Source of the DNA: Gracilariopsis chorda
Taxonomy: Eukaryota; Rhodophyta; Florideophyceae; Gracilariales; Gracilariaceae
NCBI GenBank assembly: GCA_003194525.1
Contig: NBIV01000302.1
Coordinates: 1-64,000, forward strand
DNA: 64,000 nucleotides
Direction of reading: 5' to 3'
Made by a program: the position numbers and the translations under genes
The notes under the pieces: generated by a model
The model's input: the letters and a program-made list of their open reading frames with translations, nothing else
Database searches by the model: none
Told to the model about the DNA's origin: nothing
Shown here: in pieces, positions 1 to 64,000 of the stretch
Layout of the letters: every line of letters starts with the position of its first letter
Position numbering within the stretch: the stretch's first letter is position 1

Positions 1-15
1 GGAATTACCCTCAAG

Positions 16-2170
16 TTGAGGAAATGCGAGTTTTTCACAGATACTGTGAAGTATCTGGGTCACATTATCCGTCCTGGACGGTTAGCGATCGAGAAAGCTC
101 GAGTCAAATCCCTCGTTGAGGCGAAAGAACCCCGTACTCAAACGGAACTGCGCTCCTTTCTGGGGCTGGTCAACGTCTATCGACGGTTTATCCCGAAACT
201 TTTCGGATACTGCAGCGCCCCTGAACGCGTTGTTGCGAAAGGGGAACCCCCCAAAACTGGGAACATTTACGCCCGAGCAATCGGAAGCCTTTAACTCCTT
301 GAAGGAGGCTGTCACATCAGCACCAATCCTACATCTCCCAAAACTTGGGTTGCCATACTCCGTAGATACGGACTCGAGCGACTACCAAGTCGGGTGTGCT
401 CTTTTTCAAACCACCCCCGAGGGAACGACACCCAATTGGTTATTGGTCGCGCTCGCTCAATGTCCATGAGCGGAACTACTCCGTATCGGAGAAAGAGTGC
501 CTCGCCGTCGTATGGGCGATGACCACTCTGCGCCCCTACCTTATGGGAGTCATTTCACCGTGTACACGGATCATTCCTCACTGAGGTGGTTAATGAATAT
601 CTCCGACCCGTCGGGACGCCTCATGCGCTGGAGACTCCGCCTCGCGGAATATGACTTCCAAGTCATTTATAAAAAGGGCGCGCAGAACACCCAAGCCGAC
701 GCTCTGTCGCGTTACCCACAAGTGGGGAGGCACTCCCAACGGAGGATGATGAAGTCCCATTTTCATGGCAATGGACCCGGATGATCCGGAATGTGCCGTC
801 GAGGCTGAGCCAGAAAACTGGGACGAAGATGCTGACTTCGACTACCTACTCGCATCGCGAGATGATTCTGAGAAACCCATACCGGGAAATTATGTACCGG
901 TTGAGACCGAGGAAATGATCCGAGAACAATTCGGGGACCCCTTCTGTACAAGGATACGTGCACGCCTCAACGGCGGAGAGAACCTCCCCTTCGGGGGTGA
1001 ACGACATTGGTTACCTCGTGAGGACCGTCGAGGCTACCCCACAAGTTGTGGTACCGCACACGCTACAGAAGCGGATATTGCACCTTTCGCATTACCCGAA
1101 ACTCGGGGGACACTCCGGTGGGAGGAAGCTTTATCTAACCCTTCGCAGGGATTTCTACTGGCCCGCCATGGCGGTTGATTGCTACGCTACGGTGCGGTTC
1201 TGCACGCAATGCGCGAAGAACCGGGTCAAACTCCGGAAGCACTCCAAACGGATGAAGCTATTCCCCGCCAGGGGCGCCGCTCGAGTTTGTCGCAATTGAC
1301 ATTCTCGGACCATTGCTCTCTACCAGGAGAGGCAACAAGTTCCTACTCGTTATTACGGACAGGTTCTCGAAATTAGTTCGGACAGTCCCTCTAAAGAGGA
1401 TTACCGCCTACACGGTCGCTCACGCCTTTGTGCGGCATTGGGTGTTTGCCTACGGACCTCCTTTGGAGCTACTTTCCGACAACGGGAAACAGTTCGCATC
1501 GCGATTTTTCCAGGACGTCTGTCGGATACTGGACGTGAAGATCTCTTCACGACCACGTATCATCCCAGTCTAATGGGCAGGTCGAGCGTTTCAACCGGAC
1601 AATGCTCGCAGCTCTCCGTGCTGCTATACACGGCTGACCACCCCAAGGACTTGGGATATCTACACGGATGCCGTGACCTTTGCGTACAATACGCAGGTAC
1701 ACCGGACTACCGGAATATCCCCTTTCGGAGTTGTCCTTTCACGGACACCCGCCGCCAATGGCGTTGGAATCCAACCTACGTTGGACGCGTTCCCTTCTGT
1801 GAAGGATTACCGCCAGAAGTGGAAAGCATGGCTGACCAAGCGGTACCCGCGCAGGCGCGGAAGGCGATGGACCACGCCCAAGCCGTCTACAAACGAATTT
1901 CGATGCTCGCTTGCGAGGAGGCAAACCGGAACAGATCAACTCCGGGGACTTCGTATTCGTCCGCAAGGAGTACTACAACCCTGAAAGGAGAAGCACCATA
2001 AGCTCTCGCCTGTGCGGATGGTCCTTTCAAGGTTATCTCCGTCACGACGGACACAGTGGTTGTGGAAATGGGTGACGCGCATGAGCGGTTATCTCGCGAT
2101 CGCATCGTGCTAGCTCCGCCACCCTCGACTGAGGCTGCACCAGCTACGCTGGACCCTACGCTGGAATAAT
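16..2170 (+). pseudogene. pol: Element 1 pol: RT end, RNase H, integrase (frameshifted)
   Basis: The pieces align with the intact pol of Element 2. The RT thumb (motif YLGHIIRPGR, about 50-80) leads to the connection segment (SFLGLVNVYRRFIP). RNase H follows in shifted frames ([11 protein letters not shown] about 360-400; KKGAQNTQADALSR about 670-710). The integrase zinc-binding region (HLSHYPKLGGHSGG to CTQCAKNR) lies at about 1080-1220. The integrase core is at about 1290-1570, with LLSDNGKQFAS as the second catalytic Asp region. At least five frame changes occur (near 200, 420, 720-760, 990 and 1290), and the glutamate region after 1560 is also shifted. It is a dead copy. Confidence 0.9.
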
Positions 2171-2191
2171 GGCTCTGCATCCGATACATCG

Positions 2192-3788
2192 GTGGTGAGA
2201 CGGCCTACCGTGCTACCACACCCCTCCCGGGGACTCTCAGACCTACCGACCCTGTCGGACTCACCGGCTCAGCCGGGTAATTCGGGCCTCTCTGTGCCCG
2301 CCCCTATGGCGCGAATCTACACCCGCCAGGCGGGGCATGTTATCCCTTATCCCGCCGCTCCGTCTCAGGAGGGGGAGGAGAACACTCGTTTTCGAGGAAT
2401 GAGATCGCCGTCGCAACGGGAAACACGCCGTACCATACGGACAACTGACCGCGGAGCACGGAGTATCTCACGCGACACTAATCCCCGTCCTCGGGCAGCG
2501 CTGTGCAACAGGAACCAGACGCGCAGGTCCCGCAAAGGCGGCAAATACACCGTGTTACACGGGAAAGCTGAAACGCAGCTACCGCACACCCCTGTCAGGG
2601 AAGGATCCCCGATACGGGAGTACGGCGACAATCGCCCTCAATCCCTGAGCAGGGAGATGCCTCAAAGCCGCCATTGACGGAAGTCCCCCGCGGAAGCGGT
2701 TCAATCAGGTCGCTCAGACCCGCGCCCCGCGGAGAAGAGGCGCCCAGATACACCAGCGCCGCTGGGAAATACCCACACCCCATCGGGGAAAAGGGTAGCC
2801 AAGCCGCATCCGAAGCTTCAATCCCTGGCGCGCAGCGCTCGGAAACGCTCCCCGTCGCAGACGGATCGAAGCCCCCGTTCCGGGGAATAATTTGCGCCAA
2901 ACTACCGCAACGCTGCGGCGAAGAACCGAGGAACTCGGGAAAAAACGCGCGCCATCGCACGCTCGAAACCGGTCGTACCGGACGCTGCTCCTCCTCATGG
3001 AGACGGTGCACCGCACTTAGCGGCAATTCCCCTGAAAAGGGTGTCATCGGCACCTGCCCGGAACCCCCCAGAGGGGAATTTTGACCAAAATACCGGTGTA
3101 CCGGAGTTAGCCCCAGGCAACCCGTCAGTAGCCGGGGACACCACGGCATCGCCGGAACGTATGGTGCAGAGCGCTCGTGCGCCTGGCAGGGAGGCGGTTT
3201 GCCACCCAATCACCGTGTCGCACGGGACCCCCCAGGGGATTGTGGAAATGCCGATCCCGCAGGAGCGGTCATCTTCCCGCAAACTCGTGGTTCGTGCGCT
3301 CAACCGCGAAGGCGGAACCCAAGTCCCCCGCCGACTGGCGGTTCGCCGGCCTACCGTGAAGACGGAAACAACGACAACCCCTCTGGGAACGACTTGCCGG
3401 TGAAAACCGTGGCACCACACACCCTCTTGAGGATATTTTCCCGCATGAGCAGCGGCCACTAGGACAGCGCACGGCAACGTCAGAGTTATCGCCGAACACC
3501 CTGCTAAGGGACATTATACCGCACCGCGGCAACCCTCGCCAGGGATTACAACCACCACCCGGCACGGCCGGCAGGTCTACGAACGAGAGTTCGTAGTAGA
3601 CCGACTTGTCGGACACACCTGGGACCAGGATGGTATTCTACAATACCGGCGTCCGCTGGTACGGGTACGACCCCAGTGGGGATACGTGGGAGCCAATGGA
3701 ACACCTCCCACGGTCGCAGGTCCTGCGATACCACCGTCAAACGGGAACTGCAGCTCCAGCCACGCTGGTAAATGCCCAAGTTGGGTAA
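2192..3788 (+). pseudogene. Element 1 pol extension: disordered linker plus C-terminal chromodomain
   Basis: After the integrase comes a Pro/Ser/Arg/Thr-rich stretch with no recognisable fold (2192 to about 3540). It begins with a segment reading LPHPSRGLSDLP that is shared with Element 2. It ends in a chromodomain at 3575-3788: EREFVVDRLVGHTWDQDG, then, after a one-base frameshift near 3650, VRWYGYDPSGDTWEPMEHL and the shared ending NAQVG before a stop. Chromodomains of chromoviral integrases bind histone marks and are thought to steer integration. The linker is much longer than the usual spacing between integrase and chromodomain. Several frameshifts interrupt this copy. Confidence 0.82.
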
Positions 3789-3978
3789 CGTTGCCGCGCG
3801 AGCGGAGAGCGAAAGGAAAGGATAACAAGGCAAAGTCCGTCGAAGACGGGAACTCAACCGAGAAGCACCGTTCTAAACGGGAAAGTTTATTCAAGGGAGC
3901 AGCTAGCTCCCCACAATACTACACTACACTAACTGGCATAGCCAGGGAAAGAAGAACCAGGAAACTGGACCAGAGGTT

Positions 3979-4685
3979 TCACTCACCCCCATCGTCCGGG
4001 GCGTAACCCCCAGCAAGGCGGTAGGCCAACGCGTCCGCCATGGTGGTGACATCCCCCGATACCTCGGCAGCGCTAAGACCGGCACCCCGGAGGAAACGTG
4101 CGATGATTTCGTTTTCATTCGCCGTCACCCCGCTGGGGATAGAAGGTCCGGCACTTGCCGCCGAAGGGTCAGCAGCCGGCTCGGCCGGAGATGCCCCCTC
4201 TGGGAAAGCTTCCGCGCTAGCGCCGGTTTCCTCTACGTCCATCTCCCCGGGTTCTTCCGGTTCGTTATCGACCATTGGGTCATCCCCGCCGTATGCGCGG
4301 TAGTAGTCGTCTGAATCGACGTACCCCACCGGGTGGTCTTCCGGCACATGCCGGGGCGTATCGCGAAGCTCGCGCGCCTCCTCGGAGGATCCCACCGAAG
4401 GTGGTAATGCGAAGGGATGGTCGGCTTCAGCAGCCGTATTTCCCGGTTGTACCGGAGGTTGATCGCCCTGAGGCAGGGGAACCGACCGGAAACCGGTGGT
4501 ATATCGCCAGAGAGACCTCGGAGGTTGGCTGTGGTGGTGGATGTTGTTTGTCGGAGTACGCTCGGTGACGAGGAAGCGCGAAGGCGAGGCGAGGAAATGA
4601 CAGCTGCAGTAGCAGGAGGTATTGACTCTGGTGCAGAGGGATTTACCAGAGAACCGGAGACGGCGCACGCGCTTTTATCACCCAT
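3979..4685 (-). CDS. Element 1 antisense accessory ORF
   Basis: This ORF is on the strand opposite gag-pol, between the chromodomain stop (3788) and the LTR. The main frame (4668-3979, 229 residues) has a motif SVPLPQ near residue 62. It also has an acidic block at residues 96-140 (HVPEDHPVGYVDSDDYY, then DPMVDNEPEE), an Ala/Pro/Glu-rich stretch, and a C-terminal helix (ARFLRGAG, then EVSGDVTTMADAL). All are matched in Element 2. The first part may be read from another frame that starts at 4685. Relative to Element 2, about 160 residues between SVPLPQ and the acidic block are missing. No known domain is recognised; it does not resemble an envelope protein, having no signal peptide or membrane span. 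Function unknown. Confidence 0.7.
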
Positions 4686-4727
4686 TTTCGTCTGGGAATC
4701 CTCCGCGTCCGCGGTCGTTTTCCCGTC

Positions 4728-4741
4728 TTAGGGGGGGGATA
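4728..4741 (+). other. Polypurine tract of Element 1
   Basis: A purine-rich run with eight consecutive G lies directly before the TG of the LTR at 4742. It is the expected primer site for plus-strand DNA synthesis. Element 2 has AGGAGGGGGATA and Element 3 AAGGAGGGGGA in the same place. Confidence 0.85.
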
Positions 4742-5550
4742 TGAAGTGCAACGCCCTCAGGGAGGGATTCTGGGTACTTGAACGCTTTCCCGATATTATC
4801 GGTTGTGTAGTGTGTATATGAACTACGCCCCACAATGGTGGGTATGGACACGTGGGACACGGTTTTGGGGCAATTGGCGGTTGGCCACAGTAGTGGATGT
4901 TGCCACGGAATGTGGAGTATTTTAGTTAATTTTATTTATTATTTTCACACCCATTTCTGGGAAGCTAGTACTTAGTGCGACGGCGCACTGCCGTCGCACC
5001 AGTAAACCTTCCCCAACAAGGGACCCCAACCTGGGGAATTGGCTCTGAGCTTTACCGCCTCCGCGTGTTCTCAACTCCTCCTTGGAGGGAAGCACCGTAG
5101 TGTACGGAAGTTCACCCCCCTTGCACATCTAAAGGAGACCCATCATTGGGAGTACTAATTGTTCCAATCATATTGGTGTTTCGCCCTGTATAGGGAGTCC
5201 TGTCCACCGGCATTGCCGTATCTACTCGTCGCTCTCGCGACCCACTCGTCCTTCCTCTTTCCCCTTTTTAGGGTAGCACCTCCCGCTATCCGCGGCCCTC
5301 GTGTGCGCATCCGCTCACACACCCCCACTTACGTGGAAACATACCTCTACTGAGGATCACGCCCCGCTCACGCGGATACCGATTCTTCGCCTTCACCTCC
5401 CTGCGCGAGTCGCGACAGGTGTCCCTGGTCTTACAAACCGGCTTCGCCGTGACACCTCTGGGAGGGCTCTACCCAACTGGGTTCACCTCGTGAGAGGAAG
5501 ATCCCGGACGTCTTTCGGTGTTTTTCCCCTTTGGGGCATTGCACCACACC
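4742..5550 (+). repeat. 3' LTR of Element 1
   Basis: The LTR starts TGAAGTGCAA after the polypurine tract and ends GGGGCATTGCACCACA. Both ends match the ends of Element 2's LTR read in sense (TGAAGTGCAAT and GGTATTGCACTACA). Internal blocks also match, such as AGTAAACCTTCCCCAAC near 5001. The length is 809 bp against 902 bp in Element 2, and the identity is clearly lower than between Element 2's own LTRs. The 5' partner lies outside the window. Confidence 0.87.
4976..4998. other. Perfect hairpin in the Element 1 LTR
   Basis: A 9-bp perfect inverted repeat (TGCGACGGC and GCCGTCGCA) flanks a 5-base loop. It lies at the same place in the LTR as the palindromic TATA of Element 2, just before the shared AGTAAAC block. 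It could be a transcription-factor site or an RNA stem near the R region. Confidence 0.6.
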
Positions 5551-5613
5551 TAGGACCAAGTTGACCCGCAGTATTATTTGCCGATTCTGCGAAGTTTGTG
5601 GAAGGGAGGAACG
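5551..5613. other. Sliver of pre-insertion DNA between Elements 1 and 2
   Basis: These 63 bp separate the end of the Element 1 LTR from the left end of Element 2. They are continuous with the DNA at 16635 if Element 2 is removed, and so probably belong to the 5' flank of the hAT transposase remnant. The last five bases, GAACG, are the left target-site duplication of Element 2. Confidence 0.7.
5609..5613. repeat. Left target-site duplication GAACG of Element 2
   Basis: The five bases directly outside the left LTR are identical to 16630-16634 directly outside the right LTR. Five bp is the usual length for Ty3/gypsy integrase. Confidence 0.93.
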
Positions 5614-6515
5614 TGTAGTGCAATACCCGCAAGCGGGACAACACACGAAGACGTTCGGAATCTTCCCCTCTGGAGGGTAACACAGCGAACGGAGCCTCTC
5701 CGGATGAGCACGACGAAGTCGGGTTGTAAAGCCGAGGCTCACCCTCACGCCAAGCGGGGAGAGTTGAAACGGTAGGATTAGGACCACCACGAATGAGAAA
5801 ACAGCCCTTCCAAGGAGTACGAGTCCACGTAAGTGGGAGAAGACGTCACGGGATACCGGCACGAGAGACACGCGTCAGCGGTGACGAGCAACCACACAAA
5901 GGGGTAGAAACCGCGAGAGTGGGGTAAGGGAAATACGGGGGATGCCCGATTGGGGGCGAGAGGGGTGTGGGCCAACGAGACCACGGAAAAAGGTACAAAG
6001 GAACCCTATACAGGGGCGAGAACACGGCGGTGGTGAATTAAGTGACAAGTGCCCAAGGCGGTGATACTCCTAGTGACGCAGGGTGGATAGGTCTACCGTT
6101 AGTCACGCGGCTTTACCTCCGAGGAGTGTAGAAGACTCGCGAAAGCGGAAAAGACTTAGAGCCAAGAACCCTGGTTGGGGAAGTTTACTCAGTGTCAGGG
6201 CGAGGTTGCCGAGCCACTATATAGTGTAGTAATCTCCCTACTGTAGCGTAGATAAATAATAAATAATAAATATAAGTTAACTAAATGTCCACACCGTGGT
6301 GCCAACCTCCTCTTGACTATCCGTGTCACACGTGGTCCACTCACGCCTTGGGCGGCACACGGCGCATGCACAGGTGTGCACCTGGCGCACAGTGCGGATC
6401 CGCTGAGGGCTGAGACACCCGTTAATAGCGGTAGTAATCATAAACACGCGAAAGCGGCAAAAACACCAAGTCCACAGGGCATCGCTGAGTCTTCCTCCTT
6501 GAGGATTGCACTTCA
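5614..6515 (-). repeat. 3' LTR of Element 2
   Basis: On the plus strand it runs TGTAGTGCAATACC to TTGCACTTCA. It differs from the right LTR at five sites (within GAATGAGAAA, CTATACAGG, AGAGCCAAG, AAGTTAAC and GCACAGGTG). It contains an AT-rich block at about 6251-6275 (ATAAATAATAAATA) and a perfect palindrome CACTATATAGTG at 6215-6226. Small ORFs inside it recur in the other LTR only because the DNA is repeated. Confidence 0.97.
6215..6226. promoter_or_regulatory. Palindromic TATA-like element CACTATATAGTG (3' LTR)
   Basis: A 12-bp perfect palindrome centred on TATATA, repeated at 16329-16340. Being symmetric, it could place TBP for either direction. Toward plus it lies about 325 bp upstream of the ATG of the antisense ORF at 6551. 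In the 5' LTR toward minus it lies upstream of gag. The AT-rich run at about 6251-6275 is an alternative TATA for the sense direction. Confidence 0.5.
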
Positions 6516-6527
6516 TATCCCCCTCCT
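6516..6527 (-). other. Polypurine tract of Element 2
   Basis: Read on the minus strand it is AGGAGGGGGATA, immediately before the TG of the 3' LTR. It matches the same site in Elements 1 and 3. Confidence 0.88.
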
Positions 6528-6550
6528 GAGGTGCGAATACGACATCCACG

Positions 6551-7746
6551 ATGGCGACGGAAGCACCGGGAAAGGTCCTTAAATGTAAGTCCGGTTCGCC
6601 GGTTCTCCATCCCACTCTGGGTAACGAGCACCTAGCTGCGAAAAGCGAATCTGCGACCAACTCTTCCGAGGTTCTCCCAACAACACGTACGCTTTCGCGG
6701 CCTTCTTCTCCGATTACTCGGCTTCCTTCATCTACGATGAACAACAACAACAACAACGGCAACAACAACAGCAACGCCGGCAGCAACACACCGTTACAGT
6801 ACTTCTCCGGATTTCATTCCGTGCCTCTACCGCAGAGCGGTCTCTCGACTCCTTCGCAACAAACACGCGCAAAGGCGAGTGCGGCTCCCACGGGAGGGTA
6901 TCTAATGGCAGCGTGGCCGTCGTACGACATGCTGGTCGGGCTGCAGCCTTCGCAACATGCGATGACTCTCCGGCTGGCGCCGTGGTTCCACCCGACTGCG
7001 GTGTTCAATGATGCGCTTCTGGCGATGTATACCGATGGAAACGGAATGCTCCCGGGTGACGTTCCGGCAATCGTGACCACTTCGTGGGATTGGCGCAATC
7101 GCATAGCGATACCCGTGCACACGGTAATCCGACGGGGTCGGGAATCAGCAGCTTCCGCGCACGCGGCGTTGGTCTTACTCGCTCATCAACGGCTTCGCCG
7201 GGCTCCCTTTGAGTATCCCATCCCCGATGGTATGGGCTCCGACATCGGATTGTATCGCACCCAAGGGGAAATGGGGTACCTCGACCGCCTCGCGGGTTTG
7301 GAACCACTCTTGTGGAGAAGCATTCCCGCGGCGCTGAGATCTCCGCGGAGGAAGCGAACGAGCTCCGGTTTGCACCGAGATATATCCCCGAGGGGCATCC
7401 GACCGGTTTTGTTGACGCCGATGAGTACTACAACGTCTACGACGGTGAGGATCCGATGTTCGACAACGAGCCCGACGAAGGTGCCGGTCACGCCGAGGCA
7501 GAGGGAGCACCATATGGTATGGATGCTCCTGGAGTCGCCCCTGCGAGTCAGCCGTCCAATCCGTCGGTCGGTCTTCCCACTGGTGGGCCCTCTACGCCAG
7601 ATGAGGCGAACGTGGCCCCTGCGGGTCAGGCTGCCGTGATCTCTCAGTTCCTCCGCCAAGTGGGGCTGGGAGGTAACGAGGCCAGTGGCGATGTCACCGC
7701 GATGCGGGATGCTCTGATAGCCCGACTCCAGGGAAATAACCACTAA
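6551..7746 (+). CDS. Element 2 antisense accessory ORF (one frameshift)
   Basis: It runs opposite to gag-pol and starts 36 bp inside the 3' LTR. The first frame (6551 to about 7310) has a Ser/Thr/Pro-rich N-terminus, an Asn run near 6738-6780, the motif SVPLPQ, and about 160 residues that look globular (GYLMAAWPSYDMLVG onward). A shift near 7310 leads to a second frame with IPEGHPTGFVDADEYY and DPMFDNEPDE, then a Pro/Ala-rich part, and the C-terminus ISQFLRQVG, EASGDVTAMRDAL, stop at 7744-7746. The blocks on both sides of the shift occur in the Element 1 homologue, so one protein of about 400 residues is likely. No family is recognised and no membrane span is seen. It ends 213 bp from the convergent chromodomain stop. 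Confidence 0.75.
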
Positions 7747-7959
7747 GGTGGGGGCAGTTCCAACCCGTAAGGGGGCGTGTTCCCTCACCATGAGGGTGCA
7801 ACCTTGTGACGTAGTGTAGTCCTTCGCCTAGTCGGTGTTCCATCGATCGTATCGAATAAAATCCGAGTTGACTTGTGTTCCTTCTTCTTTCCTTCCCTTT
7901 CTTCCTTTCCATACCACAACTCGATCCTTCATTTCCTTCCTTCCACCGCAGTGGCTTGC
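7747..7959. other. Convergent spacer between antisense ORF and pol
   Basis: This non-coding gap separates the stop of the plus-strand accessory ORF from the stop of the minus-strand chromodomain. Such a tail-to-tail spacer would hold the 3' ends of the antisense transcript. I see no clear polyadenylation signal; AATAAA occurs at 7855-7860 on the plus strand. Confidence 0.5.
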
Positions 7960-9497
7960 TTATCCCACTTGGGCGTTTATCACCGATGCCGGGATTCCCG
8001 TTCGCGTTCTGCGATGATATGACACCACTTTCGAACGTGGGAGGTGCTCTATCGGCTCATCCGAATCATATTCGGGCCCAAAACCGTACCAGCGTACGCG
8101 GTACTGGATGTAACCATCTGGATGGTAAGAATGTTCCACAATGTGGTCAACAACAAACTCCTGTTTGTAGACTTCCCGGCCTCGCCGTGTTCGCATTATC
8201 GCGTCCTGCACGGCAGGCTCTACCACCACTGGTGGGCGTTGGACAGTCTTCCCCGGAAGGGGCATGGCTTGGTACTGCCTGTCCATGCCCTTTGAGGGGT
8301 CATTAACCGGTTTCCGGGTAGGTTCATCCGTTTCGCGGGTCTGGAGGTCCTCGGCACGGCCGGTTGCGTCGACCACTTGATGGTGCGTATCGGGACCGTT
8401 GCTGTGGGTTAAAGTATCCCGCTTCGCGGTTTCTTCACTCCTTGAGGGGCGTCTATTGACGATAGCCTTTGAGGGGCTTCTAACGCATCTGAAAGATGAG
8501 CATCTGGGTCGCGAACCACAGGTTTGTGTGTAGATATCCGTCTTGACGGGGGTGCTTCAGACGACGAAGTCGGTTGCACCACGGTGCGTCGTACAGTACG
8601 CGTCGACTCGCCTCGGGCGGTAATTGGTGTCTTTGCCGTCCGTACGGTGTCGGGGTCACGTGCCGTTTGCAACGGATGGTCGAGGGTTGTCCGCGCCGTG
8701 TTGCGTTCCGCCTCCTCACGTGAGGGCGGTTGCAACGGTGCTGCCGGTGTGTTGTCTCGATTCGGCGACGAAGTATTTCCGTCTTTGACGTGCTTTCCTT
8801 TCGGAGTCACCGGTGTGACTTCGGCGACACTGTCGGGATCAACCGAGACACTCGGAGTGAGTTCGCGACTGCGCGATGGTCCTAAACCAGAATCCAGCTT
8901 GCTGGTCGTTTTCCTTCCGTCCTGTACGGTGTGCTTGCCCGGCCTGGCCGGTGTGTTCTGCCGTGCAGTAGGAGTTACCACGTTCGGTGTAGTCGGCTCA
9001 GAGGATCCCGCGAGGGCCTGCTCTGCATTATCCAGCATAGCTGTTGTTGACGAACCGTGACCCACGGAATGCGGATCAAAGCTCGACGGCACAGCCGGTT
9101 CAGTATCGCGAACGCGAATAGTTTCCTGCAACGATTTCACTTTGGCGAGAAACTTCCCACTGCGTGGTGCATTTCGACGACTAGAATCCCGGTGGGGAGT
9201 GCGATCTGGCGCAGATGCGGTAGAACTTCCTCGAGAGGGTTCAGCGGTAGCTGTAGCACGCAAATGCGAAGATGGCACGTCAGTAGACGGAATTCTCGGT
9301 CCACTATTGTCCTTTTCGATGTTTCCGGAGGTCCGTGCACCACGGTTGTCATGACGCGACGAAGCGGTTTCAGTGTTAGGGTCCTCCTCCCCCTCCTTAG
9401 ATGGAGCGGCATGGGGAGTGGTAGAAGCGCCCAAACTGCGGGGATAGACGCCGCGCAGTGGCGTTAGAGAAGAAAGGCCATTCGGGCCTGCGTCCAA
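7960..9497 (-). CDS. Element 2 pol 3' extension: disordered linker and chromodomain
   Basis: The linker (9497-8409, 362 residues) is Ser/Thr/Pro/Arg-rich with no fold. It starts in a different frame from pol. Comparison with Element 1 shows that a single G missing from a GGGG run near 9520 caused the switch, so the linker originally continued pol. A second shift near 8400 leads to the final segment (8376-7960). That holds a chromodomain: KQEFVVDHIVEHSYHPDG, VRWYGFGPEYDSDEPIEHL, aromatic residues in both halves, and the ending NAQVG. Chromodomains fused to chromoviral integrase are linked to targeting of chromatin. Here the domain is about 450 residues beyond the integrase core, unusually far. 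Confidence 0.82.
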
Positions 9498-12400
9498 TAA
9501 GGACGGTATATCTGAGAGTCCCTTGAAGGGTGTGGCAACACAGAAGGCCTGTTAACCACAGATGTGGGTTGTTCCACTGGGGTGTGTTGGTTCTCATCTT
9601 GGTAAGCAACCTCTACGGAGGGTGGCGGTGCCATAACAACGCGATCGCGGGAAATCCGCTCATGAGCGTCGTTCATTTCCACCACTAAGGTGTCGTTATC
9701 CACTGATATGACCTTGTAGGGACCGTCCGCGACGGGTGAGAGCTTATGCCGTTTCTCCTTATCAGGGTTCCAGTGCTCCTTACGGACGAAGACGTAGTCA
9801 CCCTCCTTAATTGGCGGTGCTGTACCTCGTACACGAGAGTCAAAATCACGCTTGTACGCGGCCTGTGCTCGTGCCATGGAGCTCCGGGCGACAGGGATTA
9901 ACTTCGTAAGCCACGCTTTCCATCGTTGGCGATAATCCTTCACGGAAGGGAAGTTTGCCAGCGTAGGCTGGGGTTCCAACGCTACGGCGGGCGGATGACG
10001 CGAAAGTACCAATTCAAATGCAGTCAAACCCGTTGTACGGTGTACCTGTGTGTTATACACAAACGTCAAGGCGTCAGTGTACAGGTCCCATGTTTTGGGG
10101 TGATCAGCAACGTAAGAACGGAGAGAGGCTAACAGCGTTCGGTTAAACCGCTCGACTTGCCCATTACACTGGGGGTGGTAGGTCGTTGTGAACAGATTCT
10201 TGATATCGAGAATCCGACACACGTCCTCAAAGAATCGCGATGCGAATTGCTTTCCGTTATCGGATAGAATGTTAACCGGTGGTCCGTAGACAAATACCCA
10301 ATGGGTGACGAAGGCTTGCGCCACCGCGAAAGCGGATATCTTCCGTAAAGGTACGGTGCGAACCAACTTGGAGAAACGATCCGTGATAACGAGTAAAAAC
10401 TTATGTCCACGCTTTGTGGTGAGCAGCGATCCCAAGAGGTCAATTGCGACAAACTCGAGAGGGGCCCGTGCTGGAAATAACTTCAACTTCGTTGAGTGCT
10501 TCCGGAGTTTGACCCGGTTTTTGGCACACTCCGTGCATGACCGCACAGTCGCGTAGCAGTCCACAGCCATGGCTGGCCAATAGTAACTCCGTCGCAACGT
10601 GAGGTAAAGTTTCCGTCCACCGGCGTGTCCACCAAGTTTCGCATAGTGCGACAAGTGCAGCACTCTAGATTGTATAGTATGCGGTACCACTACCTGTGGG
10701 GTTGTTTGAACCGTCCTGACGAGGTATCCAACATCATTCACCTCGAAAGGGAGTTGCGCACCGCCATTAAGTCGGGCGCGAATCTGAGTACAGAAGGGAT
10801 CACCTTGTTGTTCTCTGACCATCTCCTCCGGGGGTATTGGCACGAAATTACCCGGTGGGGGTTTCTGAGCATCGTCCGAGACGAGTAGTGCGTCCAGTTC
10901 ATCATCCGATTCCGGTTCTTCATCCGAGTTATCGGGTTCACGGTCCGGGTTCTCCGGTTCTCGACCGTCGACGACGAAGCAAGGAATGTCCTCGTCCCCA
11001 GCGGGTAGAGTTTCACCATCCGTGGGTAAACGCGACAGCGCGTCCGCCTGAGCGTTCTTTGTGCCCTTCTTGTAGATCACCTCGAAGTCGAATTCCGCAA
11101 GGCGGAGCCTCCAACGCATTAAGCGGCCTGACGGTTCAGAGACTGTCATGAGACATCGTAATGACGAGTGATCCGTGTAAACGGTGAAGTGCACACCCAT
11201 AAGATAGGGGCGGAGGGTGGAGAGTGCCCACACAACTGCAAGACACTCTTTCTCCGAGACGGAGTAATTCCGCTCGTGAACATTCAGTGAGCGTGACCAG
11301 TACCCAATAGGGGTTCGTTCGCCTTCGGGAGTTGTCTGAAAGAGAGCGCAACCTACTTGGTAGTCACTAGCATCTGTGTCTACGGTAAACGGTAGTCCGG
11401 GTTTCGGTAACGATAAGATCGATGCTGATGTTACAGCCTCCTTGAGGGAGTTAAACGCCTTCGTCTCGACGGACGTAAAGGGTTCCAATTTCGGTGGTTG
11501 GCCTTTCCGCAAGAGCGCGTTCAAGGGTGCTGAGATATCCGCACAATTCGGGATAAACCGTCGATAGACGTTGACTAATCCTAGAAAGGAGCGTAGTTCC
11601 GTTTGAGTGGCGGGTTCCTTCGCTTGGCGGAGCGACTTAACTCGAGCTTCCTCGATCATCACACGCCCAGGGCGGATTATGTGGCCCAGATACTTCACTG
11701 TATCTGTAAAGAACTCACATTTCCTCAACTTGAGAGTAACTCCAGCTTCACGTAGCGTGGTCATGATATCTCTCACGTGTGTGAGGTGGTCATCCAGATT
11801 ATCTGAGAATACTATGATATCGTCCAGGTAGACGAGGCATGTACGCCATTTGAAGCGAGCCAGTAGTATGTCGATAGCACGCTGGAAAATAGCGGGGGCA
11901 TTGGTCAAACCAAAAGGCATCCGTTTGAGACGGTAGAGTCCGGAGTGACAGACAAAAGCAATCTTGTCGCGGTCCTGTTCCCTGACGGGCACCTGCCAGT
12001 ATCCCCAATTGGCGTCTAGAGCCGTGAAAACGGTAGCATTTCCGAGTGAATCGATGTACTCATCCATTCGTGGGATCGGGTACACATCCTTGATGGTTAC
12101 GGCGTTCAGTCGACGGTAGTCGATGCAAAAGCGCCAGGATCCATCCGGTCTCGGAGCCAGTACCACTGGGGATGCCCACGGTGACTGAGCCGGTTCTATT
12201 ACTCCAGCTCGGAGCATCTTTTCCACTTGGAATTCTTCCTCTTCTCGAGCTTTAGGGCCTGCCCTATAGGGGTGCTGAGCGATCGGCCTGGTATCAGGTA
12301 GCAAGTCAATCCGGTGCTCCGTTGTAGTAATCTCCCCTAGGGAGCCATCCCACATCGTGGTGAAATTCCGTAGCATCTCACGGAGACGTTCACGGTGCGA

Positions 12401-13534
12401 TTCCGGCACATGACCGAGGTCAGGTTCCTCGAGTTCTTTCACGGGATCAATCCGGTCGTAACTCGTTGGAACCGGCTTAGCATCCGAGCATTTCGGCATT
12501 TGGACGGTAGTGTCCTCCCCCTCTTTAGAGTGAACGAGACCGAGGACATCGGCGGCGGTCATTCTCGTGGGAACCATCGCGGTGGGGTGGGGCATTACCG
12601 AACCAATGACTTGGTTTTTCACCAGTGACTGGGGCGTAGAGCCTAGATTGGCGACCAGCACGTTGAACGGTTTGTCGGGCTCAATTTGAGCTACTCCATT
12701 CGCCACGGCGAGTTGATACCTATCATATAAGGATGAAAGGGGTTGAATTACTCGTAAACCGTGTTGACGGGAAGTGACTCGTACCCAAACCTGAGATTCC
12801 GGGGGAAGTTGGACAGACGCGGCAACGCAGAGCTTTGTAGAGTCCCGGGAAGCCGGTGGGGGTTCCTGCGCAGCAGGTAATGGAACGTGCTTCTTCGAGG
12901 CACGTCGTAGAGGACGACGTACGATCGAAACGGAGGAGCCGTCTTCCATTTCCACACGTCTTAGACGGGGCCTGATGGCATCGACGAATCTGTCACAGAA
13001 GTCGCATCCCAAGTTCAAAGGGGCGGCAAGTTTCCCACAAACAATAAAGTTGAGTTTCACAAGAAAGGTTCCAAGGCGCACGACCAGGTCGATTGTCCCA
13101 ACCGTTGATAACGGGTTATCATTCGCGTCCGCGACATCCGGTATCACGCCATGGCGCATCTGAGACTGCAATGACGGTGGCAGGAGCGACCCAACGATGA
13201 AGTTCGGGCCTGCACCTGTGTCCAAAACAGTGAGAACTCGCACCATAAACTGGGTGGAAAGGCCAAGGTCAGCATATACCTTGTAGTTTCTCTTGGCCAT
13301 TACCAAAACTCTGTCCGGGAACCGGTTGTTTCGAACACGTTTCCACGGTCGACGCAGAACACTAAAGTGTTCAGAGTTCACGTCTGAGACGGCCTGTTTC
13401 CTAGTAAGGATTTTGACCGGGGAGCGAGGCAGTGACGCCTCAGGCGCCTTCAACCTCAACTCTGAGGGCGCCTCTCCCGTAAGGGAGACTCCCGAAATCA
13501 GTATTCCTGAGCCCGTTCCGCCTGAGGCGGGGTC
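9464..13534 (-). CDS. pol: Element 2 pol: protease, RT, RNase H, integrase
   Basis: Domains in order (residues counted from 13459): retropepsin with VLDTGAG at 78-84; reverse transcriptase with FTALDANWGYWQVPV near 478 and YLDD at 544-547; RNase H with VDTDASDYQVG near 693; integrase with a zinc-binding region (HLSHYAKLGGHAGG near 935, CTEC at 975-978) and a DD35E core D1007, D1067, E1103. There is no in-frame ATG at the beginning. The frame is open from 13534, overlaps the end of gag by 37 nt and is -1 relative to it, so pol is probably made by -1 frameshifting. This 4-kb frame is uninterrupted up to the indel near 9520. Order PR-RT-RH-IN is Ty3/gypsy. Confidence 0.95.
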   Translation of the reverse strand, partial: DPASGGTGSGILISGVSLTGEAPSELRLKAPEASLPRSPVKILTRKQAVSDVNSEHFSVLRRPWKRVRNNRFPDRVLVMAKRNYKVYADLGLSTQFMVRVLTVLDTGAGPNFIVGSLLPPSLQSQMRHGVIPDVADANDNPLSTVGTIDLVVRLGTFLVKLNFIVCGKLAAPLNLGCDFCDRFVDAIRPRLRRVEMEDGSSVSIVRRPLRRASKKHVPLPAAQEPPPASRDSTKLCVAASVQLPPESQVWVRVTSRQHGLRVIQPLSSLYDRYQLAVANGVAQIEPDKPFNVLVANLGSTPQSLVKNQVIGSVMPHPTAMVPTRMTAADVLGLVHSKEGEDTTVQMPKCSDAKPVPTSYDRIDPVKELEEPDLGHVPESHRERLREMLRNFTTMWDGSLGEITTTEHRIDLLPDTRPIAQHPYRAGPKAREEEEFQVEKMLRAGVIEPAQSPWASPVVLAPRPDGSWRFCIDYRRLNAVTIKDVYPIPRMDEYIDSLGNATVFTALDANWGYWQVPVREQDRDKIAFVCHSGLYRLKRMPFGLTNAPAIFQRAIDILLARFKWRTCLVYLDDIIVFSDNLDDHLTHVRDIMTTLREAGVTLKLRKCEFFTDTVKYLGHIIRPGRVMIEEARVKSLRQAKEPATQTELRSFLGLVNVYRRFIPNCADISAPLNALLRKGQPPKLEPFTSVETKAFNSLKEAVTSASILSLPKPGLPFTVDTDASDYQVGCALFQTTPEGERTPIGYWSRSLNVHERNYSVSEKECLAVVWALSTLRPYLMGVHFTVYTDHSSLRCLMTVSEPSGRLMRWRLRLAEFDFEVIYKKGTKNAQADALSRLPTDGETLPAGDEDIPCFVVDGREPENPDREPDNSDEEPESDDELDALLVSDDAQKPPPGNFVPIPPEEMVREQQGDPFCTQIRARLNGGAQLPFEVNDVGYLVRTVQTTPQVVVPHTIQSRVLHLSHYAKLGGHAGGRKLYLTLRRSYYWPAMAVDCYATVRSCTECAKNRVKLRKHSTKLKLFPARAPLEFVAIDLLGSLLTTKRGHKFLLVITDRFSKLVRTVPLRKISAFAVAQAFVTHWVFVYGPPVNILSDNGKQFASRFFEDVCRILDIKNLFTTTYHPQCNGQVERFNRTLLASLRSYVADHPKTWDLYTDALTFVYNTQVHRTTGLTAFELVLSRHPPAVALEPQPTLANFPSVKDYRQRWKAWLTKLIPVARSSMARAQAAYKRDFDSRVRGTAPPIKEGDYVFVRKEHWNPDKEKRHKLSPVADGPYKVISVDNDTLVVEMNDAHERISRDRVVMAPPPSVEVAYQDENQHTPVEQPTSVVNRPSVLPHPSRDSQIYRPYWTQARMAFLL

Positions 13535-15612
13535 TCAGAATCCTGAACCACTAGCAGTGGAGCGCTAGCGGGGGTGTCTTGTCGAACAAGACGGGGGTTA
13601 GTGACCTGCTCAGCAGGGGAAAGCAACGCGTGTCGTGGGTTCGTATCCGGGATATTCCGGGGGAAGTCCGTCTTCGCTCGTAAGTACGATGCAATCGGAA
13701 CGGTCTGCTTCTCCGCTGGAGTAAGGGCTTCATAGTTACCGATCACTCGGGTTACCTCTCTCAAAGTGAGGATGCAGTCCGGTGAAATGTGACCGTGTTC
13801 GTAACATATGTGGCATATGACTCCAGAGCGTGGGGGCGGCTGACCGGAACGAGCATCCGTGTGTCTCACCGCTGGTCGGGTATCCTTCCATCCGGGACGA
13901 CTCTGCCGGAGGGCACCATTCGAATAGGGGATGCGAGGTGCGTGAACACGGGGTCCGTCAACATACAGCAGGGAATTCTCCTGAGCTGTGTCGTAGGAGG
14001 CATCCGTCGTGGACGGCAGTTCCGTTGTCGGAATAGACTGAGCACCGGCCTGAGCGAGGTAAACGTTATCGTAGTCCCTTGAAGGGCGTCCACTCGCTGC
14101 TAGCGATAAAGATGGTGAACTGGCTTCCATCATCAACGCCTTGGCGGGACGAGACTTCGATGCAGGGATACGAGCTCGAAGTGCATCACCTTCCGCTTGC
14201 GCGTGTTGAATCAACTCCAGGTAGGTGGTGTTACGACGATCCTCCCGATATCGGGCCACCAGCATACGGATTGCCGGATCCAATCCATCGATGTACATGG
14301 TGCAGCGCTCTCCAGACGAGTAAACATTGCCACACCTGTGGAAAGCCTTATTAAGGCGTACCGAGAATTCGGTTTCCGTCTCTCCAGATTTCTGGCGGGT
14401 ATCGCGTAAAGCGAGAATAGCCGCTTGAATAGCGTTGTTCGTCGCGTAGGATCGCAAGAGGTACTGAACCGCTTCCGGCCAGCACGTTACACCTCCTTCG
14501 GAGGCTCGAGAAGAACCTCTTACAGAGTTGTATTGATCCTCGGCGAGGCCACGTAGAAAATACGGTAGGGCAATAAACGCCTGTCCTTCGTTCATACCAA
14601 GTATGTCCGCTTCGGAAACGAACCTTCCGAGGAAGTCTAACACAAATATGGGATCCTCTCCAGAAAAGGACTGGTTACGAAGGGAAAGCTGCATACGCTT
14701 TACGCAGTCCTTCACCTTACCCGTACCGCGGGGTGTACGATCCAATGAGGAGTCCTCAAGCCGATAATATCGGTACGATACCAACCTCTTGTAGAGGGGA
14801 TTAGTACATTTGAGTTCCCTCAATCCTAAGTGTTTCCTTCCCTTCCTCCGGGGGCGAATCACACCTTGGGTGGAAGAAGACCGTTTAGAATGGGAAGGGC
14901 GTCGGCGACGATCATCGTCCGACGAAGAATCCGACGACACCGAACCATCTGAATGGTGAGAATCCTGTGAAGACAGGGAGGAATCCGAAGAGTCGGGATC
15001 GTGCTTGGGCTGCTTCTTACGAGTGCGGCGGGTAGAATCTTTCTTCTCGCGCTTCTCTTTTTGCGAGACAGCAGCGGCCTCACCCGGGACGTTGTCATCC
15101 ATCAAGATAGTTTGCTCCAACGTCCTCAGACGGGCACTGACACGATCAAATCGGGTTTCCACATTCTCAACATAGTTGGCAGGGCCACCAAAACATTCCA
15201 ACACAGTGTTGACATCCGCCCTTAAAAGGCGAATGTCCTCAGCCAAATCCTTCATAGAAGAGGTATCAAACCTCACACGCAGGACTTCAAAATCCTCCAC
15301 GAGGGCATTGTGTGCTTCACGCATCTCCTCAAGCTGCGCTTGGACACTAGGGGGGGCGTCGGTATCGGGGTCTCCCCTCCGGGGTGCAGCTACATCGGCA
15401 GAAGCCGGGTCGACACCAGAGTTGGGAGCGTCCTTCAACGCCTTAGGCGGGGCTTTCTGGGCTCTCGACGAGTCTTGGCCCTTCGACTTGCCTCTCAAAG
15501 TGGCACGTCGAGGGTGGCCAGCGGGGACCTTCGAGATCTCTGCCTGTTCCACGTCACTGACGGAACGACTCCGCGTGACAACGGGTTCGGCGGAGGATGG
15601 TCGCCGAGACAT
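13498..15612 (-). CDS. gag: Element 2 gag
   Basis: The first ATG of the frame is at 15612 (MSRRPSSAEPVV), about 115 nt after the 5' LTR; the frame upstream starts only with TTG. About 704 residues. A charged, low-complexity N-terminal third contains a coiled region (TSSMKDLAEDIRLLRADV). Then come a Ser/Asp/Lys-rich stretch and the capsid-like core (QSFSGEDPIFVLDFLGRF to TETEFSVRLNKAFHRCG). A zinc knuckle CHICYEHGHISPDC (CX2CX4HX4C) lies near the C-terminus, for packaging genomic RNA. The stop is at 13498-13500. The gag core is shared with Element 4 (SGEDPTSALNFLTRFHS). Confidence 0.92.
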   Translation of the reverse strand: MSRRPSSAEPVVTRSRSVSDVEQAEISKVPAGHPRRATLRGKSKGQDSSRAQKAPPKALKDAPNSGVDPASADVAAPRRGDPDTDAPPSVQAQLEEMREAHNALVEDFEVLRVRFDTSSMKDLAEDIRLLRADVNTVLECFGGPANYVENVETRFDRVSARLRTLEQTILMDDNVPGEAAAVSQKEKREKKDSTRRTRKKQPKHDPDSSDSSLSSQDSHHSDGSVSSDSSSDDDRRRRPSHSKRSSSTQGVIRPRRKGRKHLGLRELKCTNPLYKRLVSYRYYRLEDSSLDRTPRGTGKVKDCVKRMQLSLRNQSFSGEDPIFVLDFLGRFVSEADILGMNEGQAFIALPYFLRGLAEDQYNSVRGSSRASEGGVTCWPEAVQYLLRSYATNNAIQAAILALRDTRQKSGETETEFSVRLNKAFHRCGNVYSSGERCTMYIDGLDPAIRMLVARYREDRRNTTYLELIQHAQAEGDALRARIPASKSRPAKALMMEASSPSLSLAASGRPSRDYDNVYLAQAGAQSIPTTELPSTTDASYDTAQENSLLYVDGPRVHAPRIPYSNGALRQSRPGWKDTRPAVRHTDARSGQPPPRSGVICHICYEHGHISPDCILTLREVTRVIGNYEALTPAEKQTVPIASYLRAKTDFPRNIPDTNPRHALLSPAEQVTNPRLVRQDTPASAPLLVVQDSETPPQAERAQEY

Positions 15613-15702
15613 GTGTAGACCAAAAACTCCCACGAAATGGTAAGAAACCAAAAGTTTGGACAGTGAATCTCCGAGGAGAGGTAATACAAAACCTAACCGT
15701 TT

Positions 15703-15724
15703 CCGATTCTAGGTCGGGAGACCA
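15703..15724 (-). other. Primer binding site of Element 2
   Basis: Three bases after the 5' LTR the minus strand reads TGGTCTCCCGACCTAG and continues AATCGG. Its complement ends in CCA, with a discriminator A, a 7-base acceptor strand TCGGGAG and a T-stem strand CTAGG. This is exactly the layout of a tRNA 3' end. I cannot name the isoacceptor from the window. Confidence 0.8.
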
Positions 15725-15727
15725 CTT

Positions 15728-16629
15728 TGTAGTGCAATACCCGCAAGCGGGACAACACACGAAGACGTTCGGAATCTTCCCCTCTGGAGGGTAACACAGC
15801 GAACGGAGCCTCTCCGGATGAGCACGACGAAGTCGGGTTGTAAAGCCGAGGCTCACCCTCACGCCAAGCGGGGAGAGTTGAAACGGTAGGATTAGGACCA
15901 CCACGAATGGGAAAACAGCCCTTCCAAGGAGTACGAGTCCACGTAAGTGGGAGAAGACGTCACGGGATACCGGCACGAGAGACACGCGTCAGCGGTGACG
16001 AGCAACCACACAAAGGGGTAGAAACCGCGAGAGTGGGGTAAGGGAAATACGGGGGATGCCCGATTGGGGGCGAGAGGGGTGTGGGCCAACGAGACCACGG
16101 AAAAAGGTACAAAGGAACCCTATAAAGGGGCGAGAACACGGCGGTGGTGAATTAAGTGACAAGTGCCCAAGGCGGTGATACTCCTAGTGACGCAGGGTGG
16201 ATAGGTCTACCGTTAGTCACGCGGCTTTACCTCCGAGGAGTGTAGAAGACTCGCGAAAGCGGAAAAGACTTAGAGTCAAGAACCCTGGTTGGGGAAGTTT
16301 ACTCAGTGTCAGGGCGAGGTTGCCGAGCCACTATATAGTGTAGTAATCTCCCTACTGTAGCGTAGATAAATAATAAATAATAAATATAAGCTAACTAAAT
16401 GTCCACACCGTGGTGCCAACCTCCTCTTGACTATCCGTGTCACACGTGGTCCACTCACGCCTTGGGCGGCACACGGCGCATGCACCGGTGTGCACCTGGC
16501 GCACAGTGCGGATCCGCTGAGGGCTGAGACACCCGTTAATAGCGGTAGTAATCATAAACACGCGAAAGCGGCAAAAACACCAAGTCCACAGGGCATCGCT
16601 GAGTCTTCCTCCTTGAGGATTGCACTTCA
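15728..16629 (-). repeat. 5' LTR of Element 2
   Basis: Direct repeat of 5614-6515, 902 bp, with five substitutions and no indels. It should drive gag-pol transcription toward the minus strand. The palindromic TATA is at 16329-16340. Confidence 0.97.
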
Positions 16630-16634
16630 GAACG
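16630..16634. repeat. Right target-site duplication GAACG of Element 2
   Basis: Identical to 5609-5613 and directly outside the right LTR. Confidence 0.93.
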
Positions 16635-16680
16635 GCCTAGGGGGAAGAGAAAGGCAACAAAGAATGCTCAGTACTACACA

Positions 16681-18811
16681 ATGCCATTCAGGCCTAAAAG
16701 CTATCCAAAGCACAACGAATCGCAACATCCGTCCAAGTGGAGTGAGTATCAAGAACTTGCGCATGACAACAAAGGTGGCTTCTGGGATGGAGTAGTGCCA
16801 ATCAAGGAAACTCTCCTCAGCCACTTTTGTCAGACACTACACCGCGACTCTTCACATTTGATGTGACCATCTTAGAAATGATCATTGGCGGCATTTATTT
16901 CGATGTTGACGATGAGTGTGGTTCCGATGATGAAACCGACGAAATGGAGGTCGCTCGCTGCGCTGATGCTCGCCGCCTCCCAACTTTGACGCCGTTAGAA
17001 ATCAAGAAGCGGGCTTTGAGATTCTTCGTTCCTGTCAGAGATTCTTCCCCAGGGAACGGTGAGACGTTCCTGTTTATGCATACAAGGACGCTATCAAGAA
17101 TGGCTCTTTATTCGACGTGGTCATTGAGTTCGCTTCCCTAGGTTCATCGTTTCCCCTCACTTCTCGCCTTGCTCACTCGACGAGAGAACCCATCAGCATA
17201 GCTTGCTATTATGGTTGCAACCGTCACAAGGTCTCATCGTTCCTTTGTGTGATGTGCGCATCGAACCTGCAGATGCTTTGTGACATCCTTATCAAGTGCA
17301 GGACTTTCTTGCTGGCATTGGATGGGGCTACACACCAGAGCACATCCCATCTTGACATTCGGGTTCGCTTCTGTGCCGACGACGACATTCATAATTGTCA
17401 TTTGCTGGCTCTGCCTTTGAACGAGAGGCACACTGGTCAGTCAATGTTCGACATGGTCGCAAAGGTTCAGGATGTGATCCGTCCGGGCTGAAGAGACTCC
17501 CTGGTCGGTGTTGCGACCGATTAGGCGAGAAACATGACTGGACGGCACGCTGGTCTGCTGACTTTCATGGACCGTGCTACTGGGCCCATTTTCATCAGGG
17601 TCTGGTGTAGTGCACACCAGCTTGACCTCATCATGGCTGACGTCTATGGCAGATTGCTCCAGAATGACTTCTATTCTGTTCTTACGGCCCTTATTGGCTA
17701 CCAACGGCGCCAGCAAAATCTGGTTGCTGCAATGAAGACGAAATGCCCGAAGGTTGCCCTTACACGCTGGATGTCTATGATAAAGGTCATGACCTGGGTC
17801 AAGAAGCACAGGATCGCTGTTCAGGCGCACTTGGACGACAAGCTGCCGCCGTGCCGACCATCTGCAGCCTGGTGGGTGCTAATGATGGCAGTACATTCGT
17901 TTGGAAAAGAGGCCTCGCTGGTCTTCACGTGCATCCAGGGCATGACGACTTTGGTGTCCCAGCAAGTGGTCGAACTGTCTAACCTATCGCAGACGTTTTG
18001 CCGGTTGGTGGGGTGCAAAGTACCAGTTCTTCAGTCAGAGCTACAATCCATGGCAGGGGGTGGTGTGGTCACGGTTGGCTCATTTGCAGCACGTATCGCC
18101 GACGTTAAGCAGTTCGTTTGTGGCCATGGAAGTTTCGTGTCTTCCAAACTCGACGAGATTCCTACAGAGAACGGCGCACTACATCACGCTCTCCAACTCA
18201 TTGGTGCTGCGTTCCTTTCTGCAGCGGCCCAGCTCACATCCATCACTGTCGAACGAAACGCTGGCAATGAGCAAGCTTCTACCAGTGACCAGCTTCCCCC
18301 GGTTATGCCGCACGAGCTTGTAAAGCACAGTCGATCCCAGTTTTGTAGCACCGTTTGCAAGCACATCCTACGATTGCAGGCAGCCAATTTTGCGCCACAG
18401 CAGATTGAAGAGATCGAAGAAGAGCAAGGAGAGCTAATTCGATGCTATCATGCCGAGGATAGCTTGAGATTAGCAATGGATGCATGTGATCACAAGACTT
18501 CGTTTCGAGACGGTTGGAGTCTCCTTGGTTTGCGAGTTCCTGCCCTGTTTGAGTTTGCAGGAGGCTTGGCTACGGTCGTCCCAGGCACTGCAACAGTGGA
18601 GGCAGACTTTCCCAGGCTGAGGCGTGAGAAGGATATTTTTAGGCAGAACCTTTCTGATTTCGGGCTTCAATGTGTCCTCCATGCCCAGCAGTACAAAGAT
18701 CTGCTTAAGATCAGGGCGTACAGATTGATGTCATTGCTCTTTCTATGGGCTTGGTATGGGTGGCACTTTGATGCCACTATTAAATATTTGAAGATGCCAC
18801 TATTAGCTTAA
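16681..18811 (+). pseudogene. hAT-family transposase, pseudogene
   Basis: Pieces in order: an N-terminal segment (SKWSEYQELAHDNKGGFWDG); a second frame from 16827 with an acidic patch; and a third with FLLALDGATHQ, taken as the first catalytic Asp region. The motif GVATD then RNMTGRHAG follows as the second Asp region, with RVWCSAHQLDLIM and ALTRWMSM. At the C-terminus a hATC-like dimerisation segment begins EADFPRLRREKDIFRQNLSD. The frame changes near 16830 and 17110, and there are stop codons at about 17491 and 17522, the latter right after the second Asp. The 3' half is open for 425 codons. The 5' end may extend across the Element 2 insertion to 5551-5613. It is inactive but fairly young. 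Confidence 0.8.
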
Positions 18812-18828
18812 TATCGGTAATAGTGGCA
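18795..18828. repeat. Inverted repeat downstream of the hAT pseudogene
   Basis: TGCCACTATTA (18795-18805) and its exact complement TAATAGTGGCA (18818-18828) are 12 bases apart. Further TGCCACT copies lie nearby at about 18772 and 18830. They may be subterminal repeats of the hAT 3' end. No matching left end was found. Confidence 0.45.
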
Positions 18829-19462
18829 AATGCCACTTTTACTCATGCCTGGTCATCAATAGACATTTTCTTAAGACCAGTCGCTTCCATTTGCGGCCTC
18901 CTAATAACTATGAGTTTCTAAATTTTAACAGATGTAATCGAGTTACGCAATCAACTTCAAACTTTCACCCAACGCTTCATTCTTTGAGTTTTCTCTTAAC
19001 GCCAGCCCTATACCCTCCCAAAAACAATTTAGTACCCTCGTGGCCACCCTTGCATCATGCCGACGTTCAAACTGGTAACTGAACGCCAATATACGCTAGT
19101 TCAAAAGCAATGTAACGGACCAAGACCTCGCGCTTTACTAACCAAGACAGATCCCTCCAGAGCAATGATTTTGTTTGAAGGCTCATCAACTACACAAAAC
19201 AAAAGCGTGGTTACCATCATTTGTATTATTCTTCTCAAAATTGTAGCGCACCTATTTCTACCTATATATGTCAAAATCCCTGTTGTTCCGAGACGAAAAC
19301 TCAACTTTGACGCTCATTTGGCTACTAATTATACTCAATTGTTTTGCAGAGAGTACTCTCTCAACAAACCAGTTCGATACTCTTTGCAAACTCCTCTTAG
19401 TCAATCTAGTAAGAATGAAAATATAACAGAGTCATATTGCTGGCTCTGTATTTGTACTTTTT
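18829..19462. other. AT-rich stretch between two DNA transposon remnants
   Basis: I see no convincing gene. An open frame from 19057 holds a fragment (SYCWLCICTFYAMFDF) that may belong to the N-terminal part of the Harbinger transposase that follows, but I cannot support it. No terminal inverted repeats were identified. Confidence 0.4.
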
Positions 19463-20210
19463 ATGCTATGTTTGACTTTACGGCTCTTAGCAGGTGCAAG
19501 CTATCTGGATCCTGCTTGGGCAAGCGCTGTTGCTGAATCTATCGTATGTCATGTGTTTCATGAAACTCTTCACGTTCTAAATGAAGTGCTTCCACGTATT
19601 CGATTTTCAGTCTCTTTTGAAGAGTGTTTTGCAAGCGTGGATATGTTCAAAAAGCGTCGCAGAAGTCCACTAGATGGTTCAGTGGCAGCTTTGGATGGTA
19701 TCGCGATCAAAAGTATTCGGCCTAAACGTCGTGAAGCGTCTGATCCTATTAAGTACAACAATCGCAAATTGTTTTTCGAAATCTGTGTGTACGCAGAATT
19801 TCAAGCAGACTACAAATTCTGCTTCATTTTTGGGCGACATGCGGGTCGAACACCTGATTCTACAGCTTTAAAGCAACTTTACAATAGGATTTGTTACGCG
19901 TTCTAGAGCTTCCATCATGGGCAGCTTTTGTTGCTGATGAGGCGCATACAAACGGGCACAAAATTTAACACCGTATCCAACGCAAAATCTAAGTACAAAG
20001 AAAGTTATTTTCAACCAGTATCGTTGTTTGTCCATGTTATGTTGCGAGCAGGCTTTGGGGACGCTTTTATGCCGATTTGGCATCTCTTGGTCGGCTCTCT
20101 GTTACTCATTGCCGACTTTTACACCTATCATTGTGGTAACGTGTAAACTCCACAACTTCATAATCGATAATAGAGACAGTTTGTTGTTTGAACTCGTACC
20201 TCATCATTAA
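19463..20210 (+). pseudogene. PIF/Harbinger transposase (DDE_Tnp_4 type), pseudogene
   Basis: The block VAALDGIAIKSIRP, REASDPIKYNNRK and GRHAGRTPDSTALKQL matches the conserved core of PIF/Harbinger nucleases; ALDG and TPDS carry the two catalytic Asp. After a stop at about 19906, shifted frames hold CEQALGTLLCRFGISW, the third catalytic residue (Glu) with the usual RFGI, and VVTCKLHNFIIDNR, the family's C-terminal signature. The gene is broken by frameshifts. Its last codons abut the LTR at 20208, so the retroelement inserted near its 3' end or deletion joined them. Confidence 0.75.
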
Positions 20211-20880
20211 TAGGAGCAGAGGTGCAATGGTCGAGAATGGTTGGAAGTCGATGGTGATGATCCGAGTTGAAGTTCGGAGCACCCATCGGAGTTTATATAG
20301 AGGGTCTAGCCTAGTCCTATCAGTGCCACTAGTTAATGAGAAATCGTCCGTGTTTAATGGCATTATGCTTGGTCTACTTGTTGGCTTCCATACGTGGGTG
20401 TTTTACCGTTTTCAATACCAGATCTAGCCGTTTAATGACTTGGAGATTTTCGCAGCTCATGACTTGTTCTAAGACTTCGCAAGGATCAGCAGCGGACAGG
20501 GTTTTGATGATCTGGCATGACCCGAAGGTGCTCATGATGATTTGGAAGAGATCTCTCGGGAGCCTTCTATGACCGTTTGATCATTGCTGTAGCGTGCGAG
20601 GTGTTTGTCAACCTTTGAAGTAGTAGGCGAAGTGTGTTTTGGAGCCAAATTTGTCCACGTGGTCGGTCGGGGCATTTCTGACATAAGCATGTTGTCGTGT
20701 CATATTGACAGTATGTCACAAAAGATGTCAACTCGGCTTTGAGGTTAGGTAGACATGTCAAAAAGGTAACCGATCTCTTCATGAGATCAAGTAGAATGAA
20801 AATAGGAAAGGTAGACACGTTAGAACTGATTCTGGAGCAAACTATACTCAAACAAGGTAAAATAGTAAGTAAATCTAACA
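20208..20880 (-). repeat. 3' LTR of Element 5 (673 bp)
   Basis: The outer edge in sense is TGTTAGATTT at 20880, directly after a purine tract; the other end is degenerate (TAATAGG on the plus strand at 20208). A TATA box (CTATATAAAC in sense) lies near 20293-20302. The same LTR recurs at 37643-38315 and, inverted, at 28224-28873, so three copies of the family are in the window. Confidence 0.85.
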
Positions 20881-20895
20881 TCACTCTCCCCTAAC
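20881..20895 (-). other. Polypurine tract of Element 5
   Basis: Minus strand AGGGGAGAGTGA lies immediately upstream of the LTR start TGTTAG. It identifies 20208-20880 as the 3' LTR. Confidence 0.75.
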
Positions 20896-20939
20896 AGTAG
20901 AGTTGACCCCACTGGTAAGTATTCATAACAAAGATATCC

Positions 20940-22800
20940 TTAGAGTCGCACAAACCCAGATTCTGGAGGAAGTGGGAACAGGTCTCGTTGAGAGTCAGGT
21001 TCCAAGGTGAATGGGACTTGACTTTCATCCTCCAAGCGATTTACGATTTCACCAATTCCCTCCGTAAAACTTCGTTCACCAGTGAGGTGCCCGTACCGTG
21101 CGACCATATAGTAGAAAAGATGCATTTCAACTCTATCATCCGAAATCGTCAGAATTCCGCCATCGTAGTTGAAGAAAAGTCGGTGCTGAAGCATGTCGTT
21201 TTCGTCAGTGTAGAAAGGTTCACGATTTTGGACGAATTACAAGGATATATGACACGCTGCCCAGCAAAGAAGTACTCGAATTTCTTCGATGCCGGTGATT
21301 TCACCCATCCATTTATATAATGATCTTCCACCGAGGTTGATATTGTTGTAGAATTCCCTTGTGCCCTCAATATCGGAGTTCCGATTCATGCTGAGGGCTG
21401 GTTGATACTGAATGCTTAGTTTCTTCTCGGTAGGATTCCGTTCGACTTCTAACACTGCCGGAGAAGTGCTTTGCAGTTCGTGAGGTCTTTCTACTTCATC
21501 CAATTGCTCTCATGACTTGGATATCCGAGCCATTTGACAAGAAATTCATATCGTCTGCCCTTTTTTCTGTGCTTGACAATACCTTCTACTTCATACTCTT
21601 CTGTCCCATCTCTCAATGTTACTGCGGTTGGATGAGCTGGCTCTGGGCGAATTGACTTGTCTTCTCGGTACGGCCTGAGAAGGCTCGCGTGGAACACATC
21701 ATGAGTCTTTGACTTCATCGTAGGGCTTAAGTCTGGACAAAATATTACTGGGCCAGGTTTTTCTATGATCTTGAATGGCCCGCAGTATGAGGTTCGTAGA
21801 TTGGACTTCTTCCCCATGTGGTCCGTCTTGAGGTTTTTTATGGACAACATGACTTTTTGCCCAATTTTCAACGTGCAAGGAGATCGATTCTTGTCGGTGT
21901 ATGACTTCGAATACCGATTTTGTCTTTCAATCTGTGTTCTAGCTTCCTTTAATGCTTCCTTCATGCTTTTTACGAACTTGAGAGCAGCATCATATCCTGA
22001 GATGAGAGTATCGAGCGGTAGTACTCTTGGGTGGTCACCATACGTTAGGAAGAATGGTGAGAACTTCGTACTTCAGTTCTCTGACGAGTTGTATGCGACT
22101 TCGAACTCTATGAGGCGCTCATCCCAATTGGATTGCTTGAGGTTGACGTATGCTCTAATCATTTCTTCGATTTTCCTGTTCATTTCTTCGGTTGGACCAT
22201 CTGTTTGTGAATGATATGCTGCTGACGTCTTTATCTTAAGGGCAATGAGACGGAATAGTTCTTTCCAAAAGTTGCTCATAAAAACCTTTCCCCTGTCGGA
22301 GATAATAACTTGGGAAAGTCCACGATGTCTGTATATATGTTTAAAATATAATTTTGCAGTCTGAACGGCAGTGAAATCGGATGTAGTTGAAATGATTATT
22401 CTGATCAACTTGGATTGGCGGACTACTACTACGTACAATGCACTTTTCCCATTTTTCGTTTTAGGAAGCGGTGTGATGAAGTCCATTGTAATTTTTGCCC
22501 ACTTCCTCTTCGGCGGCGGTAATGGTTGTAGCTGATCCTGTGGTTTTGTGGTTCTTGATTTCGTTTCTTGGCATTTCAGACATGAGTCGACGGATTTTTC
22601 AATCGTATGGCGTAACGATACCCAGTGGTATAGCCTGCGAATTTTTTCCTCTGTCTTTTTGAATGCTAGGTGTACTGACACAGGTTGATCGCGGTGATCT
22701 TGTAGTAGCTTCAGTCTTACTTGGCTTCGGTACGCAGAGTTGTCTTTCTTTACACAAGAATCCGTTTCGTTTGTGAAATGGGCCTTGTGGACATATGTAT
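20940..22800 (-). pseudogene. Element 5 integrase with C-terminal chromodomain
   Basis: The integrase core at 22681-22073 holds CLKCQETKS (end of the HHCC finger), TMDFITPLPK (first Asp), SQVIISDRGKVF (second Asp) and YHSQTDGPTEEMNR (Glu region). After a frameshift, the integrase C-terminus (21964-21491) has the GPF module (SYCGPFKIIEKPGP) and HDVFHASLLRPY. It ends in the chromodomain EEYEVEGIVKHRKKG, FLVKWLGYPSHESNW. Fragments of a further tail continue in other frames to 20940. This is the classical chromovirus layout, with the chromodomain directly after GPY/F. Confidence 0.85.
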
Positions 22801-22935
22801 AAGTTTTTGAACTCTTTGTCGTTTAGATATCTGTTGATGAATGCGCGCGTATTTTTTTGGATACTTCACCAAGCTGGGAAACCCCATTGGCTTTGGAAGT
22901 TCTGAAAAAAGCTTCCTGGAGTAATGACCGGTTCA

Positions 22936-24288
22936 TCAATTTTGAGTTTTCAGCATGTTTTGGGTATCGTGAAAACGCATCTGCGACAACGTTGGATTTC
23001 TCTTTGATCTGCTGAGAAAGAAGTCAAATTCCACGATTTTTTCCAGCCAGCGTACCTGTCTTTGAGATACGTTTGGTTGACATTCAAGATAATTCAAAGG
23101 GTAGTGGTCTGTACATACTGAGAACGTTTGGCCATGAAGGTACACTCTCCATACTCTTAGCGTGTTTATGACTCCCAAGCGTTCTCTCCGATGGGCGGCA
23201 TAACGTTTTTCTGCTGCGTTCAATGTTCTTGACGAGAATGCTACAGGTCGTTTAACATTATTTTCAACCTGTTCGATGACAGCTCCAACGGCGTATTGAG
23301 AAGCGTCGGTAGTAACGATAATGGGTAGTTTTGGGTCAAAGTGTCCGAGTACTGGGGTTCTCGTTATGGCTTTCTTCAGAGACTCAAAACTCTCAATTTG
23401 TTCTTGATTTTATTGAAACTGGGATTTTTGGCATATTTTGGTCAATGGTTTTGATATTGCGGAAAAGTTCTTTATAAATCTTCGGTAGTACTTTACTAAC
23501 CTGAGAAAAGCCTGGACGTTGGTTTTGGTTTTAGCTGTGCTCCAATTCAAAATTGCATCAACTTTCTGCTCCTCGACGGATATATCTTCTCCACTTACAA
23601 TGTGTCCTAGGTAGTCAACCATCTTTTTCATGAACTTACAATTTGAGAGCTTCCCATAAATCTTGTGCTCCTGCAGTTTGTCGAATACACATATGAGATG
23701 TTTGAGATTTTTCTCTCCGTTTGTACTATATATAAGAATGTCATCTAGATATACTAGGACGAACATATCTAAGTACTCTCGTAATACTCTACTCATCAGG
23801 CTCATAAACGAAGCTGGCGCATTGGTAAGACCGAAGGGAAGTACAAGGAACTCAAAGTGACCATATCTTTTACGAAAGGCTGTTCTAGTAACCGACTGCT
23901 CGCAAAGCTTTATTTGATGATAACCTGAACGGAGATCTGTTTTCGAGAATATTCTAGCTCCACTTAACTGATCGAGTATTTCATCAATCCTTGGTATAGG
24001 ATAGCTCTTCTTCACTGTTACTTGGTTCAAGCCTCCGTAGTTTACGCATAGCCTTAATGGCCCATCTTTCTTCGCCATGAACAGTACGGGTCCACCCCAA
24101 GGACTTGGGCTCAGTTGGGTGAAACCCTGCTGAAGTATATCGTAGAGTGGCTTACGCAGTTCTATAAGCATTTTATCCAACATTCGATAAACTCCTTTCT
24201 TTAGTGGTGTAGAATCGAGTAGTAAGTCGATGATAAAGTCTTGTTCTTGTTTCGGGGGTAGTCGTTTTGGGAATATTTCGGGAAACAC
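22936..24288 (-). pseudogene. Element 5 reverse transcriptase and RNase H
   Basis: RT (24288-23410) contains YPIPRIDEILDQLSGA, FSKTDLRSGYHQI (catalytic Asp), FGLTNAPASFMSLM and VLVYLDDILIYS with the YLDD active site, then the thumb and connection. It stops at 23410. RNase H continues in other frames: TTDASQYAVGAVI-like residues near 23300, and AAEKRYAAHRRERLGV to HYPLNYL at 23223-22936. Frame breaks near 23410, 23230 and 22990 inactivate it. Confidence 0.87.
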
Positions 24289-24294
24289 ATCTTT

Positions 24295-25973
24295 TCAATG
24301 ACTTAACAACGACTCTAGGTTGGGGTATCGTACTTTCGTTTCTTCTGGTTCATTTCGTGGTCGTATCAGAACGGCATATACTGGTAAATTCTTCTGGATA
24401 AATTTATTGATAGAGTTGATTGTTGTCAGATTGTTGTTTCTTTTCCATGTAGCGTGGATGAAAACTTGTTCAATTTCGAGGGGGAATGATATGAAGCTTG
24501 TTCGATGGTTGACGTAAGAGTTGTAATGGTGGAGCCAGTTCTTTGTGAGGATTGCGTCATATCCGTACAGTGGGCATATGGTGAGCCGTCTTTTCTCTTT
24601 GAGTTGTCCCATTTCTAATGTGACTCCTTCCTTGCCAGTCTCTTCTAGGAAAGTAGCTGATCCATTCGCAATTTCTGCTTGGTAGGTCGTCTTGACTGTT
24701 AGAATTCCCATGCGTTTAACGAAAGAATTAGAAAGGTAGGTGATTTCGGATCCATTTTGAAACAACGCTTCAAAGCTTTTTCCTTTCGCACTTGCGCAAG
24801 TAACAGTTCCGGGGCTGGGGTTTCAAAGGGTGACGCGAGAATTGACGTCAAAAGTCTATATTTAATTTGATCTAATTTGGTACTCGCATTCGGGTTTTCT
24901 GTGCGTTCTTCGACCTTAGTATTGGTCGTGGAGATCTTTTGTGAGTATGGGTACGGTGGCTTTGATTTGAACTGACGACATGTCAGTCAGTTCCTTTGGG
25001 AGTGTTCTCGGCAACGGGAATCATTTGCCCTATGTTCTGGTCCTCTGCAACGGAAAAAAAGTCCATGCTTGCGGCAGTGTTCTCCTGTTTCTTCGGTATG
25101 CTTCTCTAACTTCATGTTCTCAATTCCTATCGGTACAGGTCGGTTATTCCGCCGGTGGGCCCTTGCCGATCTGCCAAACCTACTGGAGCCCCCTCTTCTA
25201 TACGCTGATTCAACTCTTTCCGCATTGTTCATGGCGTCCGTAACAGATTTATATTCTTTGGTACAAAGTTCTTTCCAAATAGAGCTTTTCAGATCTCTTT
25301 TGTATCGGTCTACCTGTTCTTCCATACTGATATTAGGAATATCCAGTATGATCTTCAAGAAATCTTCACTTCACTGCTGGACGTCTTTCATCGGTTTCGA
25401 CTTGCTCAGTTTATTGCGAGCAAGTTTCTCCTTTTTAACTATTCTGAAGGGAGTCTCCAGACCATCAAATAGCTCTTCGAGTGTGGTAAAGTCTGTTCCA
25501 TCCTTCGCTTGGGCGAGGTACCACTCGTGAGGAGCTCCACCAATATAGCTGAGTGCCATGGGAAGCGCCTTCTCGTTTGAAGTTTCGTCAAGATAGTTTC
25601 GGACATGGACGATCCAGCTATCAATATTCTGCTTTTCACTAAACACAGGAAGCTTGTTGATCTTTGGAGCAGACGAAGATTTGCCTCTAGACCCAAGAAG
25701 CAGGGTAAGAGCAGACTCGAGCCATGTGATCTTCTGTTTGGCTTCTCTTTCGAGTCTTTCCATTCTCCCACGTGTATCTTCCAGCACGTCCAAGATTATG
25801 GATGATCTGATTTGCGCGAGACCTTGGAGAGGGCGTGAGATTGCCCCAGGTGCCCGAAATTGCTTCGAATCAAGTGAAAGGGGAAAAACTTGGCAAATGG
25901 GTCGAATTATTGGGCCAAAAGTTTGTACCTTGGTAATTATAATGCAGGTTTTTTCGGAATTCTGCCAGAACAA
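24295..25973 (-). pseudogene. Element 5 gag and protease remnants
   Basis: Gag pieces: 25973-25371 with a coiled stretch, then VFSEKQNIDSWIVHVRNYL, PHEWYLAQAKDG and LFDGLETPFRIVKKE; and 25358-24987 with a basic C-terminus and a damaged zinc knuckle (FFRCRGPEHRANDSRC; the first Cys is Phe). Protease follows at 24765-24295, with GSEITYLSNSFVKRMG and the C-terminal YDAILTKNWL typical of chromoviral retropepsin; the catalytic DSG triad is not preserved. RT begins in a new frame at 24288. Confidence 0.75.
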
Positions 25974-26050
25974 AAATGTACGATGTCATCAAGTGGTTTC
26001 AGTCCGCAAATCCGAAGTTTAAAATCTCCAGTTCGAATCCCTTCGCTGTA

Positions 26051-26970
26051 AAAATGTGGACACGTATCGGAGTGGCTAAAGTAGAATTCCTTCAGTCGAG
26101 GTTATCAGGGGTCAAAAGGTTTGGGAGATAGTAAGACCAGTGCGGCTACTTCTCCCTTAAAAAAGGTTGTTAATCTTCGGGCCATTGGGAGCTTGAACAC
26201 AGCCAAAAACGGTAGCTTAAAGGGTAAAACAACGAGTTTTTTCACAAAATTGTGTTTACCGGCTCATAGTGGCGGTTGGTGTATCTCTGTTGACGTCTTT
26301 GTTCTTTTTCCTTAGCCACTCGATGCTTGTTTCCTTTGCAATGGACTTCATAATGCTTCCAATTGTTGAACGACGGTATACGGCAAATATAACGACCAGG
26401 GGGGGACGTTTTCGACAACACTTTGTTCTTGTGTTTGGTACCGTGAAAGAGTTCTTCAAGGTGTGTGCGCCTGTTGAAGCGTAAATTGCAGTCGTCAGAC
26501 CTATGTGTACGGAGGCGACTTCGAAGTGTACGCTTCCTCTGGCGCTGGATGCGATCGTTTGCCACACGGTAAAGGGTGATGTTTCCCGCGTCACTGTTCG
26601 GCAAGACACGTCAGCGGTTCTGACTGGCTGAGTCGTACGCTTGACGAAGACGTTTTCCGACGGTGTGGACTCTTGCTGGTTTGTCCACAACGGATGTTTT
26701 CTGACGTTCTTTTGGAGCTTCTGGAGTATTTTTAACTGGCTCTGGAGATGTTGGTTGACTCCGAGGTTTCTGGGGTTCAAGCAAAACGAGGTTATCGAAT
26801 GTTTCGGGCGTCCGGAGTTCAAAAGAGAGGTTGCAGTTAGCTACGGGAGTTCCAGGCTCGGTGAGGTCCATGGATGGCAGCGGCGGCGGTGTTGACGGTG
26901 TCTCAGATGATACGTCGGTGTTGGTGTACACCTACGGCGAAGGCGGTGGTGACCTGTGTTTTACAGCCAG
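26051..26970. other. Region between Elements 5 and 4
   Basis: Unassigned DNA separating two retroelements. It contains the minus-strand zinc-finger-like fragment listed separately (26242-26931) and nothing else I can support. Confidence 0.5.
26242..26931 (-). pseudogene. Fragment resembling two U1-type C2H2 zinc fingers
   Basis: The frame 26604-26242 has two similar units: CNLRFNRRTHLEELFHGTKH and CRIPSFNNWKHYEVHCKGNKH. Both fit the second Cys, the aromatic residue and the two His of U1/matrin-type C2H2 fingers, but the first Cys of each pair is replaced (Ser in one, Arg in the other). Upstream in another frame (26931-26611) is a Pro/Ser/Thr-rich segment. It may be a captured host gene fragment or an unrecognised TE protein. 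No similar copy occurs elsewhere in the window. Confidence 0.4.
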
Positions 26971-27521
26971 TGGAGAGCACAACGTCCGTAAAATAGGACT
27001 TCTAGATTCGGCCTAACAGATGGGTTCCAATAGGTGGTGGTCTCTCTAATATAGGAGTGGCGACCGGGGGAATCCTGAAAGGAGATCGGCAAGCACTCAG
27101 TGGAGAGCGGCTTTACTGGCCATACGATAATCTAATTGGCGCTGCTATGGGACGCGCTGGGTATCGGCAGCTTAGAAACCACACCTAGAGGAGGTCTTAA
27201 TAGTGTACCGGAAGGTGAATATCACGAGGTTGAACCAGACGAACACGAACAATCCTCAAGGGTGCTTGATTTACTTCCCGGGCGGTGGAGCTCCAGCAGT
27301 GCACTCTATACAGTGCCACGAGCTGACCTCGACGGAAACTATCTACTGGACCCTACAAAAATCGAAGTTAGGTTATTCTACGTAGTTGAATTGCAGTCTG
27401 CTGGAACGATTCCTCTGGATTGGTGTGTTAGGTGGCACCAGTTAGAAAATACAGATACTCTGTTAGGAATCTTCCGTAAGAGCCCATCAATAGGAGCGTA
27501 TATAGTAGCCACTGTAATACA
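26971..27521 (-). repeat. 3' LTR of Element 4 (551 bp)
   Basis: Plus-strand edges TGGAGAGCACAAC and ACTGTAATACA. It is similar along its length to 36913-37465. In sense it starts TGTATTACAG, and a TATA-like CTATATACGC lies only about 15-25 bases in, so U3 is extremely short. The open frame at 27136-27570 is LTR sequence, not a gene. Confidence 0.82.
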
Positions 27522-27536
27522 TACCCCCTTTTTTGG
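27522..27536 (-). other. Polypurine tract of Element 4
   Basis: Minus strand AAAAAAGGGGGTA, directly before the LTR start TGTATTACAG. Confidence 0.75.
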
Positions 27537-27863
27537 ATTGCACCACGTCCTCGAGATGCATCACGTCTAAGTGCTCGTCTCCTTTGGTGATTCTGTGAAT
27601 TCTTCAGGGGTGCTCCTCGCAGCAGCGAGGCTTGATACCTCCATTGCAAGTGCTGTCCTCGCATACGCTTTCCTTCCGGGCGGCGTCCGTTCGGAACCCC
27701 CAAGGCGAAGAATCAGCCTTGATCTCACACGTATCCACTCGCGTCCGCTCACACCTCAAGTGTAACTACTTCTGGTGACCGGGTGCATTTTAGCCCCGTT
27801 TCTCCACTCCCTCGCACGGGCGACTTTCATATCCTGAAGGAACGCCTGAACGCGAAACTATGA

Positions 27864-29151
27864 ATCGGTACCGCATTATGGAGCGGCCTGCGTCTCCGGC
27901 TTTCTCTGAGACGTCATCCCTACGATTTCCTCGACGGCGTTGCGATGGTCCCTGCGGTGGGGATGGATGTTTCGCCCATGGAGGACGACGCGATCCCTCC
28001 TGCCCTGGTGCGTCCAACGCCTTTGGTTCTTTCGGTTCCTGCAGTGCAGCCCGTATTGAGAAGTGTGCCACTGCCGGCTTCTTCCTCATCTCCAGTGCCA
28101 GCGCCTGCGGCAGTTTCTCCAGCTGCTCTGTTTCCATCGCCTTCGGTGGCTGGACCAGCTTCTCCTATCCAGGCTAGTGCGTCTGCCTCAATGGTGGTAT
28201 CCGCAGCTTCTTCACTGATTGCTTGTTAGAATTAGTTCTTGTTTACCTTTCTTTGAGTATAATTGGCTCTAGCATCAGTTCTAACGTGCAAACACCAGCT
28301 AGTTTTATTCTACTCGATCTGCTGAAGAAATCGGTGACCTATTGCCATACCAAACTGGCCTCAAAGCCGAGTTGACATCTTCGTGACACCCTGTCAATAT
28401 GACATGACAATATTTTCATGTCAAAGAAGTCTTGGTTGACCACGTGGACATATTGGCTTTAAAGTACACGTTGCCTACTACTCACAATGTTGACAGACAC
28501 TTCACACGGTACAGCAGGGATCGAACGGTCATGGAAGATTCCCCGGGGAGTCGTGCCAAGTCATCACTGGCACCCTGGGTTCATGCCAGATCATCAAGAC
28601 CTCGTCTGATGACAATTCGTCAGCATTGATGGAGTTTGCCAAGTCATCATACGACTAGATCTGGCACTGAACCCGGCACACCAGTCGCGTACGGAGGCCA
28701 GCACGAACACCAAGCATCATACCGTCTAACTCGGACGAATTCTCATCGACAGGTTGCACTGATAGAACTAGACTACAAACTCTATATAAACCCCGATGGA
28801 TCTTCCGACTTCTAACTCGGATCATCACCATCGGGTTCTGACAAATTCAATCACTGCACCTCTGTTCCTAACGTTGCTACCGCCGTCGAGTTACTAGTGG
28901 GTGCGATGGTAGTCACCTTTCAGAAGTTCGTTCAAGCCTGCCTGGTGGCGGGCATCAGTGCACCAGCTTCTCCCGTTCAGGTTTTGCGCGAAGCTCACCA
29001 CTGGGTGCTGGAGCTCTGGAAGGTGCGTACTGAAAACGATTCCCTGAGGGCGACGCCTGACAGCCTGAAGGAGTTCATCGATAACCAGGCCACAGTGGCT
29101 AAGGCGCGCTTGGATGCGGAGTATGCGGCACGCTTTGGTGGGAACCTGTAG
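27864..29151 (+). pseudogene. Element 4 antisense ORF, split by a solo LTR
   Basis: The left part (frame open from 27864, first ATG 27945, to 28223) is Pro/Ser/Ala/Val-rich. The right part (28879-29151) is helical (FVQACLVAGISAPASPVQVL, then ALELWK-like heptads and ATVAKARLDAEYAARFGG) and ends with a stop. The LTR at 28224-28873 lies between. Omitting it and one copy of TTGCT puts the two parts in the same frame with no stop. Position and orientation equal those of the antisense ORFs in Elements 1-3, but I see no residue-level similarity beyond composition. Function unknown. The spacer 29152-29377 separates it from the convergent chromodomain. Confidence 0.6.
28224..28873 (+). mobile_element. 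Solo LTR of the Element 5 family, 650 bp
   Basis: It starts TGTTAG and ends CTAACG (CTAACA with one change), flanked by TTGCT at 28219-28223 and 28874-28878. It is the reverse complement of the LTRs at 20208-20880 and 37643-38315. A TATA box (CTATATAAAC) lies at about 28779. Solo LTRs arise by recombination between the two LTRs of a full element. Confidence 0.88.
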
Positions 29152-29377
29152 GCGCTGACATAGCCTGCACGGACCCAGTTAGTAAATTCAATAAAGTTAT
29201 CCCTTAGTTGTCACAGCAGTTCCATCTAAAATTACTGTCAAATTGTGTCCATTAGTCCGTATAGGTGCGAAAAGAAACGAAGACAAACCTGTAGGGTAGT
29301 AAAATATGTGTCTCCTGTAGGTGTAGAAAGCCAGGATAGACCATTGTGGGTCCCCCCCCTTTCTTTAACGAAAACAC

Positions 29378-30150
29378 CTACAAGGAGTGGCGGTTTAGAT
29401 ACAGTTTGGCGTGGTGTCGCCTGAGAAAGTTCTCCGTGGTGTGTTTTGGAGGTTCTTCCTTATCATCTGCTGAGGTGTAGCCGTACCATCTGACGCGGTA
29501 CTTCATTCCTGAACGAGTTTGACTGTGCAAAAAGATGTGATCCACTGCATGTAGGGTCCCACCCTGGGGTGTCGAGAGTACGTCCTGGTTATCCCGAGCA
29601 GTCTTGTCTAAATGAGTGGCATCATCAGTCATGTACGGGCTATGGGGGGTCACCGATACTACCTTAGGTGAACAGGGCATGCCCGGGTGTGTCGGTGGTG
29701 CCGCCTTTGGTGGGGGATGAGAGATGGGTGGCTGCTGAGGTCGCTTTAGTGGGTGAGGCTCTGGGAATTTTGTCACCTGGTCTCATAAGACGATGTCATG
29801 GAGCCCACCTATCTCGATGGCGACCGTATTCTTATAGGTGGCGAGGACCTTGTAGGGCCCTTAGGTGTTTGGCCCCAGTTTGCGAGTGACTTCTGGCGGT
29901 TTTCTGACGTCTTCTGGGGTTCGTCGAGGACAATTTCATCCCTTTCCTTCAGGTGTGGGCCTTGCTTCACCTTCACGTCAAAATCCAGATTTATCTCCTT
30001 TGATAGCGTCAACCTAGCCTTCGCAAGCGAGAGTGCGTTCTCATACCACCTGACGATTGCTCTTTTTGATTGGGCTCCCATGGGCGCCTGAGGACGCTCC
30101 GAGGGTTGGATAGTGAGAGGCGAAATGAGGTGGACCGAGAGGGACGTAAT
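29378..30150 (-). pseudogene. Element 4 integrase C-terminus, linker and chromodomain
   Basis: The integrase C-terminal helix (YENALSLAKARLTLSKEINL, DFDVKVKQGPHLKERDEIVL) reads at about 30110-29930. After a frame change comes a Pro/His-rich linker (from 29776) and a chromodomain: VDHIFLHSQTRSGMKYRVRW, YGYTSADDKEEP, ending LNRHSL at 29378. The linker is much shorter than in Elements 1-3. Broken frames make it inactive. Confidence 0.75.
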
Positions 30151-30480
30151 TCCGCCGTTTTCAGCGGCAGCTTGAATGGTTTCAACCCAGCGAGTGACAT
30201 CGCGACGATATTCTTGTAGATCGCCTTCTGGTTTAAACATCGGCAGATCAGTCGGTGCAAGCGGTTTGGAGGGCATTGGGTCTTGGCCCATAACTATGAA
30301 AGGCTGAGTCATCGCTGCGCTCCGAGGGTTGGATAGTGAGAGGCGAAACGCAGGGGATCGAGAGGGACGTAATTCCGCCGATGCTTAACCCAGAAGGCGA
30401 TCTACGAGATTATTGTTGCGATGTCACTCGCTGGTTGGAAACCATTCAAGCTGCCGCTGAAAACGGCGGAATTACATCCG
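30098..30480. repeat. Duplicated and inverted segment inside Element 4 integrase
   Basis: A segment starting GCTCCGAGGGTTGGATAG is present at 30098-30160 and again directly at 30318-30376. The block 30145-30245 recurs inverted at 30377-30480, roughly 90 percent alike by eye. Both copies of that block encode a segment (EGDLQEYRRDVTRWVETIQ, AAAENGGI) that resembles a gag N-terminus rather than integrase; in the minus-strand copy it is preceded by MTQPFIVMGQDPMP. The rearrangement cuts the integrase between its core and C-terminal helix. Confidence 0.7.
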
Positions 30481-30559
30481 AAGCGTGCGCCATGGTGCGC
30501 GTGGCATTCACGGTGCTTGGCTGAGTCCGTGCCAGCACTAGATTGAACGATGAAATCCC

Positions 30560-32450
30560 TGTGGAGCGGTGCACGTGAAGGTTGTAGGCCTACGTGAGTG
30601 GGCCCAAGTATGCGTCCCAGTCCTTCTGGTGGTCTGCAGTATAGTTTCTAAACCTCAAGGCGATAATCTATTTGAACCTCTCTGCTTGGCCATGCGTCTG
30701 CGGATGATAAGCGGTGGTAAGCAGCTGTTTCATCCCCAGCATTCCTGAGAAGGGGCCGAAGAGTTTCACCGCGAAGTGGGCACCTTCATCCGTGACCAGT
30801 TACAGAGGTATCCCGTACGGGTAGACCCAATTCTCCAGAAAGGCGTCGGCAATAACTCCAGCAGTAGTGCTTCTCAGAGGAATGACGCGGGTGAGGTTCG
30901 AAAACTGGTCGGTGATAACCTGGATATAACGGTATCCTGGCTCCGAATTTGGTACAGGGCCCAGTATATCCATAGCTACAAACTCCAAAAGACCTGAAGA
31001 AGGAAACAAGGTTAAAGGGGTGCTATGCTTCCTAATGGTAACCCTAGTGGCGGCGCATGAACGGCAGTCCGCTACTGTTTGGAAAGCATCGTTGGCCATG
31101 TGAGACCAATAGAAATCTCTTCTCATGGTGAAATACCTACCGGAACCACCAGAGTGTTCTGCAAGGCGCAGACAATGCCAAAGATACAGAACCATAGCCC
31201 GCAGGCTGGGCGGTACCACAGTTTGGAGTGCGCCGTTAAGGGGTGCGCGGCGCACTGACACGTCATCCCGGTCTATATCGAAGAGAGTTGTGGGGTGTCC
31301 AACAGTGGTGAGGCTTTCGTCACAGAAAGGGTCCGAGCTCTGCTCCTTCAGTAGTTCGTCCATGGCTATGGGGAGTATTTACTTCTCCTCATGACCTAAA
31401 AACATCGCCTCAGTAAACTGGCATATTTTCCGCTGGGGTTATTACATTCCAAGAAATCTCCTGCAGGTTCGCTTCCTTTCTCCGTGCCACATAGGTTGAG
31501 GCACGGAACGCAGTCCTCCAAGGGGGTTGTATCTTCTCCATCGGTGGACATCTGGGACAGAGCGTCTGCTGCCTGGTGTTTCACGCCTACGTTATGGACG
31601 ACATCAATCTCGTACTCCAGTAGGCGCAACCTCCAACGTTCTAGGCGTCCGGAAGCGTCCGTCAAGGACAATATCCAATTCAGTGGAGCATGATCAGTCC
31701 TCAAGGTGAAGCGCGTTGTAGTACAATAGCCCTAAGGTCAGACGGCTGGCAAGCTGGAGTGTCAAAGAGGTGGACGAAGGACCAGAGCACTACTGGCTCG
31801 TTTCAATATTAGCCACGTGGGTCAGAGATAATTGTGATCTGAAGTGTGACCTCCAGTGAACCTGGCACTGCAGCACAGTGCACGGTAGAGAAGTGTAGTA
31901 TTTCGCTTAGTTTCTAAGTAGTAGTTACCGGTGGTGTAGAGCGCCTCGCCTACTATACTAGTTGGCTTGCGTGCAGCCGGCCATTGAGAGGTAAAAGCGA
32001 GCACCACATCCTTTCTCTAGTCGCCACCAAGCTTTCAGCAGATACAGATTTCCAAGCCATCTTTACGAGTGCGCCCGACCTGAAGGGACCTCAGATAACG
32101 CCCGTACATTGCGCCTGCACGTCAGAAGGTGCCCACGACACAACTAGACCCCAGTGAACTGTCACTCTAGTGGCTAGTACTCTGCCACTGCTACCCCTAC
32201 TAAGTATTACTTCCCCACTTGGCCTTTGCACTAGTATTCTACTACACGCATACCCTCCAGGTAGGAGCGCTGTAGTAGTACTGCCCACACGATAGCGAGA
32301 CATTCTCGCTTGGAGGTGGAGTAGTTCCACTCCGCCTGGAAGAGGCAACGATTCCACTAACCTATTGGCTGCAGTCCACCTTCCAGTTGTTCCTGTGAGA
32401 GAGTGCATTCCACCTAGTACTTACAGGCGTCCGTATCCAAAACCATGCGT
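30560..32450 (-). pseudogene. Element 4 integrase core and RNase H
   Basis: The integrase (31363-30800) shows the zinc region (EHSGGSGRYFTMRRDFYW, CRSCAATR), EFVAMDILGPVP (first Asp) and QVITDQFSNLTRVIPLRS. The part with the second Asp and Glu (below 30800) is fragmentary. RNase H pieces: RTDHAPLNWILSLTDASGRL and KHQAADALSQ (31704-31396), then a degenerate stretch 31800-32410. Multiple stops and frameshifts. Confidence 0.8.
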
Positions 32451-34371
32451 CCGTGCCGTCTCGGCAGAACCAATATCGGAGGTTCATTCAGCTTGCTGTT
32501 CAGGATTTCGAAAGCTTCATACTCCCCCTCCGTCAAGGTGCCAATTCGCGTCGGTTTATCTTTCTCCAAAAGGTGGTTCAATAGGACCGCTATTTGGGAG
32601 AAATTAGGAACATACCTGTGGAAGACGTTGCACAAACCTAAAAAAGAACGTACTTCCGTCTGCTCCGTCGGCAGTTTGGATTCCTTAATGGCGTCTGGGT
32701 CTTGCTTGATACCTGTAAGCGAACCGGGAGGACTACGTGTCCCAGGTAATCTACAGACTGCTTGAAGAAGAAACATTTCTCTAGCTTCAGAGTTAGGCCA
32801 GCATCCTTCAGGAGTTGGAAGACGTGTCTCACATTCGCTAAGTGCTTCTGCGCGGTGTACGAGAAAATAATGACGTCATAAATGTATAACAGGGCGTATT
32901 GCAACTTCAAATTTGACAGGATTATGTCCACTGCCCGCTCGAATGTGGCGGGGGCGTTTTTCAATCCTAAAAGCATCCTTAGGAATCTGAATATGCCACA
33001 GTGGGTGTTGAACGTTGTCTTGTCTTTATGGGCATCGTCCATCTAGATTTTGCACTATCCACAATTGGTGTCTAGAGTAGAGAATACCTAAGAATCACCT
33101 AAGGAGTCGATACATTCATCCATGCGGGGTATCGGGTAGGAATCCCGCACAGTTACCTCATTCAGGCGTCTTTTATTGATACAAAACCTCAGGGATACAT
33201 CTTTCTTCTTGGCGAACACCACCGGGGAGGCTCATTTGGAGGTGGAAGGCTTAGTCACGCTCTTGTCCAACATGCGTTGGATCTCCTCACGCTTGAAAGC
33301 GCGTCCATGGGGTCTGGCTCTCCTTGGGAGTTGATGTACCGGTTTCGCCCAAGGTGTAAACTGGATCCGATGCTTGGTCAAGTTCACTTGGCCCAAACGA
33401 CCAGGACACCCATCCTCAAAGGCGGATAATACTTCTATTATCCTTTGGCGATACCTCACGAATTCTTCGCCAATATGGAGCCTCTCCTGCCATGGGGCAG
33501 GGGGTGTCTCCTTAGGAGGCGCCGGTGGAGAATCGTTCTCCCTTGCGGTGACAGTTTCCGGTACGGCGAGGTATTCCTTTGGCGGAATCTGGGCCAGTCC
33601 TGTAGGAGCGGGCAAAGCTATCCACACTACGGTGCCCTTATGGAGCCTTAAAGGAGACTCCTTAAGGTTGGCAACGACAACCCTGAAGGGGATGGTTTGT
33701 ACTATCTCCATGACACAATTCGCCATCATGGAGTGTTGCCTCGTAGTAAACTAAGGGCTTCTCTGCAAGAAGGGCAAACCAGAGGTGGATGATTTCACCC
33801 ACACTTCGGCCTGGATCCTCGCGGGTATCTGAACACTTTTCATCACGCGGAGTTTGTTCGACTGCGTCTCTTTTGGAAGTCTACACACATGACGCGCAGT
33901 TGCGTCGGGTCCCGTAGATGCGGAAACGATACGTACAGGGGTGGCATTACGAAATTTCACCTTCCGCAGGCGTGGGTAGACGGCACACACATACCGGTCC
34001 ATAAAAGAAGTCCCCAGTATGCAGGGTGCGGCCAAGTTTGTCACCACCAAGAAACACATTCTAACAGTTAAGAATCCGACATGGAGATGTAAAGGCAGTG
34101 CCCCGAAGACGTTTAGGGTTCTCCGCGAGGCATTGCGCATCGTTGGTAACTTTTCCGTCCTTAAGGAGTTCAGGGCCAACCTGGGGATCATGTCGACATG
34201 CATCAGGTTTGGACCGGCGCCTGTGTCCGAGATGGCACGTGCAGTGGTTGATGCCAGAAGAGAGCATCCTAAGGAAACAAGAACTTTATAGTTCTCGCGT
34301 CGGAGCAGATATACTGATTCCTCGAAGGCAGTGGATTGGTCCGCTGACAATGGAGGGTCCACCAATTCCAT
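32414..34371 (-). pseudogene. Element 4 protease and reverse transcriptase
   Basis: Protease (34371-33751) holds RAISDTGAGPNLM with the DTGAG active site and CILGTSFMDRY. The 33729-33232 stretch covers the linker to RT (FEDGCPGRLGQVNLTKHRIQ). RT at 33042-32638 has LKNAPATFERAVDIIL, and the active-site box is YIYD instead of YLDD, so the first catalytic Asp is lost. The connection (FLGLCNVFHRYVPNFSQIAV) and the start of RNase H (VLDTDACKY) follow at 32776-32414. A stretch 33043-33230 is frame-broken. Confidence 0.83.
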
Positions 34372-34402
34372 TGCCCGATGGCATACGGGTTACCTCTTTT
34401 TA

Positions 34403-36802
34403 CTAGAGGCAACTTCCATTGGACTGAGGCTCGACAAAAAGTAGCCACGCGGAGCCTCTACACGCAGTCCTAACGGTTTCCCTGAGTGGAGGGTGTCGGA
34501 GTTTCAGGCGTTGAGTACGGTTGCAGCGGTGCAACCGGGGTGACGGCGTTCTCTTGAAAAGTGATAGAAGCTGCAGCCAGTGCAGCCGGTTCTTGCATAT
34601 GTGGTGACGGGACTGATTGAGCGGCTTTCCCCAGTGGGGTGCGTTATCCAGAACGACTTTGAGGGGGTGGAAATGACCATAAGCGATATGGTAACTATCA
34701 TTCTCCGTATAGGTGTCTTTCGCTGGCTGGGGATTCTTCTCCCTCTCCTGAAGGATGGTCGCTCTCATTGCCGGGGTGAGAGTGTTGCATTGCACCGGTT
34801 CTCGGGACAAAAGAATCTTACAAGGTGGTGGGTAAGTTCGAGGATTTGCGAAGCGCACGATCCTAAAGGATCCCGCTGAGGTGTATGAGGTGGGTGACGA
34901 CAATGTCCTTGAACGGGACAGTGCCCTTTGGTGTGACACAAAGCTGAGAGCAAGGGCGTGTTCATTCTGGTTGATAGTTAGATCTTCCACGGATTCCGAG
35001 GTGCTGGTGTCCAATGTGAAAGCCGTAGCTGTGCGATTCCTTAAGGTGAAGGGTTTGTCCGAAAGTAGAGCGTGGCTTCGCCGTGCAGCGCGGTGGGTGT
35101 CCCTGTAAGATTTCAGGAAGCGCGCTTACTCGGTACAGTTGTTCCAGGGATGCGGGGTCAAATGATTTTGCACCCCCGCGCGTATCGAAGGGAGGAGTCC
35201 CTCGACGAACAGCGACTTTAACCGCAGCTCAGAGTACAAGTTTTCGCACCTTAAGGCCTTGCTCCAGAATTTCTGGGGAAACTCCGTTTCGGTCATTCCC
35301 GACCTTTGCCGATAGGAGGTGACGTCAGCGTGGACATCCGCAATCAAACCGTCTGTAGCATACCGTTTCAGAAGGAAGTTGATGACCTCGATAAACGTCA
35401 TCAGGACTTCGGTTCCAGGATCATCCACAATGGCGCTTTCTCCTGTGAGGCAGAGTTGCACGAGGGAGTGCGCCTGCCCAGTGCGGTAGAACTGACAGCA
35501 CCACGTGGCGGTACCTTCATGCACGCTGTTGCTGTTATACGCCGAATGGAAGCGTGTAAGGAAGTTCAGGGCTGAGGTGGGGTCTTCGCCTGAAAAGATG
35601 TATTTCTTCACTTGAATATCCATTCGGCGCTGAATCTTCGTAAGTCGTTTGGGGACTGAATTGTCTTAAAAAGTGGAGCAATCATTCAACCTGTACGTTT
35701 CATAATCCACCAACGTAGCGAATAGATCATTTAACAGGACGTTCTCTCTGAACCTTGGTCGTTTCTCCTTCAGCGGTGCGTCGTCCTCTGAGTCGGAGCT
35801 GTTCTCGGAATCGGAGCCCGTACTAGTCTCCGAATCGGGGTGTCTTCTATTTCTTCTCTTGGTACTCCGTTTTCTGCTTCTTCTTTCCTGAGTAGCGTCT
35901 GGGGGTCTGACATGGTCTCCGGTATCGCCATTCATAAACAGAGTATCTTGTTCTCATCTCCGAAGGTGAATTTTGTCGCGACCGGTATCCTGTCCTCCTC
36001 CGTGGAGTATAAGTTCTCAACGGTTCGTAGTAGTATTCCCAAGGCTTCCCCGTTTCCTTGCAGCGGTATACTGTCCTTCTCTGGCGCGAGGAATGGCAGC
36101 ATTCTGTCCTCGCCTGCCCGGCAATAACTTAGGTTTTCATAGAGGAAACCTCTTCTGTACGGAAGATGCACTTTGAAACGCGGCTACCGGCTGTAGCTGC
36201 GTGGTCTGGGAGCAAACCTCCGCTCGGATAACATCAGAAATCACCTCCAGGAAAGCATCGGCATCAAAGAGGGCGTCTGGCGTGCGGTACGCACTTTTGA
36301 TCGCAATCTCCTCCACTAGGGCGTGGTGACGGGATCTAAGATGCACCTCGACACCTGCAGCAATCTGTCCGGCGAGCTCTTGTGAGAGCCAATCGGTGAG
36401 GCTTTGGGCCATATACTGAATAAGTGTATCGGATCCTATCGCGCCTTAGGCCTGGATCTCCTGAGGTGGCGGTGGTTGTGTCGCCGTCTGGGGTTCTTCA
36501 AATTTCACAGTGGCATGATCCTGAGGCTCGGCGGGGTTATCCTCTATTCTCGGGTGATGTACTCTCCTTAGGCGTTGTCGGAACCGGTCCACACTAGAGC
36601 CAGCATTACGTAGGAGACGTTTATAATCATCTAGCATGGCGGTGGGTCCTTGACCGGCACTCTGCGTGCTGCGTCCACTCTGGGAGCCAGGTACCTGAGG
36701 AGCCTGAGAGGGGGTTTCTTTGGTAGGTTCTCGGGCGTCCATAGAGGAGGAGGTCGGGGTGATTTGCTTCCACTTCCAAATCAGCTTTAAGAGCGATTCC
36801 AC
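34403..36802 (-). pseudogene. Element 4 gag remnants
   Basis: Likely start MDAREPTKETPSQ near 36741 in a Pro/Gln-rich N-terminus with a helix (LDDYKRLLRNAGSSVDRFRQ). Then come a helical piece (36412-36137), an acidic Ser-rich piece (35935-35666) and the capsid-like core (35623-35126: FSGEDPTSALNFLTRFHS, TETEFPQKFWSKALRCENLY), matching Element 2 gag. A C-terminal part is at 35014-34403. Frameshifts separate these pieces; no intact zinc knuckle is visible. Confidence 0.75.
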
Positions 36803-36912
36803 TACGAGGGCTGTCCAGTCGGTGTGAGTGTAGTGCTTTTCTGTCGCGCTCCGTTAGATACACCTCAAGGAAAGAATCTCCTATGTCGAGAGACCAATTC
36901 TGGTACACCCAG

Positions 36913-37465
36913 TGGTGAGCACAACCTCCGTAGAATAGGACTTCTAGATTTGGCCTAACAGATGGGTTTCAGTAGGTGGTGGTCTCCTTAACATAAGAGC
37001 AGCGACTGGGGGAGTCCTGAAAGGAGATCCGCAAGCACTAAGAGGAGAGCAGGTTCATTGGGCGGAGGATAATTATACTGGCGCTGCTATAGGACGCGCT
37101 GGGTATTGGCAGCTTAGAAAGCACACCTAGAGGATGACGTAATAGTGTATCTGAAGGCGTGTATCACGAGGCTGAACCAGACTAACTATAAGAAGCCTCG
37201 AGTGTGCTTGGTTTACTTGCCCGGAGGTGGAACTCCAGCGGTGCGCACTATGTACAGTGCCGCGAGCTGACCTCGACGGAAACTATCTACTGTACACTAT
37301 AAAAATCTAAGTTAGGGTATTCTACCTAATCGAATTACATTCCGCTGGAACGATTCCTCTTGAGTGGTGTGCTACGTGGCACTAGTTAGAAAATACAGAT
37401 TCTCTGTTAGGAATCTTCCGTAGCAGCCCATCCTTAGGAGGGTATATAGTACCCACTCTACTACA
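36913..37465 (-). repeat. 5' LTR of Element 4 (553 bp)
   Basis: It matches 26971-27521 along its length; plus-strand edges TGGTGAGCACAAC and CTCTACTACA. The adjacent internal sequence (36892-36911) reads TGGGTGTACCAGAATTGG on the minus strand, a possible primer site, but its complement does not fit a normal tRNA 3' end well. Confidence 0.82.
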
Positions 37466-37642
37466 ACCTGGATCGGAGTATTGAGCTCACTAGAAACATA
37501 CAATTGGGCAGAAATCAACAGTCGGTATGGTCTGGATATCTGTAAATCATCCAAACGTGGGGAGTTCTTTGTAGCAAAATACTCCAAGGCTGGATGTTTA
37601 CCAGCTTCAGGTAAGCGCGATACTTGTTTGCAATGCTACCAA
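37466..37642. other. Short unassigned gap
   Basis: 177 bp between the Element 4 LTR and the next LTR. A minus-strand open stretch reads YFATKNSPRLDDLQISRPY; I do not recognise it. Confidence 0.4.
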
Positions 37643-38315
37643 TGCTAGGAACAGGAATGCAATGGTTGAGAATGGTGGGACGTCGATAGTGATGGTCCGA
37701 GTTGAAGTTCGGAGCATCCATTGGCGGTCATATAGAGGTTCCAGCCTAGTTCTATCAGTGCCATTAGACAATGAGAAATCATCCGGGGTTAATGGCATCA
37801 TGATTGGTCTTCTTTTTGGCCGCCATACGTGGGTGGTTTACCGGGTTCAATGCCAGATCTAGCCGTTTGATGACTTGGCGATTTTTCCAGCTCATGGCTT
37901 GTTCTATGACTTGGCAAGGATCAGCAACAGGCAGGATATTGATGATCTGGCACTACCACAAGGTGCTCATGATGATTTGACGGGGATCTCTCAGGAACCG
38001 TCTATGACCGTTTGATCATTTCTGTACTATGTGAGGTGTTTGTAGACGTTGTGAGTAGTAGGCAACGTGTATTTTGGATCCATCTTTGTCCACGTGGCCG
38101 GTCGGGGCTTTTGTGAGATAAGTATGTTGTCGTATCATAATGACAGTATATCATGAAAGATGTCAACTCGGCTTGGAGGCCAGGTAGACATGTCAAATAG
38201 GTAACTGATCTCTTCAGAAGATCGAGTAGCATAAAAACAGGAAACGTAGACGCATTGTAACTTATGCTAGAGCCAACTATACTCAACAAAAGGTAGAATA
38301 GTAATTGATCTAATA
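37643..38315 (-). repeat. LTR of the Element 5 family, 673 bp
   Basis: Same length and orientation as 20208-20880; plus-strand edges TGCTAGGAACAGG and CTAATA. No target duplication (ACCAA left, GTACT right), and neither a PPT nor a PBS adjoins it. It is therefore a leftover after deletion rather than a clean solo LTR. Element 3 begins, truncated, directly to its right. Confidence 0.8.
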
Positions 38316-38363
38316 GTACTTCAACTGCTTTCGTCGTTGTAAGACCAGCATCAATTCGCACTG

Positions 38364-41300
38364 GTGAACAGAGTCGTTTTTATCAACTTTGATGTTCTTT
38401 TTAAGGTCCTGGTTACCAACGTTGGCAAAAACACTCAGTGGTTAATCGAAAACCAAGTCCTGGGTTCGGTTCTCCCACACCTGGGGGTAATCTTGCCAAA
38501 GAACATTCCAGGGGCTGCCATCCTGGGAGTGGAAGACCATAAGGAGAGGACCGACAACTCAAACAACGCTGAGCGCAATTCGGATCCCGACCTCGAAAGT
38601 GAACGAAATGAAGCAACTCGTGCGCTACCACCTGGTTCATAACAGGCAAATCTTATGGAAGAACTCGAAAAGCTCGATTTGGATCATGTCCCTGACTCTT
38701 ATCGTGAGAAACTACGGGATATGCTTCGTGAGTCTACCCCCATGTGGGACGGTTCCCTTGGAATAACAGGAATAACCGAGCACCGTACTGATTTCTTACC
38801 GAGCACTCGGCCAATTGCACAGCATCCGTATCGCGGTAGACTGACAGCCCATGAAGAGGAAAAATCTCAAGTCCAGGAGATGCTACGCGCTGGCGTCATT
38901 GAACCAGCTCAGTACGCTTGGGCTTCGCCAGTAGTGCTCGTTCCAAAATCGGATGAATCGTGGAGATTTTGTATTGATTAACGACTTGTCAACCAAGGTA
39001 TCATCAAAGACGTTTACCCGATCCCTCGGATGGACAAGTACATCGACTCAATTAGGAGTGCTACGGTGTTCACCGCTCTTGACGCCAATTGGGGTGATTT
39101 TCAAGTGCCTATCCGCAAGGAGGACTGCGATAAAACTGCGTTTGTGTTTCACCAACGACTATATTGGTTTCAAAGAATGCCCTTCGGGATAACTAATGCA
39201 CGTGCTACGTTCCAAAGTGCCATAGATATTCTATTGGTCAGGTTCAAATGGAAAACCAGATTGGTGTATCTCGACGATGTAATCGTGTTCTCCAACAACT
39301 TGGATGATCATATAACCAATGTGAGGAACGTCATGCGTTTGCTGCGAGATGCAGGCACTACTCTGAAACTCAAGAAGTGCAAACTATCTACCGATTCGGT
39401 GAAGTATCTTGGACATATAATCAGCCCCAGGCATCTCTCGATAGACGAGGTAAGAATTAAGTCGCTGAAGAACGCGAAACATTCGACTACGCAAACGGAA
39501 CTCCGATATTTTCTCAGAATTTGTAACGTATATCTTCGGTTTGTCCCGAGTTTTGCGGAGCTTGCGACACCGCTGATTTCACTCCTGTAGAAGAGACAAC
39601 CACTGAAACTGGAAATTTTTGGCAATGCAGAGCGTCTGCCTTCACGTTTCTCATCAATGCCGTGATGTATCCGCCAATATTGGCGCTGCCAAGTCTCGGT
39701 TTAGCTTATGAAGTGGATACTAATGCCAGTGATGACCAGGTCGGTTATGTGCTAATTAAAGTGACCGCAGAGAGTGAACGCTCCACTATCAGATATTGGT
39801 CTCGGACATTGAACATGCATGAATGTAGCTACTTGGTTTCTGAGAAAGAGTGTCTCGCCATTGTTTGGGAGATCGCCACCCTTCGACCATATCTTACGGG
39901 ACCCCATTTCAAGGTACATACGGGTCACTCCTGCCTCCGTCGGCTCATGGAGATTGCCGAATCATTGTGGCGGCTCATGCATTGGCCCCACCCACTCTAA
40001 GAATTCGATTTCGAAGTACTCTACAAAAAGGTAACCCTAAACACGCAACCCGACGCGTTATCCGGGCTGGGAACCACTGCAGAAGCAGAACCGGTTGATG
40101 ATCTCGAGATACCGTGTTTTGGGGTTGAGAACGATGAAAGGAATACCAAGGATTGGTCAGACGACATTTGTGATGAAGGTTTAGCTTTTCAAACTTCGGA
40201 GCCCCCGAGCGAAGGCTCCGTTACGTCTATTACTCCTGAGTACTTGATTCGCGAGCAGCAATGCGACCCGTTATGTACGCCGATTCAAGCTCGTCTCCAT
40301 GGAGGATATGAAGTACCTTTTTCGACGAAAGATCATGGAACACTTGTGAGGTAGGTTGATTCTTCTCCACACATTGTGGTCCACTTTTTGCAGAGACGGG
40401 TTCTCCACCATTCTCATTATGTGAAACCTGGAGTACACCCACGGGGTAGGAAGTTATATCTAACTCTCCGCAGAGCTTTGTACTGGCTGGCTATGGCCTT
40501 TTACTGTTATGCAGCTCGCCTCTCTTGTACGGCATGCGCGGAGAACAACGTGAAGCTACGGAAATACTCTAAGACGCTAACGTTGTTCCCAGCTCGCACT
40601 CCACTGGAATTCGTGGCCATCAATATACTCAGTGAGTTGATTTGGTCACCCCGAGGAAACCGCTACCTGTTAATAATACCCGAACAGTCTTCTAAACTCG
40701 TACAGACAGTGCCACCTAAACGAATAACCGCTGCCGCGGTGGCACAAGCCTTCTTCACACACTGAGTATTCGTTTGCATTTCACTGGTCGATTTGTTATC
40801 CGAAGATGGCCCCCAGTTTACGTCAAAGTTGTTTCAAGACGTTTCTCGTATTCTCGATGTTCGAAGAATATTCGTCACAATAAATCACTCGCAAGGTAAT
40901 GGACAAGTGGAACGATTTAATTGTACGATGCTTAACGCATTACGATCCTATACTGCGGATGAACCTAAGGATTGGGAACTGAATGCAGATGCGATTACGT
41001 ATGCCTACAATACCCAGGTACATCGGGTTCCGTCACTTTCACCTTTTGAGTTGGTGCTGTCGTGAATCCCATCCCCGGTGGCAATCGAGGCCTAACCGAC
41101 TTTGTCGGTGTACCCTCCACCGTGTTTAAACAGGGATACCTGGAGAGAATGGATAAATAAGATGATTCCAGTTGCCCGGAAAGCTATGGACAAAGTTCAA
41201 CTTGCGTACAAGCGTAAGTTCGACGGCCAGCTCCGTCAACCGCTACCACAGGTTAACCGAAATGAGTTTGTTTTTTTTTCGTAAGGAGTATTATGATCCT

Positions 41301-41464
41301 GCAAAGGAAAAGCTTCATAAGCTTTCTATTATCGTGGAAGCACCCTATCGCGTGGTTTCTACAGCCAAGGACACAGTCGCCTTGGACATTAACGAACAAC
41401 ACGAACCGGTTTCGCGCGACTCCGTTACTGTATCTCCTCATCCTAAACCAGCCCCTGATACCGG
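38364..41464 (+). pseudogene. Element 3 pol: RT, RNase H, integrase
   Basis: It starts inside the linker before RT (ENQVLGSVLPH). RT: LRAGVIEPAQYAWASPVV, a nonsense codon at 38979-38981 where Element 2 has Tyr, FTALDANWGDFQVPI, and RLVYLDDVIVFS with the YLDD box kept. RNase H (39662-40000) has EVDTNASDDQVGYVL. Integrase (40376-41065) has SCTACAENNVKLRKYSK, EFVAINILSEL (first catalytic Asp replaced by Asn), LLSEDGPQFTS and GNGQVERFNCTML. The C-terminus is at 41102-41464 (IPVARKAMDKVQLAYKRKF). At least five interruptions. Confidence 0.87.
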
Positions 41465-41492
41465 CCATAATTCCGACGGTAATCTGGACTGA

Positions 41493-42905
41493 GACAAATC
41501 GCTCGTGGTTCATTCTCCATCGCAGCCAGCGATTGTACTGCATCCGGATCTTGGTTTATCGGATTTACCAAAGGAAACGGATCTCCGTCTTCAGGACATG
41601 TCCCCGGATATCTCGGCTCACTCCATTCGAGTCAACCCGCCACCCACCCAACTCACCCCCCAGGCTTCGCCTAGGGAGGGAGAGGGAGGTGCGATCGTTG
41701 TCAATTTACCGGCGTCACCGGGGAAATTTATTCCTGAGCACCAAACGGTTAATCGCACAGTGCAAGACGTTGAATTAGGACCCCGCAAGGTGAATGGGAA
41801 TCCCACTAGGGAAAGCCCTTAAAGCAAAGACACTGCCGTAACAGCGCACGCCCCCGTGGCTCGCCTGCTGAAATCAGGACTCTGCAGTAGCTATAACACG
41901 CAAGGGGTTGCTCCTCGGACTAAGGGCGAACCGCGCCCAGTGATGGCCGACCCTGAATTGCGTTACCTCGACAAGGACGACGACCCCGATCGGGTGCACC
42001 CCACGCGTTGGTGCTTGTACTACCTGATTGCTGGGAATAACAAGGGTTTCGTGGAGCTCTTGAAGAGATAAAACGTTAAGACCTGCGCCACGGCGTATGG
42101 GAAGTTCACGCGGAACGTGCGTCACATGGGGCACAGCTGATATACGCACTTGGACGTGGCACGCTTACAGCATCGCGGATCACTGAGTTGCAGAAGTAAC
42201 GGGTACTGTATCCGTGTACACGGCCACCCGTGGCACCCATCGGCAAGGGTTTACGTAAAATGGCACCGACACTTTGTGGACGTCCGGTGGCGACGGTCAT
42301 CATATCAGGATCCAGTTTGCAAACAACGTAGCCGGTCGATCCACCTCTATGCTTAGGGAGTCCGGCACACGACTATCTTCGTCAAGCGGTAATCGCGACC
42401 CTGTGAGGCGCTAACCAAATCTTAGACGCTACTGTTCGCCGGGTAACGAATTTTGGAAGCTCATGTGGGCACGTAGCACTCCTAAAGGCGAATTCTATCT
42501 GGGCATACTTTCAGATTTGCGCTACGACGCGTATCACGGAAGTTACTGTTCGGCCGAATTGACAGACCTACGGAAAGTAAATCCCAAGTCCCTGGGCTTT
42601 GAGAACCGTAATACTCTCTATCAGGGTTGAAAATTAGTCCTTTGGTACTCCTGAAGGGTTCGTCTATACGGGAACTCGTCATGAGACCCATGAAATCGGA
42701 CACTTATACCTGAGAATTCGTTGTCGAACGCATCATGCGTCACAAATATGACCCAAAAGGGTTGGTTTATTACCAAATCCGTTGGTATGGATACCCCCTA
42801 GAACAGGACACGATGGAACCCATCGAATACCTACCTAGGGCTCAAGTCCTACAATATCACCGCAGAACTCGGACATCCATACCAGCAATGGGGGATAAAG
42901 CCTAA
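41493..42905 (+). pseudogene. Element 3 linker and chromodomain
   Basis: A Pro/Ser/Arg-rich linker with broken frames (41505-41822 and beyond) leads to a chromodomain at 42714-42905: EFVVERIMRHKYDPKGLVYY, QIRWYGYPLEQDTMEPIEYL, RAQVLQYHRRTRT. It aligns with the chromodomains of Elements 1 and 2. The stop falls at 42903-42905. Confidence 0.8.
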
Positions 42906-43228
42906 GTAGGGTAGAACCGTACCCGATCCCCGAAGGGTATGAAGTGACCTTGAAGCGGAGAAGCTCGAAGAAGAGAAGAGGAGGAAGAAGATCCTCACGG
43001 ATGGAACAAGAAGTTGATGAACTGTAGCAAATGGAATACTACCAAATTAAGGGTTATACTGGCTCAACGGTTTAAAGAAGAAATGGCATGATGATGAAGA
43101 ACACTATGAAGTGGAGAACGCAGAAAAGGAATGAATAAAGAAGTACGAAGAAAACCAATTTTGGTTTAATCCAGAAGCTATTGCAAGATTTATCACCGAT
43201 ACGTGAAGGTCAGAATACTGAGTACAAG

Positions 43229-44931
43229 TTATCTCGACGAGTGACCTGCACCAGAGCAACTGGTTTTTGGACGATAGTTCGCCACGGCGAGAGCCAAGAG
43301 CTTTCCAGCATCTACCATGTCCGGAGGTACTGGGATTCCAAGGTTTTGGAGGTTCTCGCGCAACGTGATGACATGAGGGTCCGTTACAACCGTAAGTGGC
43401 CCGTCGTCTACAGGTTGCAGCTCACTCATCTGAGATACGAGGCCCCAACTCTCGGGAGCACCCGCCTGGCTGGACGTACCTGCGTTGCCTGGAACAACCG
43501 AATCCATGACCGGTCCATGGTAAAGGCTACCACTCTCGTTGGCCTCGTCATCCATCATCAGATCATTGAAGTCGACTGACGGTTCATAATTGTCATGAAA
43601 TATGAATCCTGTCCGATTACCCGCTGGTATGGTCCGCGGAAGACTGCCTTGATCAAATGCATGAGCACGGGATACCGTTGCACCCACATACTGGTCGTAA
43701 TAGACGAAGTAACCAACAGTTGGATGCCGGTGACCCGGAGATTTGTCACGAGGATTTCTTGGTTCCTGACTACGGTTATCCCACGGAACGGTATCCCAGT
43801 TGACCTGGTTGATCACATCCAAGATGTATAAGACTTCTTCCAGGTTCTCTTGGCATCCCAATGGGATTAAGAGGTCGAGCTGTTTGATGATGTTCCTTAA
43901 CATTGATGATATGACCCAAAGACGGTAGTGGTCATACGCTTCCCTAAAACGCAAAACCGCTACGTGGGTATTCTACTCTGCGGCAATAAGCGACCAATAA
44001 CCGGATTTCGTACCATCAATGATATGGGAACTTATGTAAGTTAAACAGAGAGGACGTTCCGGAAAACAACCCTTCAGTACCTCAACCTGACGCCACCACG
44101 GTGGTAAGGCTGCGAAGCGACCCCTGAACGTTTGCGAGAGATACAGTTCGGTTTCGATATTGGTGTATGGAATCAAATACCCATGCCGGGAACGCGCCTT
44201 GCACGCAAACAGAATCTTCTCGGAGAACGCCGCTTGCGTTTCAGAACGTCGGAGGAACCGAACCTCCGCAGGGATCATGAGTCTCACCCAACTGAGCATA
44301 TCGGACTACATCATTACCTGCGTTGCGGATTCGAAGTGTGCCGTATCGAACTGGGCCAGGTTATCCCCATAAGATCCTTCGCCGTAGGTGCCATACCTCG
44401 ATACGTCGAAGTCGTATTCACTGGTAATCAGATGTTGATTTCGAGTACGCATGAGCTGTTTATACGTGAGTCACGTCATTTCTTCTCGATCCCTATCCAG
44501 GTTCTCTTCATGGCAGAGGTCTATCTTTAAAAGGTTAGGATCCAACGCAATGGGTCCCCGCCAATCGCTTGAAGTGACCACGTCAAGCGGAAGCCTACCA
44601 TGGGAAAACATCGTCGTGTGCGTAAGACTGGATTAGTGGCAGGTTGAAAATCTGGGACGGGCAAAATCAAAGAGCGCAGGCATAGATCGAAGGATTCTGT
44701 AACGGATCCCGTGCTTCCAGGGTTACCCTGTGGACTGACCAAAGTTGGTTTATAACAAGTACCCTGAGAGTAGTGCCACGCGCGGATGTGTACTGGAACA
44801 GTTATAGTAGCGTTACAGTGACGCAATGGAGCCGTAGGAAACCGGCTCAGTCCTGAGGATGAAGTAGCTATACTCCCAGAATGGGAAGTACCCACTCCGT
44901 GGTTTTGTTGGTTGAGATTCTCTGAGTTCAT
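43229..44931 (-). pseudogene. Element 3 antisense accessory ORF
   Basis: Opposite to pol and tail-to-tail with the chromodomain. Frame A runs 44931-44527 (MNSENLNQQNHGVG, Ser/Thr-rich). Frame B runs 44299-43229 with one nonsense codon near 43972 and one long open part (43954-43229). Residues 99-140 of that part (LPRTIPAGNRTGFIFHDNY, then DLMMDDEANE) align with the acidic block of Elements 1 and 2 (IPEGHPTGFVDADEYY, DPMFDNEPDE). The C-terminal LRENLQNLGIPVPPDMVDAG fits their final helix. Similarity is modest. The full gene may have exceeded 500 codons. A TATA box lies at 45030-45038, about 100 bp upstream of the ATG at 44931. Confidence 0.6.
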
Positions 44932-45029
44932 TAACGGAGATGAAGAATTGGTTTCGATGTTGTTAGTACTCGTTCGTCATGTTATGCATTGAACCGCAGG
45001 AAATTCGGTATCACTCATGAGGAGTTGGA

Positions 45030-45038
45030 TTTTTTATA
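45030..45038 (-). promoter_or_regulatory. TATA box for the Element 3 antisense ORF
   Basis: The minus strand reads TATAAAAAA, followed about 100 bases later by the ATG at 44931. It lies just inside the 3' LTR and points away from gag-pol. Confidence 0.5.
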
Positions 45039-45088
45039 CCCGTTTTCGTCGGCGGGTCACTTGCTTTCGTTGCGATGTTTCCTGTTCT

Positions 45089-45099
45089 AAGGAGGGGGA
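45089..45099 (+). other. Polypurine tract of Element 3
   Basis: AAGGAGGGGGA directly before the LTR start at 45100, as in Elements 1 and 2. Confidence 0.82.
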
Positions 45100-46045
45100 T
45101 GTGTAGAGAAATGCGTGCGCGCATACCCTCGAGGCGAGGTGGATCATGAATGATTCAATACCGACGTGGCTTCGGTTCACCTCAGGAATGAGTGGACCCT
45201 CAGAAGTATTCGGTAAAATTCGATATGAATTTTAATTGGTATTTTTGGAACCTTCGTGGGTGATTTCTGTGGTATCTGGAACAGATGGACGTGTGGCAAG
45301 CGTACGAATATTATGCATGGTTGGCATGAATCACACGTGTCGTGTTGTGCCGTGGCCGGCAGTGCCGCCAAGTGAAGAAGTGGGTGGACCAGAAGTGTGG
45401 CACACTACAGTAGTAGTATTTTTAGTTTGTTGTGACCCAATAGTACTTAAGGGAGGGCGGCCTTGCCGTTTCACACTGAAGTAAAGACAAGCTGTGACTC
45501 GACTCTGAGTTTATCGCCTGCGCGAAGTGACCAACTCCTGCTGGGGTTTCACCGCGTTCGGTCTTGTTCTACTCCCACGCATACTATCACCAAGGACCGC
45601 TGATCTGTTTTACCCCGTGGGTTCGCCCGGTGCTCACTGTTTTTATTGTTTTGGTTACTTTTTATGTGTAAACAGATAACCGTTCCACTCAGTACTGATT
45701 TTTTCCATGCTGGCTGAACAAGCAGCAGCCCCAACCGCGGGGTCTCTTTCAGCTTTCCACACGATCCGCCGGGTTGTACCTTCTCTTTTGGTTTCTCCCC
45801 TTTTTTCATTTTCCCTTTCTGGACTCTCCGGGGACTGGAACACCGCTCACATGGAACTGGGCACTACTTTGACCAGCTGGTAACCGGATTCTGGGTATCA
45901 CCTCCGTCTTTATAGCCGCAAGCCACCTCGGTTTTACACCCGAACACTGAGTAGTACGAAGGGCCCTGTCGCTGTGCCTACCTCACAAGAGAGCAAAGCT
46001 GCGAACAACTTTGGAGGAATTCTCCCCTAGGGATATTGCTTCACA
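45100..46045 (+). repeat. 3' LTR of Element 3 (946 bp)
   Basis: It starts TGTGTAGAGAAATGCG after the purine tract and ends CCCTAGGGATATTGCTTCACA. The last part parallels the Element 1 LTR end (CCTTTGGGGCATTGCACCACA). The flank is TCCTA, a possible target duplication whose partner was lost with the 5' end. Confidence 0.75.
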
Positions 46046-46047
46046 TC

Positions 46048-48540
46048 CTAAAACCCATTCTCTACCAGAGATAGAAGTGTGAATTTCGGATTATTGTTCG
46101 CATCCGTAGACACATTGGAAACTTTTGATCCTTTCTGTGGTTTCAAGTATACCGTCTGATGTGCTCTATACAAATCAGGGTTTATTACTTGGTCACTCAA
46201 TATCTCTTCAGTGTTGGCTGCTGCCTCGTCGGCCAGTGTTTGACCCTCGTATACATCTGGCACGTCTTCAGCCTCTACAGTCCGTCTTGTCTCTTCATTA
46301 TCGACAACTTCTTCCCAGGATGTAAGCTTACCCATGTCTGAATCGTCGACGTCTTTTTCCAACGCTGTGGTCCAGTTCTTTTCCGAAAAATACTTCTGCG
46401 CATCAATACCCTGAGAACGAAGTAAGTCCACTAGGGGCAAATCAGTCCGAGTTTGTAATGTACGCAGCTTGTTTGGATCCTTTTTTTCTTCTGCTTCTGT
46501 TATGGCCATAGCTGTTTCATCGTCGAAACTATCAGTGTGCCCTTCGGAAGAGTTAATGGCAGAACTCAGAAACTCAGAGTCACATTCTTCATGTTTGCTG
46601 TTGCCAGGACTCGGAACACCAGAGTCCCATTCCTCTTGTTTGCTGTTGCCAGAACTCGGAACATAGCCTGTGACGCGGACAATGGTTGTAGACTGTTCTC
46701 GTAAATTATTCTCTTCAGGACTACCTTCTAGAAGAAGAGCAGCATCTGCCTTATCCCGAGCATGGTTCTCAACGCTTCCGTCACCAAAGAAGACAAGCTA
46801 TACCAGATTAAAGTCGTCGTTATGATGGTTAGCTGAAGGAGGTATTTGGAGAGTAGATGCAAGCTCTGAAGAGAGCGCTTCTGTTTTCTCAAAAACGTCT
46901 TTGAGTTTAGATCGCCTTTACTTGTCCTGCCTGGCATTAGTCTGTAAAGCGGCTGTGTAATCAGCAACCTCCCCATGTTGCCTCCAAAACTTCGAGACAT
47001 CCTTTGCCATATAAGTTGAAAGTTTTGGAATTCGTTACAATTCTTCTACTTGAACTTTAGCTTCATGACGTCTCCGCCGATTGTTGTACTGTAAAACCAT
47101 CTTTGCAATCCTTCTCGCCATGTACATTTTCCACTTGTGCTCTCCGATGAAATCGATAGCCAACCATACTGCTTCGTACAGAAACTAATGGACTTCGGAT
47201 CATTGCAGGGAGCATTTTGAACAAGCCATGCACATTAATTTCCAGTACATAGAATTTACCGCATCCTACAGAGTTTTTGTTGCTATGCATCTCTGTCTGG
47301 CTCAAGAGATGCTTGAGGCTGCCCACAACTCCTTCAAAAAAAGCCTTTTCTTACGCAATAACGCCTTGCTCCAAAATACCCTTCACACTCACTAACGCTT
47401 CCAACCCAGACGTAGTAGAGCGAGCTTGTGCGTCCATGACCTAAAAACTATACCCGTCTCTTTTCCAGTTGTTCTTATTCAGCTGAAATATTTCACTGCT
47501 GATGTTGGACCAATAATAGCCCATCTAACCCAACAAAATTAACCTCATGCACGTCTGGCTTTGGTCTGTTCTGTTGGTCACGTAAAAACTCATGTCCACC
47601 AGACCCGTATGGGTTTGCCCTAGACCCCACCCCTTTCTCCCGTTGAGCATCACTTTTCAATGCACTTGTAACAAATGGTTTCGAAATAGAGTGTAGCTGC
47701 AGAACACCATACCTGTTTACAATATAAGCTTTGCCGTCGGCAAACCTAGCGAACGATTCTGGATCCCCTTGTCCTGACGCCTCAAATTTGGCTACCATAT
47801 GCGCGTTTGAAATCTGCAAACATTCTATTAAACACACCACCTTCACGAATATATAAACGGTCAGCAGGAGTAAGCGTACATGTATCATTTGATTTGATAC
47901 CTCCAGAAATAGTTGTGTTTGCACCCTGTTTGAAGAAAAGGTCATTACATAACGGCGCGATTTGTGCATGCCATTAATCTTCATTCTGCCGATCAAGCTT
48001 CTCTTTGGTTAAACACTCTATCATTTATGTTCTTACTGAAGTCATACATGGGTCCATAAAGACTTGAAGCAATATAAAATACTCTGCTGTTTCAAAACCA
48101 GGGTTTCGACTTTCGCTGGGAGACGATTTGTTGTATAAGGATTGTAGAGATGGGTGTTCCAGGACAACTAAATCTTCAATCCGGTTCGGTTCTTCAGTTT
48201 GACTGAAATAAATCTGATTTACTCCGAACTCAGATCTTTTATACGATCTGACGGGTTTCATGAGTCTTTTATGTGAGTGAAAACGTTGTTTGAGCTGGAT
48301 AATAATTTTTTCCTTACCTGAAAGAGATGAGATAGACTTTATTCAGCTTTAAAATTTCCATGGATATAATTTCGCGATTAATCTTGAGCTTTTCGTAAAC
48401 CTTAACGTTTTGTTTACCTTTTGAGTTGCAAAATGAGTAGAAATCACGTTGTTTGATTTCTTTATAGAGCTTTTTGGAGATGGTTGAGTAGGCGGTTCAA
48501 CTTCATGTGTACTTGATGGCTGCGGATCAGAGTCTGTCAT
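46048..48540 (-). pseudogene. Decayed protein-coding gene, not recognised
   Basis: Reading minus from 48540: a Pro/Ser-rich start (MTDSDPQPSSTHEVEPPTQ), then frame-broken pieces that look like real protein. These include SLYGPMYDFSKNINDRVFNQ (about 48060-48000), LFFKQGANTTISGGIKSNDT and TLTPADRLYIREGGVFNRMF (about 47940-47810), ARFADGKAYIVNRYGVLQLH (about 47750), VVGSLKHLLSQTEMHSNKNS (about 47310) and KFWRQHGEVADYTAALQTNA (about 46990). The last 840 bp form one acidic frame with a single stop near 46800. It contains a 14-residue tandem repeat (SSGNSKQEEWDSGV / SPGNSKHEECDSEF) and ends ENGF at 46048. No family is recognised. Multiple frameshifts and stops mark it as dead, unless introns are involved. 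Confidence 0.5.
46570..46665. repeat. Two-copy 42-45 bp tandem repeat
   Basis: Two adjacent units sharing TGTTTGCTGTTGCCAG and CTCGGAACA, inside the acidic C-terminal frame of the decayed gene. It encodes the repeated SGNSKxEExDS motif. Confidence 0.7.
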
Positions 48541-49616
48541 TTTCGTACTAATAACTGTTCGTCATTCACAAAGTGCGGAAAGAAAGAGATCATAGTTATT
48601 GAAAACACGCAGTTTTAGGTTTGTCATTTGAACTTGTCAGGTGAAAGGGTTTTGGCTGAATGCAACTGTAAAGTGTATTTTGCCTACGTGTAACATTCGT
48701 TTAATGTAGGAAGCAACAATCGTACTCGCTATATTAAACGAAATATTGAAAGGTTGGGAGAAACATGTAAATGCCTGATTGCTCGATAATGGTTTTCCAG
48801 TTTTGTTTCGTTTCATCAGCATCAACAACTCATAGAACGGCCCTAACAGCAAGTCTAGCAGAGTGCTATATACCCAGAAAATCTTAACTTATCGTGCCTT
48901 AGGCGATTTTAGCATCCCTACCAGCGTTCTTATTGCCATTTTTCGTTGCCATATATGCCTCGTGATTCATTTTTCAATTCAGTACGAGGAAAATATAGAA
49001 ATGAAAGTAGACACCGTGACTTGAAATTTTAATGGGTTTTGAGGTCTTCATTGACCTATGAGAGCACTGATTCTATATCAAACAGATTTCTGGGGGGTAA
49101 AATGACCGGGAAACAAATTTTCGCGCCAACGAAAAGCATTTTCTGGTACAACGTCTATCTGTTCACAAATTAAAATCTTGTAACTTCGGTGGTGGGAGCG
49201 ATCGAGCAGAGGCGAGGCGATCGAACGGCGTCGTTTGAACATGTTGGCTTTCATTCTTTGTACCTCATACAGGGCACTTGGTTGAGTGCTGACCCCCCCG
49301 CTAACGTTTCTTGTATTGCAAATGGCTCGTACTCGTAGTTATCATATCGCACTCGACTGGTAGACTTGCACATTATTTGGGATGCTAAATTGAATGTTAT
49401 TTTCAAAACAAGTGTCTATAATATAGAGCACTGGTAGACTTGCTCTAAGAGTTCGAGCTATCAAATCCAGCGCCGCCAGGGGCACTGTAAGCTGCTAGCC
49501 GCATCGGCCACGTGTAGTTCTCCGATTGGTAAGACATCAAGCAGAACCCACTTGCGTGTGTTCTTGTTAGTAGGAGGGGAACCGTGGTGTAGCACAAAGG
49601 TTGAGGCGGCCATCGG
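48541..49616. other. Gene-free stretch
   Basis: I find no supported gene, repeat or RNA in these 1.1 kb. It contains the upstream region of the PPR-like gene. Short open frames here lack any recognisable motif. Confidence 0.5.
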
Positions 49617-50543
49617 TTGAGAGCTGATGCTATGCGCCCACTTGCGTTTGCCACAACTGGGAGCGTATCGCTCCCCTGGGTGAGACGCCCGCAGGTCGTA
49701 AGCGCACCAAGATGCAGCTCGTTAAATGCACCGCCAAGGCGGGCGCAGGAGCGCTTTCAGCATGACGGTCAAGCGCGCAGCAGGGACGCGACAGTGCAGC
49801 AAAAACAGGTGGCAGCGCACATTCGGAATCTTTGCCGAAGCGCGCGAGTAAACGAAGCAGCGGCGTTTCTACAATCTCATCGAATGCATGATTCGGAGTA
49901 CGCTCGCAGCACGCTGATTTCGTATGCCGCGCGACACGGGGACCTGCAGGCGTCGCTGCGCCACCTTCGGCAGGCCGAAGAGCTCAATTTGACGTCGTGC
50001 GCGGCGTACACAGCGGCGATTCACGCGCTTGCGGCGCGCGCACAGCCGATGGAGGCACTGTCGTTATTCAAGCGCGCACGCAACCGTCTGGCGAGCATTG
50101 ACGCGGAGCTTTATCGCGCAGCGATCCGCGCAGCCGGTCGGGCCGGCCGGCTACAAACGGCTCTGTCGCTACTGCACAGCGCGCGGGAGGGCGGCATCGA
50201 CGCGGGTGAGCACGGATTCGAAGGAGTGCTGTACGCGTGTGCATACGCGCCGGCGCCCACGCACCGCTCGGAACAGCTGCTCACTCGCGCGTTCGTCGTG
50301 CTGCAAGCGGCCATCTGGCAGCGACAGGCCAGCGCACGAGTGCTGTACGCAGCCGCCACTTGTGTCACTCGCCGCCGCCTGTGGCACCCGCGCCTGGGCC
50401 CGCTCCTGCTGCAGCACATGTGCCGCGTGGCGCTGCATGAGCCACACACGTTGCCTCCGCGGCTGCGCCTACGCTTCGTCACCAAGATCGACCACCTGCG
50501 CCGCCTCAAGGCTCAACAAGCTGGCACCCCACCAACTAACTAA
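49617..50543 (+). CDS. Pentatricopeptide-repeat-like protein, probably organellar
   Basis: 308 codons, no intron. The N-terminal 45 residues are rich in Arg, Ser, Ala and Pro and poor in acids (RPLAFATTGSVSLPWVRRP), as in organelle transit peptides. A second Met at residue 6 (49632) could be the start. From residue about 60 it is all helical. Pairs of helices in PPR spacing (about 35 residues) include YARSTLISYAARHGDLQASL (95-114), AAYTAAIHALAARAQPMEAL (129-148) and ELYRAAIRAAGRAGRLQTAL (164-183). PPR proteins bind organellar RNA and act in its processing or translation. The repeats are few, so it is a small member. GC-rich. The next gene follows within about 40-120 bp on the same strand. Confidence 0.75.
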   Translation: MRADAMRPLAFATTGSVSLPWVRRPQVVSAPRCSSLNAPPRRAQERFQHDGQARSRDATVQQKQVAAHIRNLCRSARVNEAAAFLQSHRMHDSEYARSTLISYAARHGDLQASLRHLRQAEELNLTSCAAYTAAIHALAARAQPMEALSLFKRARNRLASIDAELYRAAIRAAGRAGRLQTALSLLHSAREGGIDAGEHGFEGVLYACAYAPAPTHRSEQLLTRAFVVLQAAIWQRQASARVLYAAATCVTRRRLWHPRLGPLLLQHMCRVALHEPHTLPPRLRLRFVTKIDHLRRLKAQQAGTPPTN

Positions 50544-50780
50544 CTCCCCTCTCCTTCCCACATCCCTCCCATCCCTCCATGCCGCTACCGTCCCCTTCCC
50601 CCGCATCGCCTTCGCTCTCACCGTCACCCCCCGTCTTGCCCGTCTCCGACATCCCCGCAATAGCCTCCCCCCACGCTTCGCGCCTGCGCAACTCCACACT
50701 CAACCCCCCCACCGCTGCATCTTCCCGCACCCACCCAATTTTCCTCCTCCACCACCTCCACGTCATCCCCGCCGCGCGAT
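50544..50780 (+). promoter_or_regulatory. Pyrimidine-rich intergenic/leader region
   Basis: A strongly C/T-rich stretch on the coding strand between the PPR-like gene and the DHH domain. It may include the 5' leader and the targeting peptide of the DHH-CBS gene. A similar C/T tract precedes the PAP2 gene. Confidence 0.4.
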
Positions 50781-52202
50781 CTCGACATCGTCCTAACCCA
50801 CTCCACAGCTGACTTCGACTCGCTTGCCGCCGCAGTCGGGCTCGCAAAGCTTCGCGGTCCCCACACCCTTGTCGTCACCCCCGCAGGCGAATCGCCCGCC
50901 CTCCGTCGCTTCCTCTCCCTCCACAGGCCCCTTTTCAAAATCCTTGGCCCCAAGGCTGTCGACCCCACCCGCTTACGCTGGCTCGGTATCGTCGATACAG
51001 TCCGTTCTGACCGCCTCGGACTCGCCGCCCACTGGCCCGCCTATGCCCAACAGGTTGACGTTTATGACCACCACATCGGCCGCGTCTGCGATATCGAGCA
51101 CCCTAACCTCAATCTCATCGTCGAAAGAGTCGGCGCCGTTGCAACTATCATTGTCGAACGTCTGCGTCAGCATGCTATACCACTCACCCCGCCAGAAGCC
51201 ACACTGCTAGCACTTGCTATTCATTCCGATACCGGCTCACTCACTTTTGAACATACCACTTCACGAGATGCCGCCGCGCTTGCATGGCTCATGTCCCACG
51301 GCGCCATTCAACGCTCGATATCAGAGTTTTCGCACACTTTGCTATCAGACGAACAACAAACCGTACTTAGTACCGCACTCTCCAACATCAAACGACACCA
51401 TGTCAATGGCGTTGAGGTCGCTTCCCTTCTCGTGCGCGGCTCTTCCTTTCTCAAAGGTATGAGCACAGTCGCAAACGATGTCCTCGAAATCGCAAACCTT
51501 GATGTCCTCATCCTCATGTACCTTAATTCTAGAACGCGAACGCGCAAGACCAAACGGTCGTCACCGCCGTCAGACCAAAACAACTCGCAACATACCGTCA
51601 AGCAGGTCTCCATCATTGGCCGAGCACGCGCCCGTGTCGACGGCATCGATTTTTCCGAGCTCTTTCAATCCGTTGGAGGCGGTGGCCACGCACGTGCTGC
51701 CTCTGCTTCCCTCAAGTGCACCGAGGAAGAAGCCGTGCAACTGCTGCACCGCCTCATCAATGATGCTTGTGCCCAGATCCCCAACCCGAAACCAGTACGC
51801 GAGTTAATGTCTAGAGAACTCGTCACCGTATTACCCACCTCCACAATCAGTGATGCCAGACGATTGATAGTTCTGCACGCGCACCAAATCCTACCGGTAG
51901 TCAACGCGAGAGGCGCCCTTTTGGGACTCATTTCCATGCACGATGTCGAGTCGGCTGAAAGGAAGCGGGGTGTTCACGCTTATCAGATGCCCGTTGCCGC
52001 TTGGATGCACCATAATGTTATCTCCGTTGGACCGGACACACCGTTTTACGAGGCCGCCAAGATCGTTGCTGAAGAGACCATGGGTGTGCTTCCTATTGTT
52101 GAGAACGGTAAATTGATCGGAGTCCTCAGTCGAATGGATGTGCTTGTGGCAAGACGGCTCCTACCAGAAGATATGCTTCACAGCCATCGACGATGGACAT
52201 GA
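50664..52202 (+). CDS. DHH/DHHA1 phosphoesterase with two CBS domains; 5' end unresolved
   Basis: Motifs in order: HSTADFDSLAAAVGLAKL (DHH motif I, about 50801), VDVYDHHIGRV (the DHH signature, about 51057), AIHSDTGSLTFEHTT, and FQSVGGGGHARAASASL (DHHA1, about 51666). Then come two CBS domains (PVRELMSRELVTVLP to LLGLISMHDVE; PVAAWMHHNVISVGP to LIGVLSRMDVLV), which usually bind adenine nucleotides. The same DHH-DHHA1-CBS-CBS order is found in bacterial, including cyanobacterial, proteins that continue into a tRNA nucleotidyltransferase domain. Here the protein stops right after the second CBS. The frame is open from 50664 but has no ATG before the DHH domain. The nearest upstream ATG (50579, MPLPSPSPASPS) is in another frame, so an intron, a frameshift or an indel lies between. 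The N-terminal region is Ser/Pro/Thr-rich, possibly a plastid transit peptide. Confidence 0.82.
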   Translation, partial: PPPTLRACATPHSTPPPLHLPAPTQFSSSTTSTSSPPRDLDIVLTHSTADFDSLAAAVGLAKLRGPHTLVVTPAGESPALRRFLSLHRPLFKILGPKAVDPTRLRWLGIVDTVRSDRLGLAAHWPAYAQQVDVYDHHIGRVCDIEHPNLNLIVERVGAVATIIVERLRQHAIPLTPPEATLLALAIHSDTGSLTFEHTTSRDAAALAWLMSHGAIQRSISEFSHTLLSDEQQTVLSTALSNIKRHHVNGVEVASLLVRGSSFLKGMSTVANDVLEIANLDVLILMYLNSRTRTRKTKRSSPPSDQNNSQHTVKQVSIIGRARARVDGIDFSELFQSVGGGGHARAASASLKCTEEEAVQLLHRLINDACAQIPNPKPVRELMSRELVTVLPTSTISDARRLIVLHAHQILPVVNARGALLGLISMHDVESAERKRGVHAYQMPVAAWMHHNVISVGPDTPFYEAAKIVAEETMGVLPIVENGKLIGVLSRMDVLVARRLLPEDMLHSHRRWT

Positions 52203-53529
52203 TTTTCGGCAGTGTTGTACCTTATTTTTGTTGTCTGGATGGAAGAAAATGAGTAGCCGCTGCACCCTCTTTCTTGCTGCTGCACTGATCTTACCAGCTA
52301 GAATGAAGCAATGTCCGAGCTAAAAGACAGTTTGCATGCCAAACCACTCGGAATCTGACGTACCAGTCGGCTTGGGTTACCGACAAGAGCAGATGCTTAC
52401 CATATCACGCCACGCTTCTCTAACCTGAAGAAGTAGCCCATGCCTCTCGGCTGCCTATCCGTTTAGCAGCACCAACCTGACAGCCGGTTTCCCGCACTAC
52501 GAAAATAGGAGATTGGTTCGAGGGCGGAGGGTTGTGTTGCAGTTAGCTGTGTGGGTGTGACAACGGTGGAAGTTCGAGCTTCTTGTTTGCTTCACTTCTA
52601 TGCCTTGCGTTTTGTAGGAAATACCTTCTTAGGAACACAAGAGCTGTTTTAACACAAAGCTTATAAGAAACAGCCTGATGAAGATCAGGCGTCAAATTTT
52701 TTCTTCAGGCTGTCCATACGCATTCTACGACCATGCTATGGACAAAGTCAAGATATCTAAGGCCGTCCTACTGGTGGAGCGCTTCGTTGGCACTTTATTT
52801 TGCTCACTCGACCGCTTTCCACATCTTACAATACTTCCATTTATGAGTTCGAGAGAGAAGAACTTTCTTATGTGTGGGCATCTGTGCTCTCGCATTACCT
52901 TTAGAGATTAATCACAACAGAATTTCATTTCCACAAAGGCGATGGGACGTCACATCCCAAGCGGAAACGAGAATGCTTTGAAGGACGATACCAGGGAAGA
53001 CGTGCGATTTTGTGGCGTTGATTAGGATGTCTACGACCAAGAGCCATTGAGCATGGCAAACTCGAGTCAAACACGTTGCTCTCACAGCACAGACGAGGTG
53101 CCTTATGTTATGCCCAATTTGTCGCGCGGAGTAAGCTACGTGAATTTCAAGGCGTAGCTCACATGATGCACAACAGCAGAGCTATTGCTAATTGCAATAT
53201 GCAGGTACCTTCTGTGTCCTTTTTAATGAGGTCTTGTGACTTGCTTCAGAAGGCGTTGGGGCTCCCTCCTCTTTGCTTTCGAATTGATGAAATCCATCCT
53301 TCTTGGAACGTATTTGTCGACCGAAAATGCTGTAACTGCTTCAGAGCTTGGTGTTGTTTAAGAAGCTAAGGTTTCATCCGTGTTTGCTTGCCCTCACAAG
53401 CCTTGTGACGGTAGAATCTCTGTCGATACGTTCGTCTAGCTTGCGCTGCAAAGTGCTACATTCAACGGAAGGTATCTGACTCCTTTTACGCTCGCGAGTC
53501 TTCGCATGTGATACTCCGGTGTTGAAATG
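52203..53529. other. Gene-free stretch
   Basis: 1.3 kb after the DHH-CBS gene. Open frames are short and lack motifs. I see nothing supported here. Confidence 0.5.
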
Positions 53530-53760
53530 GTGGAAGCTATTCGCGGCGAATAATAAAAGAGTTCCGGGGTAAGACTGTGTGTGTCTGTGTTTATTTGGGC
53601 TCGTGTCCCTAACTCCAAGACTGTGGTAGGGGCCAATCTGAGAAGAACCCCTCTCTCTTCACATGTAAAACTCGGCACTCGCGGTAATTCTCTAAGAACA
53701 GACCACTCCATCGTGGGGGCTCGCATTTTGTAGTTTTGCGGTTTGACCAATCCCAACAGT
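53530..53760 (-). repeat. LINE 3'-tail fragment, minus strand
   Basis: The reverse complement of about 53570-53670 (GGGGTTCTTCTCA, GTCTTGGAGTTAGGGACACG, CAAATAAACACAGACAC) matches 55140-55220, the end of the plus-strand LINE remnant (GGGGTTCTTCTCA, GTCTTGGAATTAGAGACACG, CATATAAACACACACAC). It is thus a second copy of the same retroelement's 3' end, in opposite orientation. Confidence 0.65.
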
Positions 53761-53869
53761 TGTCATTCCATTGCTCTTGGATGCTATGCTGCTTGTCGTG
53801 CATTATGTAGTATTCTGTGGGATAAAACACCATTATGACAAAGCAATTGTATGTCATGTATCCGTGCCG

Positions 53870-55230
53870 AAGTTGCTGTGAAATGGTGCGGCTGGAGAGG
53901 CACAATCAGATTTGCTACGGACTCGAATAGCCTCGTTCAAGGCTTGCAAACGTCCCAACGGCGCCAAACACGCCGGCTTCAGGACATCTCTAAATGCATG
54001 ACATTCATAACAAACTATTGTCAATGCCAAATTGTTTGGGTACCAGGACACTGCGGGTTACCACAAAACGAAGCCGCCGACGAACTTGCAAAGAAAAGCC
54101 TTGGTCGCTCCATTGCGCAGCAACTCCAAAAAGAGATCGACTTTCTGGAAGTGAAACAGAGAACTCGCGTCCGTCTTACTAGCGCAGAGCCAGTAAGCGA
54201 AGTCCCAGAGTCACTGTCAAATGTATTGACTCTAACGAGGGCCATACTACCCTGTCGCAAATATTTACCGGCCACGTTCCGACGCTACATCCAGTCTCTA
54301 CGTTTCTGCACAACAGGAAATGTTTCTGCCCGCTCGGATGTGGGCTCAACATACCTAATAGTGTAGACCAGGGGTGGGAACAATCTGATGGAGATGGGAT
54401 TGCTTTGCTCTACTGCAATCCCGCAATCGATTGCTGAGCACAATTCCATATCCAATCGGATTGCAATATCTTTACTGAACCTGCAATCTCGATTGCAATC
54501 TACAACCTTCAGCGCCCAAACCCATCGTATAGAACTTCTGCAACCCCAGCACCCATCGCTCGAATTATCTGATTCCTGCTGTCCTATTCTTCAGTTTACA
54601 TTGCAACTCCTCAAATGTTTTACTGTTTCACAAGCTCAATTGATTCTTTACCCAAATCGACATCCCAGACCTCGAATTCACGCGAAGTGCGACTCCAGCC
54701 TTTTTGGTGTTGAGAGTGAAGGCAATGTCGAGCAGAGAGGTTCTAACAGCCGTAACCAAGTAAGGAGAGTGTGGCACAATGCAAGAAGTAGAAGTTACCT
54801 AGAAAAAGGATGAAATGACAGTCGTATTGTGGAGAACGGTCGATGTTGTGTGTAACGGCTACATTTATTGAAGGCAATCCTGCAATTTGATGGGGAAATT
54901 GCTCATAGAATCTCCATCAGATTGCAATCCTTCCTAAGGTTTGCAATCCTTGATTGCAATCATTGGGATTGCCATCGAATTGCAATTCCATCGATTGCAA
55001 CACACCCCTGGTGTAGACCATTTCGTTCTTAGATGCCGCGGTATCCCGGCGTCGAGAGCTCCCACCTCTCCGAGAGAGGCAGGGTTCTGATGCCGAATCA
55101 ATACTAAGGACATGGCCACAAAAGCTGTTGGTTTATCTAGAGAGAGAGGGGTTCTTCTCAATGTAACCCGTACCCGTACCATTGTCTTGGAATTAGAGAC
55201 ACGAGCTCATATAAACACACACACATGTAT
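53870..55230 (+). pseudogene. RNase H domain of a LINE-type retroelement, interrupted by a MITE
   Basis: RNase H motifs: IRFATDSNSLVQGLQ (catalytic Asp), QIVWVPGHCGLPQNEAADEL (the conserved H..N..AD region) and AKKSLGR. A C-terminal Cys/His cluster follows in a shifted frame: CPLGCGLN, then VDHFVLRC. The same order is seen in the minus-strand copy at 55492-56343. The MITE at 54369-55010 splits the codons for the last cluster, and the LINE tail ends near 55230 in an AC-rich run. No reverse transcriptase or endonuclease is present. Confidence 0.75.
54369..55010. mobile_element. hAT-type MITE, 642 bp
   Basis: The termini are CAGGGGTGGG and, inverted, CAGGGGTGTG; the first eight bases match exactly and are typical of hAT ends. 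The flanks are an exact 8-bp duplication GTGTAGAC (54361-54368 and 55011-55018), the hAT hallmark. Internally it is packed with the motif GATTGCAATC and variants near both ends, probable subterminal transposase-binding sites. It has no transposase. The open frame at 54388-54813 is incidental. Confidence 0.9.
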
Positions 55231-55491
55231 CCGTGCAGAAGACTTCTTCAAAGAAGTACTAACTTTCGCACAAATCTAGTAATCTAGGAGAAATGGGTTG
55301 AAGTTGAAGCTGTCGTAGCTCACCTCTAGAGCTGCGGTGCCAAGTCGCATTTTGTTGGATTAGTACGGCGCTGAGGGATCACGCAGGAACCGCCAGTGGC
55401 CCCGTTTTGGGCACAATGCAGTTATCCCTCTTCTTCTTCTTCTTTATTGTGGGTTCAGCATGCCTGATTGCGGCACGCAGATAGTGGCTTC
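55231..55491. other. Spacer between LINE remnants, with a CTT microsatellite
   Basis: No gene. A (CTT)n run lies at about 55429-55446, next to the 3' end of the minus-strand LINE copy. Confidence 0.5.
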
Positions 55492-56343
55492 TCATTTGAA
55501 AAACTTCTCTCTCGTCAAGAAAGCTAACAACTTTTGTGGCCATTGGCGGACTATCTCCGCTAAAGTCTTACCCCTTCTTTCTCCAGGAGCAGGGAGCTCG
55601 CGTCTTCTAGATTCCGTCCGCTTGGCGCAACGCAGCATAAAATGTTCCACATCATTGGTAGCGTGTGTGTTGCAATCGCATTGTGACGGCTTTCTTTCTG
55701 TGTAGGTAGCAACTGGATGAAGCTTCGCAGTGTGACCTACGTAGATTTGCGACAGCGTAACTTCTGCTTTTTGAAACGATATGATGTGCTCTAGTTGTCT
55801 TGGGACATCACTGATGAAGGGTTTGTCTTTCGAAGCCGCCATGATTCGTGTTTTAGAGTCCTTAAAGTAGATCGGGACTTTGATTTGATCTTTCAAGGAA
55901 GTGCTTAAGCCTTGCTTTGCAAGGGCATCCACCCGTTCATTTTGCGGAAGACCGCAATGACCGGGTATCCAAACGACATCGATGGAGCATTCTTTCCTCT
56001 CGCTGATAACACTTAGGGTTTGTGATACGCTTTGCAGCGAAGAGGGTTGTGTTCGGGGAGATTTGCGTAAGCCGTCGACCATGCTCTTCGAGTCTGTTAG
56101 TAGTCTAATTCTCCCTTTCCACCCCTGCTCGCATCTATTCAAAACCTTCAAGAACAACGACCACGCTGAACGAGGAAGCCAAATGGAGGTGCGATTGAAA
56201 AAGTTGAAAAGCTGATGGTCTCCGCGAGAGACCAAATCGCTTGTCCATTTCGCTTCCTTCTTTGGCGGAAGGAAAACGGGTACACCTCGTGAAGGCGGAT
56301 CGGCTTGTACTCGGGAGGTGCGATTGATTCTATTAGGGGACAT
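55492..56343 (-). pseudogene. RNase H domain of a LINE-type retroelement, minus strand
   Basis: 283 open codons. RNase H motifs: RIRLLTDSKSMVDGLR (catalytic Asp), DVVWIPGHCGLPQNERVDAL and AKQGLSTS. A C-terminal Cys/His cluster CDCNTHATNDVEHFMLRC follows. It is collinear with the plus-strand copy. The beginning of the frame (MSPNRINRTSRVQ) does not look like RNase H, so the 5' part, with the first catalytic Asp and RT, is missing or frameshifted. The two copies differ considerably, so they are old or different subfamilies. Confidence 0.75.
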
Positions 56344-57834
56344 CCGTTGAGTGGATGACTAGCCTTCTACATCATAGGAGGTTAATACCGCTGCCTTGGA
56401 ATTAGGGGTGCTGCACGTAGACACACACACAAATCTACACAAGAGCAGAACATTGGCTAAAAGGTTGAGTTGCGAAGTCGAATCACTTATCGCAACAGAT
56501 TACATATTCCGTTTTCTTTTATTGCGCTGTCTTGAGTTCTCCTTGCGAAGCTTAGGCAGTTTTTCGCTACCCAAAATGTTCCCAGCTCCTGAGAAAATGT
56601 GTTGCAAAGGTGCCTGTCTGTAACGGGTGGTCAAGCTGATCTAGAAAAGAGCAGACGACTACTGCTTACCTTCTCCCAAATTCTGCAAAAGACGTGTCAC
56701 TCTTGCAGGCCATTGCACCCGATACGTCTGTGCGTTAAATGTCCATACTAGCTTTTCATATGTACGTCTTGTGTCCCTATAAAAAACCAAGTTTCCTCGG
56801 AATGGTAGAGAGAAGCGTAGGGCGCCTCCCGTTTGAGCTATCCTCCAGAATGCAAACGACCCTGTTTTCTAATAAGAGATGCGTATGTTGTTCTTTTGCT
56901 TTGACGTGTTCATTCGAGCCCTCTCAGCACTTGCAAGACACAACTGGGAAAAGATTATCGAGGGTATCGGAAGCATCAAACGTGTCTTCGTGATGAAAAC
57001 GATGGCTTTGTAGTATGACATCAACCGACGTGAAGATTTCAATAATACGGGACCCGTTTAAGAGCAGAGGTGCTCCTGTACCCATTGCGCATGTTGGCTG
57101 CTGATAGTGCTCGCAATCACGAGAACCACACAAGTCAGGGTTAGGATACTGAAAGCTCTCGGATCCTGGGAAGACTTTAGCATGCGACGTGATGAAAGGG
57201 TCCTTGCACTTTTTAATTGCGAAACGAAAGGAGCTCAGTGCAAGGTGAAGCCCCAGTGCGAATGCACTTCCAATTAATCATCATCTGCATTCTACCCCGT
57301 GACATCTCCGTTGTAAGCTTCGGGTACGAGTGAGCGACGTTTTTTTTCAGTATGTGTTAGAAAGAATGGTCCAGTATCAGAGTCAGTTCTGTGGTTACTT
57401 TTTGAGATAGTCAAAACGACTAGTGTCGACCCCCGGGAAGTCAAGGTCGATCCGTTTTACCGCCGTGCTGTGAGTTCGTGCTCCTACCATCAGACCTTCT
57501 TGTTTGCCTGAAGAACGTTAAACGGGTACAAAAGCACAAAGAGCGATATTTAGCGTTTCGACCACCTGCGTATTCCTTTTATTCCTCGACCTTCGGCAAC
57601 GCATCCATTGTTCAATCGCACGCTTCATTGTCAGCACATCGAACAAGCAACCCGAACATCTCGGCGAGCTATCGAACAAACCACTCTTGGCGTTCCTTTG
57701 GAAGAACGGACTACACCACTCACAAACAATCACAGTCCCACATCAACACACATACACGGAAGCCCGTAAACACACACACACATACACGGAAAACTCATCT
57801 ACAACAGCCTGCTGACTTACACAAAGCAGCAAAT
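56344..57834. other. Gene-free stretch and Myb gene leader
   Basis: No supported gene. It holds AC-rich runs (about 56418-56432 and 57740-57792). The latter, with AGAAAACTCAT and CACACACACACATACACGG repeats, is the leader before the ATG at 57835. Confidence 0.5.
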
Positions 57835-59025
57835 ATGAACAATCTCGATTTACTGCTTGAAGCGTCAATCATCGTGGAGTCGGAGAAACTCCACGTGATG
57901 GACAAGTTCTCTGCCGTCGGAAGAGAGCTTAAATCGTCTATTGGAGGGCGGGTCACAGGATGGAAAATCCTTCAAGAGCTTCTTCGCTCTGGCGAGAGCA
58001 CCATTCTCTCGCGGAAGGAACGCAAGCTGGGTCCAAATGATCCCCAGTTGAAGCGATACCTCGAAGACTATGACAGTCTAATCGCTTCTGTGATCCAGAT
58101 CTACACGCAAGAAGCGGAACTCCTCCACGCCGTCAAGCGCGAAATTATTGACGTGTTTGTGGCGAAGAACGAGTTCATGAGGTCGGGTGGAAATAGTGCG
58201 GAGGATGAAACAAAGCTGGAAGGCACTGGGTTGAACAATCAACCAGCGCCCGCTGCTGGCGAAAGGCAGGAAAGCACTTGTGGATCGGATGAACGTTGTG
58301 AGCCCAACACAAGTGGCGGTGCGGATTATGACGACAATCCCACAAAATGCCGCACAACGCCAGAGTCTGAAGAGATGGCCGAGCCCAAGGCCAAGTCTCA
58401 GGTGTCTGTGGACAAGGGCCATGCGTTAAAGATAAGGATTCCGGTGGTTCGACAGGACGGCCCTGAGCGTCGAGCAGTGGAGAAGGAAGTACCGGTGAAA
58501 GGAACAGCGATCAGAACGCGCAACCTTACTGAGCCATGCTCGAAAGGCGATAGTAAGGACGCTTCCGGGGACGTTGGCTTGCTGTTGGTGGAAAAGTACC
58601 GGTTGTCAGGCGGAAGCGGTGCAGACGGAAGCCAGTCGGAAGTGGGGGCTGCTGAGAAGGCAACGGTTCAAAGCGAGGAGACCGTTGCAAGCAGAGTGCC
58701 GAGGAGACACAGGAAAAGGAGATCCTTTGAATCGGAAGGAGATGCGGTGCCGTCCAAGCGTCGAAGAATCAACTGGACTCAAGACGAGAACAGGGTGTTC
58801 ATTGGGCTTGTGAGGCAGTTTCAGCCGCTCGGCGAAACGGAGATGAGAAGGCGACTGGCCAGGCACTTCTCCCCGCGCAGAACACATGAGCAATGCGCGA
58901 ACCACCTTCGTATTCTGCGAGCAAAGGGTGTACTACCGCCCGGTGGTGAGGCGGGTGGCAATGAGGGCGGTGGCCCAAGTGTAAGCGCAGATGCACCTGT
59001 GACGCGCTCGAAAGGTAGCCAGTGA
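57835..59025 (+). CDS. Myb/SANT-domain protein
   Basis: 396 residues from the first in-frame ATG at 57835 (MNNLDLLLEASIIVESEKLH); the frame is open further upstream but only from a GTG. Residues 1-115 are helical and charged with no known fold. The middle is acidic, Gly/Ser-rich and disordered. A basic stretch (RRHRKRRSFE and PSKRRR) looks like a nuclear signal. Residues 312-365 form one Myb/SANT-like unit (NWTQDENRVFIGLVRQFQP, MRRRLARHFSPRRTHEQCAN, HLRILRAKG): Trp, then aromatic/leucine positions, with the third helix EQCANHLRILR. Such single-repeat proteins bind DNA or chromatin. No intron. Target unknown. Confidence 0.72.
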   Translation: MNNLDLLLEASIIVESEKLHVMDKFSAVGRELKSSIGGRVTGWKILQELLRSGESTILSRKERKLGPNDPQLKRYLEDYDSLIASVIQIYTQEAELLHAVKREIIDVFVAKNEFMRSGGNSAEDETKLEGTGLNNQPAPAAGERQESTCGSDERCEPNTSGGADYDDNPTKCRTTPESEEMAEPKAKSQVSVDKGHALKIRIPVVRQDGPERRAVEKEVPVKGTAIRTRNLTEPCSKGDSKDASGDVGLLLVEKYRLSGGSGADGSQSEVGAAEKATVQSEETVASRVPRRHRKRRSFESEGDAVPSKRRRINWTQDENRVFIGLVRQFQPLGETEMRRRLARHFSPRRTHEQCANHLRILRAKGVLPPGGEAGGNEGGGPSVSADAPVTRSKGSQ

Positions 59026-60627
59026 CGGTGATGGTGGGCAACATAGATTGGATAAGACATTATTGACTAAAAGTGTACAGATAGAACTGTTTTGTCACGC
59101 GAAGGCGGACGAGCGCAAAAGATATTTGGTGATGGCGCAAATGGACCCGCCTCAGTCTTTCATTGTAGATAGTAGAAATGAGTTTGCTGAAGTATATGAA
59201 AGTTTGCAGCTATTGAAGAGGCGATCGCGGCCCAGTTTCGCTCCCGATGGGATGTACCCTTCGTAGATATGAAGAGGAAGTCTGGCAAAGATGATTTGGG
59301 CACGGGTTAGACCGCTTATACAAGATGTAAGAAGAATATCTATGGCATGGTTTGCTGTTTTTGTTGAGGGGCGAGCGGAGGCTCCCTAGAGCAAAGAGCT
59401 GAAAGTGCGTAGGAATGGTTGATTTTGATGCGAAGGATGCACTGTAAAGATGAACGTAACAATGAAGATAGTGCAAGTGTCTGCCCCTAACGTTTGTGCA
59501 ACACGCTCAAAGACGGTGGCAGTTATGGAGGCGAAGAGGTTTACGAAACGATTACGGATGAACTGCGAACTTTACGGAAGAGATGAGTGAGCACTGATGG
59601 ATGTATGGCGATGATAATGGAACGGAGTATTATCGAAGAGAGGAAGATAGGGAAGCGTCGGAAACTTACAGGTTGTGTTCCTCTACTTTGGCTGGCTGTG
59701 GATGAGCGGCAGAAGATTCTGTGCAACGGACTACGTGAATTACAACCAATACGATTTCGACACAGAAATGTACGGAGAACCCCTCCTATGCTTCTTCAAG
59801 GATGATAGGTGAATATGGCGCATGAAGAATGTATAAGCAATGAGATGAAAGAATATGCGCTTGAAGAAGGGATGCGAAGCAAGCATGATGTTGGAGGAAG
59901 ACGGCGGGCGAATAGAACTGTCGCAAGAGCGGTCCGTGATCGAGGTCGTAGCCCCGTTCAGGACTGGGACGTGGAACGGGGGTAAGGTTCGACGGCTCAC
60001 AGTGATGAATGGACCAATGGCATTGGCGTGCATGATTGAAAGATGAGTGTTGGGCATTCACTACAAGTAGCCTTCGTAACAGGCCACAACACATGGTTGG
60101 CTGCGAATGGTTGTGCTCTTTTTGGAAGTTGTTTTGATTTGGCGTTGTACTGTACCCGGCTTGTACAGCCATGCAGCGATAACTCTATCGACGCGCACGT
60201 GCTGGCTGAGGCTGGGTACGGTAACCGTTGGTGCCAACGGTACTAAAGATATGTGATGATGGACACGGCCTAAACGTTCATTCGAGAGCAATGGAGACGT
60301 GGACGTAGCCAAAGGACTTTTAACGAAGCGACACGATTATGAACATGAGACGAGGACGGACATGGCAGGATCTTAAAAAAGGGCAAGGCCCTGTGGTAGA
60401 TTGTGCAAGGGCGATTGATCTGAAGAGAGAGGCGGCGCTCCACAGGCACAGCGATGGGGGGCGCGGTTGAGTGGCTGGGGAAACGACACGCGCTTGCTGC
60501 GCGTGAAGGACACGATTGTTGGCGTAGTTGACACGCTTGAGCGTGGCGCGCGACAGGCCGGCGGCGAAGACGGTCTCGAGAGTGGGTGACGAGCGGTCTT
60601 TTATAGGTCGGCGCGAGATCACGAGCC

Positions 60628-60690
60628 GGGGTGATGCTGGGGGTGATGCGGGGGGTGATGCGGGGGGTGATGCGGGGAGTGATGCGGGTG
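60628..60690. repeat. 12-bp tandem repeat
   Basis: About five units of GGGGGTGATGCG. Translated on the minus strand this gives a repeated ITPR, but the frame has no other coding features. Confidence 0.8.
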
Positions 60691-60982
60691 GGGAAGCACG
60701 GGGGTGCGGACTGAGATGAGGCAGCTACGAGAAGCGAAGCGGAAGCAGATTGCTTGTTGTTGCAATTGGCAGCGAGCCGTCGGGAATGCTGATACGGTGA
60801 GGACACACTCACACGACAAGCGCTGCAGCCGTTGGTGGCCTTTCAGGAGAAGAAGACAGAACTTTTATACCGGATGGCCACGTCTGGTACCTTTGGACTT
60901 GGCGGTGGAGCAGAGGAGCGACCGGAGGAGTTGACTACGCAGCGCGTGCAATGCGCGCGGTTGTTTTAACGGGTTACGGGTT

Positions 60983-60998
60983 AAAGGGTTAACCCTTT
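60983..60998. promoter_or_regulatory. Palindrome AAAGGGTTAACCCTTT with flanking GGGTTA copies
   Basis: A 16-bp perfect palindrome with GGGTTACGGGTTA on its left and GGGTTACCC on its right. GGGTTA resembles telomeric or telobox sequence. It lies about 500 bp upstream of the PAP2 gene and could be a binding site for a telobox-type or Myb factor. Confidence 0.4.
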
Positions 60999-61164
60999 GG
61001 GTTACCCTTGGTAGACGCAGGTTACAGTCAGTCGTGTGACGCACAACTGGAAAACGGTGCACGCGTGGCGACGCACTGGCACACACCGCCCACCACTACG
61101 ACCCTCGAAATGAGTCCAAAGGTGCGCCTTCATTGCATTTGCCCGCCAGCCCCTGCGCGCGTGT

Positions 61165-61490
61165 CAATTCCCCCCCTCACCCCCTCACCCCCTCCCCTCC
61201 CCTCCCCTCAACCATCCCCACCCCCATTTTAACCCGCCTCTCTCACTCCCCATCTCACTCGCCCATCACCACACTCCCATCATCATACACCCGCCCGTCA
61301 TCACACGCCCCTCCGCTTGCTCTCAACGTCCCTCACACAATCGCTATTCCCACCCCCACTTCCCCACAGATGCCTGTCCCCCCCTGCTCTCATCTCTCGT
61401 CTTCAACCACTTCCCCACATCCTCAATTGCCTCTCTCTGCCCCCACCTCCTCCCCCTCCCCCCCCCCTTTCCCCTCCCCCCGCCCATGAA
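61165..61490 (+). promoter_or_regulatory. Pyrimidine tract upstream of the PAP2 gene
   Basis: Almost pure C/T on the coding strand for more than 300 bases, up to the ATG. It is probably core promoter and leader. Open frames through it are low-complexity artefacts. Confidence 0.45.
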
Positions 61491-61492
61491 GC

Positions 61493-62611
61493 ATGGACGT
61501 GCCAAAGCATCCGCACTCCGATTCCGCAAAACCATCCGCTTCTCCCCCTCCAAACCCCCCCGTTGCCTCCCGCTTCATTCTCCCCGCTCGTACCCGCTTC
61601 CAACTCCCCTTCCCCTCCATTCTGGAGAATGGCTTCGCCTCCTTCGATAACAGGCTCGTCGCTCTTTGTCAACGACGAACAGACGGTTTCGTTCATTACT
61701 TCAGTATGGGTCTCACCTTTTTCACTTCCATCGAAGTCTCCCTAGTTACACCCCCCGCCCTTTACGCCCTCGGATACGATTCCGCCGCCGGTTTGTGCGC
61801 CTCCGTTCTTCTCGTCCTCGGCATCATCAGTCAGGTCCCCAAAAAGTTCATCTTCAGACCCCGTCCCTGGATGGTCGGTCGCGCCTTACCAATCCGTCAA
61901 GACCGCACTTCCAGCTTCCCCTCGCGCGCCGTCGTCTGTGCCGTCGTCTTTTCCTGGCTCATTGCCCAATCCCTCCATTTGGAAGGCTTGCTTGTACATC
62001 CTCTCACTCGTTTAAAACTGTGGTCATGTATTCTCGCAGTCGCTTCGCTCACCGCTTTTGCAAGAATCAACGTCGGTGCTCACTACCCTTCGGACACCAT
62101 CTTGGGCTTCATCTTGGGGCTCTTCGTCATTACTGTCGGAAGTCGTCTTGAGACTCAACTCTGGCACCGAACCTGTCCTATACGATACGCCCAAACCGCT
62201 CCCACCGTACACTGGGCCCAGGCACTAGCCCCTCCGGCCAGACGTACCATATTCGTTATGACATTACTGGCCTATACAATGACACTCATATCCATTCAGG
62301 GCTTTTGGGTCAAGTGCAGCTATGTTTACGGTTTGCTCATGGCTTCCACAACCTTCCGCGCCACTTACTTGTGTGCCCATGCTTTCGATGCGCTTCAAAA
62401 TATTGCCGCATTGCGTCAAATTGATGATCACGGATCTTTCCGAGATCATGTACGCGCCGTTGCCACTTTTGTTGTGTTACTTGTGTTTGGTATGCTCACC
62501 CGATCGAAAAAGGGCATGTTTCGCGTTGTATCGTTCACTATCATCTACATTGGGACGCTGCTTGCGTTGATTGTTTGGAGACTACGACCGCCTGTTCTCG
62601 AACACACATAA
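61493..62611 (+). CDS. PAP2-superfamily membrane protein with a degenerate active site
   Basis: 372 residues, no intron, start MDVPKHPHSD in good context (GCATGG). A Pro-rich cytosolic N-terminus is followed by several hydrophobic spans (about 70-92, 97-115, 148-166, 178-190, 203-217, 252-270, and two near the end). PAP2 motif 1 is K117-x6-R124-P125 (KKFIFRPRP). Motif 3 is R191-x5-H197-x3-D201 (ARINVGAHYPSD). Motif 2, normally PSGH, reads SFPSRAV (141-147): the Gly-His pair is absent, as if four residues between the two Ser were deleted. The family dephosphorylates lipid phosphates such as phosphatidate or isoprenoid diphosphates at membranes. With motif 2 broken, catalysis is doubtful. Confidence 0.87.
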   Translation: MDVPKHPHSDSAKPSASPPPNPPVASRFILPARTRFQLPFPSILENGFASFDNRLVALCQRRTDGFVHYFSMGLTFFTSIEVSLVTPPALYALGYDSAAGLCASVLLVLGIISQVPKKFIFRPRPWMVGRALPIRQDRTSSFPSRAVVCAVVFSWLIAQSLHLEGLLVHPLTRLKLWSCILAVASLTAFARINVGAHYPSDTILGFILGLFVITVGSRLETQLWHRTCPIRYAQTAPTVHWAQALAPPARRTIFVMTLLAYTMTLISIQGFWVKCSYVYGLLMASTTFRATYLCAHAFDALQNIAALRQIDDHGSFRDHVRAVATFVVLLVFGMLTRSKKGMFRVVSFTIIYIGTLLALIVWRLRPPVLEHT

Positions 62612-63767
62612 TCCATCAAGTAATCGGGCCCATCTTGAAGAGTTTATACCTTTTTTGAATTTTCACACCTTGCCGCTTTCGTCATCGCGCTTGGATCAGA
62701 GCTTTTTTCTTGCTCCATTCGTGTTATTGTTTTTTATTTTGCCCCGATGGTGTCAACCACAGACGCTGCGATACACCACTGCCTTCTCTTGTTGTAGTGA
62801 GTGGTTGTGTGTGGATGCTGACGCCGGTCTTGGCTAGTTACATACGCTGGCTTTGAATCACTTTCAAGACGTGCTGCATGGCAAAGCTTGACCTGAACGT
62901 TGGAAAGCGTTCCGATTTCTTGCTGCTGCAGCTTGTAGTGTTGGTACTGCGCTACAAATGCGTCAATTGGGAGGGTGGGTGTTTGGGGGGCTGGGGGTGG
63001 GAGGATGTTGAATGTCTTCCGTCAAGCCGCGTACTCAAAAGAATCTGGCAGCGAGTAGGCAGCGAATATGATCGAACAGAGTGCACCAACTCTATGTGCT
63101 GCAGTACACGGATTTTGTTTTCCATATGCTTCCGCCGTACTCGTGAAACGGGCGGAGATTTTTTTGCGTCTTGCACAGACTAACTTGTTGCCTCGCTTAT
63201 GTAAAGAGCAATCCTACTGACTGAAAGCTGGCCCGTTTTTCAGATATGTGCAGTGAGGGTTGGCAGTATAACCTTCTGCGCTTGGTACATCGCTAAGCTT
63301 TTAACCTCTACAAAACCTGTAACTTTCTCGGCTGTTTGAAACATGTGGGAACTTGAAACACTAGGAAACGAGGCTATACGCCATATTGGTAGAAGGCACG
63401 CAGATACGACGGCTACGGGAAATAATAAATCGGTTCGCTTTGCAGACAGTGGGTCGCTCCGAAAAACACAAATTTGTACCAGCACTCAAATATCAAAATA
63501 CGTATTGACAGATTTGATACGACTGAAATGGGCACGAAAAGTCCGTACCAATTCGGCAACTCTCGCACACAATTGTGTGCGAGTACGACACCGAGTACGA
63601 GCGTCCCTATGCCTTCTATATCTGCACTCTTGCTCGCGATGCTGGCGCACCGTCAGCGCCAGGTGCCACGGATCGGCTAACGAAATCGATTAACGATTGC
63701 AGGAAGAAGACGTCGAGACCGCAGAGTAACTCGCCGGGCTTTACAAAGTCCTGCCATTTCCCCATTT
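62612..63767. other. Gene-free stretch
   Basis: No supported gene in about 1.1 kb after the PAP2 gene. It holds a 22-bp perfect palindrome at 63562-63583, listed separately. Confidence 0.5.
63562..63583. other. 22-bp perfect palindrome
   Basis: Half-site CTCGCACACAA followed by its exact complement, with no spacer. It lies about 185 bp upstream of the transposase start at the window end. Confidence 0.75.
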
Positions 63768-64000
63768 ATGGTGCTGCTTCAGTCAATGTGCGATCAATCT
63801 TTGATAACGGTGACTGGCTTTGACCATTACACGTTTGTTGCTATACTACAGCAGTTTGCTCCACTATATCGCAGATTTACTCGCTACTCGGAAGATGGAG
63901 TCATCAGAATCATCGCCTTAACGAATCGCACAAGGGGGAGGCCGAGAAGTATGTCCGCGACTCAGTGTTTGGGGTTGGTTCTTGCATGGCACAGAACACG
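63768..64000 (+). CDS. Transposase, PIF/Harbinger-like, N-terminal part, cut by window end
   Basis: The frame from the ATG at 63768 (MVLLQSMCDQSLITVTGF) runs open to the last base. It reads FVAILQQFAPLYRRFTRYSE, DGVIRII, RGRPRSMSATQCLGLVLAWH, RT. The pattern F..FAP.Y..FT.YS.DG, then RGR.RS..A..CLGLVLAW.RT, is typical of the N-terminal part of DDE transposases of the Harbinger-like group in protists. The catalytic domain would lie beyond the window. Whether this copy is intact cannot be judged. Confidence 0.65.
   Translation, partial: MVLLQSMCDQSLITVTGFDHYTFVAILQQFAPLYRRFTRYSEDGVIRIIALTNRTRGRPRSMSATQCLGLVLAWHRT

What the first reader, a model, noticed from the sequence alone, without database searches (positions are those of the whole stretch)
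3979..4685. A conserved gene antisense to gag-pol in Elements 1, 2 and 3
At 3979-4685 (-), 6551-7746 (+) and 43229-44931 (-), each element has an ORF opposite to its own pol, between the chromodomain and the 3' LTR. Elements 1 and 2 share SVPLPQ, an acidic block (HVPEDHPVGYVDSDDYY versus YIPEGHPTGFVDADEYY; DPMVDNEPEE versus DPMFDNEPDE) and the helix EVSGDVTTMADAL versus EASGDVTAMRDAL. Element 3 keeps a weaker form (TIPAGNRTGFIFHDNY, DLMMDDEANE). Conservation between divergent copies, while third positions and linkers have drifted, suggests selection on a protein. Extra ORFs, some antisense, are known in plant Tat-lineage elements; this one resembles none I know.
Basis: partly seen in the sequence, partly recalled or inferred. 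Interest (0 to 1): 0.9.

Follow-up and report, generated by a model that had tools for sequence, protein, structure and literature searches.

The report
Antisense protein gene in algal retrotransposons
Several families of jumping genes in a red seaweed carry, on the opposite strand and right beside one end, an extra gene for a roughly 600-residue protein of no known family; its sequence shows that natural selection has kept it, so these elements seem to use both of their DNA strands to make proteins.

Summary
The window lies in a Gracilariopsis chorda assembly (red alga). Element 2 (5614-16629) is a Ty3-type element with a chromodomain, near-identical LTRs and a target-site duplication. Its antisense gene starts 35 nt inside the 3' LTR edge and runs towards the end of pol. 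Element 2 lacks 628 nt of it, element 1 lacks 1098 nt. Intact copies elsewhere in the genome encode 595-615 aa in four sequence groups; the best conserved part is the core, which element 1 has lost wholly and element 2 by more than half.

Purifying selection is clear: ML omega 0.226, omega = 1 worse by 271 log-units. An integrase hit lies 2.2-3.0 kb downstream on the opposite strand in 101 of 160 places, on the same strand in none. Relatives occur in Agarophyton chilense and unnamed contigs. No Pfam, NCBIfam, PHROG or PDB family matched. The G. chorda proteins are very poor in lysine.

Best reading: an antisense accessory protein from a 3'-LTR transcript, acting in trans, probably on element expression; like HBZ or plant antisense aORFs in logic, but with neither's known domain. 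Expression and function are not shown.

The parts
6551..7334 (+). Element 2 antisense gene, 5' part: ATG at 6551, N-terminus plus first part of the core, up to the deletion junction
   Evidence: matched by full-length copies such as L011 at 98% over residues 1-263
7335..7746 (+). Element 2 antisense gene, 3' part, in another frame after a 628-nt deletion: end of core, acidic linker, C-terminal segment, stop TAA 7744-7746
7855..7860 (+). AATAAA, candidate poly(A) signal of the antisense mRNA, 109 nt after the stop
   Evidence: at the same distance in 11 of the 12 intact family-2 copies
5614..6515 (-). Element 2 3' LTR (gag-pol orientation is -); candidate antisense promoter
   Evidence: 897 of 902 positions identical to the 5' LTR, TG...CA ends
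15728..16629 (-). Element 2 5' LTR
5609..5613 (.). 5-bp target-site duplication, left copy; right copy at 16630-16634
   Evidence: same 5 bp on both sides
6516..6527 (-). Polypurine tract next to the 3' LTR; the antisense ATG lies just beyond it
7960..8556 (-). Element 2 chromodomain-coding ORF (end of pol); its stop is 213 bp from the antisense stop (convergent)
   Evidence: PF00385, E 3e-06, 27.5 bits against cut-off 25.1
9464..13534 (-). Element 2 pol: RT, RNase H, integrase
   Evidence: Pfam RVT_1, RT_RNaseH, Integrase_H2C2, rve
13498..15708 (-). Element 2 gag ORF
   Evidence: position and a sub-threshold zinc-knuckle trace only
3979..4685 (-). Element 1 antisense gene, internally deleted (1098 nt in frame, 43 nt out of frame); keeps N-terminus, acidic linker and C-terminal segment
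4742..5613 (+). Element 1 3' LTR (start read from the PPT/LTR boundary; end not determined)
3886..3891 (-). AATAAA 88 nt after the element 1 antisense stop
43229..44931 (-). Element 3 antisense gene, decayed copy broken into several frames; its 3' 247-codon piece matches 87 listed places at 37-39%, most often in frames that the tool reports as 643 aa

Best explanation
These chromodomain-bearing Ty3-type elements carry a second, antisense transcription unit. Shown: a protein of about 600 aa is encoded convergently to gag-pol, with its ATG 35-57 nt inside the inner edge of the 3' LTR in the three families read there, and it is under purifying selection. Inferred from the anatomy: the only upstream sequence that belongs to the element is the polypurine tract and the 3' LTR, so the mRNA should start in the 3' LTR read backwards, run through the ORF and end at an AATAAA that in two families lies 88 or 109 nt past the stop, just before the end of pol. 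Inferred with less certainty: the product is a soluble accessory protein that acts in trans on the element's expression or its nucleic-acid/chromatin complexes. It has a variable N-terminus, a conserved core rich in Arg and aromatic residues, a mostly acidic linker and a short conserved C-terminal segment.
For: Full-length ORFs of 595-615 aa in four sequence groups. In six full-length examples the antisense frame has 0 stops and the five other frames have 8-23 each. Omega 0.226; omega = 1 worse by 271.5 log-units. L069-L079 pair: dN 0.185, dS 0.93, codon-position differences 110/79/259; core omega 0.157, N-terminus 0.336. Position and orientation: an integrase hit 2.2-3.0 kb 3' of the match on the opposite strand for 38 of 73 and 63 of 87 places, same strand 0. 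LTR end and polypurine tract directly upstream of the ATG in families 1, 2 and the L075 family. AATAAA after the stop in family 1 (4 of 4 copies read) and family 2 (11 of 12 intact copies). Relatives in Agarophyton chilense and in unnamed contigs. The parts differ in charge: in the five G. chorda proteins scored the tail has pI 4.1-4.2. Trans action is suggested by copies that multiplied after losing the core.
Against: No transcript or protein was seen. Copies without the core have multiplied (11 places at 98-100%, window included), so the core is not needed in cis and may be dispensable. No DNA-binding domain was recognised. The promoter has no shared signature: a TATATA at -333 in family 2 (element 2 and L011), none in element 1, a TATAAA at -15 in L075. 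No AATAAA in the 117-219 nt read after the stop in L073, L075 and L079, nor within 250 nt in element 3. The core is not basic in all relatives (pI 5.2-9.4 over 14). Omega among young copies is 0.27-1.4.
Confidence: 0.5

Rival explanations
1. Structural or entry (env-like) protein: the antisense gene supplies a particle or membrane component.
For: Its place between pol and 3' LTR is where env-like ORFs of plant elements sit (PMC7264820, passages).
Against: env-like ORFs are sense, this one is antisense. The highest 19-residue Kyte-Doolittle mean is 0.95-1.45 in the five G. chorda proteins scored; two of the 14 scored (P0004, P0009) reach 1.71-1.72, so there is no clear membrane span, but it is not excluded in those. 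No structure or family match.
Confidence: 0.08
2. Self-limiting factor: the antisense protein (or its core-less short form of N-terminus plus acidic tail and C-terminal segment) restrains its own element's copy number, and the antisense RNA adds to this by pairing with gag-pol RNA.
For: The orientation gives a transcript complementary to the 3' part of the gag-pol RNA. The short form is reported as a 263-aa open frame in 8 places (read in full in L081). PMC7264820 raises dsRNA-mediated control as an option (passages).
Against: Selection at the amino-acid level shows that a protein matters, not only RNA. No functional data.
Confidence: 0.22
3. Captured cellular or viral enzyme (transposase, nuclease or similar) that helps integration or replication.
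For: A core of about 355 aa that holds 26 of the 27 invariant columns among 14 sequences is large enough for an enzyme.
Against: The invariant columns contain one Asp, no His and no Lys; the columns at 90% or more add one Asp and one Cys, so no DDE, PD-(D/E)XK or zinc signature that I can recognise (these signatures are recalled). No match in Pfam, NCBIfam, PHROGs, PDB, phage records or IMG/VR.
Confidence: 0.12
4. No protein function now: an old antisense gene that persists as passenger sequence.
For: Core-less copies multiply, and long frames are reported around the integrase hits next to some of them. Omega between young copies of family 2 is 0.27-1.4, as for drift after insertion.
Against: Between families whole-gene omega is 0.07-0.23 where it could be estimated, with dS saturated in the most distant pairs, and intact frames were read in four sequence groups.
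Confidence: 0.04

Closest known systems
Antisense aORFs of plant Retand/Tat-lineage elements (Grande gene23, RIRE2, Retand; TRP28 domain)
   Same: Antisense to gag-pol, between pol and 3' LTR, kept in most copies and in several species; function unknown (PMC11963269 abstract and passages; PMC7264820 passages and sections 5 and 7).
   Different: Retand elements are non-chromoviruses; here pol ends in a chromodomain. PF04195 (TRP28) was not hit by any of 14 members at E <= 1. Grande gene23 has a promoter in its upstream region within an unusually long 3' region; here the ATG is 35-57 nt from the LTR.
HTLV-1 HBZ and other 3'-LTR-driven retroviral antisense genes
   Same: Antisense gene whose only upstream element sequence is the 3' LTR (PMC10186651, abstract and outline only).
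   Different: No bZIP or other Pfam domain, a larger protein (size of HBZ recalled), a Ty3-type algal element; antisense transcription is not shown here.
Boty of Botrytis/Sclerotinia (antisense extra ORF)
   Same: A non-plant LTR element with an antisense ORF between pol and 3' LTR (PMC7264820 section 5).
Chromoviruses (Ty3/gypsy with chromodomain)
   Same: gag, RT-RNaseH-INT order, chromodomain at the end of pol, LTRs, 5-bp TSD, PPT.
   Different: The extra antisense gene; by titles and abstract starts my paper searches listed no description of it in chromoviruses or red algae.

Membership tests
Chromovirus (Ty3/gypsy) | RT-RNase H-integrase order in pol | tested here: met
   Pfam hits in that order
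Chromovirus (Ty3/gypsy) | Chromodomain at the C-terminal end of pol | tested here: met
   PF00385 above cut-off in 7960-8556; in element 2 it sits in another frame than the rest of pol
Chromovirus (Ty3/gypsy) | Placement in the chromovirus clade of an RT tree | not tested
   No tree with named reference elements was built
Retand-lineage TRP28 antisense ORF | TRP28 domain PF04195 | tested here: not met
   Not among hits at E <= 1 for 14 members
Retand-lineage TRP28 antisense ORF | Antisense, between pol and 3' LTR | tested here: met
Retand-lineage TRP28 antisense ORF | Carried by a non-chromovirus element | tested here: not met
   chromodomain present
3'-LTR-driven antisense gene (HBZ type) | Antisense ORF whose upstream element sequence is the 3' LTR | tested here: met
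   ATG 35 nt inside the LTR edge in element 2
3'-LTR-driven antisense gene (HBZ type) | Transcript start mapped in the 3' LTR | not testable with these tools
   needs RNA data
3'-LTR-driven antisense gene (HBZ type) | bZIP domain (HBZ itself) | tested here: not met
   no bZIP among Pfam hits at E <= 1
env-like gene | Sense orientation | tested here: not met
   antisense
env-like gene | Transmembrane span | tested here: inconclusive
   KD19 at most 1.45 in the five G. chorda proteins scored, 1.71-1.72 in two of nine relatives; no dedicated predictor
Boty-type antisense ORF | Sequence homology with the Boty protein | not tested
   its sequence was not at hand

The most novel reading that the evidence does not exclude
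An old protein family carried by red-algal chromodomain elements (and perhaps by other hosts) is encoded antisense and driven by the 3' LTR of the element. It would be a trans-acting regulator whose extreme shortage of lysine protects it from ubiquitin-dependent turnover, and whose core-less in-frame short forms, spread by their own elements, act as competitors of the full-length protein. That would be a built-in regulator with its own antagonist, like HBZ in logic but unrelated in sequence.
Probability: 0.15. Interest if true: 0.8.

Novelty: new variant of a known kind. Interest (0 to 1): 0.62.

Why it matters
Antisense extra genes of LTR elements are known in flowering plants, in fungi (Boty) and in some retroviruses, and in plants their function is open. 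Here a separate protein family holds the same place in chromodomain-bearing Ty3-type elements of a red alga, with measured purifying selection. That suggests antisense coding next to the 3' LTR arose more than once and is useful. The many copies in several families and the natural core-less variants make a good comparative system for asking what such genes do. These ORFs also go unrecognised in annotation: the one deposited full-length copy seen here is a 'hypothetical protein'.

Tried and rejected
Tried without result: Pfam, NCBIfam and PHROGs scans (only scattered sub-threshold hits), PDB sequence and profile searches (best E 0.45), phage records by tblastn, IMG/VR by profile (12 pattern matches, none confirmed). 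A shared promoter signature was sought and not found.

Considered and rejected: (a) chance open frame opposite a coding frame: the gag-pol-sense frames over the ORF carry 8-23 stops each in six full-length copies; (b) a gene that only flanks the elements: it lies inside the LTR pair of element 2 with target-site duplications and at a near-constant distance from integrase; (c) a spliced gene explaining the frame change in element 2: full-length copies have one open frame and the change is a deletion; (d) P0001 as a domesticated single host gene: its family has five further places at 93-96%.

Results against my reading: core-less copies multiply; within family 2, omega of many pairs is near 1, and L076-L079 gives 0.49-0.59; 35 of 73 and 24 of 87 places had no integrase hit in range, but both integrase lists were cut at 150 matches, so absence says little. 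The 87 are all listed rows at 37-39% identity; the other listed rows (40-100%, many of them fragments or copies with stops) were left out of that count. Sequence L076 in the codon test is a truncated frame of 461 aa.

Full report
WHERE IT IS. The window is part of a 91.3 Mb assembly in 1081 contigs. Protein P0001, named 'hypothetical protein BWQ96_03215 [Gracilariopsis chorda]', matches contig C30 of this assembly at 100% over residues 1-491, and the contig length listed for P0001 (445,473) is that of C30. The host is therefore Gracilariopsis chorda, a florideophycean red alga.

ELEMENT 2 GIVES THE ANATOMY. Two LTRs, 5614-6515 and 15728-16629, agree at 897 of 902 positions and are flanked by the same 5 bp. 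On the minus strand come gag (13498-15708), pol (9464-13534) with RT, RNase H and integrase, and a chromodomain ORF (7960-8556). On the plus strand the antisense gene has its ATG at 6551, 35 nt inside the LTR edge and just past the polypurine tract, and its last stop at 7746, 213 bp before the chromodomain stop. The two units converge.

THE WINDOW COPIES ARE BROKEN. Searching the own genome with the pieces showed that many matches lie in frames of about 600 aa. Against full-length copies, element 2 lacks 628 nt, which changes the frame, and element 1 lacks 1098 nt in frame plus 43 nt out of frame. Element 3 is broken by stops. Of the 30 loci fetched, 12 hold a frame from the family start codon to the family C-terminus (600-614 aa); a thirteenth, L025 (599 aa), ends in a shifted tail. 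Intact frames were also read in family 1 (L069-L072, 595 or 615 aa), L075 (613 aa) and L079 (608 aa).

IS IT SELECTED? Eight natural copies from four sequence groups (L076 truncated) were codon-aligned. ML omega is 0.226 (log read); with the MG model, log-likelihood is -9687.3 with omega free and -9958.9 with omega = 1. Copies L069 and L079 have dN 0.185, dS 0.929, omega 0.199, with 110, 79 and 259 differences at codon positions 1, 2 and 3 over 586 codons. By region in that pair, omega is 0.336 (N-terminus), 0.157 (core), 0.264 (acidic linker) and 0.132 (C-terminal segment). Between the more distant families dS is saturated or could not be computed. Within family 2 many pairs have omega near 1 (range 0.27-1.4), as expected for young insertions; L076-L079 gives 0.49-0.59. 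The other five frames over the same DNA carry 8-23 stops in each of six copies.

IS IT ALWAYS ANTISENSE? I took the 73 places and the 87 listed rows at 37-39% identity and looked for integrase hits within 6 kb on the 3' side. 38 of 73 and 63 of 87 have one on the opposite strand, 2.2-3.0 kb from the end of the match; none has one on the same strand. The hit lists are capped, so these are lower bounds. Directly upstream of the ATG the LTR end and polypurine tract are seen in families 1, 2 and the L075 family, 35-57 nt away.

THE FAMILY. Relatives from the protein database are P0001 (48%), P0002-P0004 (35-39%), two partial Agarophyton chilense proteins and P0007-P0012, found with P0004 (31-51% to P0004). 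Agarophyton is in the same family, Gracilariaceae. The hosts of P0002-P0004 and P0007-P0012 are not named. The 14-sequence alignment has 27 invariant columns, all but the start Met in the core; they include no His, no Lys and one Asp. Composition over those 14: core with 32-43 Arg, tail with pI 4.1-5.4 in 13 of 14 (11.0 in P0012).

LYSINE. The seven full-length G. chorda proteins counted have 1-7 lysines in about 600 residues. K/(K+R) is 0.02-0.13, against 0.36 for pol, 0.28 for gag and 0.26 for the chromodomain ORF of element 2. Against codon-position base composition the shortage has P of 8.6e-05 to 9.7e-04 in four of six copies and 0.04-0.07 in two; the six are related, so these are not independent. 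Other relatives have 0-0.23 (all). I can only speculate that this lengthens protein life.

CORE-LESS COPIES. In one search, 11 places (window included) match the core-less element 1 form at 98-100%, and 8 more (91-96%) have a 263-aa frame reported; L081, one of the 8, reads as N-terminus joined in frame to the acidic tail and C-terminal segment. Of these 19 places, 11 (the window copy among them) have a listed integrase hit 2.4 kb away on the opposite strand; in the 10 outside the window the tool reports frames of 602-1875 aa around it. So the core is not needed in cis. Either it is supplied in trans by full-length copies or it is dispensable.

WHAT IT PROBABLY DOES. Shown: a selected protein gene, antisense, beside the 3' LTR. 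Inferred: transcription from the 3' LTR, trans action, a regulatory or nucleic-acid/chromatin-related role. The nearest parallels in logic are HBZ (PMC10186651, abstract and outline) and the plant aORF-3Rs, whose functions are unknown and for which a regulatory role is proposed (PMC7264820, sections 5 and 7 and passages; PMC11963269, abstract and passages). It is not a TRP28 protein by Pfam, and the element carries a chromodomain, unlike Retand elements.

IN PRINT? My searches of the held library listed no paper on an antisense gene in red-algal or chromodomain-bearing LTR elements; for all but the three papers named above I saw listings and abstract starts only, and subscription journals are mostly missing.

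Noticed in passing
L011, L033, L069, L072, L075, L079, P0001 (full-length antisense proteins): Extreme shortage of lysine (1-7 in about 600 aa; none in the core of L011, L069 and P0001) while arginine is normal and pol/gag are not depleted.
   Followed up: partly
window 3979-4685; L080-L082: Core-less antisense genes form their own amplified subfamilies, one of them with a continuous 263-aa frame. A short repeat at the two deletion edges would fit template switching in reverse transcription (flanks seen).
   Followed up: partly
window 7960-9551: For 12 of the 34 listed pol copies the tool reports a frame of 1856-1871 aa (with stops counted inside some), whereas element 2 has a pol frame of 1356 aa and the chromodomain in another frame: its pol seems to be frame-shifted near the end.
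   Followed up: partly
window 6215-6226: The element 2 LTR has a self-complementary stretch around TATATA that could be read in both directions; no TATA match in element 1.
   Followed up: no
P0001 against G000:C231, C2, C219: Genomic relatives of P0001 run in one frame across a stretch that the deposited protein lacks, so the deposited gene model may hold a false intron.
   Followed up: no
window 50664-52202: Open frame with DHH, DHHA1 and two CBS stretches, a combination worth annotating in a red alga.
   Followed up: no
window 49605-50543: Open frame with weak PPR-repeat matches below the curated cut-off.
   Followed up: no
window 20211-38082: Further direct and inverted repeats at 20.2, 27, 28.6, 36.9 and 37.6 kb point to other related elements, not analysed.
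   Followed up: no
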